Positions 1 to 64,000 of a stretch of DNA of 64,000 bases are shown here, piece by piece. Positions within the stretch are counted from its first letter, which is position 1. Every line of letters starts with the position of its first letter. The translations under genes were made by a program, and so were the position numbers. The stretch comes from a virus: positions 1 to 64,000 of the IMG/VR virus record IMGVR_UViG_3300032018_000001. One strand, 5' to 3'. Below the pieces are notes generated by a model. The model made no database searches. It saw only the letters and a program-made list of their open reading frames with translations, and was not told the DNA's origin.

Positions 1-1
1 T

Positions 2-541
2 GTGGTCAACCTAATTTTCATTTTCTTGAACAGGTACTATGCGTTTTTTATCAAAGAAAATCCTCTTAACAAGATGACATACTACTGGGACGAATTTTTG
101 ATTGATATTAGGAACCATGAATATTTATACTTATTTAATTATGATGATAAAAGGAGAGAGCTTGTTTGCAGTGTTATACAAGAGTTTAAAGAGGCTAAGA
201 ATTCTGAAATTTTTAAAAAGTTTGTTACTGATTTTGTTGGAGGATTTAAGGTTTGTTTGCCACAACATGATAAGATAAGGTCTAAGATGTTTGAGTATTT
301 TTTAATTACGTTACAGCAATTAGAAGATAACAACTTGCAGTATTTTATTCACAATCATGCGGTGGAAATATTAAAGGCGCACGCTTGGGGATTAAGGAAG
401 TTCGGAGACCCGGTTCACATTCAATTAGGTCATCTTATTGGAGATAATGCTATGCACCGTCTTAGGAATTATTATGATTCGTTTGTTAAAGGTAAACAAG
501 GCAGGCCGGTTTTTGGCGGTTTACAAGGAGAAGAATTTTGA
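2..541 (+). CDS. Hypothetical protein, possibly 5'-truncated
   Basis: No family is recognised. The frame is open from the first bases and the first visible start is a GTG at base 2, so the real start may lie upstream of the window. The visible 179 residues are mixed alpha-helical in character, rich in aromatic and charged residues, with no metal-binding motif, membrane segment or P-loop. The TTG start of the next gene overlaps its TGA stop (TTGA), so the two are probably translationally coupled. Confidence 0.6.
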   Translation: MVNLIFIFLNRYYAFFIKENPLNKMTYYWDEFLIDIRNHEYLYLFNYDDKRRELVCSVIQEFKEAKNSEIFKKFVTDFVGGFKVCLPQHDKIRSKMFEYFLITLQQLEDNNLQYFIHNHAVEILKAHAWGLRKFGDPVHIQLGHLIGDNAMHRLRNYYDSFVKGKQGRPVFGGLQGEEF

Positions 542-1257
542 TTTCAGTAAATAATCGTTTTTGGGATAAGGTCAATAAGAAAGGAATTCACGATTGCTGG
601 CCGTGGCTGGCTTTTAAAAACAGACTGGGTTTTGGTACTATCCGTGTTGGTGATAGGATGATTTTTGCTCATTATTTTTCTTATGAGCTACATTTTGGAA
701 AAATACCAGATGGCTGCTATGTAAGAAGTATTTGTCATAATAATAACTGTGTAAATCCAAAGCACTTAATTTTATCTAAAAAGAAAAGTAGAACACTTAT
801 ACCTCTTAAGGTTAGATTTTGGTCTAAGGTTGATAAAAAGGGTTTGGATGATTGCTGGCTTTGGTTGGCAAGCAAGGACGGCAGCGGTTACGGCAGTCTT
901 AGGAATGAAAAAGGAATTCAGATTAAGGCGAGCAGGATTTCTTGGGAGTTGCATAATGGTACTATTCCGGAAGGTTTGTTTGTTTGCCATAGTTGTGATA
1001 CCCCCGCATGTGTTAATCCTAATCATTTATTTTTAGGAACATCTGCTGATAATTCACACGATATGTGTTTGAAGGGAAGGCATCATGTCTGCACCGGGGA
1101 GAACAATAGTCACCGTAGATTAACAGAAAAAGCTGTGATGGAGATTAGGGATTTAAGAAATAAAAAAATAAAAGCAAAAATCATTGCAGACAAGTTTAAT
1201 ATAAGTACTGTGTATGTGTACGAGTTAGCTTACAGAAAATCGTGGAAGCATATTTAA
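538..1257 (+). CDS. HNH homing endonuclease with duplicated HNH module
   Basis: Free-standing HNH (HNH_3-type) endonuclease of 239 residues, expected to cut DNA at a specific site to promote its own spread. Two copies of the same module lie in tandem (about residues 5-83 and 84-185). Each begins RFW-K-V-KKG-DCW-WLA and ends in a CH-x-C-x-CVNPxHL zinc/HNH core. The second core (CHSCDTPACVNPNHLFLGT) is intact; the first lacks the GT tail and looks degenerate. The C-terminal 50 residues form a helix-turn-helix ending in WKHI. The start is TTG, overlapping the previous stop. The gene is more AT-rich than its neighbours, consistent with an invader. It resembles the genes at 12468 and 61992. Confidence 0.85.
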   Translation: MISVNNRFWDKVNKKGIHDCWPWLAFKNRLGFGTIRVGDRMIFAHYFSYELHFGKIPDGCYVRSICHNNNCVNPKHLILSKKKSRTLIPLKVRFWSKVDKKGLDDCWLWLASKDGSGYGSLRNEKGIQIKASRISWELHNGTIPEGLFVCHSCDTPACVNPNHLFLGTSADNSHDMCLKGRHHVCTGENNSHRRLTEKAVMEIRDLRNKKIKAKIIADKFNISTVYVYELAYRKSWKHI

Positions 1258-1270
1258 TGAGGTCTAACTA

Positions 1271-1615
1271 ATGTACGTTTATTCTATAAGCACTGGAAAT
1301 CCTGAAGGTATTGATTGGGTGGCTGACTTTCAACACAACGAAAAGTTTACACAAGAAGAGTTTACTGAGCTGGTGGAGGCGGGTTTTGCTGCTTTCGGAA
1401 AACAGGAAGCTAACAATTATTCTGCTTCACACTTACGTTTTGTTTGCACAACTGACTCTACAGACTTCATGATTAAGTACATGAAAGAGCACGGGTTTAT
1501 TTTACAGGAGTATGCGGCAGCTTATCATCTGGAGCCGTACTGGGGTGAAAGGCATGTAAAGAATCCTGTTTTAAAAGCTATGTTTGATACGACTGAGGAA
1601 AACCAGCAACCGTGA
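1271..1615 (+). CDS. Hypothetical protein, 114 aa
   Basis: Not recognised. It starts at an ATG after a short gap behind the HNH gene, with only a weak upstream GAGG, and ends in GTGA shared with the GTG start of the next gene. The sequence is acidic and aromatic, with no cysteines in metal-binding spacing and no membrane segment. Its position directly upstream of the helicase operon suggests a replication-linked role, but this is context only. Confidence 0.6.
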   Translation: MYVYSISTGNPEGIDWVADFQHNEKFTQEEFTELVEAGFAAFGKQEANNYSASHLRFVCTTDSTDFMIKYMKEHGFILQEYAAAYHLEPYWGERHVKNPVLKAMFDTTEENQQP

Positions 1616-2166
1616 ACACCATAGAATTTTCAACTCCGGTTATTTACGGCGCGGATACCTCTGCTATTCCCTTGGAGTGGCTGGATGCCAGCTTTGAAAA
1701 TATTGACTTTACTGGAAAAGAAAATCTTAAGGATTTCCTGGTAGAGTACTTCAAGCATTTCAGCTACAGTAAGGATGGTAGCCGGTACGACAGCTTGGTG
1801 TTCACACCGAATGACTTTTCCTTTCAGCTGCTAGTAGCAACGTACAAGGAAATTGCTGGTAGGATTACCGTGGACAATTACCGATTTTTTGTTTGGCCGT
1901 CTTACTCAGCGATGCTGCGCGGCTCAGGCTTTAAGGCGGATAACATTCTGCAGGAAGACCTGTTCGGAATAAAATTCCTTTTCATTTTCGATTTGATTTT
2001 CTACCACAAAGATTCCATTGACTACTTTTGCAGCATCCTGGACTTCTGCTACTCCAATAGGGTAACGCTTTTTATTTCCATGCGGAATGCAGCGGCGATG
2101 GATAGTTTGCCTGCTGAGTATATTAATATGGTTAAGGATAAGCTTTATACAGTAAAGGTAAAATGA
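1612..2166 (+). CDS. Hypothetical protein next to the helicase
   Basis: A 184-residue protein starting at GTG inside the previous stop and overlapping the helicase start by 4 bases. The C-terminal half has alternating hydrophobic strands (FLFIFDLIFY, then VTLFISMR) and ends KLYTVKVK. That strand pattern resembles the core of an AAA+/DnaC-like fold, but no Walker A P-loop is present. A helicase-loader role would fit the immediate coupling to the DnaB-like gene; this is inference from pattern and position only. Confidence 0.55.
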   Translation: MNTIEFSTPVIYGADTSAIPLEWLDASFENIDFTGKENLKDFLVEYFKHFSYSKDGSRYDSLVFTPNDFSFQLLVATYKEIAGRITVDNYRFFVWPSYSAMLRGSGFKADNILQEDLFGIKFLFIFDLIFYHKDSIDYFCSILDFCYSNRVTLFISMRNAAAMDSLPAEYINMVKDKLYTVKVK

Positions 2167-3581
2167 CAAGAGACCATAAGACGGAGCTCCTGCTTGCCGG
2201 GTTACTACACGATAAGATTTTGTTTATTGAGGTAGCAAGCAGGTTCAACGGTAAGGTATTTGAGCTGGAAGATTACAACCGGTTTTTTGAATACCTGAAA
2301 TTATTCTACAAACAATTCAAAAAGAATCCCACGCGGGCGGAATTTGAAATCTTCGTGGACAGGCGCGTGCTGGCTGATTTTGTTTTCCTTGATGACGTTT
2401 TTTATAATCCCGAAATCGCCTCTGATGTTCTCCGCAAAAAGCTGTATGACAGTTATCAGAAAATGCAGACGCTGGAATTCGTAGAGGAGCTGGAGCAGAA
2501 GATAGATACCGGAAAGATGGATATTCAGGAAACCTTTTCCGGTATGAAACAGGTTGTGCTTAATACATCGCAGCCTGATACCTCCTACGTTGAAATAGGC
2601 CCCGGTAACGCCGTGAAGCTTTACGAGAATGCCAGGGATTACCGTCTGGACAGCACCAGCCCTTTCATCTTTAAACAGATTTCCAAAATAGCTGCGGGCG
2701 GGATAGCAAACAGGGAGCTGGGCATATTCATAGCACCTCCTAACAGAGGCAAAACAAATTACCTGATAAACGAGTTATACAACGGCCTTGTGCTCCAAGA
2801 AAAAACGCTGATGCTTTCTATGGAGAATGAGCCCGACAGTATCAATTCCAGATTATCGAATAGGATACTACTCATGACGAAACATGAGCAGCGTATCAAT
2901 AAGGATTTCTGCAAGATGTGGATTGAGAAATTCTACCGCTGGGTTACGGTGCCTACCATTATGTATCGAGCGCCGAATACCTTTACCGTATCAGAATTTG
3001 ATTTGTGGCTGGAAGAATACGAGTTGAAGCATGGCGTCCGCTTTGACCGTATCATCGTTGACTACATGAATAAATTCAAGAAGGGCAAATCAGCCGAAAA
3101 GGTGAATGACTGGGATGCTGTCAGGTTTATGACGGATGAGCTTAGGGCCATAGCAATAGCAAGGAACACCAAAATCATCACGGCCGGTCAGACTAATCGC
3201 GGGGGCCTGTATGATAAGGAAGGCTCAGAGAACAGCGAAGTGAACGAGTCTCACATAGCAGGAGGATTCGGACAGTTTGAGACGGCTGATATTGTGCTGG
3301 CCTTCTCTGAGACGCAGAATGAGAAGCAGCGCGGTGTAGGCAGGGTTAGCATACTAAAGATGCGTGAGGCCGGGGGTCGCGGGCGCGGCTTTGTGGTCAA
3401 TGTGTGTCCCTGGATAGGACTCATTACGGATAGCCCGGATGACATTATTCCTTTGGATAAAAAGAAGATGCTGGAAAATCCTGATACCGCTTTTGGTGAA
3501 TTGAAGGGCCTGGAAACAAAACCTCCGGATGCTAATAGAAAGAAAGCTAAATCGATGTTTCCTCAAACAGGAGCGCAATAA
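2163..3581 (+). CDS. DnaB-like replicative DNA helicase
   Basis: Replicative helicase of the DnaB/T4 gp41 superfamily 4, expected to unwind DNA at the fork as a hexamer. The N-terminal about 160 residues are helical. The RecA-like motor follows with a variant Walker A, APPNRGKT (residues 191-198), and a Walker B, RIIVDYMN (from residue 296). A motif H4-like TAGQTNR comes next, then a glycine/GGFGQFETAD segment with ADIVLAFSET. 472 residues is normal for the family. It overlaps the upstream gene by ATGA and touches the next start. It heads a helicase-DUF3820-unknown-primase operon, the usual grouping for a phage primosome. Confidence 0.88.
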   Translation: MTRDHKTELLLAGLLHDKILFIEVASRFNGKVFELEDYNRFFEYLKLFYKQFKKNPTRAEFEIFVDRRVLADFVFLDDVFYNPEIASDVLRKKLYDSYQKMQTLEFVEELEQKIDTGKMDIQETFSGMKQVVLNTSQPDTSYVEIGPGNAVKLYENARDYRLDSTSPFIFKQISKIAAGGIANRELGIFIAPPNRGKTNYLINELYNGLVLQEKTLMLSMENEPDSINSRLSNRILLMTKHEQRINKDFCKMWIEKFYRWVTVPTIMYRAPNTFTVSEFDLWLEEYELKHGVRFDRIIVDYMNKFKKGKSAEKVNDWDAVRFMTDELRAIAIARNTKIITAGQTNRGGLYDKEGSENSEVNESHIAGGFGQFETADIVLAFSETQNEKQRGVGRVSILKMREAGGRGRGFVVNVCPWIGLITDSPDDIIPLDKKKMLENPDTAFGELKGLETKPPDANRKKAKSMFPQTGAQ

Positions 3582-3826
3582 TGGCTATGGCTATGCGTGT
3601 CGATGACGATGATGACAAAAAAGCTACTCCAGAGAACAGACTGATAATGCCATTCGGGCAGCATAAAGGTCTTGACATAGAGGACGTGCCCGATGACTAT
3701 TTGTATTACATTTCATGCCAGGACTGGATTACCAAGTGGCCTGCGGTGCATGCTTACATTAAGAAAAATATAAACGGCATCAAGAAGAAAGTAGGAGTGG
3801 ACAACCTAAGAGAGGAGCTTGATTAA
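3581..3826 (+). CDS. DUF3820-like small protein
   Basis: An 81-residue protein with the core PFGQHKGLDIEDVPDDYLYYI, which matches the signature of the DUF3820 family (fold seen in a Pseudomonas quorum-sensing-regulated virulence factor). In phages this domain often sits beside helicases and nucleases; its biochemical role is unknown. A run of aspartates near the N-terminus (DDDDD) precedes the domain. It is coupled to helicase and downstream gene by one-base overlaps. Confidence 0.75.
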   Translation: MAMAMRVDDDDDKKATPENRLIMPFGQHKGLDIEDVPDDYLYYISCQDWITKWPAVHAYIKKNINGIKKKVGVDNLREELD

Positions 3827-4323
3827 TGGCTAACTTAACCAAGAAAAACATGAGCGCTGCCAAGTTTATTCATGATGGCGTTAAGAAGGACTTGGACAGA
3901 CGGCACGGGTCTAAGTTTGGATTTCAGAATGTGTCCTACGACAACTGGGCCAAAATGTTTCCAGGGCCTGCTGAGGAAAAGCAGGACACCATTGACATCA
4001 TGAAAAAAGCTTACGGGCTTGTCCGCAGAGCTCTGGATTTCAGTTTCAAGACCAGACAGGACGGTGATAATCTTATTGTAGAGGAGGAGCTGAATACAAC
4101 GCAGCTGCATACGCTGCTGCGGGTGTGGTACAAGCAGAAGGAAGTAGGTGCTATTATGATGTCGCGCACACTGGGTATGGATAAATCTTTTGGTAGCACA
4201 GAAGCCGTAGACTTGTTGAATGAAATCATAGCGCTCAATGAAGCAGAGCGCAAGTTATTCAGTGAGGAGTATTTCAACTACCGAAAAGCGGCTCTTGAAA
4301 AGTGCAATAAGAGGCTATACTAA
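3826..4323 (+). CDS. Hypothetical protein between helicase and primase
   Basis: A 165-residue, mostly helical basic protein with no recognised family. It lies between the DnaB-like helicase and the primase and overlaps both neighbours by one base, so it is made with the primosome. A loader or primosome accessory role is plausible from position alone. No P-loop, zinc motif or membrane segment is visible. Confidence 0.6.
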   Translation: MANLTKKNMSAAKFIHDGVKKDLDRRHGSKFGFQNVSYDNWAKMFPGPAEEKQDTIDIMKKAYGLVRRALDFSFKTRQDGDNLIVEEELNTTQLHTLLRVWYKQKEVGAIMMSRTLGMDKSFGSTEAVDLLNEIIALNEAERKLFSEEYFNYRKAALEKCNKRLY

Positions 4324-4538
4324 TGATGATGAAACAATTTTGCAGACAAAAAGGGCCCACAAAAAATATTAAGCATTACCGCTTTGTGTACATGCTTCCT
4401 TTGCACGCCGGGTGCAGACCAAAGCCCTCAGATATAAAATTGCACCGTACTATGATTCCTGCTAAAACAAAAACAGAAGCTAAGCGAATTTTTGAAGCTG
4501 CTTACCCTTCCGCCAAGATTGTGAGCATAGCATGCTAA
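4323..4538 (+). CDS. Small basic hypothetical protein
   Basis: A 71-residue lysine-rich protein (about pI 10 by eye) with several cysteines not in clear zinc spacing. It overlaps the primase start by 7 bases, so it belongs to the same operon. Not recognised. Codon usage and tight coupling support it as a real gene rather than a spurious frame. Confidence 0.5.
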   Translation: MMMKQFCRQKGPTKNIKHYRFVYMLPLHAGCRPKPSDIKLHRTMIPAKTKTEAKRIFEAAYPSAKIVSIAC

Positions 4539-5467
4539 TGCCTTCCTGGGCGCAAGACATAATGACGATGTATCGTAGCCGGGTCAAGGGTGACGAAATT
4601 ACCCTGAGGGATTGCCCGTACTGTCATAACTCGCGCTGGAATTTTCAGATTTCTGTGAATGGCTGCATGTTTCACTGCTGGGTTTGTGGCGCAGGCAAGG
4701 GTGAGACCGTGGCCAGCCTGCTACGGCAGGCCCAAATACCCTTTGACCCTGCTGACATTAAGATAAAGAGGCGGGCGGAAGAAGGCCCTGCTGGTAGCAT
4801 TGTGCTTCCTAATAACCGGAAGCTGCTATACAACGATACCCGGATTGCTATCATGGCCAGGAATTACATGCTCTCGCGGGACGTAGATGAGGCTTTGATG
4901 GAAGACTGGGATATGCGGATAGGCCTGGGAGAGGATAAAGAAAAGTGGGGCATGGATTATTTCGGCTGGACAGTAGTACCCTTCTACGGCCTGTACGGGC
5001 TGGAGTATTTCATGGCCGTGAACAGCGGGTTTACAAATAAGTACAGCTTTCCTGATAAGGATAAATTCCCTGAGCTGGGTAAGGACAAATTCATTCCTAA
5101 GCGCCGTGGAAGTGATAGCATTATCCTGGTGGAAGGTCTGTTTGATGCGACATCCGCGTGGAAGTACACAGACCTGGATGTGTTCCCGCTCTTTGGAAAA
5201 TTTATAGGCAGCAAGCAAAAGGAATTGTTGCTTAAAGTCAACTATGAAAAAATATATGTCTGCTTGGATGCGGATGCGATAAAAGAGGGTATGGATTTGG
5301 CGGAAACCCTGTACCGTGAGGGCGGAAACGCTTACATCGTTTGCCTGCCTGATGATTCTGACCCTAATGAGCTCGGTGAGCGTATTAATATCTATATAGA
5401 CAGCGCAATTAAGTTCGGCCTTACTACACGTTTGCGCTTAACGAGAATGAGGTTGCTATCAGTTTAA
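4532..5467 (+). CDS. DNA primase (CHC2 zinc finger plus TOPRIM)
   Basis: Primase making RNA primers for lagging-strand synthesis. The N-terminal zinc finger has C28-x2-C31 and C49-x2-C52 (CPYC...CWVC). The TOPRIM catalytic core shows the acidic VEGLFDA motif with E201 and the second acidic pair LDAD (D246, D248), followed by DDSDPNELG. At 311 residues it is shorter than DnaG because it lacks the C-terminal helicase-interaction domain. A second in-frame ATG six bases downstream is an alternative start. The last 30 codons contain a CGTATTAAT box that may drive transcription of the RNA-like region that follows. Confidence 0.88.
   Translation: MLMPSWAQDIMTMYRSRVKGDEITLRDCPYCHNSRWNFQISVNGCMFHCWVCGAGKGETVASLLRQAQIPFDPADIKIKRRAEEGPAGSIVLPNNRKLLYNDTRIAIMARNYMLSRDVDEALMEDWDMRIGLGEDKEKWGMDYFGWTVVPFYGLYGLEYFMAVNSGFTNKYSFPDKDKFPELGKDKFIPKRRGSDSIILVEGLFDATSAWKYTDLDVFPLFGKFIGSKQKELLLKVNYEKIYVCLDADAIKEGMDLAETLYREGGNAYIVCLPDDSDPNELGERINIYIDSAIKFGLTTRLRLTRMRLLSV
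5391..5399 (+). promoter_or_regulatory. CGTATTAAT box inside the primase 3' end
   Basis: An exact CGTATTAAT followed by ATCTATATAG, matching the phage promoter box seen at ten intergenic sites. Here it lies inside coding sequence about 70 bases upstream of a GC-rich, hairpin-rich noncoding region. It may be a real promoter for that region or a chance match. Confidence 0.3.
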
Positions 5468-5615
5468 TCTGGGCCGGGAACGAAGTAGGCGCGAGCGCAG
5501 GCAGGAGCGCCCGCGGTGGAAACAGCGCGGGGTAAATCCGACAGCGCGGCATACGCTGACTGCTACCAGCCTGTTGCGTGAGTCCAAAGAGCTGTAACAC
5601 GGCCAGCTACATGCA
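5468..5615 (+). ncRNA. Candidate structured noncoding RNA
   Basis: This 148-base spacer has no good reading frame and is clearly more GC-rich than its surroundings. Four successive short hairpins can be drawn: GGCGC (5488-5492) with GCGCC (5507-5511); CCGCG (5511-5515) with CGCGG (5526-5530); CAGCG (5542-5546) with CGCTG (5554-5558); AGCTG (5590-5594) with CAGCT (5604-5608). ACAGCGCGG occurs twice, at 5522-5530 and 5541-5549. It does not match tRNA, tmRNA or group I intron cores that I can see. It could be a small RNA or the leader of the next gene. Confidence 0.35.
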
Positions 5616-5825
5616 ATGGATAAGTTCCCGGCTCAGCCTATTTTTATTATGAATATATACTTTGACAAGATGAGAGTTGATTTTCCTAACCCGGTGCCCG
5701 TTGCTGTTGACTACGGAGACCGCGCTGATGGGATCTCTGACATTCGCGGCGGATTTATAGATTTTGAAAACTTTGTTACTATGCGGAAAAGAAAGCTTAC
5801 TAAGGAGCTGTCTGAATGTCAGTAG
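5616..5825 (+). CDS. Small hypothetical protein
   Basis: A 69-residue acidic protein, unrecognised. The first ATG has no clear ribosome binding site; an internal ATG at 5650 (MNIYFDKMRV) is an alternative. It overlaps the next gene by 10 bases, and an AAGGAG just upstream of that overlap serves the following start. Confidence 0.5.
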   Translation: MDKFPAQPIFIMNIYFDKMRVDFPNPVPVAVDYGDRADGISDIRGGFIDFENFVTMRKRKLTKELSECQ

Positions 5826-6079
5826 GCGATGTTCAAATACAATACTTTTGCGCCACGGTATCTTTTCAAAAAGGTGCTGAGATACGGCGCATGTTTTTGC
5901 CTTGCATTTTATATTCGTCTGAAGTGAAACTTAAAAATTACCTGAACAAATGTGGCATTGTTTTAGAGCACTGTTCGCTGCTTACGGACGCCGATATGTT
6001 TCTTCAGCAGGCCGGTGATGCTATCCGCCGTAATATTGACCTGGAAGTTTTAAATGCAGGAGGTAAAAATGGTGCGTGA
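5816..6079 (+). CDS. Hypothetical protein, 87 aa
   Basis: Unrecognised. The ATG is preceded by AAGGAG at a good distance, inside the previous gene. It carries scattered cysteines without a clear metal-binding pattern. The 3' end overlaps the next gene's start and contains that gene's AGGAGG ribosome binding site. Confidence 0.55.
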   Translation: MSVGDVQIQYFCATVSFQKGAEIRRMFLPCILYSSEVKLKNYLNKCGIVLEHCSLLTDADMFLQQAGDAIRRNIDLEVLNAGGKNGA

Positions 6080-6260
6080 CATACTTCTGGTTGATGATGA
6101 AGGAAGAAAGACGCTTAAGGTAAATTTACCGGCAATACCAGCAGACACTAAATTGGTAATATGTTTTCATGATGTGCTTCCGGGTAGTATTGTGGCTACT
6201 GGTATTTATCCGCCAACACGCAACAAGACTTGGAAGCTTAAGGTGCGCGAGTACAAATGA
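6069..6260 (+). CDS. Hypothetical protein, 63 aa
   Basis: Start chosen at ATG 6069 because AGGAGGT lies at ideal spacing just upstream. The predicted 63-residue protein is a compact, beta-rich small domain with hydrophobic strands (KLVICFHDVL, SIVATGIYPP). No family is recognised. It overlaps the UvsW-like helicase start by 4 bases (ATGA), so it is probably co-translated with it. Confidence 0.55.
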   Translation: MVRDILLVDDEGRKTLKVNLPAIPADTKLVICFHDVLPGSIVATGIYPPTRNKTWKLKVREYK

Positions 6261-7840
6261 TAGGCTGCACAATAAAAAGCGGCAGGGCTTACCTTAGCAA
6301 CCTGGGAAACAGGGAAGCTCAGACCATTAATGACCTTCTGACTTTTTCAGTTCCGGGTCATGAGCACATGCCGCTATTCCAGCAGGGAAAGTGGGACGGC
6401 AGGAAAAGCTTTTTTGATTGGCGCACAAAGTCAATAAAGAGAGGCCTGCTGGAATACCTTCGCAGAAAATCCGGTATCATCATTCAAGTGCTGGAGTCTG
6501 ACTGTACCTGCTATACCTTGCCATTTACGCCCGTTAAGATTTATAAAGACGGTAAGGTTTACGATATGCGTGACTTTCAAATCGAAGGCGTTAAGCTCAT
6601 GATTGATAATCTGGGCGGACTAGCTCAAATAGCAACCAATGGAGGAAAGACAGCCTGCATTAGCAGTCTATCAGCAGCAACCCGGCGCATGAGGCAGCAT
6701 GCTATCATCCTGGAAAACCGGGTAGACCTCCTGGAGCAGGTGCAGGCTGAGGTGGAGGCCAGCATTGAAGGCCGCATAGGCTCCTACACAGCCAAGGTTA
6801 AGGACATAAAGGACATCACTATCCTGATGGTGCCTACGGTGGCGCAGGCCATGAAGCGGGTCAGGGAAGGCACCGGCAGCTCCAGGGACGAAGACCTTGT
6901 GGAATACATCCGGGGTGTGGACATCGTACTGGTTGATGAGGTGCACCACGCCACGGCTCCTTCGTATCAGGACATCATGAATGTGAATCCCAAAGCTCAG
7001 CGCTTTGGCTTTTCGGGTACTATCCCAGAAGAGACCAAAGAAATAACCGTAATAAACAAAAAGAAGGTAGAGGAGAAAGTAACTGTAACGGATTTGGACA
7101 ACCTGGGGCTTGTGGAAATTTTTGGTGATGTGATGATTCGCGTTCCTAATAGCGAGCTGATTGCCAGGGGAATAAGTGCTAAGCCTACTATCAATCTTAT
7201 CGAATACGACATCTCCGGGCTGGAGGGCAAGGCCGAATTGTTTGCCGGTGAAATTCGTAACACCTGCTTCAAGAAAGCATTTGTGGGAACGGATAGCACC
7301 GGGGAGGCCATTGTTAAAAACATATTCAGCGTTCCCACGTACACGAGTAAGGTAAAAGAGTACGTGATGAATTACTCTGTCAAGCACTGTCAGGAATTCT
7401 GGGACATCCTTAAAAAGCTTACGATAAAACACGCTAATGTTCCCACAGTTATATTGGCGGACTGGGTAGATTTTTCAGAGAAGCTTGCTGTGTGGCTGGA
7501 TGCTACGGTCATGCACGGCAAGACCAAAGACCGGAAGCAAATCATTACCGATTTCAAGACCGGAAAAATAAATCGAATAGTAGCAACCTCTGTTTTGGAT
7601 GAGGGCCTTTCCATTGACCAGATACGTGTAGTCATTCTGGCCACGGTAGGAAAGTCAGAGCGCCAGTTTCTTCAGAGGATAGGCCGCGGGCTCCGAAAGA
7701 AGGATGAGGACAACACGCTGAAGGTTTATGATTTTGTACGTCACGGCCATAAGTATCTCCTGGGGCCCTCTAAGGAACGCATTCAAATGTGGAAGGAAGA
7801 AGGATTCGATGTGCAATTTTTAGACGTGGAGGATATATGA
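6257..7840 (+). CDS. uvsW: UvsW-like superfamily 2 DNA/RNA helicase
   Basis: A 527-residue superfamily 2 helicase of the T4 UvsW type, which resolves R-loops and recombination intermediates and helps switch replication modes. An N-terminal DNA-binding region of about 110 residues precedes motif I, ATNGGKT (126-132), and motif II, DEVHH (227-231). Motif III is FSGT. The C-terminal lobe carries ILADWVDF, ATSVLDEGLSI and the arginine-finger motif QRIGRGLRKK. Length and domain order match UvsW. It overlaps neighbours by ATGA on both sides. Confidence 0.9.
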   Translation: MIGCTIKSGRAYLSNLGNREAQTINDLLTFSVPGHEHMPLFQQGKWDGRKSFFDWRTKSIKRGLLEYLRRKSGIIIQVLESDCTCYTLPFTPVKIYKDGKVYDMRDFQIEGVKLMIDNLGGLAQIATNGGKTACISSLSAATRRMRQHAIILENRVDLLEQVQAEVEASIEGRIGSYTAKVKDIKDITILMVPTVAQAMKRVREGTGSSRDEDLVEYIRGVDIVLVDEVHHATAPSYQDIMNVNPKAQRFGFSGTIPEETKEITVINKKKVEEKVTVTDLDNLGLVEIFGDVMIRVPNSELIARGISAKPTINLIEYDISGLEGKAELFAGEIRNTCFKKAFVGTDSTGEAIVKNIFSVPTYTSKVKEYVMNYSVKHCQEFWDILKKLTIKHANVPTVILADWVDFSEKLAVWLDATVMHGKTKDRKQIITDFKTGKINRIVATSVLDEGLSIDQIRVVILATVGKSERQFLQRIGRGLRKKDEDNTLKVYDFVRHGHKYLLGPSKERIQMWKEEGFDVQFLDVEDI

Positions 7841-8073
7841 GATTTACGGGTAAGAATTCTGTCTTCACAAAAGACCTATCTATGGATGTGTCAATAGGAG
7901 GCACTGCTAAGCCAGAGCTTTTTGATTTGGTCACGCTGGCCATGCTTAAGAGTGTAGGTACACGCATTGTTATAGGAGAAGAGGCCCTTGCAGCTGTGAG
8001 CAACGGTAAGGGTATCAAGATTGTGACGCAGGAAGGTGTTGACCAGAATTACCTTATTGTCACACTGGTATAA
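7837..8073 (+). CDS. Hypothetical protein, 78 aa
   Basis: The start is set at the ATG overlapping the helicase stop (ATGA), with GGAG upstream in the helicase gene. The frame is open further upstream but that would sit inside the helicase. The sequence is a small alternating hydrophobic domain (LVTLAMLKSVGTRIVIGEEAL). Not recognised. Confidence 0.6.
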   Translation: MRFTGKNSVFTKDLSMDVSIGGTAKPELFDLVTLAMLKSVGTRIVIGEEALAAVSNGKGIKIVTQEGVDQNYLIVTLV

Positions 8074-8075
8074 AA

Positions 8076-8300
8076 ATGAATGAAGCTTATGCTTTGTTAA
8101 AACAAATGGTTGATAAAGTAGCTAGTACTGGCGTAGTACCCACGCACCTATTTGTTGGTGAAGCAGATTTTGATTATTTCAAAGAAGCAGTGAAGGAGCT
8201 TAATTTAATTGCTGAGATAGACAACAGAATAGCATCCGGTATCTGTTATGTCGGCCCGAAAGTTTCAATAAATGAGGCTATTAAACATGAAGCAGTATAA
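8076..8300 (+). CDS. Hypothetical protein, 74 aa
   Basis: Unrecognised 74-residue protein beginning two bases after the previous stop. It contains PTHLFVGEADFDYFKEA, a pattern reminiscent of small phage structural folds, but there is no firm family match. The next small gene starts inside its 3' end. Confidence 0.55.
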   Translation: MNEAYALLKQMVDKVASTGVVPTHLFVGEADFDYFKEAVKELNLIAEIDNRIASGICYVGPKVSINEAIKHEAV

Positions 8301-8448
8301 AAAATGCTGGGAAGTCTTTGAGCAAAAGCGCAAGGTTGCTATAGAGAACTTTGATTATATGCAGCCGATGAAAGAGCTCAAGGAAGAAGAAATTTTTGTT
8401 GAAGCGCTCACTGAGGTTTTAGGTCAACCAAAGAAGGACAAACATTGA
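8287..8448 (+). CDS. Small charged protein, 53 aa
   Basis: A short gene beginning MKQYKKCWEVFEQKRKV and rich in lysine and glutamate, likely helical. It starts inside the previous gene and its TGA stop shares its last base with the ATG of the next gene. Coupling on both sides supports it as real. Function unknown. Confidence 0.5.
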   Translation: MKQYKKCWEVFEQKRKVAIENFDYMQPMKELKEEEIFVEALTEVLGQPKKDKH

Positions 8449-8888
8449 TGACACTTTTTGGTAGCAACCTGCTGATTATCGCTAAGGAGCTGGATATTCC
8501 TATTGATAATCTTGCAACGTACCGTTTCAATGATTCCATGAGCGTGACGCTTTACAATACGGAGCATGTGGGAGTGTTTTTGAATCTCCCGCCAAACGTG
8601 TACAGTAATTACAATGCTTGGTTTCAGCTTCCTGGAGAATGGAGTAGGCACTACAGCGAGACGCGAGAATTCACTATTAAGGGTCAGGCGTTTCAGCTCC
8701 CGCTGGGGCCTTTCAACATGAATGTTAAAACTGTATGGCCTGACATCTTTACTTACCTGAACAAGATTTACGCAAGGAATATAATAGAGGCCTTGTCCGT
8801 TCGCGTCTTTGACTTGCTATACACCGGAGCGAGAATTAACGAGAGGACTCTGCTGGATTTCCTTAATGAAACAGCGGTGTTGTGGTAG
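8448..8888 (+). CDS. Hypothetical protein, 146 aa
   Basis: ATG 8448 is preferred over the TTG three bases upstream. The 146-residue protein is aromatic-rich and mixed in secondary structure, with no metal or nucleotide motif. The HNH gene that follows starts one base after its stop. Not recognised. Confidence 0.6.
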   Translation: MTLFGSNLLIIAKELDIPIDNLATYRFNDSMSVTLYNTEHVGVFLNLPPNVYSNYNAWFQLPGEWSRHYSETREFTIKGQAFQLPLGPFNMNVKTVWPDIFTYLNKIYARNIIEALSVRVFDLLYTGARINERTLLDFLNETAVLW

Positions 8889-8889
8889 T

Positions 8890-9249
8890 ATGGGACGCTT
8901 TCATTTTCACGGCCTTGGTAACAAGATGCCAAGACAGAGGTGTACCGCTATCCAGCTGCAGCGGCTCTTTAAAAATATTGTGCAGGAAGGGAAGCACTGG
9001 ATTTGGACGGGAAAGCACCTGGATGATGGCTACCCGCGGATACGCTGGGGCAAGCGGTCAGAGGGCAAGCCTGCTAATGTTTACGTTCACCGGCTCATGT
9101 TTGCTATTTTCAGAGGTGCTATAAAAGCAGAGGTGGATGTGCATCATAAATGCAGAATACGAAAGTGTGTCAATCCGTGGCACGTTCAGGCTATTCAGCA
9201 CGTAGAGCACGGAACATCTCACGGCCCAGAGTCGCATATTCCATTTTAA
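8890..9249 (+). CDS. Small HNH endonuclease
   Basis: A 119-residue HNH protein, start placed at the ATG one base after the upstream stop. It has WIWTGKHLDDGYPRIRWG followed by the zinc/HNH core CHHKC-type motif HHKCRIRKCVNPWHV, the same HNH_3-like core (H-x-C-x5-CVNPxH) as the larger homing endonucleases here, but as a single compact module without the C-terminal helix-turn-helix. Probably a free-standing homing endonuclease. Expression of the next gene is reset by a CGTATTAAT box just after its stop. Confidence 0.8.
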   Translation: MGRFHFHGLGNKMPRQRCTAIQLQRLFKNIVQEGKHWIWTGKHLDDGYPRIRWGKRSEGKPANVYVHRLMFAIFRGAIKAEVDVHHKCRIRKCVNPWHVQAIQHVEHGTSHGPESHIPF

Positions 9250-9251
9250 AA

Positions 9252-9260
9252 CGTATTAAT
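9252..9260 (+). promoter_or_regulatory. Phage-specific promoter box (CGTATTAAT)
   Basis: CGTATTAAT followed by GTAATAGGAG, 13 bases upstream of the ATG at 9274. It is one of ten intergenic copies of the same box. AGGAG just downstream supplies the ribosome binding site. Confidence 0.6.
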
Positions 9261-9273
9261 GTAATAGGAGCTA

Positions 9274-9453
9274 ATGAAACCTGCTACTGTATCTTTGCGG
9301 GATTATTTTGCAGCAAAAGCAATGCAGGCGCTCATACAAATAAATCCTCAGGGCGGGTTAGGCAGAATGAGTCAGAGGGATATATGCATTACTGCTTACG
9401 GCTACGCTGCTGCAATGCTGGAAAATAAGGAAGAGGTTGAAGCTAAGGAATAA
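9274..9453 (+). CDS. Small conserved phage protein (SLRDYFAAKAMQAL type)
   Basis: A 59-residue protein beginning MKPATVSLRDYFAAKAMQAL and ending in an alanine-rich AYGYAAAMLENKEE helix. This short pattern is a common phage protein of unknown function. It has its own promoter box and AGGAG ribosome binding site and is followed by the zinc-ribbon gene three bases later. Confidence 0.7.
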   Translation: MKPATVSLRDYFAAKAMQALIQINPQGGLGRMSQRDICITAYGYAAAMLENKEEVEAKE

Positions 9454-9455
9454 TA

Positions 9456-9764
9456 ATGGAGCAGATTACCTGTTGTATTTGTCATGTCATATTCTATATA
9501 ACGGAAGCGCATAAGCGTAGTCTTTTGGATTCTCATGATGTGTTTTATTGTCCTGCTGGCCACTCTCAGCACTTCACAGGGGAGAGTCCTGCTGGCCACT
9601 CTCAGCGCTTCACAGGGGATAGCGAAGAGGAGCGTCTTAAGCGGGAGTTAGCAGGTGAAACAAAAAGTAAGAATTATTGGCGCACTGAGGCGGAACGGTA
9701 TCGGCGTAGCAAGATAGCATACAGGGGTCTTTTGACAAGAGAGAAAAACAAGGATAGATGTTAA
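9456..9764 (+). CDS. Zinc-ribbon phage protein with tandem duplication
   Basis: A 102-residue protein with an N-terminal CCICH motif and a downstream CPAGH motif, forming a zinc-ribbon pattern found in many short phage proteins of unknown role. A charged coiled C-terminal tail follows (SEEERLKRELAGE). A 36-bp tandem duplication (about 9550-9621) repeats the PAGHSQxFTGxS segment, so the second zinc half-site appears one and a half times. The C-terminus is basic and helical. Confidence 0.7.
   Translation: MEQITCCICHVIFYITEAHKRSLLDSHDVFYCPAGHSQHFTGESPAGHSQRFTGDSEEERLKRELAGETKSKNYWRTEAERYRRSKIAYRGLLTREKNKDRC
9549..9620 (+). repeat. 36-bp tandem duplication
   Basis: Two adjacent copies of a 36-bp unit starting CCTGCTGGCCACTCTCAG differ at only three positions. 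The unit is a multiple of three, so it adds twelve residues in frame to the zinc-ribbon gene. It looks like a recent slippage or duplication event. Confidence 0.75.
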
Positions 9765-9781
9765 AATAAAAGGAGAAAAAT

Positions 9782-9961
9782 ATGAGTGCTAAAGTTCACA
9801 AACTTCTCAGAGTAGCATCCCGTGACCGCAGACACACGCAGCGTAGCCACCGTACTAAGCTTAAGCAATGGTGGCACAGCCTTACCAAAAAGGAACGATG
9901 GGCTGCACGTCTCAATATCCTGTCGATGCACCAAGCTGTAATAGGAAAAGCAACGAAATGA
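9782..9961 (+). CDS. Small very basic protein, 59 aa
   Basis: A 59-residue protein rich in arginine, lysine and histidine (VASRDRRHTQRSHRTKLKQW), starting after AGGAGAAAAAT. Such composition suggests nucleic acid binding, but no family is recognised. Its stop overlaps the ATG of the following HNH-like gene (ATGA). Confidence 0.6.
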   Translation: MSAKVHKLLRVASRDRRHTQRSHRTKLKQWWHSLTKKERWAARLNILSMHQAVIGKATK

Positions 9962-10578
9962 TTATGGGTAGACAACCTTTTAATCTTTTAGGTAAAGTGT
10001 TTGGCAAGTTGACAGTTATTGCTGGGCCTATTAGGAATTACAATGGGCGTCCCGCATGGCTTTGTCGATGCAACTGCACACACAGGACTGAATTTTTGGT
10101 AAGTTCTCAGCATTTGCTGCGTAGTGCTAGAGGTACTAAGTGTTGCAGGAAATGCTTTAGTATCAAGCACGGCTTTTCTGGTACTAGCTTGCATGCTATT
10201 TGGACTAAAATGCGTGACCGATGTAATAACAAAAACAACGCCAACTACTGTAATTATGGAGGCAGAGGCATCACAGTATGCAGTAGGTGGAATGACTTCA
10301 GAATTTTTATGCTTGATATGGGCAAGCGGCCCACAAGAAAGCATTCTGTTGACAGAATAAATAATAATGCAAATTACACGCCTGCTAATTGTCGCTGGGC
10401 TACCAGTAAGCAACAACAAAGGAACACAAGAAGAAATATCCATATATCTTATTCCGGAACAACGCTTACTTTTAGTGAGTTTGTTGAAAAGTATAAACTT
10501 AAATATGGAAAAGCATGGTATGGGTTTTCAAAAATGCGCAGTAGTCCTTCGGAATTAATACAGGAGTGTTCATTATGA
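9958..10578 (+). CDS. HNH-like homing endonuclease (YGGRGI/VCSRW family)
   Basis: A 206-residue endonuclease. The start is the ATG overlapping the upstream stop; the frame is open upstream but lies within that gene. An N-terminal cysteine cluster (CRCNC, then CCRKC) precedes the conserved YGGRGITVCSRW, MGKRPTRKHSVDRIN and NCRWAT motifs typical of a large group of phage HNH/AP2-associated endonucleases. A helix-turn-helix tail follows. Close relative of the gene at 53405. It ends in ATGA shared with the exonuclease start, so it sits exactly between two genes. Confidence 0.82.
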   Translation: MIMGRQPFNLLGKVFGKLTVIAGPIRNYNGRPAWLCRCNCTHRTEFLVSSQHLLRSARGTKCCRKCFSIKHGFSGTSLHAIWTKMRDRCNNKNNANYCNYGGRGITVCSRWNDFRIFMLDMGKRPTRKHSVDRINNNANYTPANCRWATSKQQQRNTRRNIHISYSGTTLTFSEFVEKYKLKYGKAWYGFSKMRSSPSELIQECSL

Positions 10579-11480
10579 TTTTTTTAGATGGAAATTCTGT
10601 TGCGGCACGCGCATTTTTTGGAACGCACGCGCACGCCGGGACTGTGTTTGATGAAAACTTATTTTCCAGCGCTTTCATCAAAAGTTTACTAAGTATTTTA
10701 AGGCTGGTGAGTTCCTTCGATAGCAGGGTCATTCTTTGCGCGGATTCCTGGAGCTGGAGAAAGCAGATTTTTCCGGAATACAAAGAAAACAGGAATGATT
10801 TGAAAAGCTCGGTGCCCTACAAAGAATACCAAAACTGCTACACTGACATTTGCGCGGAGATGAAAGGCCTGCTTCCTATTGCCGTTTTAAAGCGGGAGCC
10901 GTATGAGGCGGACGATTTGATTGCTTACTATACCATGCGAATGCCGCATAACCCGGAGAAGTTTAACTCTTTCAACACGGCCGTAATTGTAACCACAGAC
11001 ACTGACCTGCAGCAGCTGTACAGACCGCGGCAGATTCAGATTTACAACCATGCTACGGATACGATGGAAAAGGTGGCGGATACCAAAGCGCTGCTCCAGG
11101 TGCTAATCTGCGCCGGTGGCCACGATAACATTCCATCGCTGTCTCCTAAGAAGGATAACGGAAAACCAAAATTCCGTTTTGGCGAGAAGACAATACCTTC
11201 CTACATTGAGTGGGGAAGACCCTGCGGTTTGAATGATGAATTCTGGAAAAAACTGGATGAGCAGGAAAAGAAAAAATTTATGCTGGACTACGCCTTAAAC
11301 AAAAGGCTGGTGGATTTGGAAATGAGCCCAGTACACAAAGAGGAGCTGGGCCTCCCTGACTTTGGGCACTATGAGCCCAGGAACGTAGAACGCTTTTTCA
11401 GGACATATATGAATTATCAATACGAAACTCAGCAGCGGGAGATTCAGGCCTTAATGGAAAGGTTTGGTAGCAATGTTTAA
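10575..11480 (+). CDS. 5'-3' exonuclease (T4 RNase H / FEN-like)
   Basis: PIN/FEN-fold nuclease likely to remove RNA primers and process flaps at the fork. The start is ATG 10575, eight bases after AGGAG and overlapping the HNH stop; a GTG nine bases upstream is less likely. Acidic motifs are visible in order: FLDGNS near the N-terminus, ADSWSWR, EADDLI, TTDTDLQQL and the helix-hairpin-helix-like GGHDNIPSL. Its 301 residues match T4 RNase H. It lies downstream of the helicases. Confidence 0.85.
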   Translation: MIFLDGNSVAARAFFGTHAHAGTVFDENLFSSAFIKSLLSILRLVSSFDSRVILCADSWSWRKQIFPEYKENRNDLKSSVPYKEYQNCYTDICAEMKGLLPIAVLKREPYEADDLIAYYTMRMPHNPEKFNSFNTAVIVTTDTDLQQLYRPRQIQIYNHATDTMEKVADTKALLQVLICAGGHDNIPSLSPKKDNGKPKFRFGEKTIPSYIEWGRPCGLNDEFWKKLDEQEKKKFMLDYALNKRLVDLEMSPVHKEELGLPDFGHYEPRNVERFFRTYMNYQYETQQREIQALMERFGSNV

Positions 11481-11907
11481 AAAATTAGCAAAATTATTCA
11501 GCAATCCGGAGCCTTCTTTTCCTACTAACTGTCCTAAATGCAAGGGTCAGTTGTATTTTCCTCAGGTAATAGAGAAGCATCCGCTGCTTGGCACTTACTC
11601 TCCCGTTATTGTCATGTGCGAAAATCATGTAGATGGAGAAAGCTTTAATATCATAGGGACAAAAACCTGTACATACCACGTAGGTAATGTTAAAACTGTG
11701 ATAGCAGGCCGTGTTGTTATGCCTATGAATATGAAAATAGAAGCTGATGACATGATTTGGTTTCGCCCGGATTTATCTGAGTTTTATGATGTTTCTATCG
11801 CTCAGTTTTATCCTCAGTTTATTGGTAAAACTGTGAGTGAGGCCCAAAAGCTTGACATTCATCCGCGGCTCATAGTAGCATCGCGAATATATAAGGCGGA
11901 AGCATGA
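11473..11907 (+). CDS. Hypothetical zinc-finger-like protein
   Basis: A 144-residue protein whose ATG lies inside the exonuclease 3' end. It has CPKC near residue 20 and a second, looser pair of cysteines further on, hinting at zinc binding. The rest is beta-rich. No family recognised. It overlaps the next gene by ATGA. Confidence 0.55.
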   Translation: MFKKLAKLFSNPEPSFPTNCPKCKGQLYFPQVIEKHPLLGTYSPVIVMCENHVDGESFNIIGTKTCTYHVGNVKTVIAGRVVMPMNMKIEADDMIWFRPDLSEFYDVSIAQFYPQFIGKTVSEAQKLDIHPRLIVASRIYKAEA

Positions 11908-12245
11908 GCTTAACAAAGAAGGAAGTAAACGCTTTCCTGGAGTCTGTGTTCGGCTACAAGTGCGAGACTTGGTATGCCTTTCAGATTCAGTGTGACCTGT
12001 ATGAGCACGGTTGCAGCAATATGTCTGCTCCTTCCAAACAGGAGTACTGTCATCGCATTCCAAAAAGAGGAACATTTTTTGATTACGGAATGGCTGGTAC
12101 TAAAAACATGCACTACTATAAGGGCGGAGAGGCCAGACCGGCCGGGCAGCTATTGACCTGTAACTGGAATGCATGTCCCAAATTAAAAAAGTTGATGAAA
12201 GTCAATGCAAACAAAGCAAAAATCGCTCAGAGAAATAACGGATGA
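11904..12245 (+). CDS. Hypothetical cysteine-rich protein
   Basis: A 113-residue protein with six cysteines spread through the sequence and a basic C-terminus (KVNANKAKIAQRNNG). No recognised domain. The next gene begins 41 bases before its stop, an unusually long overlap for this genome. Confidence 0.55.
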   Translation: MSLTKKEVNAFLESVFGYKCETWYAFQIQCDLYEHGCSNMSAPSKQEYCHRIPKRGTFFDYGMAGTKNMHYYKGGEARPAGQLLTCNWNACPKLKKLMKVNANKAKIAQRNNG

Positions 12246-12471
12246 CGGCACGCGCTCTAAGAGGCGCAGGCAGGTCTACGTTTTGATTTCTGAATACCCA
12301 AAGCGTTCAAGGGCGGATATTGCCAAGCTTGGACATCTCAGGCTGGCCAGTGTGTGCGGCCGGGTTAATGAGCTTATTGCGGCCGGTAAGGTCGTGGAGG
12401 TGGGCACTAAGGTTGATGAGGAGACACACAAGACGGTTGCTATTCTGGATTTAACCGCGGACACAAAATGA
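12205..12471 (+). CDS. Winged helix-turn-helix DNA-binding protein
   Basis: An 88-residue protein with a winged-helix pattern: a basic N-terminus, QVYVLISEYPKRSRADIAKLG (helix 1-2), a recognition helix near LASVCGRVNELIAAG and a wing (KVVEVGTKVDEETHKTVAILDL). This matches small phage winged-helix proteins. It may regulate transcription locally. It overlaps the preceding gene by 41 bases and the following HNH gene by ATGA. Confidence 0.65.
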   Translation: MQTKQKSLREITDDGTRSKRRRQVYVLISEYPKRSRADIAKLGHLRLASVCGRVNELIAAGKVVEVGTKVDEETHKTVAILDLTADTK

Positions 12472-13187
12472 AACGCTACGCTGATAGACTCCTTTTCTTT
12501 TTAAGTAAAGTATCCTACGGTAGTGACGGCTGCTGGTATGCTAAACCAGTATTACGATTTTTTGGTTCTTATTTCAGGTCAAAGACTCTTTCCTACAAGT
12601 TGCATCTTGGTAGAATTAAAAAAGGGTTATTCATTAGGAATAAATGCTTTAATACCTGCTGTATTAATCCTAAACATTTATATCTATCTGGTAGTAGGCA
12701 TTCAACTGTAAAAGACTTAATTGCTAGATTTTGGGCTAAGGTTGATAAGCACGGGCCTGATGCTTGTTGGCCCTGGCTGGCCAGTAAGGATGTTTGTGGG
12801 TACGGAACTATCGGGGAGGGTCACGGATTACTTGGTAATAAAAGAAGTACCAGGATACTTAAGGCTCACAGGTTGTCTTTAGAAATAAAACTAGGACGCT
12901 CTTTAAAACAAGGAATGCAAGCTCTGCATACTTGTGATAATCCTTCGTGTGTTAATCCTGAGCATTTATTTGAAGGAACGCAGCTTACTAATATAAAAGA
13001 TAGAGATACAAAAGGTAGAACGGCTAAAGGAATAATGCTTCCTCATGTGCTGACTGCCCGTGCTGTATTAAGGATACGCCGATTAAAGTATAAAGGTTTT
13101 ACTAATAAAAGAATAGGAGAGCTTGTTTCAGTAGATAGGCATTATGTATCTCAAATAGTAAATAGGAAAATATGGGGGCACATCTGA
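12468..13187 (+). CDS. HNH homing endonuclease, duplicated module
   Basis: A 239-residue relative of the gene at 538, again with two tandem HNH_3 modules. The first (residues about 1-80) has a weakened core (NKCFNTCCINPKHL). The second (about 83-180) is intact, with RFWAKVDKHGPDACWPWLA and HTCDNPSCVNPEHLFEGT. A C-terminal helix-turn-helix ends KIWGHI. The gene is AT-rich compared with neighbours. Its last codons overlap the ATG of the downstream glycosyltransferase-like gene by 16 bases. Confidence 0.85.
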   Translation: MKRYADRLLFFLSKVSYGSDGCWYAKPVLRFFGSYFRSKTLSYKLHLGRIKKGLFIRNKCFNTCCINPKHLYLSGSRHSTVKDLIARFWAKVDKHGPDACWPWLASKDVCGYGTIGEGHGLLGNKRSTRILKAHRLSLEIKLGRSLKQGMQALHTCDNPSCVNPEHLFEGTQLTNIKDRDTKGRTAKGIMLPHVLTARAVLRIRRLKYKGFTNKRIGELVSVDRHYVSQIVNRKIWGHI

Positions 13188-13864
13188 TTATCTTATCTGA
13201 TGTAGAATTAGTAGTAATAGATTGTGTTTATCCTAAAAAGACTACTAAGGCTTTGTATCATTGTTTGCAGGCTTGTTCCTTTGCCAGCGTTAAATTCTTT
13301 ACCAGTATTCCTATGGGAGATTTTACTGTCTGCGGCGTTCCTGTTAATGTTGTCAAGATACCACACATCGACTGCCTTCAAAAATATTCCCGGTTTGTCA
13401 TTCATGACCTACACAAGCACTTTGATACTGAGCATGTCATGATTGCTCAGGCGGACGGTTTCATTCTCAATCCGGATGCTTGGCAGAAGGAATTCCTGGA
13501 CTTCGATTATATAGGAGCGCCCTGGTGGTGGTACACGGATGGGTACAATGTGGGCAATGGCGGATTTTGTATCCGTAGCAAGCGCTTGATGAAACATCTT
13601 TCCGATACTTATGATGAAACAGAAGCGCGATACGGCCGGGACATCTTTCATCCGGAAGACCATTACATTTGCAGGACAATGCGTAAGAGCCTGGAAGATT
13701 GTTCCGGTTTCACTTTCGCTCCCGGAGAGATAGCAGGCAAGTTCAGCGTGGAGAACGGCCGGTGGAATGGGCAGTTTGGTTTTCACGACTTTGAAACGGA
13801 CATTTCAGCGTGGCCGGGATTTAATGCGTTCAATGTAAATCCCAGCGTAAAGGCGGGAATATGA
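13172..13864 (+). CDS. DUF5672-like putative glycosyltransferase
   Basis: A 230-residue enzyme with the DUF5672 pattern: VMIAQADGFILNPDAW, FDYIGAPW and VGNGGFCIRSKRLM, then an acidic PEDHYICR segment. Family members accompany sugar-transfer clusters in bacteria, phages and giant viruses and are thought to be glycosyltransferases. It opens a cluster of sugar-modification enzymes extending to 17362. Its ATG lies inside the upstream HNH gene, so the HNH insertion now forms part of its 5' context. Confidence 0.78.
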   Translation: MGAHLIILSDVELVVIDCVYPKKTTKALYHCLQACSFASVKFFTSIPMGDFTVCGVPVNVVKIPHIDCLQKYSRFVIHDLHKHFDTEHVMIAQADGFILNPDAWQKEFLDFDYIGAPWWWYTDGYNVGNGGFCIRSKRLMKHLSDTYDETEARYGRDIFHPEDHYICRTMRKSLEDCSGFTFAPGEIAGKFSVENGRWNGQFGFHDFETDISAWPGFNAFNVNPSVKAGI

Positions 13865-14064
13865 ATGGCGAGTTAAACTACCGTGTTAGGTGCGGAAATG
13901 GGTTACTATCAAAAACAGAAATACTAACCGCTCTTAAAAACGGAAAACTGTATCAGGATTCAGATGGCCCTGGTTATTCTGTTCAGGTTCCTGCCTCCGT
14001 CATATTTTCGGGTAACGATTTGCCTTCTGTCTTTTTCGCTATTGTCAATAAGGCGGGAATATGA
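13861..14064 (+). CDS. Small hypothetical protein, 67 aa
   Basis: Unrecognised. It overlaps neighbours on both sides by ATGA. The 3' end repeats the sequence AAGGCGGGAATATGA that also ends the previous gene (13851-13864 and 14051-14064), so both overlaps have the same junction. Confidence 0.5.
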   Translation: MNGELNYRVRCGNGLLSKTEILTALKNGKLYQDSDGPGYSVQVPASVIFSGNDLPSVFFAIVNKAGI

Positions 14065-14222
14065 GACAGGTACGAGTGGAATGTCCTGCCTGTAACATGA
14101 GCTTTATCCTTCACTATAGCAAGGATATTGTCACAGCGTTATGCCCTTTTTGCTGGCACGATTTTGGTGTAGAGATAAAAGATGCACCTAAAAAGGAGGA
14201 GCATGCCGAAGAAGAAACTTAG
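14061..14222 (+). CDS. Small zinc-ribbon protein, 53 aa
   Basis: A 53-residue protein with CPAC near residue 8 and CPFC near residue 31, a clean four-cysteine zinc ribbon, and an acidic tail. It overlaps the preceding gene by ATGA and the following gene by 20 bases. Role unknown. Confidence 0.6.
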   Translation: MRQVRVECPACNMSFILHYSKDIVTALCPFCWHDFGVEIKDAPKKEEHAEEET

Positions 14223-14379
14223 TCTGGCTGAATTTTGTGCATTGGCCAAAAATGATGTGGACAAATTCTACGGTATGTGGATTGCCGCTATGGCTGCAAG
14301 CCCTGGACACTATCCCACAAGCATGGACGCCGGGGAGTGGCACGGACAGTTTGAGGCTTACCTGAGCAGTGAAGGATAG
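14203..14379 (+). CDS. Small hypothetical protein, 58 aa
   Basis: Start set at ATG 14203 because AAGGAGGA lies at good spacing; the frame is open 21 bases further upstream but lacks a site. The product starts MPKKKLSLAEFCALAKND. Not recognised. Confidence 0.5.
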   Translation: MPKKKLSLAEFCALAKNDVDKFYGMWIAAMAASPGHYPTSMDAGEWHGQFEAYLSSEG

Positions 14380-14381
14380 CT

Positions 14382-15083
14382 ATGAAAATATTAGTACTCA
14401 CTGCCTGCCTTGGTGAAGGCACCGTAGTAGCCAGCACAAAGCAGGAAGGTTTTTACTCAGGCATTAATCCTGTTGTGTACAACACTGTCGATGAGGTAGT
14501 GGTCACAGATAAAGACTTTCCGCCGCGCCTGAAGGCCATGACTTCGCGGCTGCAGGCGAAGATTCCTAAAATGCTCGGCTATCAGTTGTATCCTGGCTAC
14601 GATTATTACATCTGGAAGGATGCTAATATTTCATTTCAGAAAAGCAATACAGCAGATTGGCTGGTTAGTCGGTGCGGTTTTGCTCATGCAGCCTTCTTTA
14701 GGCACTCAGCCCGCAGTAGAATTCAGGACGAAGCGGATTTTATTGAGCAGGTCATGGCCAGAGGAGACCCGTATCTTGTAAACAGATATTCCGGGGAGCC
14801 CATGCAGGAACAGGTTAAGCACTACAAAGCTAATCCTCTTTTTTCTGATAACCGTCTTTTTGAGTGCGGCGTATTCGTTTACAAAAAAGAAGTGATAACA
14901 AAAAGTGCTCCTAATATCTTGGAGCAGTGGTTTTATCACTGTGCTCGCTGGAGTGTGAATGACCAGCTTAGCCTGCCTTACGTGCTATCTAATAATCAAG
15001 ATTATATCGTAAACACCATCGACAAAAATATATTTGGTAATGAGTACACTTTCTACCATTCAGCACACAGGAAAATAACATGA
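14382..15083 (+). CDS. DUF616-like putative glycosyltransferase
   Basis: A 233-residue protein starting MKILVLTACLG, with LKAMTSRLQAKIPKMLGYQLYPGYDYYIWKDANISF. The combination of a conserved lysine/proline step and a YxIWxDxN motif in the DxD position matches DUF616/TOD1-type glycosyltransferases. A WSVNDQLSLPY segment follows. It is in a tight operon with methyltransferase and GT9-like genes, and overlaps the next start by ATGA. Confidence 0.65.
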   Translation: MKILVLTACLGEGTVVASTKQEGFYSGINPVVYNTVDEVVVTDKDFPPRLKAMTSRLQAKIPKMLGYQLYPGYDYYIWKDANISFQKSNTADWLVSRCGFAHAAFFRHSARSRIQDEADFIEQVMARGDPYLVNRYSGEPMQEQVKHYKANPLFSDNRLFECGVFVYKKEVITKSAPNILEQWFYHCARWSVNDQLSLPYVLSNNQDYIVNTIDKNIFGNEYTFYHSAHRKIT

Positions 15084-15637
15084 GCGATAGCAACGTAGGA
15101 AAATGGGATGCTTGGTACAAAGGCCTGTCTGCTAATCCATCATCTTTCAGGTACGGCGATACCTTGACATACCAGCTCGGAGCTAGATTCCTGGAAGACT
15201 GTGAGGTTGTAGAAGACTGGGGCACCGGTGCTGGCGGTTTTCTGCGTTATCGCCCGGATGCTATTGGTGTGGACGGAAGCGATACGCCGCATGCAAAAAA
15301 GAAATTCGTGGATTTGGTAACGTATGAGACGCAGTGCGATGGAATTTTCATGCGGCATGTGCTTGAGCATAATTATGACTGGACAAACATTCTTAAGAAT
15401 GCCCTAACCAGCGCCAGAAAAATATGTATTGTGCTATTCACGCCTCTGAGTGACGGGCCCACCAAAGAGCTTGCTCATAATAAAGCTTACGGCGTTGATG
15501 TTCCGGATTTATCACTGAGCAAAGATGTGCTTATGATAAATTTGAAAACACAGAATTTCGATGTGAAGATTGAGGAATACAAAACACAGACGGATTACGG
15601 AGCAGAGACCGTTTTATATCTAACCCGGACTTACTAA
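15080..15637 (+). CDS. SAM-dependent methyltransferase
   Basis: A 185-residue class I methyltransferase. The glycine-rich SAM loop appears as VEDWGTGAGGFL, followed by an acidic IGVDGS and the later motif FMRHVLEHNYDW, then VLFTPLSDG. It lacks substrate domains beyond the core fold. Its place between glycosyltransferase genes suggests methylation of sugars or of an exported polysaccharide. It overlaps the next gene by one base (TAATG). Confidence 0.78.
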   Translation: MSDSNVGKWDAWYKGLSANPSSFRYGDTLTYQLGARFLEDCEVVEDWGTGAGGFLRYRPDAIGVDGSDTPHAKKKFVDLVTYETQCDGIFMRHVLEHNYDWTNILKNALTSARKICIVLFTPLSDGPTKELAHNKAYGVDVPDLSLSKDVLMINLKTQNFDVKIEEYKTQTDYGAETVLYLTRTY

Positions 15638-16428
15638 TGAAAACTTTTTTACACAACGGCCCGCTGGGCGATATTATCTACGCGCTGCCTTTCATAAAAT
15701 TTATGGGCGGCGGGCTGCTGTATATCGGTAAGAGGGAGTTCCGCGACTTCAACCAAACACCGGATTTGATTTATCAGATTAGGGCTTTAGTAGGCAGTCA
15801 GTTTTACATCAAGGAAGTAGCACCCTACTACGGGGATGAGCATATTGATTATAACCTTGACCCGTTCCGCTGGGAGGCTGGGAAGTTTCCAGCAAAGAAT
15901 CTGGTACAGTGCTACTTTGACGCTCTGGGCGTGCCTTTTAAATTTGACACAGCTACTGCATGGTTTGACATGGGCCCGGCAGGGATAGCATACCCGTGTC
16001 AAGGCATGGTAGTAGGCAGGGACATTATCGTAAGCAACACTACTCGATTTCACGATACAGAGTTTGATTTTTCTGTTCTCAAAGAATACCAGGGACGTTG
16101 TTTATTTTTGGGGTTGCGCGGAGAGTATGACCTTTTTGTTTCTCAGACAGGGCTACAGGACATGATGTACTTTGATGCTACTGGTGCCAGCGACAATGTT
16201 TTCCTGGTATTGGCGCAGACCATAAAGGGTGCCAAGCTTTACATCGGCAACCAGTCATTCCTTACGTCACTTGCTAATGCCATGCAGGTCAACCGCGTGC
16301 TGAAGGTTTTCAAGGCTCAGCCAAACTGCATGTTCTATGCGGACAACTTTCACACGGAATTGACAAAAGACCTTATTGAACACTACGTTTTTGATGGCGA
16401 GCGTTACTGTGACAATGACCACAACTAA
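15637..16428 (+). CDS. GT9-like glycosyltransferase
   Basis: A 263-residue protein with GPLGDIIYALPFIKF at the N-terminus, the opening of heptosyltransferase-type GT9 enzymes, and a second Rossmann half with IGNQSFLTSLANAM. These enzymes transfer sugars to LPS or other glycans. The two-half layout is clear but length is shorter than typical GT9. Its last codons lie in a 13-bp tandem repeat. Confidence 0.6.
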   Translation: MKTFLHNGPLGDIIYALPFIKFMGGGLLYIGKREFRDFNQTPDLIYQIRALVGSQFYIKEVAPYYGDEHIDYNLDPFRWEAGKFPAKNLVQCYFDALGVPFKFDTATAWFDMGPAGIAYPCQGMVVGRDIIVSNTTRFHDTEFDFSVLKEYQGRCLFLGLRGEYDLFVSQTGLQDMMYFDATGASDNVFLVLAQTIKGAKLYIGNQSFLTSLANAMQVNRVLKVFKAQPNCMFYADNFHTELTKDLIEHYVFDGERYCDNDHN

Positions 16429-16440
16429 TGACCACAACTA
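16415..16440 (+). repeat. 13-bp tandem repeat at a gene junction
   Basis: ATGACCACAACTA occurs twice back to back. The first copy supplies the end of the GT9-like gene (stop TAA) and the second begins with the ATG of the next gene, so this small duplication may have created the present one-base overlap. Confidence 0.8.
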
Positions 16441-16613
16441 CGGAGATTATTCTGGAAAAGCGCAAAATATCATTCCCGGCCCCCCTGACCGTTGGTGATT
16501 TAAAGAGCATACTTTCTGGTTATGAGGATTGTTTGGAGCTGCTGACTCCTTGTGAGGTTTTTATATGCCGCGATAAGGGCGGGCCTTTTAAAATGGAGAT
16601 TAGACACAAATGA
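16428..16613 (+). CDS. Small hypothetical protein, 61 aa
   Basis: A 61-residue protein starting MTTTTEIILEKRK, with a short helical segment (LTVGDLKSILSGYED) and a beta hairpin. Not recognised. Overlaps the GT9-like gene by one base and the GT2 gene by ATGA. Confidence 0.5.
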   Translation: MTTTTEIILEKRKISFPAPLTVGDLKSILSGYEDCLELLTPCEVFICRDKGGPFKMEIRHK

Positions 16614-17362
16614 AACTATCCTACGTTATTCCTGTGTACAACAAAGATGGACGCGGCGTTGACCTGACAAAAAAGGCTATTGCCTCCATAAAGCAGTTCA
16701 CGCAGCTGAGTCCGGATGATTACGAGATTATTCTTATCGACAACGCCTCTCCGGAACACCTTGCAAATTATTCTGCCTTAGACCTCAGGCAGTTTGTGTA
16801 CCAGGATGCCAAGGTTATTTCTCTTCCAAGGAACGTAGGCTTTGGCGCGGCCTGTAACCTTGGCTTCAGGCTGGCGCAAGGCACGTATGTGTGCTGCATG
16901 AATTCTGATGCAGAGCTGGTAGAGGATTCTGCTAACACACTAATTGATTTTATGGAAAACAATGACATTATGGTAGCTTTTCCTGAGCACTACGAAAACT
17001 GCAAACATTACAAGATGGAAAAGGATGAGCGGATAATGTGGCACTGGTATTTTGGTTGTTTTTGGGTTTCAAAGCGTGATTTTATCTACGGACAGTTCGG
17101 CGGCTTTGATGCGGTCAACTTTCCTATGTGCTACTATGAGGACACAGACCTGTGGAGCCGGGTGCTGCAGGCCGGGCATAGAGTAGCAGGCTACCGCGGA
17201 ACGTGGGTAAAGCATGCCGGTAATGCTTCCTGTGTGGGAAACATTCATGAGATTGCCAGTAAGAATAAAGAGACTTATGAGAAAAAGTGGGGCATGTCGC
17301 GGGTTATTCCGCACACGTTGGACAGGGGCGATGTTGTTTCCAGAAAATGCAGGAGTTACTAA
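16610..17362 (+). CDS. GT2 family glycosyltransferase
   Basis: A 250-residue GT-A enzyme. It starts LSYVIPVYNKDG, continues with IILIDNASPE, then SLPRNVGFGAACNLGF and the metal-binding MNSDAEL (DxD equivalent), and finishes with CYYEDTDLWSRVLQAGH. These are the standard motifs of rhamnosyl/GT2 transferases. It closes the first sugar cluster. Confidence 0.85.
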   Translation: MKLSYVIPVYNKDGRGVDLTKKAIASIKQFTQLSPDDYEIILIDNASPEHLANYSALDLRQFVYQDAKVISLPRNVGFGAACNLGFRLAQGTYVCCMNSDAELVEDSANTLIDFMENNDIMVAFPEHYENCKHYKMEKDERIMWHWYFGCFWVSKRDFIYGQFGGFDAVNFPMCYYEDTDLWSRVLQAGHRVAGYRGTWVKHAGNASCVGNIHEIASKNKETYEKKWGMSRVIPHTLDRGDVVSRKCRSY

Positions 17363-17404
17363 TGCAGACGGCCTATCAGTATATCCATTTTGTATTGCTT
17401 GCTA

Positions 17405-17542
17405 ATGCTACAAAGAGGAAAACGAGCACATGGCGTTGTGTCAGCCGGTGTCCGGTATCTTGTCACGCAGATGGATGAGCTCTCCCGGCTGGAGACCCGG
17501 CTGCAGGATTTGAACATGGAGAAGGCAAGAAGAGGAGCGTAG
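17405..17542 (+). CDS. Small helical protein, 45 aa
   Basis: A short frame with protein-like composition, including VTQMDELSRLETRLQDLN, a probable coiled coil. No strong ribosome binding site is seen; a competing 38-residue frame starts at 17362 (TAATG overlap). Uncertain, but this frame reads more like a protein. Confidence 0.4.
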   Translation: MLQRGKRAHGVVSAGVRYLVTQMDELSRLETRLQDLNMEKARRGA

Positions 17543-17543
17543 C

Positions 17544-17552
17544 CGTATTAAT
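17544..17552 (+). promoter_or_regulatory. Phage-specific promoter box, leaderless arrangement
   Basis: CGTATTAAT followed by ATGTT and then directly by the ATG at 17558. No ribosome binding site lies between the box and the ATG, so a transcript starting 5-8 bases after the box would be leaderless. Confidence 0.6.
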
Positions 17553-17557
17553 ATGTT

Positions 17558-17674
17558 ATGAGTGAAAAAGCAGTAGGGATTGCTATTACAGTAGTCTTAG
17601 GTATCATAGTGTTTCTTTTTGTGTGGTGGTGCGAAAAGCATTACGGGAAACCTAAAAAAAGAGGTTTAGCTTGA
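17558..17674 (+). CDS. Small membrane protein, 38 aa
   Basis: A 38-residue protein with one hydrophobic segment (GIAITVVLGIIVFLFVWW) flanked by a short N-terminus and a basic tail. Likely a single-pass inner membrane protein. It starts right after a CGTATTAAT box and overlaps the TTG start of the methylase. Confidence 0.6.
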   Translation: MSEKAVGIAITVVLGIIVFLFVWWCEKHYGKPKKRGLA

Positions 17675-18465
17675 TTGACAGAATGCCTATTCGTTATTAT
17701 GGTGGAAAATGGAGACTTGCTGACTGGATTATTTCATTTTTTCCTAAGCACGGTCACTATGTTGAACCGTGCGGAGGAGGAGCATCTGTTCTTTTAAAAA
17801 AGAATCCTGCTAAGCTAGAAACATACAATGATTTGGATGTGGAGATTGTGAATTTTTTTTCTGTGTTAAGAAATAAACCTGATGCTTTGGTTGATTCAAT
17901 AAAACTAACGCCGTGGTCGCGTACAGAGTTGGAGATGGCTGCTGAAGATTCTGTACTACATAGTTCTTTGGAGCGGGCAAGAAGATTTTGGATAAAGTGC
18001 TGGCTGTCTATAGGGGGGGCAGGAGAGCCAACATCTTTTAGAATTTCTAAGAAGGTATCAGCAACACCAGCAAGTATTTTAAGAAATGCTGATTACTTGT
18101 ACGCTGTGGCTGACCGTTTTATTGGGGTTCAACTGGAGTGCATTGATGCACTGGATTGCATTGATAGGTATGATGGTGCTGATACACTTATTTATTTTGA
18201 CCCTCCGTATATGACAGACACAAGAAGTCACAAAAAGCAGTATCTTGTAGAATGTGGAGATGCTTGGCATACCTTAGCATCTGTTAAACTCAAAGCCTGC
18301 AAAGCGTTTGTTGTAGTTTCCGGTTATGTTAATGCTGCATATAAAGAACTTTACTGTGATTGGGAACGCTTCGATAAAGACACACTGTGTAATAGTGGCA
18401 CAAAAAATGTTGAAAGTGTTTGGCTAAATCCCAGACTCTCAGAAGAACGCAGAAAAGGTTTGTAA
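17671..18465 (+). CDS. dam: DNA adenine methylase (D12 class, Dam-like)
   Basis: A 264-residue N6-adenine methyltransferase of the D12 type. It shows the SAM motif YYGGKWRLADWI (from residue 8), YVEPCGGGASV and TYNDLD, and catalytic DPPY at residues 177-180. Length is normal for Dam. The start is TTG in TTGA overlap with the previous stop; an ATG twelve bases later (MPIRYYGGK) is possible. It likely marks phage DNA to evade host restriction. Confidence 0.88.
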   Translation: MIDRMPIRYYGGKWRLADWIISFFPKHGHYVEPCGGGASVLLKKNPAKLETYNDLDVEIVNFFSVLRNKPDALVDSIKLTPWSRTELEMAAEDSVLHSSLERARRFWIKCWLSIGGAGEPTSFRISKKVSATPASILRNADYLYAVADRFIGVQLECIDALDCIDRYDGADTLIYFDPPYMTDTRSHKKQYLVECGDAWHTLASVKLKACKAFVVVSGYVNAAYKELYCDWERFDKDTLCNSGTKNVESVWLNPRLSEERRKGL

Positions 18466-18466
18466 T

Positions 18467-18475
18467 TGTATTAAT
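18467..18475 (+). promoter_or_regulatory. Promoter box variant (TGTATTAAT), leaderless arrangement
   Basis: TGTATTAAT ends only 3 bases (AGT) before the polymerase ATG at 18479, and no ribosome binding site lies within 15 bases upstream of that ATG. The box differs from the consensus only in its first base. Confidence 0.55.
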
Positions 18476-18478
18476 AGT

Positions 18479-21400
18479 ATGGGAATAAGAAAACCAAAAA
18501 AACTGCCCGCGGAACCTAAACCTAAAAAGGAGAAGGTTCCCAAAGAGCCTAAGAAGCTGACCTGCCAAGAGTGTCCTAATTTTTCTTTCCACAAAGACAT
18601 TGATTACGGCGCAGACTACTACCGCGAGTCTTCTGTAGGCAAGGGTACTATTGCTTTCATCCTGTCTCCGATTGACTTCTACAATCTTGACAAGAGGCAG
18701 TGGAAGTATTCTCTGTACGCCGGGCTGATGGATTACAACGTGCTATTCCTTCCTTACCCTCAATGTGTGGAGAACGTGCTCCAGCCTGATAAGACTAAGG
18801 TTGCTATTCTGCGGGCGTGCAAGGACAATTTCATTCTCAAGTACCTGAAGGCCTATAGCATAGACCTGCTTGTGGTTTTCGATGATACAAAAATTCTGAT
18901 GGAGGTGGATGACGGCAAGGAGATAGACTTCTGCGGCAACTGGGAGACGTGGAATGATACGCAGGTGTATCTGGCAAAGGGTCTTTACAATCCTAACACC
19001 GGCGGATTCTGGTCTGAGAATTACCAGCACACCGTCCGAAAGATTCACAAGTTTTTCAATAAGGAATTAATCTGGCAGAAAAATCCTGATTTCAAAACGG
19101 TTACTACGATTGAGAAGCTGGAAGAGGTAATCAAGAAAATCAGCGAGCAGGACATGGTTGCGGTTGACGTTGAAACGTCCGGGCTGGATGTTCTGGCCAA
19201 GGATTTCAGACTGAAGACTATCGGCCTCTGCTGGGGCAAAGAAGCTGTCTGCATTGGTTATGAGGTGGAGGAGTGTCTTGACCTGAAGTACCAGTCCCGC
19301 GTGCGCGGGCTTATTGTCAGCCTGCTGGGTAACAAGGATATTGTCAAGGTCTGCCACAACCTCAAATTTGAAATGAAGGTTTTTATTCAGAAATTTTCTT
19401 TTCATGATTTTGATAATTGTGAAGACACCATGTTCCTGTCATACCTGTTCGATGAGAAGCGGGAATCTAATGGCTTGAAATATCTGGCCGGGGAGTATTG
19501 TGATGGATACGATAAGGTTGTCAAGGAGTTTGCGGACGCCCGGCTGGTTGACCTTTGGTTTTATAACTGCATGGATGCGTTCTTTACCTACTACCTCAGA
19601 GTAGTAGTATTTGACCTTGCATTGCTGGGTACGCTGAAGGATGGAATAAAATACGTTTACGAAAATGTCATGATTCCTGAGTGCTACGAGATAGCACGCA
19701 TGGAGCTGGACGGCGTGAACGTGGATTTTGATTATCTGGAAAAGCTCCGGGACGTTCTGAAGGATGAGGTTGAAGAGCTTAAAATAAAAATTGAGCATGA
19801 CTATCCTGATGTTAAGAAAGCCCGGCAGGAAAAAGAAGCTGCAGGAAAGGTACAGAAGACTTACATCTCGCCTAAGCAGCTGGCACACGTCCTATTTGAG
19901 GTTCTGAAGTATCCTACGATAAAGCCTACTAAGGGTAAGAATCCTACTCCCAGTGTGGACAAGGAAGTGCTGGTGACACTCAAAGAGCTGCACGGCTGTA
20001 AGCTGGCGGAGTTCCTGCTGGAGCTGCGTAAGAAAGAGAAGCAACTGTCTACCTATGTGATACCTTACCTTGAAGACCGGCCGAATATGTTTGAGGGTCG
20101 CGTGCGCTCCAGCTACTCTCAGGTGAAGAGCTATGACGCCGGGGAAGGACAGGCCAAGGGTACTGTCACCGGCCGTCTTTGTGTAGCAGGTAGTACGCTG
20201 CTTTATACAGACCGTGGAGTTTTTGAGATTAAAGATTTAATTGTGTCTAAACAAACAAAATATTATATTTTAACCCATACTGGGCGGTATCAAAAAATTA
20301 AAAATAAGTTCTATAAAGGCGAAGAGCTTATGTACCGTCTGACTTTGGATGATGGAAGATACTTGGATTGTACTTATCATCATCAGATTTTAACAAAGGA
20401 AGGGTGGGTTTATGCAGGAACAAGAAAGAAGGGTAATACCGTACTCTCCTACCTATATGACAGTGGAGAAGATAGAGAATATGCACGGAACCCGCGTGTT
20501 GACGGAAGATTCATTTCAGGAGATATTCATTTTACGGGGTTACAGTCGGACAGAATCAGTGAAGGTTTACGGGTCTTTGGGTTTAACAAATCACGTTGTA
20601 AACGATTCGCGTATTATTTATTCAGACAAATACGCAGAGCAGTTAAAGAAAATAAAACATTTGCATTATTCGCGGGCTCTGATGGGAAACACACACGGAA
20701 CAAAAGAGCGGCCGTCAATAGTAATACCGAAAGAGAAACTGGAGGATTTTATTGCGGTGGGGAAGACTACATGGAGAATTGCCACAGAGCTTGGGGTGAG
20801 CGATTTTATTGTGAGGAGCAACCTTACTTATCACGGCCTTCAGAACAGCACAGAGAACAAAAGGAATTTGACAGAATACGAAATGGGATTTTTGAAGAGA
20901 CTATCAGTATTCTCTCCGGATATTTTGGAAAGTGTGAAAAATTATTACGAAGACCCGGAGTGGTATTACAAAAGGCTGTATCGTTGTTTTTTGGAGACGT
21001 TGCAGATTCTCTGGTTTATTCAACGGCAGGGTCACAGCATCGAGTTTTTGAAGGAGCCGGGACGGGAGAAACGTGTGAGGATTCCGAAGAACGAAGTGTG
21101 TTGGTCTACAAACCGTTACGAAGCAATGCTGGCGATAGCACTACTGGATGCGAAGATTTCTCACTGCAGACAGTACATAATTTACGGGACGCACATGGTA
21201 GATTTCTTTTTTCCAAGTCAGAATCTTTGTGTGGAGGTGGACGGTGCTTACCACGAAACTCACGAGAGTACGAAAAAGAGCGACAAGGAAAAGGAACGCA
21301 TAATTCAGGAGAGGGGCTGGAAGCTGTTACGGCTTTCAACGGGGGAAGTGTTGAAGGATGTGGGGGTGTGCGTGCAGCGCATAAAGAAGCTACTATTGTT

Positions 21401-23698
21401 AGAATAGAAAAGTTGAAGAAGCAGGATGTGTGGGATATTGAGGTTGAAGCTGACCATACATACCTTGCTGGTGGTTTTGTAAACCACAATTCCAGTGCCG
21501 GGCCTAACCTGCAGAATATCAGCCGCGATAAAACAATCAAGAAAATATTTGTTCCTTCCGCGCCTAAGCGTGTATTCATTCAGTCTGACTTGTCTCAGGC
21601 AGAGCTCCGGATAGCAGCCTCTCTTGCTTTTGAGGAGAAGATGCTGAAGGTGTACAAGGAGGATGGAGACCTTCACACGCGCACCGGCCTGTTGATTGTG
21701 CCTAAGGTGCTATATGATAAGTTTGTGACCTCTGTGGGTAATCCTACTACGATTCAGCGCATGCTTGATATTGGAAAGCCTAACAAGGATGTGGGCGATA
21801 AAAAATTGCTGGGCGATATTCGCCAGAACGGAAAGCCCGGAAACTTTGGAATGATTTACGGCGGAACGTGGGCCGTGCTGCAGCGGATTGCAAAACAGAA
21901 TTACGGTCTTGACCTTACCAAGGAAGATGCAATGCACGCGCACGCGGCCTTCTTTGCTGAGTATAAGAATCTGGAAGCGTGGCATAATGAGACACACGCT
22001 TTCATTGCCAAGTACGGAATGTCTGTGTCTCCTATGGGCCGCGTGCGCCGGGTGCCTGAGGTATTTGTGTACCCGGTGGACTCAGAGCAGTATTCCGCGG
22101 CTCTGCGTGAAGCGCTCAATAGCATCGTACAAGGCATGTGCCTTCCGTCTAGTGAATATGTCTTTACACATAAGGGTTATTGTCAAATAGGCAGTCTTAT
22201 TAATAAGAAATTTAAAGTATGGGATGGAGAAAATTTTTCTAGGGCAAGAGTTGTAGACCGCGGAGAGTCCCGTATCGGAAGACTAAAATCCTACAGATGC
22301 CCAGAGTTAGAGTGTGATGATCGTCATGATGTTAAAGTTTTTGTTGGGAATGACCTTATTTGGAAAAGAGTAACTGATTTAGAGTTAGGCGATAAGGTGG
22401 CTGTTGCTTTACCAGAAGTAGCTGCCGGGGGTACTGGTTTTTATAAAAAATTCTACGGTAACGCTACAGGTTTTGGAGAGCGGGGTTTTGATTTTGTTTT
22501 TTCTACTTCTGATTTAGACACGGCTTATCTGTTGGGTTATTTTGTTGGTGATGGCTGTTTTGGTGTAGTACATGGTGCTAATACTCATTGGAAGGGGCGA
22601 TGGGGCACCGGGCGGCGACTTTCTTATTTCACAAATTTTGTTTTTAATTGCAAGGATAAAAGCAAATCGTTAAAGATAATTAGGCGTGCCCTAAAGAAGG
22701 CCTGTCCTAGTAGCTATAATCACAAATTAACGCTTAAAAGAAACAGGTTTGGCGGAAAATCCTGTTACTCGTTTTCAGCGCAGTACCACGCTTTGTACGA
22801 TATGCTTATCTGGCTTGGGTTTATTCCCAATTGTGGTGCTAAAAATAAGAGGATTGCACCTAAAATATTTAGCATGCCATTGGAATTTAGGAAGGCTTTT
22901 GTTAATGGCTTATTTGATTCTGACGGAACAAAGAGTAGCTATGTGTGTCCTGCATGGCATACTTCGTCTCCTGGTTTGGGAAAAGACATTTATCTGCTTT
23001 TACGCAGTCTTGGAATAATGTCAAACTTGTACGCTACTAAGGCTGGTAATTTTAAAGTAGATGTTATTTCTACCAGGGCGTTTGGGAAAGTAGTAGGCAG
23101 AGAGTTTAGTAGCAAGGAGACCGGTGAATTTGGAAAAACAATAATGCCACGTTATTGCGCTGCTGTGTTTTTGGACAAGATAAAAGGAACTTGCAATAAT
23201 CATCTTAGTTATTCTGAGCAAGTATTGATTAGTAGGGTTAGGCATGGCGGTTCTGTTTCTCTAGGAAAGGCTATTGACATATTGGATAAGTTGTTTGTGG
23301 ATAAAACAGGTTTATATATAGCAACTGAGTTTGAGTATTTTAAAATGACCAAACAGGTAGCGAAGGTTTATACCTTATCTGTTGATGATACTAAGCATCA
23401 ATATGACGCGGCCGGGTACTTGTCTAAGAATTGTGCGGACTTTCTGGGACAGGTCTGGGTTAGAGGCATGCGGGAAGTACGCAAAAGGAAACTTGACAAT
23501 GTTGTAAGGCTATCTGTCCATGATAGTATCGTGGGCGATTGTCTCAATAAAGATGTTGGTCTGGAAGTAGCGCACATCATGGGAGACGCTACTAAGTACT
23601 GGACAGAATTTCACTCTCAATACTGGCTGCAATGCCCTATGAAGATGGATAGTAGCATGGGCCCTCACTGGGGAGCACTAAAGGAGCTTGACGAATGA
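18479..23698 (+). CDS. DNA polymerase, family A, interrupted by two inteins
   Basis: Replicative polymerase precursor of 1739 residues; removing the two inteins leaves 871. A basic N-terminus (KKLPAEPKPKKEKVPK) and a cysteine pair (CQECP) are followed by a 3'-5' exonuclease domain with VDVETSGLD (D230, E232). The polymerase domain has TVTGR/SSAGPNLQNI split by intein 1, motif A SDLSQAELR (D1037), O-helix-like RQNGKPGNFGMIYGG, then NSIVQGM/CADFL split by intein 2, and motif C VHDS (D1682). No 5' nuclease domain is fused; that activity is the separate gene at 10575. The ATG lies 3 bases after a promoter box. Confidence 0.92.
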   Translation: MGIRKPKKLPAEPKPKKEKVPKEPKKLTCQECPNFSFHKDIDYGADYYRESSVGKGTIAFILSPIDFYNLDKRQWKYSLYAGLMDYNVLFLPYPQCVENVLQPDKTKVAILRACKDNFILKYLKAYSIDLLVVFDDTKILMEVDDGKEIDFCGNWETWNDTQVYLAKGLYNPNTGGFWSENYQHTVRKIHKFFNKELIWQKNPDFKTVTTIEKLEEVIKKISEQDMVAVDVETSGLDVLAKDFRLKTIGLCWGKEAVCIGYEVEECLDLKYQSRVRGLIVSLLGNKDIVKVCHNLKFEMKVFIQKFSFHDFDNCEDTMFLSYLFDEKRESNGLKYLAGEYCDGYDKVVKEFADARLVDLWFYNCMDAFFTYYLRVVVFDLALLGTLKDGIKYVYENVMIPECYEIARMELDGVNVDFDYLEKLRDVLKDEVEELKIKIEHDYPDVKKARQEKEAAGKVQKTYISPKQLAHVLFEVLKYPTIKPTKGKNPTPSVDKEVLVTLKELHGCKLAEFLLELRKKEKQLSTYVIPYLEDRPNMFEGRVRSSYSQVKSYDAGEGQAKGTVTGRLCVAGSTLLYTDRGVFEIKDLIVSKQTKYYILTHTGRYQKIKNKFYKGEELMYRLTLDDGRYLDCTYHHQILTKEGWVYAGTRKKGNTVLSYLYDSGEDREYARNPRVDGRFISGDIHFTGLQSDRISEGLRVFGFNKSRCKRFAYYLFRQIRRAVKENKTFALFAGSDGKHTRNKRAAVNSNTERETGGFYCGGEDYMENCHRAWGERFYCEEQPYLSRPSEQHREQKEFDRIRNGIFEETISILSGYFGKCEKLLRRPGVVLQKAVSLFFGDVADSLVYSTAGSQHRVFEGAGTGETCEDSEERSVLVYKPLRSNAGDSTTGCEDFSLQTVHNLRDAHGRFLFSKSESLCGGGRCLPRNSREYEKERQGKGTHNSGEGLEAVTAFNGGSVEGCGGVRAAHKEATIVRIEKLKKQDVWDIEVEADHTYLAGGFVNHNSSAGPNLQNISRDKTIKKIFVPSAPKRVFIQSDLSQAELRIAASLAFEEKMLKVYKEDGDLHTRTGLLIVPKVLYDKFVTSVGNPTTIQRMLDIGKPNKDVGDKKLLGDIRQNGKPGNFGMIYGGTWAVLQRIAKQNYGLDLTKEDAMHAHAAFFAEYKNLEAWHNETHAFIAKYGMSVSPMGRVRRVPEVFVYPVDSEQYSAALREALNSIVQGMCLPSSEYVFTHKGYCQIGSLINKKFKVWDGENFSRARVVDRGESRIGRLKSYRCPELECDDRHDVKVFVGNDLIWKRVTDLELGDKVAVALPEVAAGGTGFYKKFYGNATGFGERGFDFVFSTSDLDTAYLLGYFVGDGCFGVVHGANTHWKGRWGTGRRLSYFTNFVFNCKDKSKSLKIIRRALKKACPSSYNHKLTLKRNRFGGKSCYSFSAQYHALYDMLIWLGFIPNCGAKNKRIAPKIFSMPLEFRKAFVNGLFDSDGTKSSYVCPAWHTSSPGLGKDIYLLLRSLGIMSNLYATKAGNFKVDVISTRAFGKVVGREFSSKETGEFGKTIMPRYCAAVFLDKIKGTCNNHLSYSEQVLISRVRHGGSVSLGKAIDILDKLFVDKTGLYIATEFEYFKMTKQVAKVYTLSVDDTKHQYDAAGYLSKNCADFLGQVWVRGMREVRKRKLDNVVRLSVHDSIVGDCLNKDVGLEVAHIMGDATKYWTEFHSQYWLQCPMKMDSSMGPHWGALKELDE
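20180..21490 (+). mobile_element. Intein 1 of the DNA polymerase, with endonuclease in another frame
   Basis: A 437-residue intein (residues 568-1004) begins at Cys (CVAGSTLLYTDRGVFEIKDL, block A). It has block B DCTYHHQIL and ends with block F DVWDIEVEADHTYL and AGGFVNHN followed by Ser of the extein. It splits TGR/SSAGPNLQNI, a conserved polymerase motif, as active-site inteins do. Between blocks B and F the intein frame is long and open but reads like no known domain; the +1 frame there encodes a homing endonuclease (see 20412). Confidence 0.9.
20412..21407 (+). CDS. Vsr/DUF559-like homing endonuclease in alternate frame inside intein 1
   Basis: A 331-residue protein read in the +1 frame relative to the polymerase. 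Its ATG follows AGGAAGGG near the end of splicing block B and its stop lies just before block F, so it fills the usual endonuclease slot of the intein. The N-terminal half has helix-turn-helix-like repeats (KTTWRIATELGVSDFIVRSN). The C-terminal domain shows the PD-(D/E)XK pattern of DUF559/Vsr nucleases: NRYEAMLA, THMVDFFFPSQNL, CVEVDGAYH and RIIQERGWKLLRLS. It is probably translated independently and cuts intein-less alleles. Confidence 0.85.
   Translation: MQEQERRVIPYSPTYMTVEKIENMHGTRVLTEDSFQEIFILRGYSRTESVKVYGSLGLTNHVVNDSRIIYSDKYAEQLKKIKHLHYSRALMGNTHGTKERPSIVIPKEKLEDFIAVGKTTWRIATELGVSDFIVRSNLTYHGLQNSTENKRNLTEYEMGFLKRLSVFSPDILESVKNYYEDPEWYYKRLYRCFLETLQILWFIQRQGHSIEFLKEPGREKRVRIPKNEVCWSTNRYEAMLAIALLDAKISHCRQYIIYGTHMVDFFFPSQNLCVEVDGAYHETHESTKKSDKEKERIIQERGWKLLRLSTGEVLKDVGVCVQRIKKLLLLE
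22139..23431 (+). mobile_element. Intein 2 of the DNA polymerase (LAGLIDADG)
   Basis: A 431-residue intein (residues 1221-1651) begins at Cys (CLPSSEYVFTHKGYCQIGSL) and ends AAGYLSKN before a Cys extein residue. It splits NSIVQGM/CADFLGQVW of the polymerase domain. Two LAGLIDADG motifs are visible, LLGYFVGDG (about residue 1350) and FVNGLFDSDG (about 1474), so the homing endonuclease is in frame and looks intact. Block F is VYTLSVDDTKHQY. Confidence 0.92.
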
Positions 23699-23808
23699 AA
23701 ACAAATTACATACTTGCTATGGATAAGAGTCACGCTGAGGCTTGCGTGGCTGGTTTTAATGTAGACCCGGTAAATCTACAGAATAAAAGTTTCAGCACAG
23801 GAAGTTAG
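23695..23808 (+). CDS. Small hypothetical protein, 37 aa
   Basis: A 37-residue frame beginning MKTNYILAMDKSHAEACVAGF, coupled to the polymerase stop by ATGA. No family recognised. A promoter box follows its stop. Confidence 0.4.
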   Translation: MKTNYILAMDKSHAEACVAGFNVDPVNLQNKSFSTGS

Positions 23809-23816
23809 GATTTAAC

Positions 23817-23825
23817 CGTATTAAT
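23817..23825 (+). promoter_or_regulatory. Phage-specific promoter box (CGTATTAAT)
   Basis: CGTATTAAT followed by CTGGTAAGGAG, 20 bases before the ATG at 23846. It separates the polymerase unit from the recombination/SSB unit. Confidence 0.6.
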
Positions 23826-23845
23826 CTGGTAAGGAGAAAAACACA

Positions 23846-24340
23846 ATGGATGACTCACAAGTGATAGTAACGTATCCCAGTGCTAATGTTTTGAAGATTA
23901 CTACAATCATCGGCACGGAGAAGCGAGAGATTGACTTTCGTACAGAGCTCCGTATTAACACAGGTAATCTTGTTAAGGAGCTGTCTGAACAGCCCGGACA
24001 TTATGCTTGGTATTCGGCAATTCTAGCAGACCAAGAAGACCAAGCTCTGAGTAAGAAACGCGATATGGAAAGACGCCGCTCTGACCTTGCACTCCAGCTG
24101 AGGCAGGGTAAGCTTAAAATAAGTGATGCTTCCGGTGCTGCCATCAAGCTTACAGAGGGTGCTATACAGGATTACATTGAGAATGACAAGCTGATGAAAG
24201 CAATGCAGGATGAGCTTTTTACGCTGGAGTCGTACTGCAAGAAGTTCAAGATTCTGGTTGCCGCAAGCGTACAGCGTAAAGACATGTTGGTCAACCTAGG
24301 GTTGCTTGAACGTCAGGAAAGAAAACAATTTAATTCGTAG
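23846..24340 (+). CDS. Possible recombination mediator (UvsY-like), helical protein
   Basis: A 164-residue protein with a short beta N-terminus, then a long helical region (YAWYSAILADQEDQALSKKRD...) and a C-terminal helix ending RKDMLVNLGLLERQE. T4 UvsY has a comparable helical layout with a YSKW segment, and this gene sits directly before SSB and the UvsX-like recombinase. No residue-level match to UvsY is claimed; the assignment is by layout and neighbours. A good AAGGAG ribosome binding site precedes it. Confidence 0.5.
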   Translation: MDDSQVIVTYPSANVLKITTIIGTEKREIDFRTELRINTGNLVKELSEQPGHYAWYSAILADQEDQALSKKRDMERRRSDLALQLRQGKLKISDASGAAIKLTEGAIQDYIENDKLMKAMQDELFTLESYCKKFKILVAASVQRKDMLVNLGLLERQERKQFNS

Positions 24341-24345
24341 TGCCG

Positions 24346-24391
24346 AATTAGGCAATAGCCAAATAGGCAATCGCCAAAATAGGCAAAATAA
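24346..24391 (+). repeat. AT(A/T)AGGCAA direct repeats in SSB leader
   Basis: Three near-identical units, ATTAGGCAATAGCC, ATAGGCAATCGCC and ATAGGCAAAATAA, occur about 15 bases apart in the 75-base leader of the SSB gene. They could bind a regulator or SSB itself on the mRNA, as T4 gp32 autoregulates translation, but that is inference. Confidence 0.55.
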
Positions 24392-24415
24392 AATAACTAA
24401 ACAAAGGAGTTTGCT

Positions 24416-25609
24416 GTGGCAATGAATCAACAGAGAATGAAAGAAAACGAAGAAGCGGGGTTTAAACGCGAGCCTGAGGAAAATGAATTCATACCTGATG
24501 TGGGAAAGACGTATTTGATTCGTCCTCTCCCGCGGGACATGGATGAGTATGCGGACGTGAACGGCGCGGATGACTTTGCTTACATCTATCGTTTTCACTT
24601 CAGCTACACAAAGCTGGACGGAACGAAAATCTTCAACATCTCATGCCCGAAAACGTGGGGCCATGACAAGCCTTGCAGCATTTGCAAGGAAGGAAACGAG
24701 CTTTACCAGAGTCCTAACGAAGAGGATAAAAAGCTGTCTAAGAAATTTTATCGGCAGGAACGTGCCCTGCTGAATCTTATCGTCCTGGATGACGCCAATT
24801 CCGTAGCCAAGGGCGTTCAGTGGTACAGGGCTCCCATCGACAAAGTTTACGGAGAAATCCGCAAGCTGGTTATCAACCCGGCATGGACTGTGAACGGTAA
24901 AGACATCTTGGATTTGGTTTACGGCCGTAATTTCACATTGAAGGTGTTGTCGAAACATGAAAGTGGGACGGGATACACGGGCTATGAAGTGACGCCTGCT
25001 CCTAACAGTTTTGACATCACGCCTTACCTTGTGGGAGACTGGCGGGAACGTATTGCAAGCTTAGTAACCCACAAACCGCGGGCAACCAACGATGACATCA
25101 ATAAGCTCATTGCTGTAAGGGATAGGGCTGGCAGCGCTGCTGGCGCTCCCCCGGCTCCTCCTGCCCCTCCCGGCAGTGTAGGCGCTCCCCCGGCCCCTCC
25201 CGCTCCTCCTGCGCCCCCGGCTGGCCCTGCGGCTCCTCCCGCGCCTCCTGCGGCACCGGCAGCGGCTGCTTCAGGCCCTGCGGCCCCTCCTACACCCCCG
25301 GCAGCTCCTCCCGCGCCTCCTGCGGCCCCGGCTGCTGGCCCTGCGGCACCTCCGCCTCCTCAGCATGCGGATAACGCGGCAAGCAAGGAACAGGAGCTTA
25401 AAGCGCCTCCTGCTCCCCCGGCAGCACCGGCTGCAGGCCCTGCAGCTCCTCCTGCTCCTCCTGCGGCCCCGGCCGCTCCTGGTGCGGATACTGCTAAGCC
25501 CGCCTGTTTTGGCAAGAAGTACGCTCCCCGAACTCCGGAATGCGTAGCATGCAAGGCCAACACACCGGCGCTTCTGCAGGACTGCAGGAAGAAGTATTTG
25601 GACGCTTAA
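24416..25609 (+). CDS. Single-stranded DNA-binding protein with Pro/Ala-rich tail
   Basis: A 397-residue gp32-like SSB. The N-terminal domain has a zinc site of the gp32 kind (ISCPKTWGHDKPCSICKEGNELY) and an OB-type fold to about residue 210. From about residue 238 comes a repetitive proline/alanine tail of roughly 120 residues (APPAPPAPP type). It then ends in a cysteine motif CFGKKYAPRTPECVACKAN and LQDCRKKYLDA. The tail replaces the usual acidic C-terminus. The start is GTG; an ATG six bases later is an alternative. An AAGGAG lies upstream. It is placed beside RecA/UvsX as in many lytic phages. Confidence 0.82.
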   Translation: MAMNQQRMKENEEAGFKREPEENEFIPDVGKTYLIRPLPRDMDEYADVNGADDFAYIYRFHFSYTKLDGTKIFNISCPKTWGHDKPCSICKEGNELYQSPNEEDKKLSKKFYRQERALLNLIVLDDANSVAKGVQWYRAPIDKVYGEIRKLVINPAWTVNGKDILDLVYGRNFTLKVLSKHESGTGYTGYEVTPAPNSFDITPYLVGDWRERIASLVTHKPRATNDDINKLIAVRDRAGSAAGAPPAPPAPPGSVGAPPAPPAPPAPPAGPAAPPAPPAAPAAAASGPAAPPTPPAAPPAPPAAPAAGPAAPPPPQHADNAASKEQELKAPPAPPAAPAAGPAAPPAPPAAPAAPGADTAKPACFGKKYAPRTPECVACKANTPALLQDCRKKYLDA

Positions 25610-25616
25610 TTAGGTT

Positions 25617-25713
25617 GCGGGTCAGGCGGCATGGGAGTCTGAGTTACTATGAGTAGGACGCTACTATTAGTTAGGACTTGGAGTGATACCGCTACCTGAC
25701 CCGCGGCTTTTTC
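25617..25713 (+). ncRNA. Structured RNA with terminal 10-bp stem and T-run
   Basis: GCGGGTCAGG (25617-25626) pairs perfectly with CCTGACCCGC (25695-25704) and is followed by GGCTTTTTC. Inside, CGG pairs CCG across a CTA bulge, and a hairpin ACTA-TGA-GTAG / CTAC-TAT-TAGT closes a four-base loop. The whole 90-base element looks like a small RNA ending in a terminator, or a leader that controls the recombinase gene 31 bases later. No protein frame fits. Confidence 0.45.
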
Positions 25714-25734
25714 AGACTATTACAAGGAGAAAAA

Positions 25735-28125
25735 ATGGCAAAGAATAAATCGGTTAAAGAAGAATTATATGAGTCACTGGAGAAAGACAAGACGGTGATT
25801 CTGGGCCTGGATGCAAAAATTCCCTACTTTGTAAATTCCGGACATTACGGATTGAACAGGGTACTATCCGGACGCTGGCTGGGCGGATGGTCTGCAGGCA
25901 CTGTCGGTGAAATGTTCGGAGACCCTTCTTGTCTGGTTGCTGGTACTCGTGTTGTTTTAGCGGACGGCAGTATTGTTTCCATAGATAGTCTTGGAAATAA
26001 ACACTTACAGCATATTGATGTTCTTATGCAGAAGGGTAACGGGGATAATGCTGTTGCTAAAGTTTTTCATAAGTATGAAAAGCAGAATGTCACAGAGATT
26101 ATTTTAAGTGATGGTTCTCGCGTTACAGGTACGCATAATCACCCTTTGCTGACTACCGCTGGTTGGATGACCATTGACGAGTTGCAATTAGGTGATACGC
26201 TTATGACTACAAGTTTTATTCCTTGTCATATCACCGATTACATAAAAACAGGCTTTGTGGTGGAACAATCGCATCTTGGGCCTCGGTATAACGGAAAAAT
26301 GCCGCAGGTCGTTGATGAAGAGCTTGCTTCAGTAATGGGATATGTTCTTGGTGACGGTTGGGTAAGAAAGAAAGGTGTAGGTTTTTTGGTTAATCCTGAT
26401 GAAATTGACATACTCGGTAAATTGTTAGTTTACATGGACAACCTTTTTGGTGTTGCCGCTCACACGCAAGTCAGGGTTGGCAAGGACCATTATTACGAAG
26501 GTAAGTTGTTTAAAAGTAAAAAGGCGCTTACGTCAGTAGAGTATTCAAGAAATGCTGTGACTAAAGCTTTGGGCTTTCTGTCAGAAAAAAGAATTCCTGA
26601 TTTAATTATGCGCTCTGGAAATTCAATTATGAGCAGTTTTCTCAGGTGGTTATTTGAAGCTGCCGGTTGTTGCTTTAGCAAGGGTCGTGGATCACGAGCT
26701 GTTGCTTTGAAAACCGCATACTTGGATTTAGCTTTGGATGTACAACTTGCTTTGCGCCGTTTTGGAATAAGAGCGAGAATAATCAAGTGGACAAACAGCG
26801 CAGGGCGCATATCTTATAATATTCGTATAGGCAGCAGGGATAATATTTTGTTATTTGATAAGTACATAGGTTTTGTATCAAACAAAAAAATAATAAAACT
26901 GCAGCAGCTCGTATCAGACGTAAACAAAATGCGAAAACCGCGAGATTCTAAACCAGAAACTGTTGTGGCAATTAACAGGCTTAGTAAGCAGCAGGATGTT
27001 TTTGACATAGAGATTCCAGAAGGCCACCAGTTTGTTGCTAATGGTATTATTAGTCATAATACTGGAAAAAGTCTTTTAACCAGTCGAGCGATGGTATCAC
27101 TGCAGCGCAAGGAAATTTATATCAACGAAGGCTGCGAGAAGGAAGTGGATTTGACGGACACCTTCATCATCCTAGATGATACGGAAAAAGCATACCAGGA
27201 AAAATTCTGTAAGATGCAAGGTATGGACATTAACGACCTTATCAAGCTTCACAAAACATTGACCGTTGAAACGCACTTTACGCAGATGGAAGACAAGGTG
27301 AATAAAATACGCGCTCTCACCAAGCAGGCTCCTCTCGGTGTTTTCTGCGATTCCATTTCTCAGCTTTCTACAGACAACGAAATGGAAAAGGGTATGGAGA
27401 CTACGGACATGGGTAACAAAGCCAAGAAGGTGCATCAAGCAATGCGCCTGTATTCCGATTACATTTATTCCAATATGGTCATGTATCTGGCCAATAGTCA
27501 TGTTACGGATAGTCCTAACCCTTACGGGCCTAAGCGCGTTATTAAGGGCGGAAAAGGCATGGCTTTTCAGTCCACAGTGAGGCTGGATTTGCGCTACCTT
27601 AGTAAATTCATTCGTAACATGATGGATACTTCTGAGGTGGGCGAGCGCGGGGAAACTTACGGCGTGAAGATTCTGGCTGAGACGGTAAAAAACCGCGTTG
27701 CTCCTCCTTTCATGTTCACAATCATTGACGTGTACTTTGACCGTGGCATTGACCCATACTCCGGGCTGTTTGACCACTTCACACGCACGGGCCAGATTAT
27801 GCTTAAGCCTGCGGATAAAAAGAAAAAGGAAAAAGAGAAGGAGAAGGAGCCCGAAGAAAAAGGAAAGAAGAAAAAGAAAAAGAAGATTGACCCGGATTCT
27901 ATTTACCTTTTTGACGGCAAGCATGAATTCAAGCACGCCGAATTGCCTCAGCTGATTATAGCTCAGGATTTGCTGGGCGTTAAGGCTGCTGGTTTTGAAT
28001 ACATGACTCCGATAGATGCCGGTGAGTTGGTAGAGGAAGACCTGGAGGAAGACGATAAGGACTTTCCCACGGCCGCGCCTCCGCCGCTTCCTCCTGTTCC
28101 GCGCCGTGAACCTATGGGAGAATGA
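25735..28125 (+). CDS. RecA/UvsX-like recombinase, interrupted by an intein in the P-loop
   Basis: A 796-residue precursor; without the intein the recombinase is 419 residues. The Walker A reads GDPS/TGKS, split exactly by the intein. The RecA core continues with APLGVFCDSISQLS (Walker B area) and KGGKGMAFQSTVRLDL. A lysine/glutamate-rich linker (from about residue 695) and a C-terminal proline-rich acidic tail end the protein. It catalyses strand exchange for recombination-dependent replication with SSB and the mediator upstream. AAGGAG precedes the ATG. Confidence 0.9.
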   Translation: MAKNKSVKEELYESLEKDKTVILGLDAKIPYFVNSGHYGLNRVLSGRWLGGWSAGTVGEMFGDPSCLVAGTRVVLADGSIVSIDSLGNKHLQHIDVLMQKGNGDNAVAKVFHKYEKQNVTEIILSDGSRVTGTHNHPLLTTAGWMTIDELQLGDTLMTTSFIPCHITDYIKTGFVVEQSHLGPRYNGKMPQVVDEELASVMGYVLGDGWVRKKGVGFLVNPDEIDILGKLLVYMDNLFGVAAHTQVRVGKDHYYEGKLFKSKKALTSVEYSRNAVTKALGFLSEKRIPDLIMRSGNSIMSSFLRWLFEAAGCCFSKGRGSRAVALKTAYLDLALDVQLALRRFGIRARIIKWTNSAGRISYNIRIGSRDNILLFDKYIGFVSNKKIIKLQQLVSDVNKMRKPRDSKPETVVAINRLSKQQDVFDIEIPEGHQFVANGIISHNTGKSLLTSRAMVSLQRKEIYINEGCEKEVDLTDTFIILDDTEKAYQEKFCKMQGMDINDLIKLHKTLTVETHFTQMEDKVNKIRALTKQAPLGVFCDSISQLSTDNEMEKGMETTDMGNKAKKVHQAMRLYSDYIYSNMVMYLANSHVTDSPNPYGPKRVIKGGKGMAFQSTVRLDLRYLSKFIRNMMDTSEVGERGETYGVKILAETVKNRVAPPFMFTIIDVYFDRGIDPYSGLFDHFTRTGQIMLKPADKKKKEKEKEKEPEEKGKKKKKKKIDPDSIYLFDGKHEFKHAELPQLIIAQDLLGVKAAGFEYMTPIDAGELVEEDLEEDDKDFPTAAPPPLPPVPRREPMGE
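25930..27060 (+). mobile_element. RecA intein (LAGLIDADG)
   Basis: A 377-residue intein (residues 66-442) begins CLVAGTRVVLADGSIVSIDSL. It has block B VTGTHNHPLLT and ends DVFDIEIPEGHQF and ANGIISHN followed by Thr of the P-loop. One clear LAGLIDADG motif is VMGYVLGDG (about residue 200); the second, FLRWLFEAAGC (about residue 302), is divergent. Splicing must occur for the recombinase to bind ATP. Confidence 0.92.
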
Positions 28126-28338
28126 ATGTTGCTGACCAACGAAGAGCGCCAAAAGTTTTCTACTTACCTTAAGCAGTCTGCGGAAGGCGATAAAGGCATT
28201 ATCGAGCAACTGGAAAATTTAAATAATAAGCTTGGCATGTCATCTTCACTCAAAGAAGCTATGACGGGTAAAATGAAGAGCGAGATGACTGTTAAGCTTA
28301 CGGTTGCTTCACTGCTCGATAAGGTAGAAGGTTTTTAA
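28126..28338 (+). CDS. Small hypothetical protein, 70 aa
   Basis: A 70-residue helical protein (NEERQKFSTYLKQSAEGDKG), directly after the recombinase stop with GGGAG upstream. It has a methionine- and lysine-rich middle. Not recognised. A promoter box separates it from the next gene. Confidence 0.5.
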   Translation: MLLTNEERQKFSTYLKQSAEGDKGIIEQLENLNNKLGMSSSLKEAMTGKMKSEMTVKLTVASLLDKVEGF

Positions 28339-28345
28339 GACTGGC

Positions 28346-28354
28346 CGTATTAAT
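28346..28354 (+). promoter_or_regulatory. Phage-specific promoter box, leaderless arrangement
   Basis: CGTATTAAT followed by ATGGT and then ATG at 28360. There is no ribosome binding site between box and ATG. This is the third copy with the start codon directly at the expected transcription start. Confidence 0.6.
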
Positions 28355-28359
28355 ATGGT

Positions 28360-31300
28360 ATGAAAAGAAATTCTAAATCAGGGGCTGCTAAGGCCACAGT
28401 TTTCTCAGACCCGCACGCAAATAATTTCCAGCGTTTCGCCAAAATCAAAAATGGTTTTAACTCAAGGCTCTTAGATGTAATAAGAGCCTTGCGTTTTATT
28501 AACACCTACAACGAAGAGAATGCTATTGATACTACGCTTCTCTCCGGAGACTTATTCCATACGTTTTCTTTCGTAGAAAATGATGTGATGAATCTTGTCA
28601 ATGAGGTGCTAAGTAACTGGTACGGCCAGCTGTACTACATTGTCGGCCAGCATGACTTGAAAACCAAAGCGGACAAGTACGATGAGCGGCTGGCAAGTTC
28701 TTTGGTATTCAGGAACAACAAAACAATTCACCTATTGCAGGGCGGAATAAAGTATACGCTGCCTAACGGTACTACACTTTTCGGTATGGGCTGGCAAGAC
28801 CCTAAAAATTTCTACGAGCAGGAGTTTGAGTCTGCGGATATTTTCATGGGCCACCAGATGATTGATAATCCGGACATCCCAAAAGGAATGCGACTGCATA
28901 AGGACTGGATTGAAAAGAACGGTTACAAACTGCTAATCTTTGGTGATATTCATAAGCCTGATTTCAGAAAATATGATGGCTACAATGTTTTGATTCCCGG
29001 CGCTCCCCTTCAGCACAATTTTGGTGATGCCGGGCAGGACAGGGGATTCTGGACGGTTGACCTGGATACCTACGATGCTGATTTTATTCCCATCAATACC
29101 ACACCAAAATTTATCAAGGTGCAGAGTGCTGCGGAATTAAAGAGCGGCGATGACTTCAATTTCTACCGGGTAGAAAAGCCCGCGGATGTGGATACTACGG
29201 GAATGAATGTGGCCGTCCGCAAGGAAGTAAAGCAGGCCTTTAGAGAATCCGGGTTATCCGTGGCCATGTCAGACGAAGAGCTTCTGACAAAATATTTGGA
29301 ATTGAAAACTGATAAGAACGAGACCAAGCAGGATGTGTTTTTGCAAACAGGTTTGAAGTATTTGAAAGAGTGCGTGTCATCTGCGGTCACGCCCAAAGAC
29401 TATGTAATAAAAAAGGTGGAGATACACAACTTTGTTTCCATGCTCGGCAAGCACACGTTCACTTTTGTCAAAGACATTTTTCTCATTCTGGGCAGCAACG
29501 GTTTTGGAAAGACAACGCTCTTTGAGGCGCTGTATTGGTGCCTGTTCGGGGTTACTACAAAAGGTTTGGCTGCTGGGGAAGTGGTCAACGATACTGTCAA
29601 CGAAGACTGTAGCGTTATCGTAACGCTGGAAGGAAGCAAGGATACTATTACCGTTCACCGGTACAGGAAGGATAAGGATTTTGGTAATGCTTTCTTTTTC
29701 AATATTTATGCAGGGTCTACTGACGCGCAAGAGCAAGGTAGCGTTTATCAGATTAAGCGTGAGTCCACGGATGCAACGCAGGAAGAGCTTAACCGGATGC
29801 TGGGTACTAATGCCAGCTTCTTTAAGAACGTCAACTATTTCTCACAGGAAGCTTTTGAATTTTTCTCCACGCTCACGGACGCCGGGCAGAAAGCAATCTG
29901 CAAAAATCTTATGCAGATTGACCGCTTTGAAAAGGCGGAAGACAAGGTTAAGTTTGAAGCGGCAATCCTGGACAACAGCTATAGCAAGCAGGAGCAGCAG
30001 CTTTCCAGTGATAAGGCTGTCCTGATTGAGAAGGAGCAGACCTTGAAGAGTCTCAGGTCTCAGGAGATTATCTGGGAAAGCCAGCACAAAGAGGATTTGG
30101 TTAAACGAGCGGAACAGCTGAAGGGCCTACAGGCCCGCTCTGAAAAAATAAATCGTAACATCGAAGTCCTCAGCGCGGAAAAAGAGGACTTGGAAAAACA
30201 GAAGGCAGGAATAGAGCTTGCTATTCCTGTGTACGTTGACGCATACGCGGCCGTGGTCGTTGAATTGACGCAGGCCATTGCTACGGCTGATGGTAATCGC
30301 TCTTCAGGGCGGAAGGAATACTTCGATGAGCTGAAGCGCCTGAACACCAATAAGGAAAAGCTTAACAAAGACCTTTACAGCATAGAGGCTGACCTGTCGC
30401 AGGTCAGTAACCGGCTGGATGAGCTCAAAGAGCAGGTGACGGCCTCTGACAGCGCTCTGTGCTCTTTATGCGGTCAGAAGCTTCCGCCTTTTAAAATATC
30501 TGAGATACGGGAAAGGCTTCAGCAGGAATACTCCCAGAAGACCGCGCTGCTTCCAGGAATGAATAAAACCAAGGAAATCCTGCAGTCGAATATCCAAAAC
30601 ACCGTAGAGCTTATTGCACAGCTGGAAACCAAAAACAATTTTGATAAGCAAGACCAAGCTGTGCGCCTGCTGCAGGCCAGGAAAGACACCGTTACCGTCC
30701 AACAGACCGCGGCTAAGCAGTTGCATGATAATGCAGTCAATCAAGCCAAGCTTGTCTATCAAGAAAAAACACACGAGATGGATACCCAGCTTGTAAATCT
30801 GTCATCGGAGCTGGCTGTGTTGCTCAGGGATAAAGCAACCTGCGAGCACGACTACGGCGCATATCTTCTTGAATTAAAGGCTCAGACAGAGGTTGCCAAT
30901 CCTTTTTCTGTTGAAATAAAAAATCATGAAGCACTGCAAACGCAGATGCGCCTTGGCATAGTAGCCAGAGAAGAAGAACTGCAGCGCCTTTATGCGGAGC
31001 AGGAGATTCATCAATTCTGGCGCGTAGCATTTTCTAACCAAGGCATAATTTCTTACCTGCTAGATAATTTTTCATTGCGTTTTACTATTATAATTAACGA
31101 TATTTTGTTGGATTTAACAGACGGGCATTACTCTTCATTATTATCAACCCAGAAAAAACTGAAAAACAAAGATGAGTACCGAGAACAGTTTGAATTTAAA
31201 ATTTTTATCGATGGCAAGGAGCGGACGTATAAAGCACTGAGTGGAGGACAAAAAGCTAGAATTAATCTTGCTACGGTTGCCACTTTGCACAAGATAATAC

Positions 31301-31530
31301 AAGAACAGTATAACTTAATTGCGATTCCATTTTCTCTTGTGGCGCTAGATGAGCTAATTTCTGAGCTGGATGCCGGTGGAATAGAGGCAATGAGTTCTTT
31401 GATTAGCGGTATGGCCAAAGATTGTGCAGTTTACGTGATAACACACCTGGATAATTTTAAAAACTTGTTTTCTAATCATGTTACTGTGGACTACACAAAA
31501 GAAAAAGGTACAATAATAGCGTATGTTTAA
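28360..31530 (+). CDS. Mre11-Rad50 (SbcD-SbcC, gp47-gp46) fusion nuclease
   Basis: A single 1056-residue protein joins both halves of the recombination nuclease. Residues 1-330 are a metallophosphoesterase (Mre11) with FSDPHANN (D17, H19), SGDLFHTF, VGQHD, MGHQM and FGDIHKP. After a linker, the Rad50 ATPase starts with Walker A GSNGFGKT (378-385). Coiled coils flank a zinc hook CSLC (701-704), and the second half has the signature LSGGQKARI (960-968) and Walker B ALDE (D997, E998). In T4 and most phages these are two genes. It processes ends for recombination. The ATG sits directly after a promoter box. Confidence 0.92.
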   Translation: MKRNSKSGAAKATVFSDPHANNFQRFAKIKNGFNSRLLDVIRALRFINTYNEENAIDTTLLSGDLFHTFSFVENDVMNLVNEVLSNWYGQLYYIVGQHDLKTKADKYDERLASSLVFRNNKTIHLLQGGIKYTLPNGTTLFGMGWQDPKNFYEQEFESADIFMGHQMIDNPDIPKGMRLHKDWIEKNGYKLLIFGDIHKPDFRKYDGYNVLIPGAPLQHNFGDAGQDRGFWTVDLDTYDADFIPINTTPKFIKVQSAAELKSGDDFNFYRVEKPADVDTTGMNVAVRKEVKQAFRESGLSVAMSDEELLTKYLELKTDKNETKQDVFLQTGLKYLKECVSSAVTPKDYVIKKVEIHNFVSMLGKHTFTFVKDIFLILGSNGFGKTTLFEALYWCLFGVTTKGLAAGEVVNDTVNEDCSVIVTLEGSKDTITVHRYRKDKDFGNAFFFNIYAGSTDAQEQGSVYQIKRESTDATQEELNRMLGTNASFFKNVNYFSQEAFEFFSTLTDAGQKAICKNLMQIDRFEKAEDKVKFEAAILDNSYSKQEQQLSSDKAVLIEKEQTLKSLRSQEIIWESQHKEDLVKRAEQLKGLQARSEKINRNIEVLSAEKEDLEKQKAGIELAIPVYVDAYAAVVVELTQAIATADGNRSSGRKEYFDELKRLNTNKEKLNKDLYSIEADLSQVSNRLDELKEQVTASDSALCSLCGQKLPPFKISEIRERLQQEYSQKTALLPGMNKTKEILQSNIQNTVELIAQLETKNNFDKQDQAVRLLQARKDTVTVQQTAAKQLHDNAVNQAKLVYQEKTHEMDTQLVNLSSELAVLLRDKATCEHDYGAYLLELKAQTEVANPFSVEIKNHEALQTQMRLGIVAREEELQRLYAEQEIHQFWRVAFSNQGIISYLLDNFSLRFTIIINDILLDLTDGHYSSLLSTQKKLKNKDEYREQFEFKIFIDGKERTYKALSGGQKARINLATVATLHKIIQEQYNLIAIPFSLVALDELISELDAGGIEAMSSLISGMAKDCAVYVITHLDNFKNLFSNHVTVDYTKEKGTIIAYV

Positions 31531-32179
31531 TTGCAGACGGTGCGGGTATTCTTGGTTGCCTAGAAAGACTAATCCTAAATACTGTCCGTTATGCAGTAGT
31601 ATCTGTTGGCGCACACATAAGAAAAAACCACTAGGGCACCTGTTGGTACTTAGACGGTGGCGAAAACGAAATAGGAAGCGTTACCTTGAGCTTCAAAGAA
31701 AAAGCTCGGCTATTTTTAGAAAAAAGCATCCGGATAGGGTTAAGAAAGCACTTGCTGATTATAAAAGTAAAAATTATGATAAAATCATCAGGCATAGCAG
31801 GGAGTACTGGAAAATTTATTATAAAAATAATAGACAAAAAGTGCTTATTAAGAATAAGCAATACCGCGTTAAAAATAAAATTCTTTATAAGATAAGAAAC
31901 AATATATACACTGCTATAAAAAGAGAGCTAGGTTTTAAACAAAGCAGCACTGTAGTACTGCTAGGTTGTTCTGTGCAGGTTTTTAAAGACTACATTGCGC
32001 GGCAGTTTAAGCGTGGTATGTCTTGGCATAATCACGGAAAGTGGCATTTAGACCACATTAAGCCCTGTGTTTCTTTTGACTTGACTAAGCTATCAGAGCA
32101 AAGAAAGTGTTTTCACTACTCTAATTACCAACCTTTGTGGGCCAAAGATAATCTTATTAAAAATAAAAGGTCAGCATGA
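31523..32179 (+). CDS. HNH endonuclease with N-terminal zinc ribbon
   Basis: A 218-residue, AT-rich, lysine/tyrosine-rich gene that starts inside the Mre11-Rad50 3' end. CRRCG and CPLC form an N-terminal zinc ribbon. A long basic helical region follows, then the HNH core WHLDHIKPCVSF and HYSNYQPLWAKDNLIKNKR. It resembles free-standing homing endonucleases of the WHLDHI family seen in phages. It overlaps the next gene by ATGA. Confidence 0.82.
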   Translation: MFNCRRCGYSWLPRKTNPKYCPLCSSICWRTHKKKPLGHLLVLRRWRKRNRKRYLELQRKSSAIFRKKHPDRVKKALADYKSKNYDKIIRHSREYWKIYYKNNRQKVLIKNKQYRVKNKILYKIRNNIYTAIKRELGFKQSSTVVLLGCSVQVFKDYIARQFKRGMSWHNHGKWHLDHIKPCVSFDLTKLSEQRKCFHYSNYQPLWAKDNLIKNKRSA

Positions 32180-32760
32180 GCTTAAAAGTGTTATATTTTG
32201 ATATTGAAACTACCGGGCTGGAAGCCAAGGAGCATGACATCATTCACCTTGCCATGATTGCTGAGGTGAACGGTAAGGTAGTAGGCGAGCACGAGTTCCG
32301 CATGCGCCCTACACGCTTCGACAATATCAACCCTGAGGCCCTGGCAGCGAATGGATTCACAGTAGAGGAGCTTAAGGTGCTCCCACCGCAGGAAGAAGTT
32401 TTCCCGGAGATAATAGCCACGCTGGACAGGTACATTGACAAATACAACAAAGCGGATAAATTCACACCGGCCGGTTACAACATTCGGTTTGACGAAGCTT
32501 TCCTCAGTGAGCTGTTCAAGAGAAACAAAAACGATTACATAGGCAGCTACCTGAATTGGCACGACTTGGATTTGCTTTACGTTATGTTCCTATACGAATT
32601 TTTAGGTCATCACAAGCTTCCGAATTACAAACTGGAAACGGTAGCGGCGTACTACGGCGTTAAGCACGCTCCGCATGATGCTTTAAGCGATGTTAGGGCC
32701 GTGCGCGAGCTGGTACACAAATTTCTGTTTCAGTCTGTAAATTGGACGCTGCATAAATGA
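32176..32760 (+). CDS. DnaQ-like 3'-5' exonuclease
   Basis: A 194-residue DEDDh exonuclease. Exo I is YFDIETTGLE (residues about 6-15), exo II is GYNIRFDEAFL and exo III is HAPHDALSDVRA. The full compact domain is present, similar to oligoribonuclease/DnaQ. It could proofread for the polymerase or degrade single strands. It overlaps neighbours by ATGA. Confidence 0.88.
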   Translation: MSLKVLYFDIETTGLEAKEHDIIHLAMIAEVNGKVVGEHEFRMRPTRFDNINPEALAANGFTVEELKVLPPQEEVFPEIIATLDRYIDKYNKADKFTPAGYNIRFDEAFLSELFKRNKNDYIGSYLNWHDLDLLYVMFLYEFLGHHKLPNYKLETVAAYYGVKHAPHDALSDVRAVRELVHKFLFQSVNWTLHK

Positions 32761-33191
32761 TAAGAATATCCTACACTATTTTTAGTTTTGATGCACTATT
32801 TGAAGGCCCGAAAAGAACACCTTCAGAGTGGGTTATTTCTTTGATGAGAAAGCTTCAGTTTCATCAACACATAGTAGTAGCATCTTGGCACAAAGAACGC
32901 TGTAGGGCGGATATGATTGGAGTGTTGAGAGATTTGGCAGGAAGGCCGAGTAAGGTTCCGCTTTTGATTTTGGAGCCGGAAGAAGACAATACAGACCCTC
33001 GTTTTTGGTTGTTGAATTCTATTCGCAGGTGTATACTTCATTTTAAACAGAATCCTGAACTTGTCATAGTGGAAAATAGTTTTATGGATAGCAGGCTGGG
33101 AGCTGGGTCTATTGTAAGTGAAATAGGAATGCTACTTTACAAAGAAGAGCTTCAGCAGTTCAACATATTGCAGGTTTTTAACAAGTTGTAG
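32757..33191 (+). CDS. Hypothetical protein, 144 aa
   Basis: Unrecognised. Contains strands such as VPLLILEPEEDN and NPELVIVENSF and a basic helical centre. It overlaps the exonuclease by ATGA. Its stop codon lies in the hairpin of a terminator, so it ends the operon. Confidence 0.55.
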   Translation: MIRISYTIFSFDALFEGPKRTPSEWVISLMRKLQFHQHIVVASWHKERCRADMIGVLRDLAGRPSKVPLLILEPEEDNTDPRFWLLNSIRRCILHFKQNPELVIVENSFMDSRLGAGSIVSEIGMLLYKEELQQFNILQVFNKL

Positions 33192-33218
33192 CTTTTTTAG
33201 AAAAAGTAAGCTATTTTT
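33189..33218 (+). terminator. Rho-independent terminator
   Basis: TAGCTT pairs with AAGCTA around a T/A-rich stem, followed by TTTTT. The stem is AU-rich and starts at the stop codon of the upstream gene. Confidence 0.65.
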
Positions 33219-33234
33219 AATTATTGATTGAGTA

Positions 33235-33252
33235 CCGATTCACTTTAATCGG
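33235..33252 (+). promoter_or_regulatory. Inverted repeat CCGATT/AATCGG
   Basis: CCGATT and AATCGG face each other across 6 bases, just upstream of the nuclease start at 33264. This could be an operator or a short hairpin; no regulator is identified. Confidence 0.35.
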
Positions 33253-33263
33253 AAATTTACAGT

Positions 33264-33851
33264 ATGCGTCCAGGTGGAGGCAAACGAAAAGGTTCTGCTT
33301 TTGAGAGGGATGTTTGTCGTATAATTTCTCAGTTTTGGTCTAACAATTCTTACAGTGACCTATGCTGGCGTTCCGCAAGCTCCGGTGTCAGAGGTACTTC
33401 TACAAACTCACACTCACGCAGTAAAGTTAAAGGGTACTACGGAGACCTCACGGCCACGAGCCCCCTCATCGAACCGCTCTTTCAGGTTTTCAGTATTGAA
33501 TGTAAATTTTACGCTAAAATAGACCTCACAGAAATTCTCCGCGGAATAAAAAATAATAAGCTGCTGGAGTTTTGGACACAGGCCTACCGGGATGCAAGGC
33601 ATTCCGGGCGCACACCGGTACTTATTACCAAGCAGAATTTTCTCGGAACACTGATGATTATCAGGCTGGCAGATGCCAATAAGCTTTTGCATACTATGGA
33701 TAAGCCGGTTAAGTACATGACCATAGGACAGGAGCTGGCCATTTTTAACCTGGACGATTTTTTGAAAAATGTAAACAGGGAACGATTCATAAGAACAGTA
33801 AAAATACTGGCAGAGGAGAGCATAAATGCTGAAACTGAAAGCGCTGCTTGA
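33264..33851 (+). CDS. PD-(D/E)XK nuclease, resolvase-like
   Basis: A 195-residue nuclease. It begins RPGGGKRKGSAFERDVCRIIS, then WRSASSGVRGT, and carries YYGDLTATSPLIEP and FSIECKFY, giving the D...ExK catalytic pattern. The N-terminal glutamate and spacing resemble archaeal-type Holliday junction resolvases. It would suit a role in resolving recombination intermediates made by the UvsX-like recombinase. It stands first after a terminator, without a CGTATTAAT box. Confidence 0.75.
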   Translation: MRPGGGKRKGSAFERDVCRIISQFWSNNSYSDLCWRSASSGVRGTSTNSHSRSKVKGYYGDLTATSPLIEPLFQVFSIECKFYAKIDLTEILRGIKNNKLLEFWTQAYRDARHSGRTPVLITKQNFLGTLMIIRLADANKLLHTMDKPVKYMTIGQELAIFNLDDFLKNVNRERFIRTVKILAEESINAETESAA

Positions 33852-34086
33852 AGTTACGGAAGCACAATTGGGCGAGCTGGGGCCGATGAAGCGCCGGGAC
33901 ATCATCGACTACCTGAAGGATAAAGGCTTCGCTGGCCCTTTTGCCGGGGCAAAACATGCTTATATGGCCTGGAAGAACGGGAAAAAGATTACAGTGCCTA
34001 ATCCTCATGGTGGAGAAGAGTACAGCCGCGGGCTCGTTAATCAGATTTTCAAGCAGGCGGATTTTGCAATGGCCGGGGTGGCCTGA
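33826..34086 (+). CDS. HicA-like small protein
   Basis: An 86-residue protein with the HicA/YcfA pattern: RDIIDYLKDKGF, a KHAYMAW segment with the conserved histidine, ITVPNPHGGEEYSRG and VNQIFKQADF. HicA proteins are mRNA-cleaving toxins or RNA-binding relatives. No HicB-type antitoxin follows. It starts inside the nuclease gene with GAGGAG upstream. Confidence 0.6.
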   Translation: MLKLKALLEVTEAQLGELGPMKRRDIIDYLKDKGFAGPFAGAKHAYMAWKNGKKITVPNPHGGEEYSRGLVNQIFKQADFAMAGVA

Positions 34087-34745
34087 TGAAAAACCAATGT
34101 AATGATGACGGATTCTCCTACTTAGAAACCCCCGCAATGTACCTATTCGCCCGGCCGCGGACAAGAAACAACGTGCGCGACATCATCAAAATGATTCATC
34201 CCATTCTGGATTATTACATCAAGTACTACCTTTACAAATACAGAATATACGACAACCACCCTGAGCATCTGGACTACTACGGAGATACTTACGTGTTTTG
34301 CTGCGAGCTGCTATACAACGTGCAGCATACCGGTAACAATTTCAACCGGATAAAGCGGTATATCAATAAGTCAATCAGCGGATGGCTTTACAATAAGGTC
34401 TACAAGAAAAAGAAAAAGTGCATAGAGCTAACCAAGGATGAGCTCGCCGTGGCCCTCCAGGTGGATTACCGGGATGATTTTGCTGAGGTGGAGTATCACC
34501 ATGACCTGCGGCAGCTGAAGCAGACCTTGGCAACGGAGCTGGACTTCTATTTTGAGCTGTTCAGCACCGTGTACGGCAATATTGTATTCAAGCACAAGGA
34601 AGAGTTCAAGAAAAAATACTACGATGCGGCATTCCTCAAGTACCTGAAAACGGGGCAGTTACTACAGGCAATCGACTTCTTTGAAAATAAATACGGGAAC
34701 ATTTTTAATGAAACAAAACGAGAAACAGCAGCATGTGGTGTCTGA
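34086..34745 (+). CDS. Possible sigma-factor-like protein
   Basis: A 219-residue helical, basic protein. The middle (HLDYYGDTYVFCCELL, then NRIKRYINKSISGWLYNKVYKKKKK) resembles sigma factor region 2, where the -10 box is read. Later helices are acidic. Length is similar to phage sigma factors of the gp55/SPO1 gp28 type. The CGTATTAAT boxes need a dedicated specificity factor, and this gene is a candidate. The match is by pattern only. Confidence 0.45.
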   Translation: MKNQCNDDGFSYLETPAMYLFARPRTRNNVRDIIKMIHPILDYYIKYYLYKYRIYDNHPEHLDYYGDTYVFCCELLYNVQHTGNNFNRIKRYINKSISGWLYNKVYKKKKKCIELTKDELAVALQVDYRDDFAEVEYHHDLRQLKQTLATELDFYFELFSTVYGNIVFKHKEEFKKKYYDAAFLKYLKTGQLLQAIDFFENKYGNIFNETKRETAACGV

Positions 34746-35151
34746 GCTTGACTTGCTGGTTTACATTTTGGCCATAGAAAAGAAGTACTATGACCTGTTT
34801 GAAATGTACGGCATGTTTTACGATTTCAAGAAGTGCAGCCATTGTGGCCACGACAACCAAATTCAGTTCAAGCTTACCAACGAAATCATTCGCACTTTCG
34901 GTGAGCACGGAATGATAAAAATTCCGCAGGACAAGGAGCTGAAGCAGGTGTCCCGCGACATCACAATCTGGAAGGGCCTGATGCGCTGTGAGGATACGTC
35001 CCTGTCTGTAAGGGTGGAAGAGTATGCTGCGCGGTACAAAGTGAGCCAAGACACCATTTATAAAATCAGGCATAGGGTACAAGCAATGGTAGATAAGTTT
35101 GTCGCAATGAAAAAGATATTCAGACGGAGGAAGCGTGAGCCGAATTCCTAA
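34708..35151 (+). CDS. Helix-turn-helix protein with zinc pair
   Basis: A 147-residue protein; ATG 34708 chosen over an upstream in-frame ATG at 34681. It has FKKCSHCGHDNQ and a C-terminal helix-turn-helix (EEYAARYKVSQDTIYKIRHRV) with a basic tail. This suits a transcription regulator or terminase-like small subunit; no firm family. It overlaps the upstream gene by 38 bases. Confidence 0.55.
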   Translation: MKQNEKQQHVVSELDLLVYILAIEKKYYDLFEMYGMFYDFKKCSHCGHDNQIQFKLTNEIIRTFGEHGMIKIPQDKELKQVSRDITIWKGLMRCEDTSLSVRVEEYAARYKVSQDTIYKIRHRVQAMVDKFVAMKKIFRRRKREPNS

Positions 35152-35638
35152 CAACTACGATGTCTCAGTAGACCCGGAGCCTACGTCATTGTCCGTTGTG
35201 GATGACCACGAATTTTCTGAATTTGTCGCGGGTCAGACAGAGCAGCTTTCGCCGTCCATGAAGAAGAAGGTCAAGCTGGCCATGAAGGATTCCTCTGCCA
35301 AGCTGAACATCTTTTTCATGGCTATAGCCCAGAAGAACGCTCACCGGCTGGCGCGAGTCATGGGAGCCTTGGATAATGTGGATAAGGAGCTGCTGCAGAA
35401 TTGGCGAATAAAGACCATGAATACAGAAGAGCTCCTTGACTTGTTCTCAGAGCTGAACGTGGAAAAGCACCGGACTACTAAGGGCCTGCTGGAAATGGCA
35501 AATAAATTTGAAGGTAATCTTCCCAGCATGAATCAGTTTCTCGATGATGACCAAGAAATAGAAATCAGAGAAATGCCCAAAGCCTCCAAGAAAAGGGTCG
35601 TTGACTTCTTCAAGCAAAAGATAGCTGTAGCCACGTAA
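35135..35638 (+). CDS. Hypothetical protein, 167 aa
   Basis: Starts at GTG 35135 inside the upstream gene. Helical, charged, with no recognised domain (LSPSMKKKVKLAMKDSSAK, then QNWRIKTMNTEELLDLFSELN). A pattern of leucine/methionine suggests coiled coil. A T-rich stretch and promoter box follow the stop. Confidence 0.55.
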   Translation: MSRIPNNYDVSVDPEPTSLSVVDDHEFSEFVAGQTEQLSPSMKKKVKLAMKDSSAKLNIFFMAIAQKNAHRLARVMGALDNVDKELLQNWRIKTMNTEELLDLFSELNVEKHRTTKGLLEMANKFEGNLPSMNQFLDDDQEIEIREMPKASKKRVVDFFKQKIAVAT

Positions 35639-35660
35639 CACCTTACTTTTCCTTTTTTGC

Positions 35661-35669
35661 CGTATTAAT
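35661..35669 (+). promoter_or_regulatory. Phage-specific promoter box (CGTATTAAT)
   Basis: CGTATTAAT followed by ATAGTACAGG, with a 43-base leader to the ATG at 35713 including a GGGGG-type ribosome binding site. Confidence 0.6.
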
Positions 35670-35712
35670 ATAGTACAGGATACTTTGTTACAACTTATAG
35701 GGGGTACTATTT

Positions 35713-36249
35713 ATGCTTAGGATTACACTCGCAGAAGCTGCGGAATTTCTTGGATACGATACGCCGTGGGTTTATAATACGCTGCCCAAAGTAGGCTACG
35801 GTGGAACGAAGGTCTTCCTGGGGATAACGGAGATGACCGCACTATTTTCTTTCTCTTTCATGGCCAAGAGTTACGAGCTTTATCCATACAATTTCATTGT
35901 CAATAAAAAATTCTTATCCCTGGTGGCAAAGAACACAGTAGCGGAGATGAGCGACTATGCGCATACACAGGAAGACCTGCATGACATTGTTTTCGCTCTC
36001 AAGGTTGTTAAGACTAACATCCGGGTGTTCAATCTCATGTCCTACGTTTACCGGAAGGTGGATTCCTCCTGCGGAGACTGGAGAAAGACGTTCAAGGAGG
36101 ATGTTTTCTCCCGCATGGCCAAGCTCTTTGTCCAGAAGAAAATTACCTATCTGGAGTTCAACCCGGACGGTCTTTTCATGAAGAACAAAGAGCTGGAAGC
36201 GGAGATAATCACCGGTCTACAACAAGAGCTTGTGGGTAAGAATACATAA
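35713..36249 (+). CDS. Hypothetical protein with N-terminal helix-turn-helix-like region
   Basis: A 178-residue protein. The first 35 residues (ITLAEAAEFLGYDTPWVYNTLPKVG) look like a MerR/excisionase-type helix-turn-helix. The remainder is helical and unrecognised. It has its own promoter box and ends before an early-type promoter. Confidence 0.5.
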   Translation: MLRITLAEAAEFLGYDTPWVYNTLPKVGYGGTKVFLGITEMTALFSFSFMAKSYELYPYNFIVNKKFLSLVAKNTVAEMSDYAHTQEDLHDIVFALKVVKTNIRVFNLMSYVYRKVDSSCGDWRKTFKEDVFSRMAKLFVQKKITYLEFNPDGLFMKNKELEAEIITGLQQELVGKNT

Positions 36250-36290
36250 GCAACTAGGTAATGTGATAGATTAATTTTCAAATTTTTTAC

Positions 36291-36320
36291 TTGACTTCCG
36301 TACTCCCTATGACTTATATT
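36291..36320 (+). promoter_or_regulatory. Sigma70-like promoter (TTGACT / TATATT)
   Basis: TTGACT and TATATT spaced by 18 (or 17 to TTATAT). TTTTTAC just upstream matches the other four early promoters. It lies 41 bases before the ATG at 36361. Confidence 0.7.
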
Positions 36321-36360
36321 ACTACTAATAAATTTATAGGTAATTTTTCAGGAGGTAAAG

Positions 36361-36960
36361 ATGGTGGCAGAGTCAAGAGCTTCCAGGATTGCTGTGCAGA
36401 GACAACCAAACGAAGACCCGTGGGCTTTTATTTGGAAAAACTTTTACGGTTTGGCAGTGTACTACTCCTTAATCTATGCCCGGAAGACAAAACACTGGGA
36501 GCTTAAGGACGATTTCAGAAACGAAATGCTTTACGCGATGGTCGATGCTTACACAAAATACCGTGACCGGCCGCTGAGCGAGCAGGTCAAAATCTTCAAG
36601 ACAATCCCTTTCAACTACTACTCCTCACGCCTTGACCGAAAATGGATGACACTGGAGCATGTGCCCATTGAGAACAAGGCCATTGTGGAAGATGAGGACA
36701 GGTTCAGGAGCCTGTACGATGCTTACTATGAAGAATTCCTGGATACTCATTACCGGCTGAACGTGGATGAAGACACGGATGAGAAGATGGTGCTAATGCA
36801 GATTCTTTATCCGTCAAAGGAGTTTCAGGACTTCATTGAGGGCGAGAAAGACCGGCATCAGATGACCAAAGCTATGCTCAGGAAATTTTTCTGCCAGAAA
36901 TACAAATGGAGTAGCAAGTACTTTGATGAGGTATTCGCCAATGTCAAAATCGCCGCTTAA
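36361..36960 (+). CDS. Possible sigma-like helical protein
   Basis: A 199-residue protein preceded by AGGAGGTAAAG. It contains KDDFRNEMLYAMVDAYTKYRDRP and IPFNYYSSRLDRKWM, a layout similar to sigma region 2 (helix with a conserved MLxAMxxAxxKY). The C-terminal half is helical and acidic, then basic. Together with the protein at 34086 it is a candidate transcription factor. Weak evidence. Confidence 0.45.
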   Translation: MVAESRASRIAVQRQPNEDPWAFIWKNFYGLAVYYSLIYARKTKHWELKDDFRNEMLYAMVDAYTKYRDRPLSEQVKIFKTIPFNYYSSRLDRKWMTLEHVPIENKAIVEDEDRFRSLYDAYYEEFLDTHYRLNVDEDTDEKMVLMQILYPSKEFQDFIEGEKDRHQMTKAMLRKFFCQKYKWSSKYFDEVFANVKIAA

Positions 36961-37123
36961 AAAATGCCGCTTTGAGGGCTGCAAGAAGAAAGAATCTGAT
37001 GCTTTTGATTTGCGTGTGGAGGGTAAGCATATCCCTCTTTGCGAAGAACACGGGGAGTACACCATGCAGAAGATGCTGCTGGATAATCCTAGCGCAGTTG
37101 TTTCAACAAAAGTAGTGCATTAA
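36941..37123 (+). CDS. Small zinc-binding-like protein, 60 aa
   Basis: Start at ATG 36941 (MSKSPLKKCRFEGC) inside the previous gene. Cysteine/histidine residues CRFEGC and LCEEHGEY suggest a small zinc finger. Not recognised further. Confidence 0.5.
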   Translation: MSKSPLKKCRFEGCKKKESDAFDLRVEGKHIPLCEEHGEYTMQKMLLDNPSAVVSTKVVH

Positions 37124-37126
37124 ACC

Positions 37127-37231
37127 GGGGAGATGGTGAAACTGGCAGACACACTGTACGGGTCGCAACCGTTGGCGCGTGATGACGCAACACAGAACAT
37201 CACATTGAAGGTTCGACTCCTTCTCTCCCCA
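37127..37231 (+). tRNA. tRNA-like gene, class II-like, anticodon uncertain
   Basis: GGGGAGA (37127-37133) pairs with TCTCCCC (37224-37230), followed by A. The T arm is perfect: GAAGG TTCGACT CCTTC. A D arm like tRNA-Leu is seen (GTG ... TGGCAGA CAC). A hairpin ACGG-GTCGCAA-CCGT (37158-37172) could be the anticodon arm with CGC, but it leaves extra bases on both sides. A long variable arm GTGATG/CATCAC (37179-37184 with 37198-37203) fits class II. At 105 bases it is too long for a normal tRNA; it may be degenerate or contain an insertion. Confidence 0.55.
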
Positions 37232-37250
37232 GCTTAATGCACGGTCAATA

Positions 37251-37439
37251 ATGAAAAATATAAAACTTAATTACTCTGCTATTATCAGCTTTTCAAATAA
37301 AGGCCCGCAGGGTGAGCCGGTCAATATTAACAAGCCCGGTGCTGCATATTTGAAGAAGGCAAAAGCCTGGGCCAAGAAAAATAAGCGGACGTTCCGCGAT
37401 AATTTTGCATTGGTTTTGGCCTATACTTTTGAGACATAG
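37251..37439 (+). CDS. Small hypothetical protein, 62 aa
   Basis: A 62-residue basic protein (AAYLKKAKAWAKKNKRTF). No family recognised. It lies between the tRNA-like gene and a promoter box. Confidence 0.5.
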   Translation: MKNIKLNYSAIISFSNKGPQGEPVNINKPGAAYLKKAKAWAKKNKRTFRDNFALVLAYTFET

Positions 37440-37461
37440 CATGCTAATAAAGGTTTTTGTT

Positions 37462-37470
37462 CGTATTAAT
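37462..37470 (+). promoter_or_regulatory. Phage-specific promoter box (CGTATTAAT)
   Basis: CGTATTAAT followed by GTGTTATAGG, 47 bases upstream of the ATG at 37518, with GGGAGGG before it as ribosome binding site. Confidence 0.6.
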
Positions 37471-37517
37471 GTGTTATAGGTATAGCATACTAAGGTAAAC
37501 TTTAAGGGAGGGTACTA

Positions 37518-38222
37518 ATGGATAAGAAGCTGCTGCTGCCTGAGATTGAAAAGATTAAAATTAGACATCCACGAGCCGCGGATTTCATGGCGAAGATTTC
37601 CCGGCATGATGACTGCTTCGCTTTGAACAATGACCCGAAAAGCGAAGACTGCCTGCGTTGCATTCTCCGGGTGGAGTATGACGGCCAGGAAATGAGCATG
37701 TCTGAGTGCTGCAAAAAATTCATGAAGATGTCCGTAACCGAAAAACCAAAAGGAGAACCTGTGGCCGAAAAGAAAGAAGAAAAAGCCAAAGATGCGCCTG
37801 CAGAAAATGCTGCAGCCGCTGAAAAACCTGCGGAGAAAACAGAAGCTGCGCCCAAAGAGGAAAAGAAAGAACAGCCCAAGCCCCCGGCCAAAAAAGCCGC
37901 TGCTCCCAAAGCCGAAAAGAAAGCCCCGGAACCGGCCGCGCCCAAAGCCGAAAAGAAGCCCCCGGCCAAAAAAGCCGCTGCTCCCAGAGCTGAAAAGAAG
38001 GCCCCTGTCAAGAAGGCGGATAAGAACAGCGTGGAAGGTCTGGGCAGCTGTCAGCTCACAATCCTGAACATGGTGAAAAAGAAAAGCATGACGCAGGGTG
38101 ACATTGCCGACAAGCTGAAAATCAAAGGCCCTACGGCCAACATTGCCCTAGGAAAGCTGATGAAAAAAGGATTCATTACCCGCGTCCCTGAAGGGAGAGG
38201 ATTCTTGTACTCTTCCAAATAA
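37518..38222 (+). CDS. Winged-helix protein with Lys/Ala/Pro-rich linker
   Basis: A 234-residue protein. The N-terminal about 75 residues carry cysteines (DCLRCI, SECCKKF). A low-complexity lysine/alanine/proline linker follows (PPAKKAAAPKAEKKAP repeats, residues about 85-175), reminiscent of histone H1 tails. The C-terminal domain (SCQLTILNMVKKKSMTQGDI, then ANIALGKLMKKGFI) is a MarR-type winged helix. It is likely a nucleoid-type or regulatory DNA-binding protein. It forms its own unit with promoter box and terminator. Confidence 0.65.
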   Translation: MDKKLLLPEIEKIKIRHPRAADFMAKISRHDDCFALNNDPKSEDCLRCILRVEYDGQEMSMSECCKKFMKMSVTEKPKGEPVAEKKEEKAKDAPAENAAAAEKPAEKTEAAPKEEKKEQPKPPAKKAAAPKAEKKAPEPAAPKAEKKPPAKKAAAPRAEKKAPVKKADKNSVEGLGSCQLTILNMVKKKSMTQGDIADKLKIKGPTANIALGKLMKKGFITRVPEGRGFLYSSK

Positions 38223-38251
38223 ATAACCGGCCAGTATTTATCCTAATTGTC

Positions 38252-38282
38252 AAGCCCCAGCCTTAATCGGCTGGGGCTTTTT
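38252..38282 (+). terminator. Rho-independent terminator
   Basis: AAGCCCCAGCC pairs fully with GGCTGGGGCTT across a TTAATC loop, followed by a T-run. Strong, 11-bp stem. Confidence 0.92.
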
Positions 38283-38349
38283 GTTATAAGTCATTGATTT
38301 TTATACCTTTATAACTATAAAGAAAAAAGTATATAATCTTACTTTTAAC

Positions 38350-38378
38350 TTGCATTCCTGATTGTATTACATTATATT
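38350..38378 (+). promoter_or_regulatory. Early sigma70-like promoter
   Basis: TTGCAT, 17-bp spacer, TATATT. The spacer begins TCCTGATTG, shared with three other copies. ACTTTTAAC lies just upstream. It drives the JAMM-like gene at 38398. Confidence 0.82.
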
Positions 38379-38397
38379 TAATACTGGAGGGGGAGCT

Positions 38398-38850
38398 ATG
38401 AAAAAGATTTCGGTTCCCAGAAACATGAGAAGCAGCGAGCGGCTGCTGAGCTTTTTGCCTTGGTGCAAGGAGTGGGAGCTGAGCGGGTATCTTGGTAAGA
38501 GCGGAATTCTTTATGAGGTGGGCGGGAAGCGCGAGAGTCGCGCTTTCAACAAAGAGGTTGTGTTTCACTCTCACCCTAAGAGCAAAAACGCCAATGTTCC
38601 TTCTCCCGCGGATGTCATGAAGTTTGCTTACCTGAGCCGGGCCAAAGTTTCAATCGTGGTTTGCCCGGATTGCTTTGTGGTCATGGCCAAGGGGCCACGT
38701 TTCAATCCTGAAAAATACAACCCGGAGTTTGATGCTGTTTCCCTGATGTGGAATTCCGGTAAGATAGACGGCCGCTGGATTAAAAATTGGAAGCGGGCCG
38801 TGGTTGACCTGGGAATGAAAGTTGACCTTTATGGTCGGGAGAGTGCCTAA
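38398..38850 (+). CDS. JAMM/MPN metalloprotease-like protein
   Basis: A 150-residue protein started by ATG after GGAGGGGGAGC. It contains H57-S-H59-P with S69 and D72 twelve residues later (HSHP...VPSPAD), the zinc-binding JAMM signature HxH...SxxD of JAB1/MPN+ isopeptidases. A catalytic glutamate could be among the residues before H57 (KRES, NKEVV). JAMM domains cut isopeptide bonds or act in RadC proteins. It is an early gene in a cluster of possible host-takeover genes. Confidence 0.65.
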   Translation: MKKISVPRNMRSSERLLSFLPWCKEWELSGYLGKSGILYEVGGKRESRAFNKEVVFHSHPKSKNANVPSPADVMKFAYLSRAKVSIVVCPDCFVVMAKGPRFNPEKYNPEFDAVSLMWNSGKIDGRWIKNWKRAVVDLGMKVDLYGRESA

Positions 38851-38996
38851 TGAGTATCACATTTCAAGATTTCATGCGTTTGCAGGTCATGGGTATTGAA
38901 CTATACGCCCAACGCAATAAAAAACCTGCTTCTGTGGTGGCCGGGGAATGGATTCAAAAGTACGCGGTGAGTTTTAGAAATCTCTTTAAAAATTAA
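38850..38996 (+). CDS. Small hypothetical protein, 48 aa
   Basis: A 48-residue protein (MSITFQDFMRLQVMGIELYAQ) overlapping the JAMM-like stop by one base. Helical, unrecognised. Confidence 0.5.
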   Translation: MSITFQDFMRLQVMGIELYAQRNKKPASVVAGEWIQKYAVSFRNLFKN

Positions 38997-39008
38997 AAGG
39001 TAGAGCGT

Positions 39009-39074
39009 ATGAAAAACAGGAAAAAGTGTAACGGCAGGTGCTCAAAGTGTCTCGGATGTGGCAGGGTGTGTTAA
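39009..39074 (+). CDS. Cysteine-rich micropeptide, 21 aa
   Basis: A 21-residue frame with five cysteines (CNGRCSKCLGCGRVC), after AAAAGGTAGAG. Such spacing could bind zinc. Short frames can arise by chance, but the cysteine pattern and ribosome binding site are suggestive. Confidence 0.4.
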   Translation: MKNRKKCNGRCSKCLGCGRVC

Positions 39075-39102
39075 TAAAAAGATAAATAATCTTACTTTTT
39101 AC

Positions 39103-39131
39103 TTGCATTCCTGATTGTAATTGATTATCTT
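39103..39131 (+). promoter_or_regulatory. Early sigma70-like promoter
   Basis: TTGCAT, 17-bp spacer TCCTGATTGTAATTGAT, TATCTT, preceded by TTACTTTTTAC. The spacer is identical to the copy at 40048. Confidence 0.82.
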
Positions 39132-39155
39132 ATTACTGTGAGAGAGAAAGAACAA

Positions 39156-39290
39156 ATGATGGACTTCTACAAACGGCAATGTGAATACTTCCTGCAGCAT
39201 GCAGCAGGCCTTCAGGATGTTGCCAGAGACTTTATGCTGCGGTGGGCAGAAGAGAGCGCCCTGAAGTATATGGAATTTAAACTTAACTAA
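39156..39290 (+). CDS. Small hypothetical protein, 44 aa
   Basis: A 44-residue helical protein (MMDFYKRQCEYFLQHAAGLQD). Unrecognised. First gene after an early promoter; GAGAG-type ribosome binding site. Confidence 0.5.
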   Translation: MMDFYKRQCEYFLQHAAGLQDVARDFMLRWAEESALKYMEFKLN

Positions 39291-39299
39291 GAGGTGAGT

Positions 39300-39605
39300 A
39301 TGATGCTCTTAACGAAAGAAATTCTGGCCAAGCTGCCTCCTATCAAGGGCCAGGAAGTAAAAGGTGAAGACGCAGTGGCTTTTGTCAAATTCTTTACCCC
39401 GGACTCAAACTGGACTTGGTACGCTACGGAATATGACCCGGCTGAGGGCCTGTTCTTCGGGCTGGTGCAGGGGTTTGAAGAGGAGCTGGGTTACTTCTCG
39501 CTGGCGGAGCTGAAAGTGGCGCGGCGCGGGCCTATGGGACTGGCCATTGAGCGCGACAAATGGTACAGTCCTAAACCAATCAAAGAATTAAGGAGGGCGG
39601 CATGA
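39300..39605 (+). CDS. DUF2958 domain protein
   Basis: A 101-residue protein, start ATG after AGAGGTGAGT. It matches DUF2958: LLTKEILAKLPPI, then VKFFTPDSNWTWYATEYDP and FFGLVQGFEEELGYFSL. The family is common on plasmids and phages and its role is unknown. It lies in the early cluster and overlaps the next gene by ATGA. Confidence 0.85.
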   Translation: MMLLTKEILAKLPPIKGQEVKGEDAVAFVKFFTPDSNWTWYATEYDPAEGLFFGLVQGFEEELGYFSLAELKVARRGPMGLAIERDKWYSPKPIKELRRAA

Positions 39606-40018
39606 GTGGTATGGTATTTCCTGCTGAATGGAAACTGAGTTTTGAAAAGCCTAATGTCTGGAGTCGAAAAAAGAAATATGTCCGTTTCAATGCTTGGCGC
39701 GGGCAAGAAGAGCCTGTTTACGCCGTAGCAGGGGCCAATGATACGGGCATGAGCAGCGATTCTCCGTGTCCCTCTGATGTATGCAAGGCTGAGCTTGGCA
39801 TGGTTAAGCAGGTGCTGAAGGAAAACAACATCCCAGCGCGTATGGCTACGGGCCAGTCATCCAATGTCTTTTGCTTGTGTCGCTACTTGATTGTTCCGGT
39901 TAATCTGGTGGAAGCTGCCCGTGGTATCCTTAGCTTCTGGTATCAAACTGAAGGAAGATGGAGTACGCGACTACTATACTTGTGCAGTTCTCCGGTTTCT
40001 CTGGTTAAGGCAGCATAA
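39602..40018 (+). CDS. Hypothetical protein, 138 aa
   Basis: Coupled to the DUF2958 gene by ATGA. Contains cysteine motifs (CPSDVC, VFCLCRYL) without clear zinc geometry. Unrecognised. Last gene before the next early promoter. Confidence 0.55.
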   Translation: MSGMVFPAEWKLSFEKPNVWSRKKKYVRFNAWRGQEEPVYAVAGANDTGMSSDSPCPSDVCKAELGMVKQVLKENNIPARMATGQSSNVFCLCRYLIVPVNLVEAARGILSFWYQTEGRWSTRLLYLCSSPVSLVKAA

Positions 40019-40047
40019 AGAAAAAGATAAATAATCTTACTTTTCAC

Positions 40048-40076
40048 TTGCATTCCTGATTGTAATTGATTATATT
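40048..40076 (+). promoter_or_regulatory. Early sigma70-like promoter
   Basis: TTGCAT, 17-bp spacer TCCTGATTGTAATTGAT, TATATT, 25 bases before the ATG at 40101. Upstream ACTTTTCAC matches the other copies. Confidence 0.82.
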
Positions 40077-40100
40077 AGTAATGTAGGGAAAGGAGTTAAG

Positions 40101-40262
40101 ATGAGCGAGAAAAAGAAACTGAGTCAGAGCTGGTGCCGGTGCAAAGAAGACAAGCTCGCGCTGGGAGAGTTCATTTACAAGGAAGACGGAAAGTGCGAGT
40201 GCGGAATTGAGATGCATCATTACCATTGCGAGTCCTGCGGCGGCGTTCTTCAAATCGGGTAA
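40101..40262 (+). CDS. Small zinc-ribbon protein, 53 aa
   Basis: A 53-residue protein with CRC near residue 14, then CEC and HHYHCESCGG. Several cysteine/histidine pairs suggest two zinc sites. AAGGAG upstream. Unknown role. Confidence 0.6.
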   Translation: MSEKKKLSQSWCRCKEDKLALGEFIYKEDGKCECGIEMHHYHCESCGGVLQIG

Positions 40263-40271
40263 GGAGAGACT

Positions 40272-40529
40272 ATGAGACTTCACAAAGAAAAAGTCATGAG
40301 TGTCAACGGCATACTGTGCAACGTCATCATGGATAAGGGGCCGGGCCGCGATAGCCTGGACATCATACCTTTTGTTTCACGGAAGATTTGGGAACTGGGC
40401 CTTGGCAATCTGGAGCCTATTTGGAAATCAGCCAGGGAGCTTATGGATGCGCCGTACTGCGCGGAACGAAAACTGGATAATGGAATAGTAATCTACAATT
40501 CATACTTATGTGCAAAGGAGGCTGCATAA
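40272..40529 (+). CDS. Hypothetical protein, 85 aa
   Basis: Starts after AAGGAGAGAC. Contains VIMDKGPGRDSLDIIPFVSRK. Unrecognised, early operon. Confidence 0.55.
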   Translation: MRLHKEKVMSVNGILCNVIMDKGPGRDSLDIIPFVSRKIWELGLGNLEPIWKSARELMDAPYCAERKLDNGIVIYNSYLCAKEAA

Positions 40530-40639
40530 TGGCAAGTAACGCTGTGGCTGAAAAAGCTGAAAAGTTTGACCTTGTGTTCCTGGGAGCCTATGATTCTGGG
40601 ATTGTACCAGGGAGACGGAATCTGCATGGGTTGCGGTAG
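40529..40639 (+). CDS. Small uncertain protein, 36 aa
   Basis: A 36-residue frame starting at the stop of the previous gene (TAATGG). In another frame, bases 40590-40649 read MILGLYQGDGICMGCGRKV, which looks more like the end of a zinc-containing protein. A frameshift or decayed gene is possible here. Confidence 0.35.
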   Translation: MASNAVAEKAEKFDLVFLGAYDSGIVPGRRNLHGLR

Positions 40640-40671
40640 GAAAGTATAAAATAAGTATTTTCACTTTTTAC

Positions 40672-40700
40672 TTGCAATCCTGATTGAATAGAATTATATT
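40672..40700 (+). promoter_or_regulatory. Early sigma70-like promoter
   Basis: TTGCAA, 17-bp spacer beginning TCCTGATTGAA, TATATT; 32 bases before the ATG at 40733. Confidence 0.8.
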
Positions 40701-40732
40701 ACTGGTAAGCAATAAAACTTAAGGAGGGTAAG

Positions 40733-41746
40733 ATGTCAAATGCAAAGATGGTCAGTCTGAAAAGTACCCGCTTCGCGTCCCTGGAGCAGGCAGAAGAGTA
40801 TGTCAACCGGTTTTCTATTACGGATAAGGTTGTCGCGTGCCGGGACATGCAGTTCAAAAACGGCCTCATCCAAATCGGCAACCAGGAAATGCCTTTTACG
40901 GCGAATGGCTGGCGGGCGTTCCTCAGTGAAGTCGTGCCGGGTGCGAGTCGCTTCCTGAATTCGGAAGACTGCCCTCAGGATTTGGCGGAGCAGGTTGTGA
41001 ATCGCATGCTATCGGAAAAGTCCGACATGAAGCGCATGGTGCGAATCGAACAGGACAACGGCGCTCAGCCGTACCTCAAAGCATTCCTTTCGGAAGGATA
41101 CCGGCCGTACAATAACAAGCAGTTTGTGGCCGAAATAAAAAAGAACATCGCAGGCAAGGAAGACGAATTCAAGGTGCTGCGTCCCAGCGTGAGCGGCGGA
41201 ACATTCTCGGTGAACCTGCTGAATCACAAGCAGAAGATTACTCTGCAGGACGGTGAGAAAAACCGTAGCATCTTCCTGGGCGTGAATTACCGGAACGGCG
41301 AAGACGGAGGAGCCTCTGTGTCGCGCCTGCCTTTCAGCTTTGACCGCTTCTGCGAGAACGGTACTATCTTCGGCAGGAAATTCATTGAAGCTGTGGCGAA
41401 GCGTGTTGTCCACCGTGGCGCTGACATCGCGGACAGGGTGCTGGAAATTATCGGCAAGGCGGACAATTCCGCGCTGGACGTTCTCCGGAAATCGTATGTC
41501 AATTTGATGAATACCATGATGACTCAGCTTTATTTCAAGCATGTCGCGGAGCGGGCTATCTATCCCATGAAGGTCATGCCTCAGCGGGATTTCATTGAGG
41601 CAATCCCTTTTGACGGGAGCGAGAGTCGCTTTGGCTTCTTCAACCGGATTAACGAGTATGCTCATACGGGCAACCATGACGAAGAGAAACGCATGGAGTT
41701 TGAGCGGCTGGCCGGGATGGTTGTGGAGGAGAATCTGATTTCCTAA
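40733..41746 (+). CDS. DUF932-like early protein
   Basis: A 337-residue protein. The region MVRIEQDNGAQPYLKAFLSE and GYRPYNNKQFVAEI, followed by GGASVSRLPFSF and CENGTIFGRK, resembles the DUF932 family (phage/plasmid-related protein), in which a YRPxxN motif precedes an LxxRxCxNGxI motif. Its role is unknown. It is the last and largest gene of the early region and is closed by a strong terminator. Confidence 0.55.
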   Translation: MSNAKMVSLKSTRFASLEQAEEYVNRFSITDKVVACRDMQFKNGLIQIGNQEMPFTANGWRAFLSEVVPGASRFLNSEDCPQDLAEQVVNRMLSEKSDMKRMVRIEQDNGAQPYLKAFLSEGYRPYNNKQFVAEIKKNIAGKEDEFKVLRPSVSGGTFSVNLLNHKQKITLQDGEKNRSIFLGVNYRNGEDGGASVSRLPFSFDRFCENGTIFGRKFIEAVAKRVVHRGADIADRVLEIIGKADNSALDVLRKSYVNLMNTMMTQLYFKHVAERAIYPMKVMPQRDFIEAIPFDGSESRFGFFNRINEYAHTGNHDEEKRMEFERLAGMVVEENLIS

Positions 41747-41762
41747 TCCTAACTCCTGAAAC

Positions 41763-41796
41763 AAAGCCCCAGAGAAATCTGGGGCTTTTTCTTTTT
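41763..41796 (+). terminator. Rho-independent terminator
   Basis: AAAGCCCCAGA pairs with TCTGGGGCTTT around a GAAA tetraloop, followed by T-rich sequence. Strong. Confidence 0.93.
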
Positions 41797-41799
41797 GTC

Positions 41800-41808
41800 C
41801 GTATTAAT
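41800..41808 (+). promoter_or_regulatory. Phage-specific promoter box (CGTATTAAT)
   Basis: CGTATTAAT followed by ATGACAGGAG, immediately after the terminator. It precedes a homing endonuclease remnant and the GT4 gene. Confidence 0.6.
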
Positions 41809-42110
41809 ATGACAGGAGCATTAGTCAGAAGCTAAGAGCGCCTGCTACAGAAGAAACAAGAAAGAAGATGATTATCGCTTTAAAGAGAGTAATTCATACG
41901 CCAGCGTGGTGTGCTAAAATAAGTGCCGCATTAAAAGGTAAGAAGAAATCCCCAGAGCATGCAGCAAAGTGTAGAACATTTAATTTAGGAAAGCATCACA
42001 CGGAGGCCACAAAGAGACACTTATCAAGAGTTATGATGGGAAGATTCGTTAGTTCAGAAACGAAAGAAAAGCAGCGGTATGCTGCTCTTAAAAGAAAGCG
42101 TTGTGCTTAA
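41808..42110 (+). pseudogene. NUMOD3-type homing endonuclease remnant
   Basis: An open frame with repeated NUMOD3-like segments: ISQKLRAPATEETRKKM, CAKISAALKGKKKSPEHAAKC, GKHHTEATKRHLSRVMMG and SSETKEKQRYAALKRKR. These DNA-binding repeats normally form the tail of GIY-YIG or HNH homing endonucleases; no catalytic domain is present. The frame has no ATG before 41868; an ATT at 41820 lies after AGGAG. The first ATG gives an 80-residue product. Probably a truncated gene. Confidence 0.6.
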
Positions 42111-42132
42111 TAATATTTATGGGAGGATTACT

Positions 42133-43455
42133 GTGAAAAAATTGGCAATACTTACTGATTTCGTTGGTTACTTGGAATCCTACTCAATCGCGCAGATTGT
42201 TAGGCAGCAGATGCGGATGCTGAAGCAGAACGGTTACAAGTTCAGATTCATTCAGCGGACAACTGACATTGCAGAATGGGAAAAATATACCGATGATATT
42301 TGTGTCATTCCCGATTACATCTGCGGCAACCGCGGAGAAACAGAGGACATTCTTAAGCGCACTGGAAAAAGCTGGGCGGAGCTGGTAAAAGAAACCTATG
42401 ATGCCCTGGAGCTTCACCTGAAGGATATGGACATTGTGATTACGCATGACCTTATTTATCAGTCCTGCGATAATATTCAGGATGAGGCGGCAGCGCTTTA
42501 TGCAAAAAATCATCCTAATGTTTTATGGTTGCATTGGGTACACTCTGCTTCTAACCCGGCCGGGCTTAACAAGCAGGTAGGAAAAAACGTGTATGCAAAT
42601 TCTTTTGTCATATACCCTAACCAACGTGATATTTTCAAGGTTGTTGCTAATCTTAAAGTTCCGCCTGAGAAGGTCAAGGTTGTTCCGCATGCTATGGATT
42701 ACGTTGACTTCTTCGACATGCATCCTATCACGGAAAAAATAATAGAGTCCACCGGAATCATGGAAGCAGATGTAGTATGCTGCTATCCGCTGCGCCTGGA
42801 CAGAGGAAAGCAACCCGAATTCTGCATCAAGATTATGAATCAGATACGTGACCATTTCAAACGCAAGATTCAGTTGGTCTTTGTTGACTTCCAATCCACA
42901 GGCGGCGATAAGGTAAACTACCGGGAAGAGCTTATAGCAATGGCTGCTTCCTATGGCTGGCAGGATGATGAGCTCATTTTCATGTCCCAGTTTCATCCGG
43001 ACTGTTTCATGCAGACTCCCAAAAAAGTTATTCGGGATTTGTTCCTGTTGTCAAATGTTTACATTCACCCCAGCAAAAGCGAAACGTACTCATTGACAAC
43101 GCAGGAAGCGCGGGCCTGCAAAAACATGCTAGTGTTGAATTTCGATTTCCCGGCAATGAGGGCTATGTACGGGGAAGACCCTATTTACCGTAAGTTCAGC
43201 TCCAATACTTGCATTGTGGAGGATAACCCTAACCCGAATACAGCAACACAGACCGGTTACGTTCGGGGTGTTGATAATTACTGCATGGAGATAGCCGGGA
43301 GAATTTTATATTATCTTGATAAGCAGGCTGTGGTTAAGATGTCTGATGAAACAAGAAAAAATAAAAACCTGCAAACGGTTTTTAAGCGTCATATAGAACC
43401 TTTACTTTTTGGTGCCAAAGATGATAATCAGCAAGCCCCCCAGCAAGGCGTATGA
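42133..43455 (+). CDS. GT4-like glycosyltransferase
   Basis: A 440-residue GT-B enzyme. Start at GTG after GGGAGGA; the frame extends upstream but without a good site. The N-terminal half shows QIVRQQMRMLKQNGYKF and ITHDLIYQSC; the C-terminal half shows LRLDRGKQPEFCIKI and YIHPSKSETYSLTTQEARA, the EX7E-type donor motif of family 4. It would transfer sugars to a host or phage target. It is separate from the two sugar clusters. Confidence 0.78.
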   Translation: MKKLAILTDFVGYLESYSIAQIVRQQMRMLKQNGYKFRFIQRTTDIAEWEKYTDDICVIPDYICGNRGETEDILKRTGKSWAELVKETYDALELHLKDMDIVITHDLIYQSCDNIQDEAAALYAKNHPNVLWLHWVHSASNPAGLNKQVGKNVYANSFVIYPNQRDIFKVVANLKVPPEKVKVVPHAMDYVDFFDMHPITEKIIESTGIMEADVVCCYPLRLDRGKQPEFCIKIMNQIRDHFKRKIQLVFVDFQSTGGDKVNYREELIAMAASYGWQDDELIFMSQFHPDCFMQTPKKVIRDLFLLSNVYIHPSKSETYSLTTQEARACKNMLVLNFDFPAMRAMYGEDPIYRKFSSNTCIVEDNPNPNTATQTGYVRGVDNYCMEIAGRILYYLDKQAVVKMSDETRKNKNLQTVFKRHIEPLLFGAKDDNQQAPQQGV

Positions 43456-43600
43456 TGAATTCTGTGCGCGAGCTTTTGGTAAACCTGTGGAGCAAACAAA
43501 GCCAGAAGAAAAACCGGCTGCTCCTGAAGAGGAAAACCGTGACCTTCTCAGCGCTCGCATGCGTATTGCACGGGGTGAGCTCAGGCCCCCAGGACGATAA
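43421..43600 (+). CDS. Small hypothetical protein, 59 aa
   Basis: ATG chosen over a TTG upstream. Proline/glutamate-rich middle (KPEEKPAAPEEEN) and basic end. It overlaps the GT4 gene by 35 bases and the next gene by one base. Unrecognised. Confidence 0.45.
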   Translation: MIISKPPSKAYDEFCARAFGKPVEQTKPEEKPAAPEEENRDLLSARMRIARGELRPPGR

Positions 43601-43722
43601 TGAGTTCAGGAATTGACTTTGGGTTTTTTATAGATAGGATGTCGGTAGCCGCGGAAGAGGCAAAAGTTCTTAGTGAACAATCACAAGGATTACTACTGAC
43701 TGCGCTTTGTTGTAAGCAATAA
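43600..43722 (+). CDS. Small hypothetical protein, 40 aa
   Basis: A 40-residue frame (MSSGIDFGFFIDRMSVAAEEAK) starting at the previous stop. No family recognised. Confidence 0.4.
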   Translation: MSSGIDFGFFIDRMSVAAEEAKVLSEQSQGLLLTALCCKQ

Positions 43723-43771
43723 CATTTTGCCGCAAGGCAAAGAAACGCATGTTTCACATTCGGAGGAAAAG

Positions 43772-44080
43772 ATGAAAGCAAAAAGTCAGAAGAAATCGCC
43801 CCTATCTTGCAAGCTCCGTGGCGATAAAGTTGTAATCGAAATTGGAATTGATACGCTTGCCTTTGCTTTTGAAGAAAGCGAATACAATAATCCTTTTGAT
43901 GTTACCCAAAACAAACACGTTCGCACAGACACCATCGCTTTCAAAAAAGAGTTTGCCAGGGATGTCGTAAACGAAATCAACGATGAAGAGGAAGACGGCT
44001 CAACTTTGCTTACTGGGCTATTTGACAAGGCAACAGAAAGAGCCGTTGAAAACGGAAGTCTTGGAATCAGAGAAATTTAA
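43772..44080 (+). CDS. Hypothetical protein, 102 aa
   Basis: Start chosen at the ATG after GGAGGAAAAG. Acidic in its second half (NEINDEEEDGS) with a basic N-terminus. Unrecognised. Confidence 0.55.
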   Translation: MKAKSQKKSPLSCKLRGDKVVIEIGIDTLAFAFEESEYNNPFDVTQNKHVRTDTIAFKKEFARDVVNEINDEEEDGSTLLTGLFDKATERAVENGSLGIREI

Positions 44081-44089
44081 GAGCGCAAA

Positions 44090-44230
44090 ATGTTAAAGCA
44101 CACAACAATCGTATGGGGTTTCGTAGCCAAGGCTACTCAAGGCAAATTGCCTGCTGGCAACAACTTCCCCATACTTTCCCGTTCTATGGAGCGAACAGAG
44201 GCTGTCAGGGAAAAATACTGTCTTCATTAA
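44090..44230 (+). CDS. Small hypothetical protein, 46 aa
   Basis: A 46-residue frame (MLKHTTIVWGFVAKATQGKL) ending SMERTEAVREKYCLH. It follows the previous gene closely and is followed by AAGGAG for the next. Unrecognised. Confidence 0.45.
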   Translation: MLKHTTIVWGFVAKATQGKLPAGNNFPILSRSMERTEAVREKYCLH

Positions 44231-44240
44231 AGGAGTGTGT

Positions 44241-44543
44241 ATGGCAAGCATGGCGGATATTCAGTCTGATTGTCACGGTGCTTCTGTGATGTCCATAGCA
44301 GGTAAGAGCTCCTGTTACTACAGGTGCATTAATTGCGGAAAAGAATGTACGGTACGGGCAGCAGCTCCTCAGGTAAAGACTCCCGCAGATGCTGTGATTG
44401 ATGAATTCTGTTTGAAGATTGAAAAGGAAATGGAATCTCCTGCCCAGGAGCTGCGGGAAGCAGAGAGGCTTAAGTTTGTGACGGACAGCCTAGAAGAGGG
44501 AAAGTTTATCGAGCGAAAACCTTTTGTAGCAGTGGAGGCTTAG
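44241..44543 (+). CDS. Zinc-binding-like protein, 100 aa
   Basis: Start at ATG after AAGGAGTGTGT. It has an N-terminal SDCHG and CYYRCINCGKEC motif, likely a zinc ribbon, then a helical acidic C-terminus. No firm family. Confidence 0.55.
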   Translation: MASMADIQSDCHGASVMSIAGKSSCYYRCINCGKECTVRAAAPQVKTPADAVIDEFCLKIEKEMESPAQELREAERLKFVTDSLEEGKFIERKPFVAVEA

Positions 44544-44544
44544 C

Positions 44545-45027
44545 ATGCAAAAAGAAGAAGTCCTTTCATTTCCTGCTTACGGAAAAAATGTAGACCTTCA
44601 CGCTTACTACTACTATTCCAGAAAAAGTGCTGCACAAAAAGCCGAGGTTTGCAATGGTGCCGGGCCGCGCCGTTTCGGTTGGCTGATACCGGATACCTTC
44701 TGCGGCCTTTGCATTACAGAGCCCGCCAATATCCATGATTGGAATTACCAGTTCGGAGAGACCATTGAGGATTTCCATGAAGCAAACAGAAATTTCAAAT
44801 GGAATATGCTACGCATGGCAGAGGCTCTGCGAGAAAAAGAAGCAGCAGCTAATCCTGGATGGCTACGGCGCAAGTGGAATGAATACATGCATACCCGGCG
44901 CTGTGAAATCATTGAGGATGAATATTACAAAGCCGTGGAAGCTTTCGGAGGGGCTATCTTCTTCAAGAAAGACCCTATCAGTTTTACGTGGCAATCTCTT
45001 GCTCCCGTGGGAGGTGCTATTGTATAA
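44545..45027 (+). CDS. Conserved phage protein with phospholipase A2-like HD motif
   Basis: A 160-residue protein. The core VCNGAGPRRFGWLIPDTFCG then CITEPANIHDWNYQFGE shows a cysteine, glycine and HD-W-Y arrangement like the calcium loop and active-site histidine/aspartate of phospholipase A2 folds. Similar proteins are common in phages but their activity is not established. Sits near the structural genes. Confidence 0.55.
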   Translation: MQKEEVLSFPAYGKNVDLHAYYYYSRKSAAQKAEVCNGAGPRRFGWLIPDTFCGLCITEPANIHDWNYQFGETIEDFHEANRNFKWNMLRMAEALREKEAAANPGWLRRKWNEYMHTRRCEIIEDEYYKAVEAFGGAIFFKKDPISFTWQSLAPVGGAIV

Positions 45028-45106
45028 CGCCTACTGTATTGCCATTATTATAGTCTCCGCTGCTGTAGCAATCATTTCCCTTAGGGAAAAGCGCGAAGAC
45101 TTTTAA
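45020..45106 (+). CDS. Short membrane peptide, 28 aa
   Basis: A TTG start after GGGAGG gives a peptide with one hydrophobic helix (CIAIIIVSAAVAIISL) and a basic/acidic tail. A GTG six bases upstream is possible. It lies just before a terminator. Confidence 0.4.
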   Translation: MYNAYCIAIIIVSAAVAIISLREKREDF

Positions 45107-45133
45107 CCGATAAATTTACACTATACAACTAAG

Positions 45134-45162
45134 ACCCCATCCTCTAAGAGGGTGGGGTTTTT
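45134..45162 (+). terminator. Rho-independent terminator
   Basis: ACCCCATCCTC pairs with GAGGGTGGGGT (one T-G wobble) across a TAA loop, then TTTTT. Strong. Confidence 0.92.
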
Positions 45163-45234
45163 GGCGTTATATCTAATTTTTATATTATCTATGCAAGAAG
45201 ATACTACACAACAAACCGCTGCACTTGAGGCGAT

Positions 45235-45639
45235 ATGTCTGAAACTGACAACAAATTCATTGACCGGCTTATTGATTTGGTTAAGGAAGTCACAGAATCA
45301 AATGTAGCGCAAACACAAAGTATTGAGGCACTTGAGACAAAAGTTACGGAAGACATAAGTAATGCAGAAGGAAATATCCTTGAGGCTACAGGCTCACTGT
45401 CTGATAGGATAACCGCGCTGGAAGAAAAGAATACCTGCTTTTATGGCTCAGAAGAATTCAAACCTGTTAGAGAAAACATCAAAAAACTTTTTACTGAAGA
45501 AGCGTATGACATACTTACGCTGGTGAAGAATGTAAAAAAGTTTGTTAGCTTCGTGTCAATACTATTTATCATTCTATCGGCTATTCTGGTGGTAGCAGGT
45601 GCATTTTCCTTATTGCGCGTTCTTTTTAAAGGAGCATAG
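45235..45639 (+). CDS. Coiled-coil membrane protein, 134 aa
   Basis: An N-terminal helical coiled coil (SETDNKFIDRLIDLVKEVTE, then ALETKVTEDISNAEGNIL) and a C-terminal transmembrane segment (VSILFIILSAILVVAGAFSLL) with a basic end. It may be membrane anchored. It precedes the STAS and fibre genes in one operon. Confidence 0.6.
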   Translation: MSETDNKFIDRLIDLVKEVTESNVAQTQSIEALETKVTEDISNAEGNILEATGSLSDRITALEEKNTCFYGSEEFKPVRENIKKLFTEEAYDILTLVKNVKKFVSFVSILFIILSAILVVAGAFSLLRVLFKGA

Positions 45640-45640
45640 T

Positions 45641-45841
45641 ATGTCACCTACAGAAAAGAAGTTCAGTGAGAGTGTTGCACACGGCATTCAGGCCATAAAA
45701 AATAATACAGAGCGCATGCAGCGGATGCGTGTGACTCTGGAGGACAGAAGGGCCAGCCTCTTTTCTTCCAATGTTGAAAAATTCAGCAGGATAACACAGC
45801 GCACATTCATGGAAGCAAAAACCTGTCTGGATAAACTATGA
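45641..45841 (+). CDS. Small helical protein, 66 aa
   Basis: Starts after AAAGGAGCATAGT, two bases after the previous stop. Helical and basic (ATHG-like, RMQRMRVTLEDRRASL). It overlaps the STAS gene by ATGA. Unrecognised. Confidence 0.5.
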   Translation: MSPTEKKFSESVAHGIQAIKNNTERMQRMRVTLEDRRASLFSSNVEKFSRITQRTFMEAKTCLDKL

Positions 45842-46197
45842 GTTTTGTAAAGATAGAAGACAGTTGCGCTATTCTTAGATTTTCCAATACCAGCACACCT
45901 GAGCACCGTGATGTTCTCATGGATGTAAGTGCTCTAATGCAGTTTGGTTTTAAGTGTTTCATTTTCGACTTTTCAGGAGTCAAAAATTTTAGTTCCAGTG
46001 TTTTAGGTTTTGCTCTTGGCTTGATTCGCGTTGTAAAAGGAAACGGCTGTAAGATGTATGTCAGAAATCTCAGCGAAGAGGCCCGGACAATGCTTCAATT
46101 CTCTGTCAAGGTAGAATGCTGCAATGATGAATTGCACGAGCTGCTATCCTTGGAAAATATTCAGAGCATTGAATTAGGAGGAAGCGATGGCCATTGA
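45838..46197 (+). CDS. STAS-domain protein (anti-sigma antagonist-like)
   Basis: A 119-residue STAS domain. The core FKCFIFDFSGVKNFSSSVLGF and GLIRVVKGNGCKMYVRNLS matches the strand-helix pattern of SpoIIAA-type proteins, including a serine triad near residue 57 where host kinases phosphorylate. In bacteria such proteins switch anti-sigma factors. In a phage it may modulate host sigma factors or simply be structural. It overlaps the fibre gene by 11 bases. Confidence 0.68.
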   Translation: MSFVKIEDSCAILRFSNTSTPEHRDVLMDVSALMQFGFKCFIFDFSGVKNFSSSVLGFALGLIRVVKGNGCKMYVRNLSEEARTMLQFSVKVECCNDELHELLSLENIQSIELGGSDGH

Positions 46198-49100
46198 TAC
46201 TGCCAGAGTATTAAGTGTATTGCAGGCACTGCTTGCAGATAACATGCAGAAGAAAATAAAGGCCCAGCAGGTCAGAGATTTTCTTGTTTCTGTTTACGGT
46301 CGCTGGGCATCAAAAACTATCATCTCTGCTGATAGTCCATATTCCATCACCAAAGATGATGTGGCGCTTTACATTGATGCTACTGTGGATAATACCACAG
46401 CTCTGCTACCGAATGATTTTGTTCAAAATGACAACGACATAATTATTTACATCGAGAGAACTGACCTCAGCATTAAAAATGTCACTGTTGCTTGTCAAGC
46501 GGGATATACCATAGCGCAAAACGGTACAAGCATTAAGTTAGATAGACAGGGTGCTCATGTTCTCCTGCACAAACTGGGAACGGTTTACCATATTGTCGTT
46601 GATGGCCGGGTAGGTTTTTCTGTAACAAATCCCGTTCAGAATGACGTGCTTGCTTACGATAGCATTAGCAAGCAGTTTATCAATGTTCCTAATCCTGGCG
46701 GCGGGACGCAGGGACAACAGGGTGTTACCGGAATTCAAGGCCAGACCGGTGTGCAGGGAAAAACAGGCCCACAAGGTCAGCAGGGGCATACCGGCCTGGG
46801 CGCTCCTGGTATTCAAGGTCAGACCGGCATGCAAGGTACTACAGGTGCCCGTGGAATCCAAGGTAATACAGGCCTGCAGGGCTTAACCGGAGTGGTCGGC
46901 GTTCAAGGACAGACCGGCCTCCAAGGCATGACAGGAGCAGAAGGCGAAGATGGTGTCACCGGCGTTCAGGGCGTAACAGGCCCTGTAGGTCAGACCGGAG
47001 TGCAAGGAAATACTGGAGTCCAAGGTATGCAAGGACATACCGGCATGCAAGGACTTGGCATACAAGGTCAGACCGGCTTACAAGGGCATACTGGCATTCA
47101 GGGTATCAAAGGTAATACGGGCGCACAAGGCGTTCGTGGCGATACAGGTGTCCAGGGTAAGCAGGGTACTACTGGCATAGGTGTTCAAGGCAATACGGGT
47201 GTTCAAGGCCGCACAGGCGTTCAAGGAAATACCGGAATAGGTATTCAAGGTGAGACAGGCGTACAAGGTCAAACTGGGCCTTTTGGCGGGCCTCCTGGTG
47301 AGACTGGTGTGCAAGGTACGACAGGCGTGGCCGGTGCTCGCGGTATAACCGGAATACAAGGCCTTCAAGGAACAGAAGGTGCTACAGGCCCTCAAGGAAA
47401 TCGCGGTGTGACCGGCGTTCAAGGCCAGACCGGTGTGCAAGGTGTACAGGGACAAACTGGTATTCAGGGTCATACTGGTGCACAGGGTAGAACAGGAGTC
47501 CAAGGCGATACCGGTGTGGCAGGAGAAACCGGCATACAGGGTATTGAAGGGCACGAAGGGGTGCAAGGAAATACCGGTGTGCAGGGAATTCAAGGCAACA
47601 CTGGAGTTCAAGGCAACACAGGAGTCCAAGGCGATACCGGCGCTCAAGGGGGCACAGGTTTACGTGGTAATACCGGCGTACAAGGTAATACTGGCATCCA
47701 GGGTGCTACCGGCGTACAAGGTAATACTGGCATCCAAGGAGTTCAAGGCCAAACCGGTGTACAAGGTAGCATTGGTGTGCAGGGTAGTACTGGTGTGCAG
47801 GGATTTCAAGGAAACACAGGTTTACAGGGTAATACTGGTGTTCAAGGAATCCAAGGTAATACTGGCCAAGGTTTACAAGGTAATACTGGCGTGCAAGGTT
47901 TACAGGGTAATACTGGCGTGCAAGGAATCCAAGGTAATACTGGCGTGCAAGGTTTACAGGGTAATACGGGCGTGCAAGGCAACACCGGAGTTCAAGGAAA
48001 CACTGGTGTCCAGGGTGCTACCGGAGTTCAAGGTCAAACTGGTGTCCAGGGTCAGACTGGTTTACGCGGTAATACAGGTGTTCAAGGAAATACTGGTTTA
48101 CAGGGAATCCAAGGCAACACCGGCGTACAAGGTACTCAGGGTAATACTGGCATCCAAGGTAATACCGGCGTAGCAGGAAGTACGGGCGTACAGGGCGTTC
48201 AGGGTGTTACAGGCCTTCAGGGTTTTGGTGGCGGCGCTACATTATTTTTTGATGACGCAGCCTCTGACATCGGTGGCTATTTTTCATTATTGACAGACCC
48301 TAACACAATAGCCGAAGTTCAAGATGATATTTTTGTTAATTCAGGAACTGGAGAGGTTTTTGGAGAATCGTACGCAACAGCTGCAGGTTTTCCTGGACGC
48401 ACGGTTATTCCTGGAGGTGACTGGGAGTTTGACATTTGGCGTTTTGTTAGCAGTGCTACTGGAGTTACAATACTTAACATTAATGTTTACAAGAGGGCTA
48501 CAGGCGGGGCTGAAACACTTCTTTTTGTTGCTACTACCGGTAAAATAAATGACACTACTAACACAATGCAGAACATTACAGTTACGCAACCTGATTTTGT
48601 TGTTTTAGCTACTGACAGAATAGTAATAAAAATATCTGCTACTTCTACTTCTGGTGCTACAAGAACAGCAAGCCTTACTCATAACGGTACTTTACATTAT
48701 TCACATGTGCATACAACTCTTGCTGTTGTGGGCTCGCAGGGTATTACGGGTATTCAAGGTCAAACTGGTGTCCAGGGTCAGACTGGTTTACGCGGTAATA
48801 CAGGTGTTCAAGGTATACAAGGCAACACGGGCGCAGGCATACAAGGCAGCACTGGCGTGCAAGGTATCCAGGGCCAAACTGGCATGCAAGGAAACACTGG
48901 AGTTCAAGGTAATACCGGAGTACAAGGCAGCACAGGTTTACAAGGTAATACCGGCACTCAAGGAATTCAAGGTAACACTGGTGTGCAAGGAATTCAAGGT
49001 AACACTGGTGTGCAAGGTATCCAAGGTAACACAGGTTTACAGGGCAATACTGGTGTGCAAGGTATCCAAGGCAATACTGGTGTGCAAGGAATTCAAGGTA

Positions 49101-50254
49101 ACACTGGAGTCCAAGGTCAAACTGGTGTTCAAGGCAACACAGGTTTACAGGGCAACACTGGAGTTCAGGGTAATACCGGAGTACAGGGCAATACAGGTTT
49201 ACAAGGTAATACTGGCGTACAAGGTAGCACCGGCGTGCAGGGTAGCACAGGTGTTCAGGGAAATACAGGTGTGCAGGGTATCCAGGGCAACACTGGTGTG
49301 CAGGGTATCCAGGGGAATACCGGTGTACAAGGAAGCCAAGGTAATACCGGCGTGCAGGGAATCCAAGGTCAGACTGGAACAGGAATACAAGGCCAAACCG
49401 GCGTGCAAGGAAGTCAAGGCAACACAGGTTTACAAGGTAATACCGGTACTCAAGGAATTCAGGGTATTACCGGAGGGACTATAGGTACACAAGGAAATAC
49501 TGGCGTTCAAGGAATCCAAGGAAATACTGGCGTTCAAGGAATCCAAGGAAATACCGGCGTGCAGGGAATTCAGGGTATTACTGGATTGTGGGGAAGAACA
49601 GGCGTGCAGGGAATTCAGGGTATTACTGGATTGTGGGGAAGAACAGGCGTGCAGGGAATTCAGGGTATTACCGGCGTGCAGGGCATTCAAGGCAATACAG
49701 GCGCAGGCATACAAGGCAGTACGGGTGTGCAGGGAATCCAAGGCATTACGGGAATCCAGGGTCAGACCGGTATACAAGGCATTACGGGTTTACGCGGCAA
49801 CACTGGCGTACAAGGCAATACTGGTGTACAAGGAGTTACTGGTTCCGCTGGAAATATAACACCAGCTGTGGGCTCTAATCTGTCCGGGTCAGGAACACAG
49901 TTTCCAGCAACAGCCGGTGAAACCTTTGCGGCCGGTGAACTGTCTTATTTTAAAAATGACGGAAATTACTACAAGGCTAAAGCGGATGTTATTTCCACCA
50001 TGCCGGTAGTATCTATTGCCGCGGCAGCAATAAATGCTTCAGCATCAGGCAACATGCAAGCTGTAGGATTTTATAGAAATGATGCGTGGAGCTGGACGGT
50101 GGCTGGTTTACTTTATGCTTCTGATACTACCGCAGGAGCAATAACACAAACTGCCCCCTCAGGCTCAGGAAATATTGTGCAGATAGTAGGCTATGCTTAT
50201 TCTGCTACTGTAATTTATTTTAATCCTGACCCTACATACATCACTCTTGTGTAG
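46187..50254 (+). CDS. Collagen-like tail fibre protein
   Basis: A 1355-residue structural protein. Residues 1-170 form a non-repetitive head domain. Residues about 171-683 and 850-1222 are Gly-X-Y collagen-like repeats dominated by GNTGVQG, GQTGVQG and GIQGNTG. A 165-residue beta-rich non-collagen domain (about 684-850, with GGDWEFDIWRF) interrupts them. A C-terminal domain of about 130 residues (from NITPAVGSNL) follows. Trimeric collagen-like fibres bind hosts. AGGAGGAAG precedes the ATG. Confidence 0.88.
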   Translation: MAIDTARVLSVLQALLADNMQKKIKAQQVRDFLVSVYGRWASKTIISADSPYSITKDDVALYIDATVDNTTALLPNDFVQNDNDIIIYIERTDLSIKNVTVACQAGYTIAQNGTSIKLDRQGAHVLLHKLGTVYHIVVDGRVGFSVTNPVQNDVLAYDSISKQFINVPNPGGGTQGQQGVTGIQGQTGVQGKTGPQGQQGHTGLGAPGIQGQTGMQGTTGARGIQGNTGLQGLTGVVGVQGQTGLQGMTGAEGEDGVTGVQGVTGPVGQTGVQGNTGVQGMQGHTGMQGLGIQGQTGLQGHTGIQGIKGNTGAQGVRGDTGVQGKQGTTGIGVQGNTGVQGRTGVQGNTGIGIQGETGVQGQTGPFGGPPGETGVQGTTGVAGARGITGIQGLQGTEGATGPQGNRGVTGVQGQTGVQGVQGQTGIQGHTGAQGRTGVQGDTGVAGETGIQGIEGHEGVQGNTGVQGIQGNTGVQGNTGVQGDTGAQGGTGLRGNTGVQGNTGIQGATGVQGNTGIQGVQGQTGVQGSIGVQGSTGVQGFQGNTGLQGNTGVQGIQGNTGQGLQGNTGVQGLQGNTGVQGIQGNTGVQGLQGNTGVQGNTGVQGNTGVQGATGVQGQTGVQGQTGLRGNTGVQGNTGLQGIQGNTGVQGTQGNTGIQGNTGVAGSTGVQGVQGVTGLQGFGGGATLFFDDAASDIGGYFSLLTDPNTIAEVQDDIFVNSGTGEVFGESYATAAGFPGRTVIPGGDWEFDIWRFVSSATGVTILNINVYKRATGGAETLLFVATTGKINDTTNTMQNITVTQPDFVVLATDRIVIKISATSTSGATRTASLTHNGTLHYSHVHTTLAVVGSQGITGIQGQTGVQGQTGLRGNTGVQGIQGNTGAGIQGSTGVQGIQGQTGMQGNTGVQGNTGVQGSTGLQGNTGTQGIQGNTGVQGIQGNTGVQGIQGNTGLQGNTGVQGIQGNTGVQGIQGNTGVQGQTGVQGNTGLQGNTGVQGNTGVQGNTGLQGNTGVQGSTGVQGSTGVQGNTGVQGIQGNTGVQGIQGNTGVQGSQGNTGVQGIQGQTGTGIQGQTGVQGSQGNTGLQGNTGTQGIQGITGGTIGTQGNTGVQGIQGNTGVQGIQGNTGVQGIQGITGLWGRTGVQGIQGITGLWGRTGVQGIQGITGVQGIQGNTGAGIQGSTGVQGIQGITGIQGQTGIQGITGLRGNTGVQGNTGVQGVTGSAGNITPAVGSNLSGSGTQFPATAGETFAAGELSYFKNDGNYYKAKADVISTMPVVSIAAAAINASASGNMQAVGFYRNDAWSWTVAGLLYASDTTAGAITQTAPSGSGNIVQIVGYAYSATVIYFNPDPTYITLV
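46700..48231 (+). repeat. Collagen-like repeat block 1
   Basis: About 510 codons of Gly-X-Y with many near-identical 9-, 18- and 27-base DNA units such as GGTAATACTGG and GTGCAAGG. These reflect internal expansion by recombination and slippage. Confidence 0.85.
48736..49852 (+). repeat. Collagen-like repeat block 2
   Basis: About 372 codons of the same GNTGVQG-type repeats, with exact long duplications (for example GGATTGTGGGGAAGAACAGG at two sites 45 bases apart, from about 49582). Confidence 0.85.
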
Positions 50255-50263
50255 AGGTATTGA

Positions 50264-50548
50264 ATGTCTTGCGAAGAAGTAAATGGAGCATTTGACCCGT
50301 TAGAGTTCAATGATGACTTTGACATTGGTGGATTTGTCGGCGAAGTCATCAGGATACTACGGCTAACAGGAGTAGCAACCGGAGCTTTAGTTTTTGCAGC
50401 ACAGGCTATAAAAAATGTTTTTATTCCGGGAACAGTGGTATTTGTTCAGGACATTGACGGAGAGGCTGAGAGAACAGAAAACATTACCGGCTCCATTTTG
50501 GATGTCGAAGATGTCAAACGATATGACAGGGACGATATTTGCCCTTAG
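50264..50548 (+). CDS. Hypothetical structural-region protein, 94 aa
   Basis: Follows the fibre gene by 9 bases. A hydrophobic middle (VIRILRLTGVATGALVFAAQAI) and acidic ends. It may be a small virion or assembly factor. Unrecognised. Confidence 0.5.
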   Translation: MSCEEVNGAFDPLEFNDDFDIGGFVGEVIRILRLTGVATGALVFAAQAIKNVFIPGTVVFVQDIDGEAERTENITGSILDVEDVKRYDRDDICP

Positions 50549-50557
50549 GAGGTTCAC

Positions 50558-50896
50558 ATGCTTTGCTCGATACCGGTAGTAGGTGAAATTGTTGTGTATC
50601 AAGGTGATGCTCTGGATGTTCAATTCACTGTCACATGGGAAAATGGAAGTCCGGTAGACCTTACAAATTTTGAAGCACGTTTTCGCGTGCTTGATACTTC
50701 GTTGCTGAAAGACTCTGTGAACATTGGTGACATCACCAAAGTTTTGCCTCTCACACAGGGAATTTTAATAGTGCATCTTCTGACCCCTGACACTATCGGC
50801 CTTACCAAAGGTTACGAGTATGTGTATAAGGCTGAGCTGTACGACATTCAGGGCAATGTTTACACGTTCAAAGAAACTGCGTTTAAAGTTTTGTGA
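50558..50896 (+). CDS. Baseplate/fibre-like beta-domain protein
   Basis: A 112-residue protein beginning with IVVYQGDALDVQFTVTW and GSPVDLTNFEARFRV, a pattern found in BppU-like baseplate and fibre proteins (Ig-like beta fold binding via a YQGD-type start). AGGAGG precedes the ATG. Likely a small tail component. Confidence 0.6.
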   Translation: MLCSIPVVGEIVVYQGDALDVQFTVTWENGSPVDLTNFEARFRVLDTSLLKDSVNIGDITKVLPLTQGILIVHLLTPDTIGLTKGYEYVYKAELYDIQGNVYTFKETAFKVL

Positions 50897-50902
50897 GCTG
50901 TC

Positions 50903-50911
50903 CGTATTAAT
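50903..50911 (+). promoter_or_regulatory. Phage-specific promoter box (CGTATTAAT)
   Basis: CGTATTAAT followed by GTATTGGAGG, 15 bases before the ATG at 50927. GGAGG serves as the ribosome binding site. Confidence 0.6.
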
Positions 50912-50926
50912 GTATTGGAGGGTGAA

Positions 50927-51091
50927 ATGAAATGTCCTACTATCGAAATAGTAATCTTGGCGGCTGCGGCAAAACACTTTGTCAATAAGAAGGGAAAGAA
51001 GACGCAGGAAGACCTTTGGCTTTCCAAGTGCGCCATGTCTGCTGCCGTAATGCTTTGGATTAAGACTCGCAGAAAGGCCAAACATGGGTAA
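50927..51091 (+). CDS. Small hypothetical protein, 54 aa
   Basis: A 54-residue basic protein (MKCPTIEIVILAAAAKHF). Overlaps the next gene by 8 bases. Unrecognised. Confidence 0.5.
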   Translation: MKCPTIEIVILAAAAKHFVNKKGKKTQEDLWLSKCAMSAAVMLWIKTRRKAKHG

Positions 51092-51317
51092 CAAACTTCC
51101 GTTAGCATTTGAATTTTTCTTCAAACTGTTCTTTGATTTCATTCTTAGATTTTTTCAATTCTGTGTTATTGACGCTGTGGCTGTAGTACCGGTAAACTAC
51201 TACTTAAAGTACGGATACCGTAGCTGCTTTCTCCATGCGCTAGGAGCGCAGGTTGTCATTTATTTTGGTATAACGTACATCAGTCTTCTTAAGGTTATGT
51301 GGAATAATCGCGGATAG
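51084..51317 (+). CDS. Small membrane protein, 77 aa
   Basis: A 77-residue protein with very hydrophobic stretches (FEFFFKLFFDFILRFFQFCVI and ALGAQVVIYFGITYISLLKV). Likely two transmembrane segments; could belong to lysis or membrane alteration, but nothing specific is visible. Confidence 0.55.
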   Translation: MGNKLPLAFEFFFKLFFDFILRFFQFCVIDAVAVVPVNYYLKYGYRSCFLHALGAQVVIYFGITYISLLKVMWNNRG

Positions 51318-51346
51318 CCCTTTCTGTTTCCCTTTTCCCTGCCCTG

Positions 51347-51373
51347 CCCCTCCCCCTTTGGGAGGGGTTTTTG
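51347..51373 (+). terminator. Rho-independent terminator
   Basis: CCCCTCCC pairs with GGGAGGGG across a five-base loop, followed by TTTTT. Strong. Confidence 0.92.
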
Positions 51374-51381
51374 TTTGTGGT

Positions 51382-51390
51382 CGTATTAAT
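51382..51390 (+). promoter_or_regulatory. Phage-specific promoter box (CGTATTAAT)
   Basis: CGTATTAAT followed by ATGGATATAAGGAG, 20 bases before the ligase ATG, immediately after a terminator. Confidence 0.62.
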
Positions 51391-51410
51391 ATGGATATAA
51401 GGAGATACTA

Positions 51411-53408
51411 ATGAATAGAATTCGTACCATTGACTTGCTGAAGCAGGCGGATGTAGCCTACTATAACAAAGCTGAGCCTGTTCTTGAGGATACAGAATAT
51501 ACGGAGCTTAAGGATAAGGCCCACGCTTTGTGGCCTGATGACGATTACTTTAAAACGGTAGGCGCTAAGCCTGAAGAAAAAAGTCCATGGGAGATTGTCA
51601 AGCACTCAATACCAATGGGCTCCATTGACAATATTAAAACGGAAAGCCCCAGCACCTTCATTCAGGACATTTTTACCAATACGAAAAAGTGGTGGACAAA
51701 ATTAGGCTGTCCTACGCTTCTGGCACAATACAAGCTGGACGGATTTTCTCTTAATCTTGAATACGTGCCAGCGGATACTGTGATGTCAGACGGCCCTTGT
51801 GATGAAAGCATGTTAATGAATGCTGTCATTCGCGGTGATGGTTTTGAAGGAGAGGACATTTTTAAGAATGCTATTGCCATTCAAGGAATAAAAACCAGCG
51901 GGCCTGCGGAAGTCAGGAATGTTCACTGTGAGGTTATACTTCCCAAAAAAGGCTTGGAGGTAGTCAATGAAATTCAGACACTGGCCAAAGACAAGCTTTA
52001 TGCGAATTGCAGGAATGCGGCTGCTGGCATAGCCCGGCGCTTTGACGGCAAATACTCTAAATTCCTGGCTGCTATACCGTTTGACATCATCCACGAAGGA
52101 AAGAGGCACGATAGCAATGCTATCAATCAATACAAAAAGGTTTTTGGCTTTGTCGAAACCGTCTTCATTGATACTTGGGAAGAGCTGGAGGCTTTTTACA
52201 AAGAGACGCTTGCTAAGCGTCCGGAGCTTCCGTATGACATTGACGGCATTGTTATAAAAGTGGATGACATGGCCCTTCGTAGCAAGGATAAGCCTGAGCT
52301 ACCGGAATGGTGCCGTGCCATGAAATTTCCCCCGGAAGAAAACAGTTTCAAGGTGGACACCCTTCGCTGGTACATTGGAAAGACTGGCAAGGCTACGCCT
52401 GTGGCTCACAACCATGTCGGTGTTCAGTTTCAGGCCAAGGTTATCCGTGAAGTCTCGCTTCACAACTACAATAAATTCTGCTTGCACAAGCTGGCCCCCG
52501 GCGATAAAATTTCTGTGGTCATTGCTGGGGATGTTATACCAAAGATTGAATCTGTGTTAGAGCGGTCAGGTCAGCCTATGTTTACTGCTCCCAAAAACTG
52601 CCCGGAGTGCGGGAGCTTGCTACAGGTGGATGAAAATTTCCTGTACTGCACCTCAGAAGGATGTCCCGGCCGCATAAAATCTCTTATCAGCGCCCACGTA
52701 AAAGAAATGAAGATTGAAGAGGTAGGCCCGGAGTTGATTGACAAGTTGTACAAGCTGGGACAGACCGGGGAAATAAAGTTCAATCACTTTCCTGACCTGT
52801 ACACGCTGACAACCAAAGACATCATGAGGCTGGAGGGCTACCAGGAAAAGTCTGCCATGACTGTCATAACCAATATTCACGCAAGGGTGGAGGTCTCCCT
52901 GGCTGTGTTTATTGCTTCTCTGGGTATTCCTGACATCGGTGCCAAAACCATTGAGAAGTTTGGCAATGTCAGCTTGGACGATTTATTCAAGATGTCTCTT
53001 GATAATATGCGTAAGATAGAAGGGATAGGCCCTACTACGGCTGCGAAAATTAAAGAAGGCTTGGATAACAGCTTTCTTTTAATAGGGCAGCTGTTCGGTA
53101 ACGGCATAAAAATAAAGAAAGTCAAAAGCGTCAAGGTGGACAGTGACCGGTTCAAAGGAAAGAGCTTCTGCTTCACCGGTGAATTTTTGTATATTAATGT
53201 AGACACTGGTAAGAACTATACGCGAGAAGAAGTGCAAGAATTGGTTATTAAGAATGGCGGCATTGTTAAATCCGGTGTTAGTAAAAAGCTTGATACTCTT
53301 GTTTTGGCTGATATGTTAAGTAGTAGCAATAAGGCTACTAAAGCAAAGCAGTGTGGTTGCGAGTTACTATCTGCTGAAGACTTTTTAAAAAGGGTGGGGG
53401 TATTGTGA
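51411..53408 (+). CDS. ligA: NAD-dependent DNA ligase (LigA)
   Basis: A full-length 665-residue ligase sealing nicks with NAD+. The catalytic lysine is K108 in KLDG; IRGDGFEGED and YDIDGIVIKVD follow. Then come an OB domain (LAPGDKISVVIAGDVIPKI), a four-cysteine zinc finger (CPECG and CTSEGCPG), helix-hairpin-helix repeats (KIEGIGPTTAAKI) and a C-terminal BRCT domain (KGKSFCFTGEF, GGIVKSGVSKK). Most phage ligases are ATP-dependent or small; a complete BRCT-containing LigA is less common. It has its own promoter box. Confidence 0.93.
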   Translation: MNRIRTIDLLKQADVAYYNKAEPVLEDTEYTELKDKAHALWPDDDYFKTVGAKPEEKSPWEIVKHSIPMGSIDNIKTESPSTFIQDIFTNTKKWWTKLGCPTLLAQYKLDGFSLNLEYVPADTVMSDGPCDESMLMNAVIRGDGFEGEDIFKNAIAIQGIKTSGPAEVRNVHCEVILPKKGLEVVNEIQTLAKDKLYANCRNAAAGIARRFDGKYSKFLAAIPFDIIHEGKRHDSNAINQYKKVFGFVETVFIDTWEELEAFYKETLAKRPELPYDIDGIVIKVDDMALRSKDKPELPEWCRAMKFPPEENSFKVDTLRWYIGKTGKATPVAHNHVGVQFQAKVIREVSLHNYNKFCLHKLAPGDKISVVIAGDVIPKIESVLERSGQPMFTAPKNCPECGSLLQVDENFLYCTSEGCPGRIKSLISAHVKEMKIEEVGPELIDKLYKLGQTGEIKFNHFPDLYTLTTKDIMRLEGYQEKSAMTVITNIHARVEVSLAVFIASLGIPDIGAKTIEKFGNVSLDDLFKMSLDNMRKIEGIGPTTAAKIKEGLDNSFLLIGQLFGNGIKIKKVKSVKVDSDRFKGKSFCFTGEFLYINVDTGKNYTREEVQELVIKNGGIVKSGVSKKLDTLVLADMLSSSNKATKAKQCGCELLSAEDFLKRVGVL

Positions 53409-54043
53409 GTAACGGCAGGCCTCTTGTTGATTTAATTGGCAAGACTTTTGGCAAGTTTACAGTTATTGGGGGCCCTGTCAGGTCACAGTGGAAAAGTAAA
53501 CGGCACTTATGGTTGTGCCGATGTTCCTGCGGTTGTGGAAAAGAAAAATTAGTATCTGGTGGTAATCTTGTTAGTGGTAAGGCCAGAGGGGGGCACATAA
53601 AACATGGATTTAAAAGACGGGATAAACAGCATCCGTTGTATGTGCTTTGGTCAAACATGAGAAATCGGTGTAATAATAAAAACGAAAAATCCTACCAATA
53701 TTACGGAGGGCGCGGCATTAAGGTTTGTTCAAGGTGGGATGATTTTGTCAATTTCAAGAATGACATGGGTAAGCGCCCATCTAAAACTTATTCTATTGAC
53801 AGAATAGATAATAGTGGTAATTATTGTCCTGAAAATTGTAGGTGGTCTACTGACGTTGAACAGGCTAATAACATGACAACAAATATTATGGTTTCCTATA
53901 AAGGAAAACGTATGACATTAAAGCAGTTTGCTGCTTGTGCTAATCTTCCCTACCCAAGAGTGCGGTTTCGTTATCATAAAGGTTTAAGTCTTAGTGAGAT
54001 AATAAAAACAAAATTGTACTTTAAGCGTGCGGGGATACTATGA
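53405..54043 (+). CDS. HNH-like homing endonuclease (YGGRGI/VCSRW family)
   Basis: A 212-residue paralogue of the gene at 9958 with the same order of motifs: FGKFTVIGGPV, CRCSCGCG, YYGGRGIKVCSRW, MGKRPSKTYSIDRID and NCRWST, then a helix-turn-helix tail. Start is GTG overlapping the ligase stop. AT-rich. It inserted just after the ligase gene and overlaps the following start by ATGA. Confidence 0.83.
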   Translation: MSNGRPLVDLIGKTFGKFTVIGGPVRSQWKSKRHLWLCRCSCGCGKEKLVSGGNLVSGKARGGHIKHGFKRRDKQHPLYVLWSNMRNRCNNKNEKSYQYYGGRGIKVCSRWDDFVNFKNDMGKRPSKTYSIDRIDNSGNYCPENCRWSTDVEQANNMTTNIMVSYKGKRMTLKQFAACANLPYPRVRFRYHKGLSLSEIIKTKLYFKRAGIL

Positions 54044-54300
54044 AAACAATACCGTTAAAGCGAAACATTGACAAAAAATATTTGCTTCACACCGGAAATC
54101 TTCTTAATGAGGATATTCGGTATTTTGAAGACAAGCTTGTTAAGGCGCTGGGTATTCCCAAAGGTGTACTTAAGCAATCTAAATTAATGTCAACGTCAGG
54201 CGCGTCTTATCTTCAATGGTGCATTAAGGATTTGAAACGCCTCCAGCTTCTGCGGGAGGCTCATGAGTTGTTGTATCAGCGTAAGCAGAGGGGTTACTGA
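54040..54300 (+). CDS. Hypothetical protein, 86 aa
   Basis: A basic helical protein (KRNIDKKYLLHTGNLL) unrecognised, coupled to the HNH gene by ATGA and to the next small gene by one base. Confidence 0.5.
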   Translation: MKTIPLKRNIDKKYLLHTGNLLNEDIRYFEDKLVKALGIPKGVLKQSKLMSTSGASYLQWCIKDLKRLQLLREAHELLYQRKQRGY

Positions 54301-54443
54301 TGAAAAAGTTGCTGCTTTACTTAAAGCATAAGCTGGGGTTTCACACGCGGGAGTGTGTTGTTCCCTGCTACAATGCTGACCGGGAAGACAAACACACCTG
54401 CAGGATTACCATGAAGGATTTTCCTAAGGACAAACTGAAATGA
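54300..54443 (+). CDS. Small hypothetical protein, 47 aa
   Basis: A 47-residue basic protein (MKKLLLYLKHKLGFHTREC). Its TGA stop is followed, in the same frame, by the reading frame of an HNH C-terminal remnant. Unrecognised. Confidence 0.5.
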   Translation: MKKLLLYLKHKLGFHTRECVVPCYNADREDKHTCRITMKDFPKDKLK

Positions 54444-54686
54444 ATAGTAGGCAGCTATTATGATAATGTTCAAGACTGTATTAAGAAGGGTAGAAGAGCG
54501 AGCACTAGAGGACACTGCAACGGAATGAGCAAACTAACAAATGGTAATATTATCAGGATACGACAGCTAAGAAAAAAAGGATTAAGCCAGTACCGTGTTG
54601 CTGAAATTATGGGTGTGAGTAGGAGTAACATTTATTTGATAGATAAGGGGATTACATGGAAGCACATAAAAAAAATTACAGCGTAA
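54444..54686 (+). pseudogene. Remnant of an HNH homing endonuclease (C-terminal part)
   Basis: This open frame reads DNVQDCIKKGRRASTRGHCN, then NIIRIRQLRKKGLSQYRVAEIMGVS and IDKGITWKHI, matching the C-terminal portion of the HNH genes at 538, 12468 and 61992. The zinc/HNH core is absent. A 53-residue product could still start at ATG 54525 with an intact helix-turn-helix. Its 3' end overlaps the next gene's start by 31 bases, like the intact copies. Confidence 0.7.
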
Positions 54687-56782
54687 GTCTCGCTATCATT
54701 GTCCGTAATTCCGCGGCTGTCATAGGCCGGTGTTTGGAATCTTTGAAAGGTTTACCGGATGAGATTATCATTGTGGATACCGGCTCTACGGATAACACCA
54801 AAGAAATAGTCAACAGCTTCATGGATGATGGTCTTATTGTAAAGTTGTATGACTTCAAATGGATAAACGATTTTTCAGCTGCGAGAAATTTTGCCTTTTC
54901 CAAATGCACAAAGGACTGGATTTTTTGGGTTGACTCTGATGACATTGTGAATCCTTTTGAGAAGAGAAAAATAGAAAACCTGGATTTGGCGCACACAGAC
55001 AAAGACCAGATTCTGTTTTTGTATGATTATGCCCAGGATGCTAAGGGTGAAACTCTCAGCACGTTCTACCGTGAGCGCATGCTGAGGAGGTCTGCTAATC
55101 CTACCTGGAAAGGTAAAATTCACGAATATATCCCGGCTGCAAATTACTCCAGAGAACAAATCATCATAACGCACAAACGGCAAAGCGGCGATAGCGCTGA
55201 AAGAAATATCAAGTTGCTACGTTCGGCCATTGAGTTTGAAGAAGATAAAGAGCTACTTGCTAGGTACTACTACTATATCGGCAAAGAGCTTTACGATGTG
55301 AAGGATTGGCCTGCCTACAAAAATCAGGATTACGAGAAAAAAGCAATGGCCTACTTTGCTAAGTTTTTAAGCATGGGGGGTTTGTGCTGGTGGGAGGATG
55401 CGGCTATTGCAGCTTTGCTGCTTGCTAAGTATTACTACGCTATTGATGAAGACCTTTTCATGGAATACCTGCTTAAAGCAATAAAGATTGATAGTACAAG
55501 AGCTGAACCGTACTACTACATGGGAATTTTCTATTCAGACAGGCAGAGGTGGGAACAGGCTATTCCCTGGTACTCCATGTGCGTTCAGGTTAAACCGGCC
55601 AGTGACCTTATGGCACCGCTGCTGGACTATGAAAAGGGATTCAACACTTGGTTGCCCTGTTTACAGCTTTGCTTGTGCTACAACGGCCTGGGTAAAATAA
55701 AAGAAGCCTATGACTGGAATGAAAAGGCTATCGCTTTTGGTTCTAAGGATAGCAGGCTATTTCATAATCGAGAAGCTTTAAGGAACGCTTTACCTTCCTT
55801 GGCTATAGCACCGGTACAACCTTCAAACAAAAAAAGCGCTGATAATCTGTTTTACATTAAGCACATAATGGATGGACAGGGTAAGAAATTGAATTTGGGA
55901 TGTGGTAGTAAGACCCTGCCTGGATACGAAAACGCTGACAATTTCAAGGCTGATTTTGTTGATGCTGTTTATAACCTGTACGACATTCCTTATGAGGATG
56001 GCACCATTTCTGAAGTATTATCAGAGCATGCACTTGAACATTTGGGTAAGGAGCTCGGAGAACGAGCAATAAAGGAATGGGCCCGCGTGCTACGGCCGGG
56101 CGGTCTCCTACACCTTAAGATTCCTGACCTTGCTTTGTGCATTAGCAACTATCTCACGGCTGATGTTGTCGGCGCGGCTGCTACTATTAATGGGTATCCC
56201 GCTAAGGAATGGCACAAGTACACTATTTATGGCATTCAGAAGTCGCAGGCCGGGGAGTCAGACCAGTCGCAGTATCACGTCTGGGGTTATTCAAAGAATG
56301 AAATACGAGACTTGCTATCATCGGCCGGTTTTGTTATTGACAGTTTGGAAAACTATGACGGCTGGGGAACGCCGTCTATCGAAATCAAAGCGCACAAAAA
56401 AGTAGCAGCCAAAAAAGTAGGCTGGTGGTATCCGGAGGACTGGGATTTCGGCCCCGTTAGAATACGTGCATTGAACATTGATAAGTGGCTAAAGGCCAAA
56501 GGTTATAATTCTGAAATAATAGCCAATGTTGAACAGGGGGCGCTTTGCGACATTGTGATAGTAGGCGACTTCAGTGAACACACACTTCAAGGAATAAAAG
56601 AATTAAGGAAGCGCGGTATCATTGTTATCTGTAACCTCTGCGAAGAGCTGCATCATGAAAGCGTGTATTCCGTGCTCAAGGAATGTGACACGGTAGTATG
56701 CTGCTCTACTAAGCTTGCGGAATGGGCCAAGCAGTACAGTGAGACAGTAACGGTGATTGAGGACGCCTATGAAACAAAGTAA
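54656..56782 (+). CDS. Multidomain GT2 - TPR - methyltransferase protein
   Basis: A 708-residue fusion. Residues 1-130 are a GT2 domain (IIVDTGSTDNTKEIV, FWVDSDDIVNPF as DxD). Residues about 190-370 are TPR-like helices (YYYIGKELYDV, AEPYYYMGIFYSDR). Residues about 415-585 are a class I methyltransferase (KLNLGCGSKTLPGYEN, LSEHALEHLG, ARVLRPGGLLHLKIPDL). The last 120 residues resemble one half of a GT-B fold. It likely builds or modifies a surface glycan. Start follows an HNH remnant. Confidence 0.8.
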   Translation: MEAHKKNYSVSLAIIVRNSAAVIGRCLESLKGLPDEIIIVDTGSTDNTKEIVNSFMDDGLIVKLYDFKWINDFSAARNFAFSKCTKDWIFWVDSDDIVNPFEKRKIENLDLAHTDKDQILFLYDYAQDAKGETLSTFYRERMLRRSANPTWKGKIHEYIPAANYSREQIIITHKRQSGDSAERNIKLLRSAIEFEEDKELLARYYYYIGKELYDVKDWPAYKNQDYEKKAMAYFAKFLSMGGLCWWEDAAIAALLLAKYYYAIDEDLFMEYLLKAIKIDSTRAEPYYYMGIFYSDRQRWEQAIPWYSMCVQVKPASDLMAPLLDYEKGFNTWLPCLQLCLCYNGLGKIKEAYDWNEKAIAFGSKDSRLFHNREALRNALPSLAIAPVQPSNKKSADNLFYIKHIMDGQGKKLNLGCGSKTLPGYENADNFKADFVDAVYNLYDIPYEDGTISEVLSEHALEHLGKELGERAIKEWARVLRPGGLLHLKIPDLALCISNYLTADVVGAAATINGYPAKEWHKYTIYGIQKSQAGESDQSQYHVWGYSKNEIRDLLSSAGFVIDSLENYDGWGTPSIEIKAHKKVAAKKVGWWYPEDWDFGPVRIRALNIDKWLKAKGYNSEIIANVEQGALCDIVIVGDFSEHTLQGIKELRKRGIIVICNLCEELHHESVYSVLKECDTVVCCSTKLAEWAKQYSETVTVIEDAYETK

Positions 56783-57452
56783 TATTGTAAAGCCTGTCCA
56801 CGGCTGGTTTCATATTGCGGCAATGCTGGGCGGCGAATACATAGCAGCTGAGCTGCATGGGCGCTTGCTTCAGAGCAGGCTGTACGAAGCCAGCACGGCT
56901 ATTCACGTTTCTATTGTAGGAAATATTGAACAAGCAGCACGCCTCCGTGATTACATTTTTAGCCGTCATAGCAAGTATGATGTTTTTTACGTGAGTGCTA
57001 ATCTTGAAGACTATGAGTGGCCCGCTCTAGTTGATATGTATAAAATGGCACACAATGCGGACATAAATTGTTTTTACATCCATACTAAGGGTGCCAGTAA
57101 TTGCAGACCTGATGTTCCTGCATCAATTCAGAAAAATATTCGCTGTTGGCGAGATGTGATGTGCCACTATACTATCGGCAGGCACGCGGAATGCCAGCAG
57201 CTTCTCAATTTGGGCTACGATACCGTAGGCCCTCTCTTTAAATTTGACAGGCATTACGCTGGAAATTTTTGGTGGAGTAAATCTTCCTATTTATGCACGC
57301 TGCCGTATCCAACAGGAAATAGAATGCAAGCCGAAGGCTGGGTTACTGAATGTGGAAAGCCAAAAGTATTTAACCAGTTTTCTGTGGATTCTGATGACCT
57401 GTACGGGTTTGATGGCGGCAATCCTTTCAAGGAGTGGAGGCAATCCGTATGA
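56769..57452 (+). CDS. Putative glycosyltransferase, 227 aa
   Basis: ATG 56769 preferred over a TTG further upstream. It has VFYVSANLEDYEWPAL, FYIHTKGAS and GNFWWSKSSYL, a pattern of small transferases that occur in phage and bacterial glycan clusters. No DxD-like motif is clear. It overlaps both neighbours slightly. Confidence 0.55.
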   Translation: MKQSNIVKPVHGWFHIAAMLGGEYIAAELHGRLLQSRLYEASTAIHVSIVGNIEQAARLRDYIFSRHSKYDVFYVSANLEDYEWPALVDMYKMAHNADINCFYIHTKGASNCRPDVPASIQKNIRCWRDVMCHYTIGRHAECQQLLNLGYDTVGPLFKFDRHYAGNFWWSKSSYLCTLPYPTGNRMQAEGWVTECGKPKVFNQFSVDSDDLYGFDGGNPFKEWRQSV

Positions 57453-57958
57453 CAACCTGCTTAAACGTAGGATGCAACGACATTCAGCTGGAAGGTTTTA
57501 TTAATATTGATTTGAATCCTTCCGTTAAACCCGATTTGATTTGGGATGCTACCAAACTACGCGATAAATTTGTTAATGATTCTGTGGACTTTATTTTTTG
57601 CGGACATTTCCTGGAGCACTTCAGTGTTGCCGTTTCTTCTGTTATAGTTAGAGATTTTTATAGCATGTTAAAACCCTATGGCTGCGTGGCCGCTATTGTT
57701 CCTGATTTTAAAAAAGCAGTAGGCGTTACTGCATCAGTGGAGCTTACTACGCCTGAGATAGAAAGAATTGTTTTGGCAGAAGGAACTCATAAAATGATTT
57801 TCACCGAGGATAGATTGGTATCAATTTTTGAACATCAAGGTTTTTCTGCTATCCCAGCTCCTGTAACGCTTTTGCCTTGGTGCCGGTTTCCTGAAGTGCC
57901 TTGGCAATCTGCAGTGCTTGCTATGAAGCATCCCACAGTAAATTTTACGACTGGATGA
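57449..57958 (+). CDS. SAM-dependent methyltransferase
   Basis: A 169-residue class I methyltransferase: CLNVGCNDIQLEGFINIDL (SAM loop and acidic strand), VDFIFCGHFLEHF and MLKPYGCVAAIVPDF. GGAGTGGAGG precedes the ATG. Its context suggests sugar methylation. Confidence 0.8.
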   Translation: MTTCLNVGCNDIQLEGFINIDLNPSVKPDLIWDATKLRDKFVNDSVDFIFCGHFLEHFSVAVSSVIVRDFYSMLKPYGCVAAIVPDFKKAVGVTASVELTTPEIERIVLAEGTHKMIFTEDRLVSIFEHQGFSAIPAPVTLLPWCRFPEVPWQSAVLAMKHPTVNFTTG

Positions 57959-57959
57959 T

Positions 57960-58601
57960 ATGAAAAACCTTGATGCTATTGCTATTGCCTGTGGAACAGA
58001 TAAGTCGAGCGAGCGTCATTATTACACCCGCTATTATCAAACGCACATTGGTCATTTGGAGGATAAAGAGATAAAGGTGCTTGAGATAGGTGTGCATCTA
58101 GGCTACTCTCTGAGTATGTGGAGTCAGTATTTTTCTAATGCTTTGATATATGGCATTGACATTGAGCATCTGCAACACCTGAGCAAGGGTAATGTCACCG
58201 TGTTGCAAGGAGACCAGAACGACCCGGAATTTTTGCGAGAGCTTAGCAGGATGTACGGCCCTTTCGATTTGATTGTGGATGATGGCAGTCATCACAATGT
58301 TCACATGCGGACAAGCTTTGATACGCTATTTCCGTTGCTGACCCCAAAAGGTATTTACGTTGTGGAAGATTTATACTGCTGCTATTGGACTGACCTTTAC
58401 GGAACAGGTCTGCCCCGGTTCACAGATTATTTATTGGAGCTCATTGATGCTTTGCATTGCCGCGGTAAGACAGACTATGTGAATCAAGATAAGCCATTTG
58501 TGCCAAGCTACACGGAGCATCTGGGAGAGCGCACGGAAATGGAGAAAATTATTAACGCTATTCATCTATACAGGGGCATAGCATTCATCCACAAAAATTA
58601 G
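57960..58601 (+). CDS. SAM-dependent methyltransferase (CmcI/macrocin type)
   Basis: A 213-residue enzyme with VLEIGVHLGYSLSMWSQYF, GIDIEHL, FDLIVDDGSHH and LFPLLTPKGIYVVEDL. This order matches the cephalosporin hydroxylase/macrocin O-methyltransferase group acting on glycosides. It starts after a short two-base gap. Confidence 0.82.
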   Translation: MKNLDAIAIACGTDKSSERHYYTRYYQTHIGHLEDKEIKVLEIGVHLGYSLSMWSQYFSNALIYGIDIEHLQHLSKGNVTVLQGDQNDPEFLRELSRMYGPFDLIVDDGSHHNVHMRTSFDTLFPLLTPKGIYVVEDLYCCYWTDLYGTGLPRFTDYLLELIDALHCRGKTDYVNQDKPFVPSYTEHLGERTEMEKIINAIHLYRGIAFIHKN

Positions 58602-58608
58602 GAGTAGT

Positions 58609-61600
58609 ATGATTTACGATTGCTTCCTATTCTATAATGAGTTTGACATTCTGGAAATCAGGCTTAACGAGCTGAATTCTGTTGTGGATAAGTTCGTGCT
58701 GATAGAATCTCCACTTACGTTTACCGGGAAACCTAAGCCCTGCTATTTCTTTGAAGACAAGAGTGGGCGCTTTGACAAATTTAAAGATAAAATTATTAAC
58801 TGGGCATTTGACTCTGGCAAAAACAATGAGCTTACTGCATGGCAAAGAGAGCACATGCAGCGTGATGTTATAAAAAGTATCTTGGTAGAAGACGAATCCC
58901 TGAAGGATGATGACATCGTTTTCTTTTCCGATGTGGAAGAGATAAATAGAAAAGATACAGTAGCTTTTGTTTGTGATGGTATTGAGCGCGGGTATTACGA
59001 TGCTGCTATACTTCAGCATAGAACAAGCTACTACTACTTCAATAATACTTTTATTGACAATCCGTGCCCTATGGCCAAAGCGTGCTCAGGAAAGTTTTTC
59101 AAAGGTGTTACCCCCAGTCAGTTCAGAGATATTACAGGAGCGATAGAAGAGGTAACACGGATACGAACAATTAAGAACTGCGGCTGGAATTTTTCTAACC
59201 TTGGCACGCCTCAGCAGTTGAAAACCAAGTTGGAGGCTTTTTCACACCAGGAGTATAAACATCTGTTTACAGAAGAGAATATCGCTAAGAACAAAGCAGC
59301 CTGCACGGATTTGTTTGAGCGGCCGGGTAAGCAGCATGAGTTTCATATCATTCCTTTGGACGATAGCTTTCCGGAATTCATCCTGCGGAATAAGGAGCGC
59401 TTCAAGGATTACATCACAGGCCCGGAAGACTTGGGGCTCCTGCAAGATTTGAGTGCTATCACTAAAAAGCACTATCCTGATGGTTTTCCAGAAAGTAAAT
59501 CGACTGAAGAGTTTTATCTTCCCGGTGTAGGATTTCTTCCTACCGCTGACGCTCATAGAAAGTTCGGACAGGAGCTTATGGATTATTCGATGGGAAAAAA
59601 GCTTCAGGTGTACTGGTTTGGGTATGGCGGAGGAGCCCATTATGCGGAAGCATTGCGGCCGTTGATTGAGGAGCTGGGAATGCAGCTGGTTACTATTCAC
59701 GAGCAGGCTAATGCAGACGTGAAATGGGATAGGAAGACTTGGCTTGCTGAGCTTAACAAGGCGGATATAATTATTTTACCGTGCAAGGTGGGAGGTTCCG
59801 CCAAGAGTAGCAACCGTCTGGCGCAGGCACTGTCTTTGGGTAAACCAGTCATATGCTCGCCGCTGGCCTCTTACTTAGAGCTTGAAAGTAAGTATCCGGA
59901 CTGCTGTAGGTTTGCAAGAGAGGAGATTGATTGGCGAGAAGCACTGTCTTACTATGCTACAGCAGCACGCCATGTAGGTTCTCCTATTCGCAAAAACGCA
60001 GTCAAGGACTACAGTATTGACAGCATAGGAGCTAAATGGGTTAGTCTTTTCTCTTCTGATTTTAAAGCTCGTAAGGTTGTGCATAGAGTTACTGTTGATA
60101 AGGAAGGAAAGGCCGGTATCAAGTTTGGTGCATTATCAAGACACACTCAGACGGTTGATATTATAATTCCCACAGCAAATAATTTTGAGCTGCTTAAAAT
60201 CTGCGTTGATAGCATCCGGGCCTGCACGAATGTTTCTTATAAGATAATCATCGTAGATAATGGCACCGGTGCGGGCACGTACAGTGCTACCTTCGTGTGG
60301 GCTAGAGAACAGAATGACGTGCTGTACGTGGGGTCTCCTGCCCGGCTGGTATTTTCAGAAGCAATCAACATGGGTATCCGTTCCTCAGATGCAAAGTACG
60401 TCTGTCTTCTGAATGATGATACCATAGTAAGCAGAGGCTGGGTTGAAGAGATGATAGCCGTCTGCGGGAATGGTGTGGGCGCTGTAGGCGTACTATCAAA
60501 CTGTGACAAAGGCTGGCAACACAACATCAGCATTAAGGCCGGTAGTGTAGCCCTGCTTCCTGGCTTAAACACGTTGGAGGAGATACGCCCTGTCATACCA
60601 GAAATCTACAAACTAGGGCCTGACTACACTGTTAAAAGCGAGCGCTCGCCGGTGCATGCTCAGGACTGGATTGCTTTCTACTGCACTCTTATTCCACGAA
60701 AGGTTATTGATGAGGTGGGCTTCTTGGATGAGGGATTCAGAAATTCAGGTGAAGATGTTGACTACTGCAAACGTATAACCAAAGCAGGATATAAAATCAT
60801 TCAGAACTATGACGCTGTGGTTTTTCATTTTGGAGCGGTAGGCAGGAAGCAGCTGGAGAAAGAAAATTATGAAGCATACCATGCAGCTGATAGAAATACG
60901 CAGAACTACTTGAAGGATAAGCATGATAATCAGGGGCTTATTGTTTTGTACTCTGGTAAAGCATGGGAAAAGTGGGACGGTGATTCCGTTGTTAAGGGTA
61001 TAGGAGGGTCTGAGACTTGGCAGGTTATGCTGGCGGAAGAGTTCTCTAAGCTTAATTACCGCGTGATAAGTTTCTGCGATTGCCCGGAAACATGCAAGAC
61101 AATCAACGGCGTGCGTTACATGCACTATTCGGAGTTTCACGCTTTCGCGTGGGTAAACTGGATTGACCTATTAATTTCTTCCCGGACAACGGAGTGCTTG
61201 GAATATGCGCGGGCGTCAAAAAAGCTGGTCATGGTGCACGATGTTTACCTTACGCGGGAAGGTGGACTGCCTCCTCATGATGATAAGGTGGACTATTATC
61301 TGTGTTTGTCAAGGGCCCACAAAGAATATTTTTCTCAATGGCAGCATGTTCAGGATAGTAAAATCCTGATTACATCAAACGGCATTGACCTTGACCGCTT
61401 TGCGAAAGCAGCACATCCGCGTAAAGACAAGTTCAAGTGTATCTATTCCAGCTCCCCAGACCGCGGACTGGAAGCGCTGCTGCTTATGTGGCCTGAGATA
61501 AAGCGCAGGGTGCCTGAGGCTACGCTGGACATATACTACGGATTCAACAACTACTGGTCTCTGACGGATGCGTGGCGGGTAAAGATGGAGGAGCTGATGA

Positions 61601-62010
61601 AGGCTCCGGGTGTTGCTTATCATGGCCGGGTAGGGCAGGATGAGCTGGCCAAGGCTTTTTACAGTAGCAAGCTGCTGCTGTATCCGTGCTCCTTTGAGGA
61701 GACCTTTTGCATCACGGCGCTGGAGGCTATGGCTGCTGGCTGCATCGTGCTGAGTTCCCGGTACTGGGGAATACAAACAACGGTTAACGATGTTGGAATT
61801 TTGATTTCAATAAAAAGCGGAAAGGAAGTTTACGAAAAGGAGTATCAGGACGTTTTTATTTCTATGGCTGTGGAAGTGCTTACTGAAGATGACAAAGGCT
61901 ACTACTGTGAGGTGGAAGGGCCTAAAAGAGCCGCTACTATGACTTGGAAGTGCGTAGCGCGTCAGTTTATCACATTTTTGGAAAAAAAAGAATGGAAAGA
62001 AATACAATAG
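58609..62010 (+). CDS. Giant four-domain glycosyltransferase (GT17 + GT-B + GT2 + GT4)
   Basis: A 1133-residue enzyme. Residues 1-270 are GT17-like (IYDCFLFYNEFDILEIRLNE, LIESPLTFTGKPKP, IVFFSDVEEI). Residues about 325-470 look like half of a GT-B (YWFGYGGGAHYAEALRP, LPCKVGGSAKSSNRLAQAL). Residues about 510-780 are GT2 (VDIIIPTANNFELLKICVDS, LLNDDTIVSRGW). Residues about 790-1125 are GT4 (GIGGSETWQVMLAEEF, YSSSPDRGLEALL, YPCSFEETFCITALEAMAAG). It could assemble several sugars in one product. AGGAG precedes its start. Confidence 0.85.
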   Translation: MIYDCFLFYNEFDILEIRLNELNSVVDKFVLIESPLTFTGKPKPCYFFEDKSGRFDKFKDKIINWAFDSGKNNELTAWQREHMQRDVIKSILVEDESLKDDDIVFFSDVEEINRKDTVAFVCDGIERGYYDAAILQHRTSYYYFNNTFIDNPCPMAKACSGKFFKGVTPSQFRDITGAIEEVTRIRTIKNCGWNFSNLGTPQQLKTKLEAFSHQEYKHLFTEENIAKNKAACTDLFERPGKQHEFHIIPLDDSFPEFILRNKERFKDYITGPEDLGLLQDLSAITKKHYPDGFPESKSTEEFYLPGVGFLPTADAHRKFGQELMDYSMGKKLQVYWFGYGGGAHYAEALRPLIEELGMQLVTIHEQANADVKWDRKTWLAELNKADIIILPCKVGGSAKSSNRLAQALSLGKPVICSPLASYLELESKYPDCCRFAREEIDWREALSYYATAARHVGSPIRKNAVKDYSIDSIGAKWVSLFSSDFKARKVVHRVTVDKEGKAGIKFGALSRHTQTVDIIIPTANNFELLKICVDSIRACTNVSYKIIIVDNGTGAGTYSATFVWAREQNDVLYVGSPARLVFSEAINMGIRSSDAKYVCLLNDDTIVSRGWVEEMIAVCGNGVGAVGVLSNCDKGWQHNISIKAGSVALLPGLNTLEEIRPVIPEIYKLGPDYTVKSERSPVHAQDWIAFYCTLIPRKVIDEVGFLDEGFRNSGEDVDYCKRITKAGYKIIQNYDAVVFHFGAVGRKQLEKENYEAYHAADRNTQNYLKDKHDNQGLIVLYSGKAWEKWDGDSVVKGIGGSETWQVMLAEEFSKLNYRVISFCDCPETCKTINGVRYMHYSEFHAFAWVNWIDLLISSRTTECLEYARASKKLVMVHDVYLTREGGLPPHDDKVDYYLCLSRAHKEYFSQWQHVQDSKILITSNGIDLDRFAKAAHPRKDKFKCIYSSSPDRGLEALLLMWPEIKRRVPEATLDIYYGFNNYWSLTDAWRVKMEELMKAPGVAYHGRVGQDELAKAFYSSKLLLYPCSFEETFCITALEAMAAGCIVLSSRYWGIQTTVNDVGILISIKSGKEVYEKEYQDVFISMAVEVLTEDDKGYYCEVEGPKRAATMTWKCVARQFITFLEKKEWKEIQ

Positions 62011-62462
62011 TAAGACGTTTTTGGGCTAAAGTACAAGTCTGTGAAACTGATTCTTGCTGGAATTGGCTTGGTGCTTTAGATAAGGATGGTTATGGAAGAT
62101 TTAGTTATAATAAAGATAAAAAATCTGAGAGTTCTAATAGGGTTGCTTTAGAGCTTAAATTAAAACGGCCTATTCTGGCAGGGTATAAGGCCTGTCATAC
62201 TTGCGATAATACTTCTTGTGTAAACCCTAAGCATTTATACGAAGGGACAGTGCTCGATAACATTAAAGATAGAGTTTTGAGACATAGAAGTGCTTGTGGA
62301 GAGCAGAGCGGTGTGGCAAAACTGTCCAATAAGGATGTTATTGAAATACGAAAATTAGGTTTACAAGAAAAGTCTACTACTAAAATAGGAAAAATATTCG
62401 GTATTACGAGATTAACCGTATATAGGATAACTAGTAGGAAATTATGGAGACACATTGGATAG
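61992..62462 (+). CDS. HNH homing endonuclease
   Basis: A 156-residue single-module HNH_3 endonuclease: RFWAKVQVCETDSCWNWLGA, CHTCDNTSCVNPKHLYEGT, then a C-terminal helix-turn-helix ending WRHIG. It is AT-rich and inserted at the 3' end of the giant glycosyltransferase. Its last codons overlap the TTG start of the KTSC gene. Confidence 0.85.
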   Translation: MERNTIVRRFWAKVQVCETDSCWNWLGALDKDGYGRFSYNKDKKSESSNRVALELKLKRPILAGYKACHTCDNTSCVNPKHLYEGTVLDNIKDRVLRHRSACGEQSGVAKLSNKDVIEIRKLGLQEKSTTKIGKIFGITRLTVYRITSRKLWRHIG

Positions 62463-62937
62463 CATACTGGCCAAGCTTTCTTACCTGCTACTGGAGAAGC
62501 GGCCGTTCCTGCCTACTGAAATTCTGGCCTATGCAACTATGCCGATTAGGATTGAAGCCAAAAAATGTGTATCTTCTAATGTGGAGGCCTACGGCTACGA
62601 TAAGCAGTCTCGGACATTGAAGGTTGTGTTCTCTGGGGGAGCGGAATACCGCTACCTCTGTGTGCCTGAGCAGCTGTATCAGGATTTGGATAAGACTGAC
62701 TCCAAGGGCAGCTTTATTGCTATCGTGAAGAGGATGTGCAAGGCCATACGGATTGACGGGCGCTGGTATAGCATGGAAGAGGAGAAGGGCCCTAAGGCAG
62801 CATCACCGTGCTACGACTGCAAAAGTAATAGCTGCGCTTACATAGCAGAATGCAAAGAACAGGATTTTTCTTTATTCAGAGATAAAAATGTCAAAGACAA
62901 GCAGCCCGCTACAGAAAGACCTCCAGGAAACGCTTGA
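62455..62937 (+). CDS. KTSC domain protein
   Basis: A 160-residue protein with the KTSC pattern SSNVEAYGYDKQSRTLKVVF, then AEYRYLCVPEQLYQDL and DSKGSFIAIVKRM. KTSC domains occur at the C-terminus of some lysyl-tRNA synthetases and as stand-alone phage proteins; function unknown. A four-cysteine patch (CYDCKSNSC) follows. Start TTG overlaps the HNH stop; in-frame ATGs downstream are alternatives. Confidence 0.72.
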   Translation: MDSILAKLSYLLLEKRPFLPTEILAYATMPIRIEAKKCVSSNVEAYGYDKQSRTLKVVFSGGAEYRYLCVPEQLYQDLDKTDSKGSFIAIVKRMCKAIRIDGRWYSMEEEKGPKAASPCYDCKSNSCAYIAECKEQDFSLFRDKNVKDKQPATERPPGNA

Positions 62938-64000
62938 TGCTTTAGTAGCATCCGGGCGCTGCACGGCAGATGAGCTGGGGCAGTTTTCTGCAAAAGAGCA
63001 GGAGCTTTTAGCCAAGGCTACCCTGGAATACCTGGACAAGGGTGAATCTCTCACCATAAAAACCATAGAGTCAAGCGACTACCTTTTTGAAGTCCCTAAC
63101 ATTATTAAGTTTGTAGATGACCCCTACTACTTAGGCACGGAACTTGGCTTTGTCCGCGATGAGCATGGCCGCATAGCATCCAAGAACAGACAGATTTACG
63201 ATTACTGGCTGACACAGCTTAACGATATTTACAACAGCGCTGAGATTTACAATGAGGTACTGATTACTGGTGCTATCGGTATCGGCAAGACAACCTTCAT
63301 GAATATCATTCAGCTCTATGACCTGCTACACCTCATGGCACTTAAGAATCCTCAGCAGCATTATGGACTCATGCCAAGCACGGTTATTATTCAGGCCTTC
63401 TTTAACATCCTTATGGATTTGGCCGCGGACGTAGGCTATACTCAGTTCCAGCACATGATGGATTCTTCCGAATTTTTTCGTAAAATAATGCTCTACAACA
63501 CGAAGCTGAGAGAGGGCCTGCGATACACGCCGCCACCTAAAAAGAAAATCGCATTCCAGATAGGTTCCCGAATAGCGCACACTCTGGGCCGCGCCGTGTT
63601 CTCCGCTCAGATGGATGAGGCAAACTTTGGTATGGATACCCAGGATGACCGGCGAGCGGATGAGAAGAAGTCCCAGGTCTACGAAAACTATGTCAGCTTG
63701 CTGCGTAGAAGAGAAAGCCGCTTCCCTACAGCGCCCGGCCATTTCTGCATAGGCTCCTCCAAAAAATCCACAGCGGACTTCCTTGAAAAGCACATCGAAG
63801 ATTCAAAGGGTAAAAAGGGAGTCAAGGTTATTGATGCTGCTCAGTACATTGTGAAGGCAAACTGCTTAGACCCTATTTCAGGAAAGCCTCTCTACTCTGG
63901 AAAATTCTTTAGGGTGCTACTGGGAGACCTAACCCGCGAGCCTAAGGTGCTGGATGAGCAGGAGAAAGTAGCAGATGACCTGAAGGATAAAATCATCAAG
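62888..64000 (+). CDS. terL: Terminase large subunit (3'-truncated by the window)
   Basis: The packaging ATPase/nuclease begins at ATG 62888 and runs off the window after 371 codons. Walker A is GAIGIGKT (residues 128-135) and Walker B QMDEAN (D243, E244), followed by GSSKKS coupling-like residues. The nuclease half is outside the window. It starts inside the KTSC gene, in a different frame, and marks the start of the packaging and capsid region. Confidence 0.85.
   Translation, partial: MSKTSSPLQKDLQETLDALVASGRCTADELGQFSAKEQELLAKATLEYLDKGESLTIKTIESSDYLFEVPNIIKFVDDPYYLGTELGFVRDEHGRIASKNRQIYDYWLTQLNDIYNSAEIYNEVLITGAIGIGKTTFMNIIQLYDLLHLMALKNPQQHYGLMPSTVIIQAFFNILMDLAADVGYTQFQHMMDSSEFFRKIMLYNTKLREGLRYTPPPKKKIAFQIGSRIAHTLGRAVFSAQMDEANFGMDTQDDRRADEKKSQVYENYVSLLRRRESRFPTAPGHFCIGSSKKSTADFLEKHIEDSKGKKGVKVIDAAQYIVKANCLDPISGKPLYSGKFFRVLLGDLTREPKVLDEQEKVADDLKDKIIK

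Follow-up and report, generated by a model that had tools for sequence, protein, structure and literature searches.

Can an intein carry its homing endonuclease as a gene of its own, read in another frame? Intein endonucleases are usually described as in-frame domains, and surveys translate the host frame only. The question is raised by a phage DNA polymerase gene in a window of 64,000 nucleotides (the whole stretch of DNA analysed), which comes from within an IMG/VR virus record of 141,806 bases. The initial annotation of this window had placed an intein in the polymerase and, nested within the intein, a 331-residue nuclease ORF in the +1 frame; the coordinates of both (Table 1), the frame and the length all held. 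The polymerase contains a second intein, which provides a conventional example in the same gene.

Table 1. Features of the polymerase gene, its inteins and the nested nuclease gene (window positions)
Feature	Position	Strand	Evidence
Family A DNA polymerase ORF (3'-5' exonuclease and polymerase), 1739 aa, two inteins	18479..23698	+	Pfam DNA_pol_A 4e-43, DNA_pol_A_exo1 7e-15; ORF call
Intein 1, 437 codons, 0 stops	20180..21490	+	Insertion site between TGRL and SSAGPNLQN of the polymerase
N-terminal Hint half (~residues 1-92)	20180..20455	+	AlphaFold pLDDT 91-97 at residues 1-90; alignment with mini-intein L011
Shine-Dalgarno-like AAGGAAGG	20396..20403	+	8 nt 5' of the nested ATG, within Hint coding sequence
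Nested +1-frame ORF, 331 aa and stop (ATG...TAG), DUF559/EDxHD homing endonuclease-like	20412..21407	+	ORF call, Pfam, structure matches
Intein-frame stretch over the nuclease gene: open, without conservation as protein, largely disordered by prediction	20456..21376	+	pLDDT, stop avoidance
DUF559 catalytic domain of the nested nuclease, residues 251-327 (VDF...VEVDGxYH...K...GWxLLR)	21162..21392	+	Pfam best stretch; 3r3p by sequence and fold
C-terminal Hint part (~residues 400-437)	21377..21490	+	pLDDT 89-97 at residues 401-437; TIGR01443 match
Intein 2, 431 aa, conventional, LAGLIDADG endonuclease in frame	22139..23431	+	LAGLIDADG_3 7.7e-9 at polymerase ORF residues 1469-1530

Splicing blocks A, B and F had been reported as intact in the polymerase frame, and this was confirmed by Pfam and TIGR matches and by the conserved residues. 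Intein 1 lies between two extein halves and has the Hint nucleophile at position 1 (C1), the block B TxxH (T65xxH68), block F (D419), the C-terminal HN (H436-N437) and, of the C, S or T expected at +1, a Ser. The catalytic Hint columns were invariant across an alignment of 14 related inteins. Pfam Intein_splicing matched the intein 1 frame with E=2e-7, and with 2e-10 when the whole ORF was scanned; the isolated intein scored 31.3, under the Pfam cut-off of 35.8, and the whole ORF scored 41.2, above it. TIGR01445 and TIGR01443 both matched the intein 1 frame, which was thus recognised by intein models at both ends. In the AlphaFold model of the intein-frame product, pLDDT was ~90-97 at residues 1-90 and 400-437 and <50 for most of residues 96-396, and Foldseek searches with this model returned the Ssp DnaB, gp41-1 and Mtu RecA mini-inteins (E~1e-6). 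The models and the Foldseek results suggest that the intein 1 frame encodes a Hint domain split by a stretch, probably disordered, that merely shadows the nuclease gene. As all Hint features are present, we class the element as an intein of a non-canonical type with an EDxHD homing-endonuclease-like gene; that it splices is an inference.

The nested ORF had been described as a Vsr/DUF559-like endonuclease with its own ATG and ribosome binding site. When the two frames were searched separately, as the initial annotation had proposed, DUF559 was found in the nuclease frame (E=6e-11) and Intein_splicing in the intein frame, with no Pfam nuclease match in the intein frame across the insert. The top PDB match by sequence (phmmer) was the homing endonuclease I-Bth0305I (3r3p, E=0.0048), which was also the top Foldseek match of the nuclease AlphaFold model (probability 1.00, TM 0.72 normalised to the target). 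This model was made from a two-sequence alignment and has a mean pLDDT of 57.5, being reliable only in its C-terminal third (pLDDT ~65-86). The nuclease has a DUF559/EDxHD catalytic core with an intact acidic/His motif, and its DF and VEVDGxxH residues are kept in the homologue from contig L111. Both the ATG and a Shine-Dalgarno-like site were confirmed, the latter being weaker than in many relatives. A canonical intein has its endonuclease in the reading frame of the Hint domain, and intein 1 does not meet this definition, its nuclease being in the +1 frame. Structured Hint sequence is overlapped by only ~25 codons, at the two ends of the nested ORF; the last codons and stop of the nuclease overlap the first strand of the C-terminal Hint part.

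We next asked how both frames are held open. An intein-frame stop arises where a nuclease codon ending in T precedes AA, AG or GA. T was found at 0/65 such boundaries in the nested nuclease and at 77/184 elsewhere (Fisher p=3e-13). In 2000 synonymous codon shuffles of the nuclease, intein-frame stops averaged 17.6 with a minimum of 8, compared to none observed; on repetition the mean was 17.4 and the minimum again 8. The initial annotation had estimated 15-16 stops by chance, which is about right. The corresponding frame of other window genes has a mean of 27.6 stops per 331-codon segment (minimum 8), and the third frame has 37 stops across intein 1; across the nuclease ORF it has 26, roughly as the shuffles predict. 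In all 17 pairs of nested nucleases compared, the amino-acid identity of the nuclease frame exceeded that of the intein frame, and differences were commonest at nuclease codon position 3. This pattern of identities and codon positions indicates that one frame of the overlap codes for a conserved nuclease and the other for no more than an open spacer. The stretch had been read as dual-coding, and a comparison of codon substitution across relatives had been suggested; the reading is supported with an amendment. Selection keeps the intein frame open, this much being shown by the sequence, and only the nuclease frame is conserved, so the dual coding is lopsided.

To see whether the arrangement recurs, IMG/VR was scanned with a PolA profile and then with HNH proteins and Hint halves. 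Every IMG/VR relative is a metagenomic or draft contig, and the terminase cases described below supply the named phages. Three nuclease homologues (L111/L281, L282 and L283) were recovered via the polymerase/intein profile and then via the L111 nuclease. All are full-length, lie in the +1 frame of PolA inteins and leave the intein frame open. They share 26-31% identity with the window nuclease and 56-59% among themselves; full-length BLASTP of the window nuclease against that of L111 gave 118 bits. Direct searches were less productive: no close relatives of the nuclease were found in viral contigs, and in phages only weak domain matches were obtained at E<=10. A scan of genome contigs with the nuclease pair returned only the generic DUF559 domain, with nothing window-like among 26 loci inspected by frame length, a few high-GC loci among them having other frames open. 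One contig returned by the polymerase search (L002) was a false lead. The Hint tree was too weakly resolved to tell one from two origins of DUF559 nesting.

An unrelated nuclease, HNH_3, was found in the +1 frame of ~22 other PolA-intein contigs (including L036, L044 and L088). The nearest relatives (L011, L012) carry a 132-residue mini-intein without a nuclease at the same site, and two further relatives (L013, L014) are intein-free. In one contig (L058) the HNH nuclease has decayed and the intein frame is still open. A search for an in-frame ancestor showed that inteins with HNH in frame also occur in the same polA region (L004, L006, L007), but these look like other HNH variants. As a separate observation, PolA of the intein-free relatives is present as two ORFs (L013 5989-6904, L014 1986-2907), the first ending in TGA and the second starting from a nearby ATG. 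The break falls shortly past the intein site and before the motif DLSQAELR, apparently a naturally split polymerase.

Nested nucleases are not confined to PolA. HNH ORFs were found in the +2 frame of further phage ORFs, and those checked with Pfam (L160, L180, L205) are terminase large subunits with Hint domains. The same arrangement was found in the terL Hint inteins of Tetrasphaera phage TJE1 (L277 1089-3275), Acinetobacter phage Highwayman (L278 999-3281) and Rhodobacteraceae phage LS06-2018-MD07 (L280 1041-3089), whose records annotate terL but omit the nested HNH. One terminase (L189) has its nested HNH in the +1 frame. An HNH ORF in +1 was also seen within a 1633-aa phage ORF for DnaE (DNA polymerase III alpha; L193 1402-6300); the Hint match there is weak and positioned after the HNH region, and the layout may differ from that of the PolA cases. 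We also noted a terminase large subunit (L171 617-3676) with apparently three inteins, the last one with an HNH ORF in the +2 frame.

When the 25 loci with HNH in +1 were pooled, a stop-creating T was found at 0/965 boundaries vs 768/2640 elsewhere, and the 4730 codons held no host-frame stop, compared to 353 stops in the third frame. The 23 pooled +2 loci gave 0 host-frame stops in 4609 codons and 400 in the third frame. The pooled loci were chosen for an open host frame, so that the zero stops are partly by construction, and the single-locus shuffle tests are the fair measure. These ranged from P<0.0005 to 0.3. Among the terminases, Highwayman gave P0<0.001, TJE1 P0=0.23 and MD07 P0=0.30; the open frame alone is thus not significant everywhere. 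Shine-Dalgarno motifs of 4-7 nt preceded the ATG, GTG or TTG of nearly all nested ORFs examined, within the N-terminal Hint coding sequence, though one (L092) has no good motif at its ATG. The reading in the initial annotation needs a second amendment: out-of-frame nesting is not an isolated case and recurs in dozens of other phage genes. Nested-nuclease inteins form a widespread class with two nuclease families, at least PolA and terminase as host genes and probably DnaE as a third.

These results suggest how the element may work. Intein 1 is likely to be a mini-intein whose homing endonuclease has a gene of its own, overlapping that of the intein. Sequence and prediction show the two frames, the Hint domain, the fold of the nuclease, the avoidance of stops, the Shine-Dalgarno sites and the recurrence; that the intein splices, that the nuclease is translated, what it cuts and that it homes are inferences. 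The polymerase mRNA would be translated twice. Ribosomes in the polymerase frame would produce the full precursor, from which the Hint domain (the first ~92 and last ~38 residues) would splice out the intein together with a ~300-residue spacer, a mere other-frame reading of the nuclease. Internal initiation at AAGGAAGG and the ATG would yield a free 331-aa DUF559/EDxHD endonuclease with its I-Bth0305I-like catalytic domain at the C-terminus; the Shine-Dalgarno motifs at nested starts indicate such initiation on the host mRNA. The nuclease would then cut intein-less polA near the conserved TGRLSSxxPN motif, a target inferred from the position of the insert alone, and repair would copy intein and nuclease into the cut allele. 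The mini-intein of L011 and the decayed HNH of L058 are consistent with such a homing cycle, which allows loss of the endonuclease with splicing retained.

Several known systems resemble parts of this arrangement. The ShiLan domain and the Pacc40 gp60 insertion are out-of-frame HNH sequences in phage DNA methylases (Arsenault et al. 2025, PMC11855218). As in the window, a homing endonuclease gene lies in another frame of a phage gene whose own frame is stop-free, and homing was proposed (PMC11855218). The ShiLan insert, however, has no intein or intron splicing domains and no detectable RBS, and is thought to remain in the protein (PMC11855218), whereas the window nuclease is of the EDxHD/DUF559 type, has a Shine-Dalgarno site and is surrounded by a complete Hint domain. 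Intein 1 therefore meets one feature of the ShiLan type, an out-of-frame endonuclease ORF in an open host gene, but not the other, the absence of a splicing domain round the insert. Canonical LAGLIDADG and HNH inteins (intein 2 of the polymerase; L004, L006, L007) likewise have a Hint domain split by an endonuclease at the usual position, but in them Hint domain and endonuclease form one polypeptide, whereas in intein 1 it would be a separate protein from an overlapping gene. The third comparison is with group I introns. Those found at the same polA motif in Leptolyngbya phage Dor1 and phage PhAPEC7 carry HNH ORFs related to the nested ones, suggesting that separately carried endonucleases target this motif and that the carrier can be removed as RNA or as protein. 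I-Bth0305I (EDxHD, PDB 3r3p) and these intron HNH enzymes have the same catalytic folds as the nested nucleases and are likewise encoded by a separate ORF in a self-removing element; the HNH enzymes of Dor1 and PhAPEC7 also share the polA motif of the inteins. Unlike the intron systems, intein 1 has a carrier that would be spliced as protein, and hence the host frame must stay open across the ORF.

We also looked for earlier descriptions. Full-text searches for out-of-frame endonucleases in inteins, in a literature that excluded 10.1101/2025.01.02.630785 and Gorbalenya 1998, turned up only PMC11855218 and PMC12613952 and nothing closer than ShiLan; a keyword look in an earlier mycobacteriophage intein survey (PMC5050341) found no mention of nested frames. 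Gorbalenya 1998 is titled 'Non-canonical inteins'. A 2025 preprint by Gosselin, Arsenault and Gogarten (10.1101/2025.01.02.630785) concerns a 'non-canonical architecture' of actinobacteriophage inteins and is cited by PMC11855218, also for frequent overlapping frames. Judged by its title and this citation, it may cover out-of-frame endonucleases in inteins, and novelty is uncertain.

Four other explanations were considered. The one that survives best, though we think it unlikely, is that the nested nuclease is active but has a main role other than homing of intein 1: it would act, free-standing, on rival phages (marker exclusion), and the intein would only carry it, harmlessly. Free-standing homing endonuclease genes and the exclusion of rivals are well known in T-even-like phages, and an independent gene could be expressed apart from the intein. 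Against this, the nuclease is inside an intein in all four DUF559 loci (the window and the three homologues), and its HNH counterparts keep to one polA motif, whether they lie in inteins or in introns. Homing and exclusion require the same cut, and hence are not mutually exclusive.

We consider it very unlikely that ribosomes enter the nuclease frame through a programmed frameshift, which would yield an N-intein-nuclease fusion, instead of initiating internally. In its favour, the nested frame of the window is open a few codons 5' of the ATG (the last stop is at 20391), and L111 has only GTG start candidates near its nuclease domain. However, nearly every nested ORF has a Shine-Dalgarno motif and a start codon, located in the same part of Hint, and a protein made by frameshifting would be a dead-end piece of polymerase without the C-terminal portion of the Hint domain.

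A sequencing or assembly frameshift, or a recently frameshifted and dead in-frame intein endonuclease, can be all but excluded. Most described intein endonucleases are in frame, and in-frame HNH is found at the same polA region (L004, L006, L007). A single shift, however, would leave stops beyond it in one frame, and here both are open over 331 codons with significant stop avoidance (p=3e-13). The initial annotation had named two observations that would refute its reading, homologues with the endonuclease in frame and stops in the intein frame of relatives. No relative was found in which this nuclease shares the frame of the two Hint halves, all three homologues also being in +1, which argues against an error; no intein-frame stops were found in any relative examined, including L058 with its decayed nuclease. 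The +1 phase recurs in 4 DUF559 and ~22 HNH PolA inteins, and +2 in terminase inteins of cultured phages.

It has some support that the insert could be a self-splicing intron encoding its endonuclease, the intein signature being incidental: HNH relatives occupy group I introns at this polA motif, and the nearest solved structure, I-Bth0305I, is an intron endonuclease. The proposal was nevertheless rejected with near certainty. Rfam detected no catalytic core of a group I or II intron in window 19000-24000, nor any intron in L092, L111, L098 and L143, while detecting the group I introns of the positive controls L101 and L102. Moreover, the Hint catalytic residues do not vary among 14 inteins, and no stop interrupts the frame.

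We therefore prefer the reading of intein 1 as a mini-intein with an overlapping, separately translated nuclease gene, which probably copies the insert into other phages, although this is inferred. In a bolder version, towards which the evidence leans without settling it, there is a widespread undescribed class of phage inteins whose homing endonuclease is a separately translated overlapping gene. EDxHD/DUF559 and HNH_3 nucleases, which are unrelated, would each have become inserted out of frame into mini-inteins of one and the same kind, in PolA (+1), terminase (+1, +2) and probably DnaE (+1), and selection would keep open a spacer that is spliced away. If this is true, intron-style homing endonuclease genes can ride on protein-splicing elements, and an overlapping gene can become affordable through protein splicing, which removes the unwanted translation. 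Surveys confined to the host frame would count such inteins as endonuclease-free or odd, and if nested out-of-frame endonucleases are common, estimates of mobile inteins are wrong. Nested inteins would also amount to a natural, repeated experiment in gene overlap.

Further observations were made on the rest of the window. A UvsX-like recombinase ORF (25735-28125) seems to hold an intein, with a Hint-like start CLVAGTRVVLADGS and an in-frame LAGLIDADG-like GYVLGDGWV. Counting this apparent case and the two in PolA, the phage has three inteins in replication and recombination genes. Free-standing ORFs at 9868-10578, 12468-13187, 31523-32179 and 53405-54043 resemble HNH-type homing endonucleases, by eye only, and the phage genome seems rich in homing elements. 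Finally, a 1355-aa ORF (46187-50254) has long collagen-like GxTGxQG repeats, and several glycosyltransferase-like ORFs are found in the same genome.
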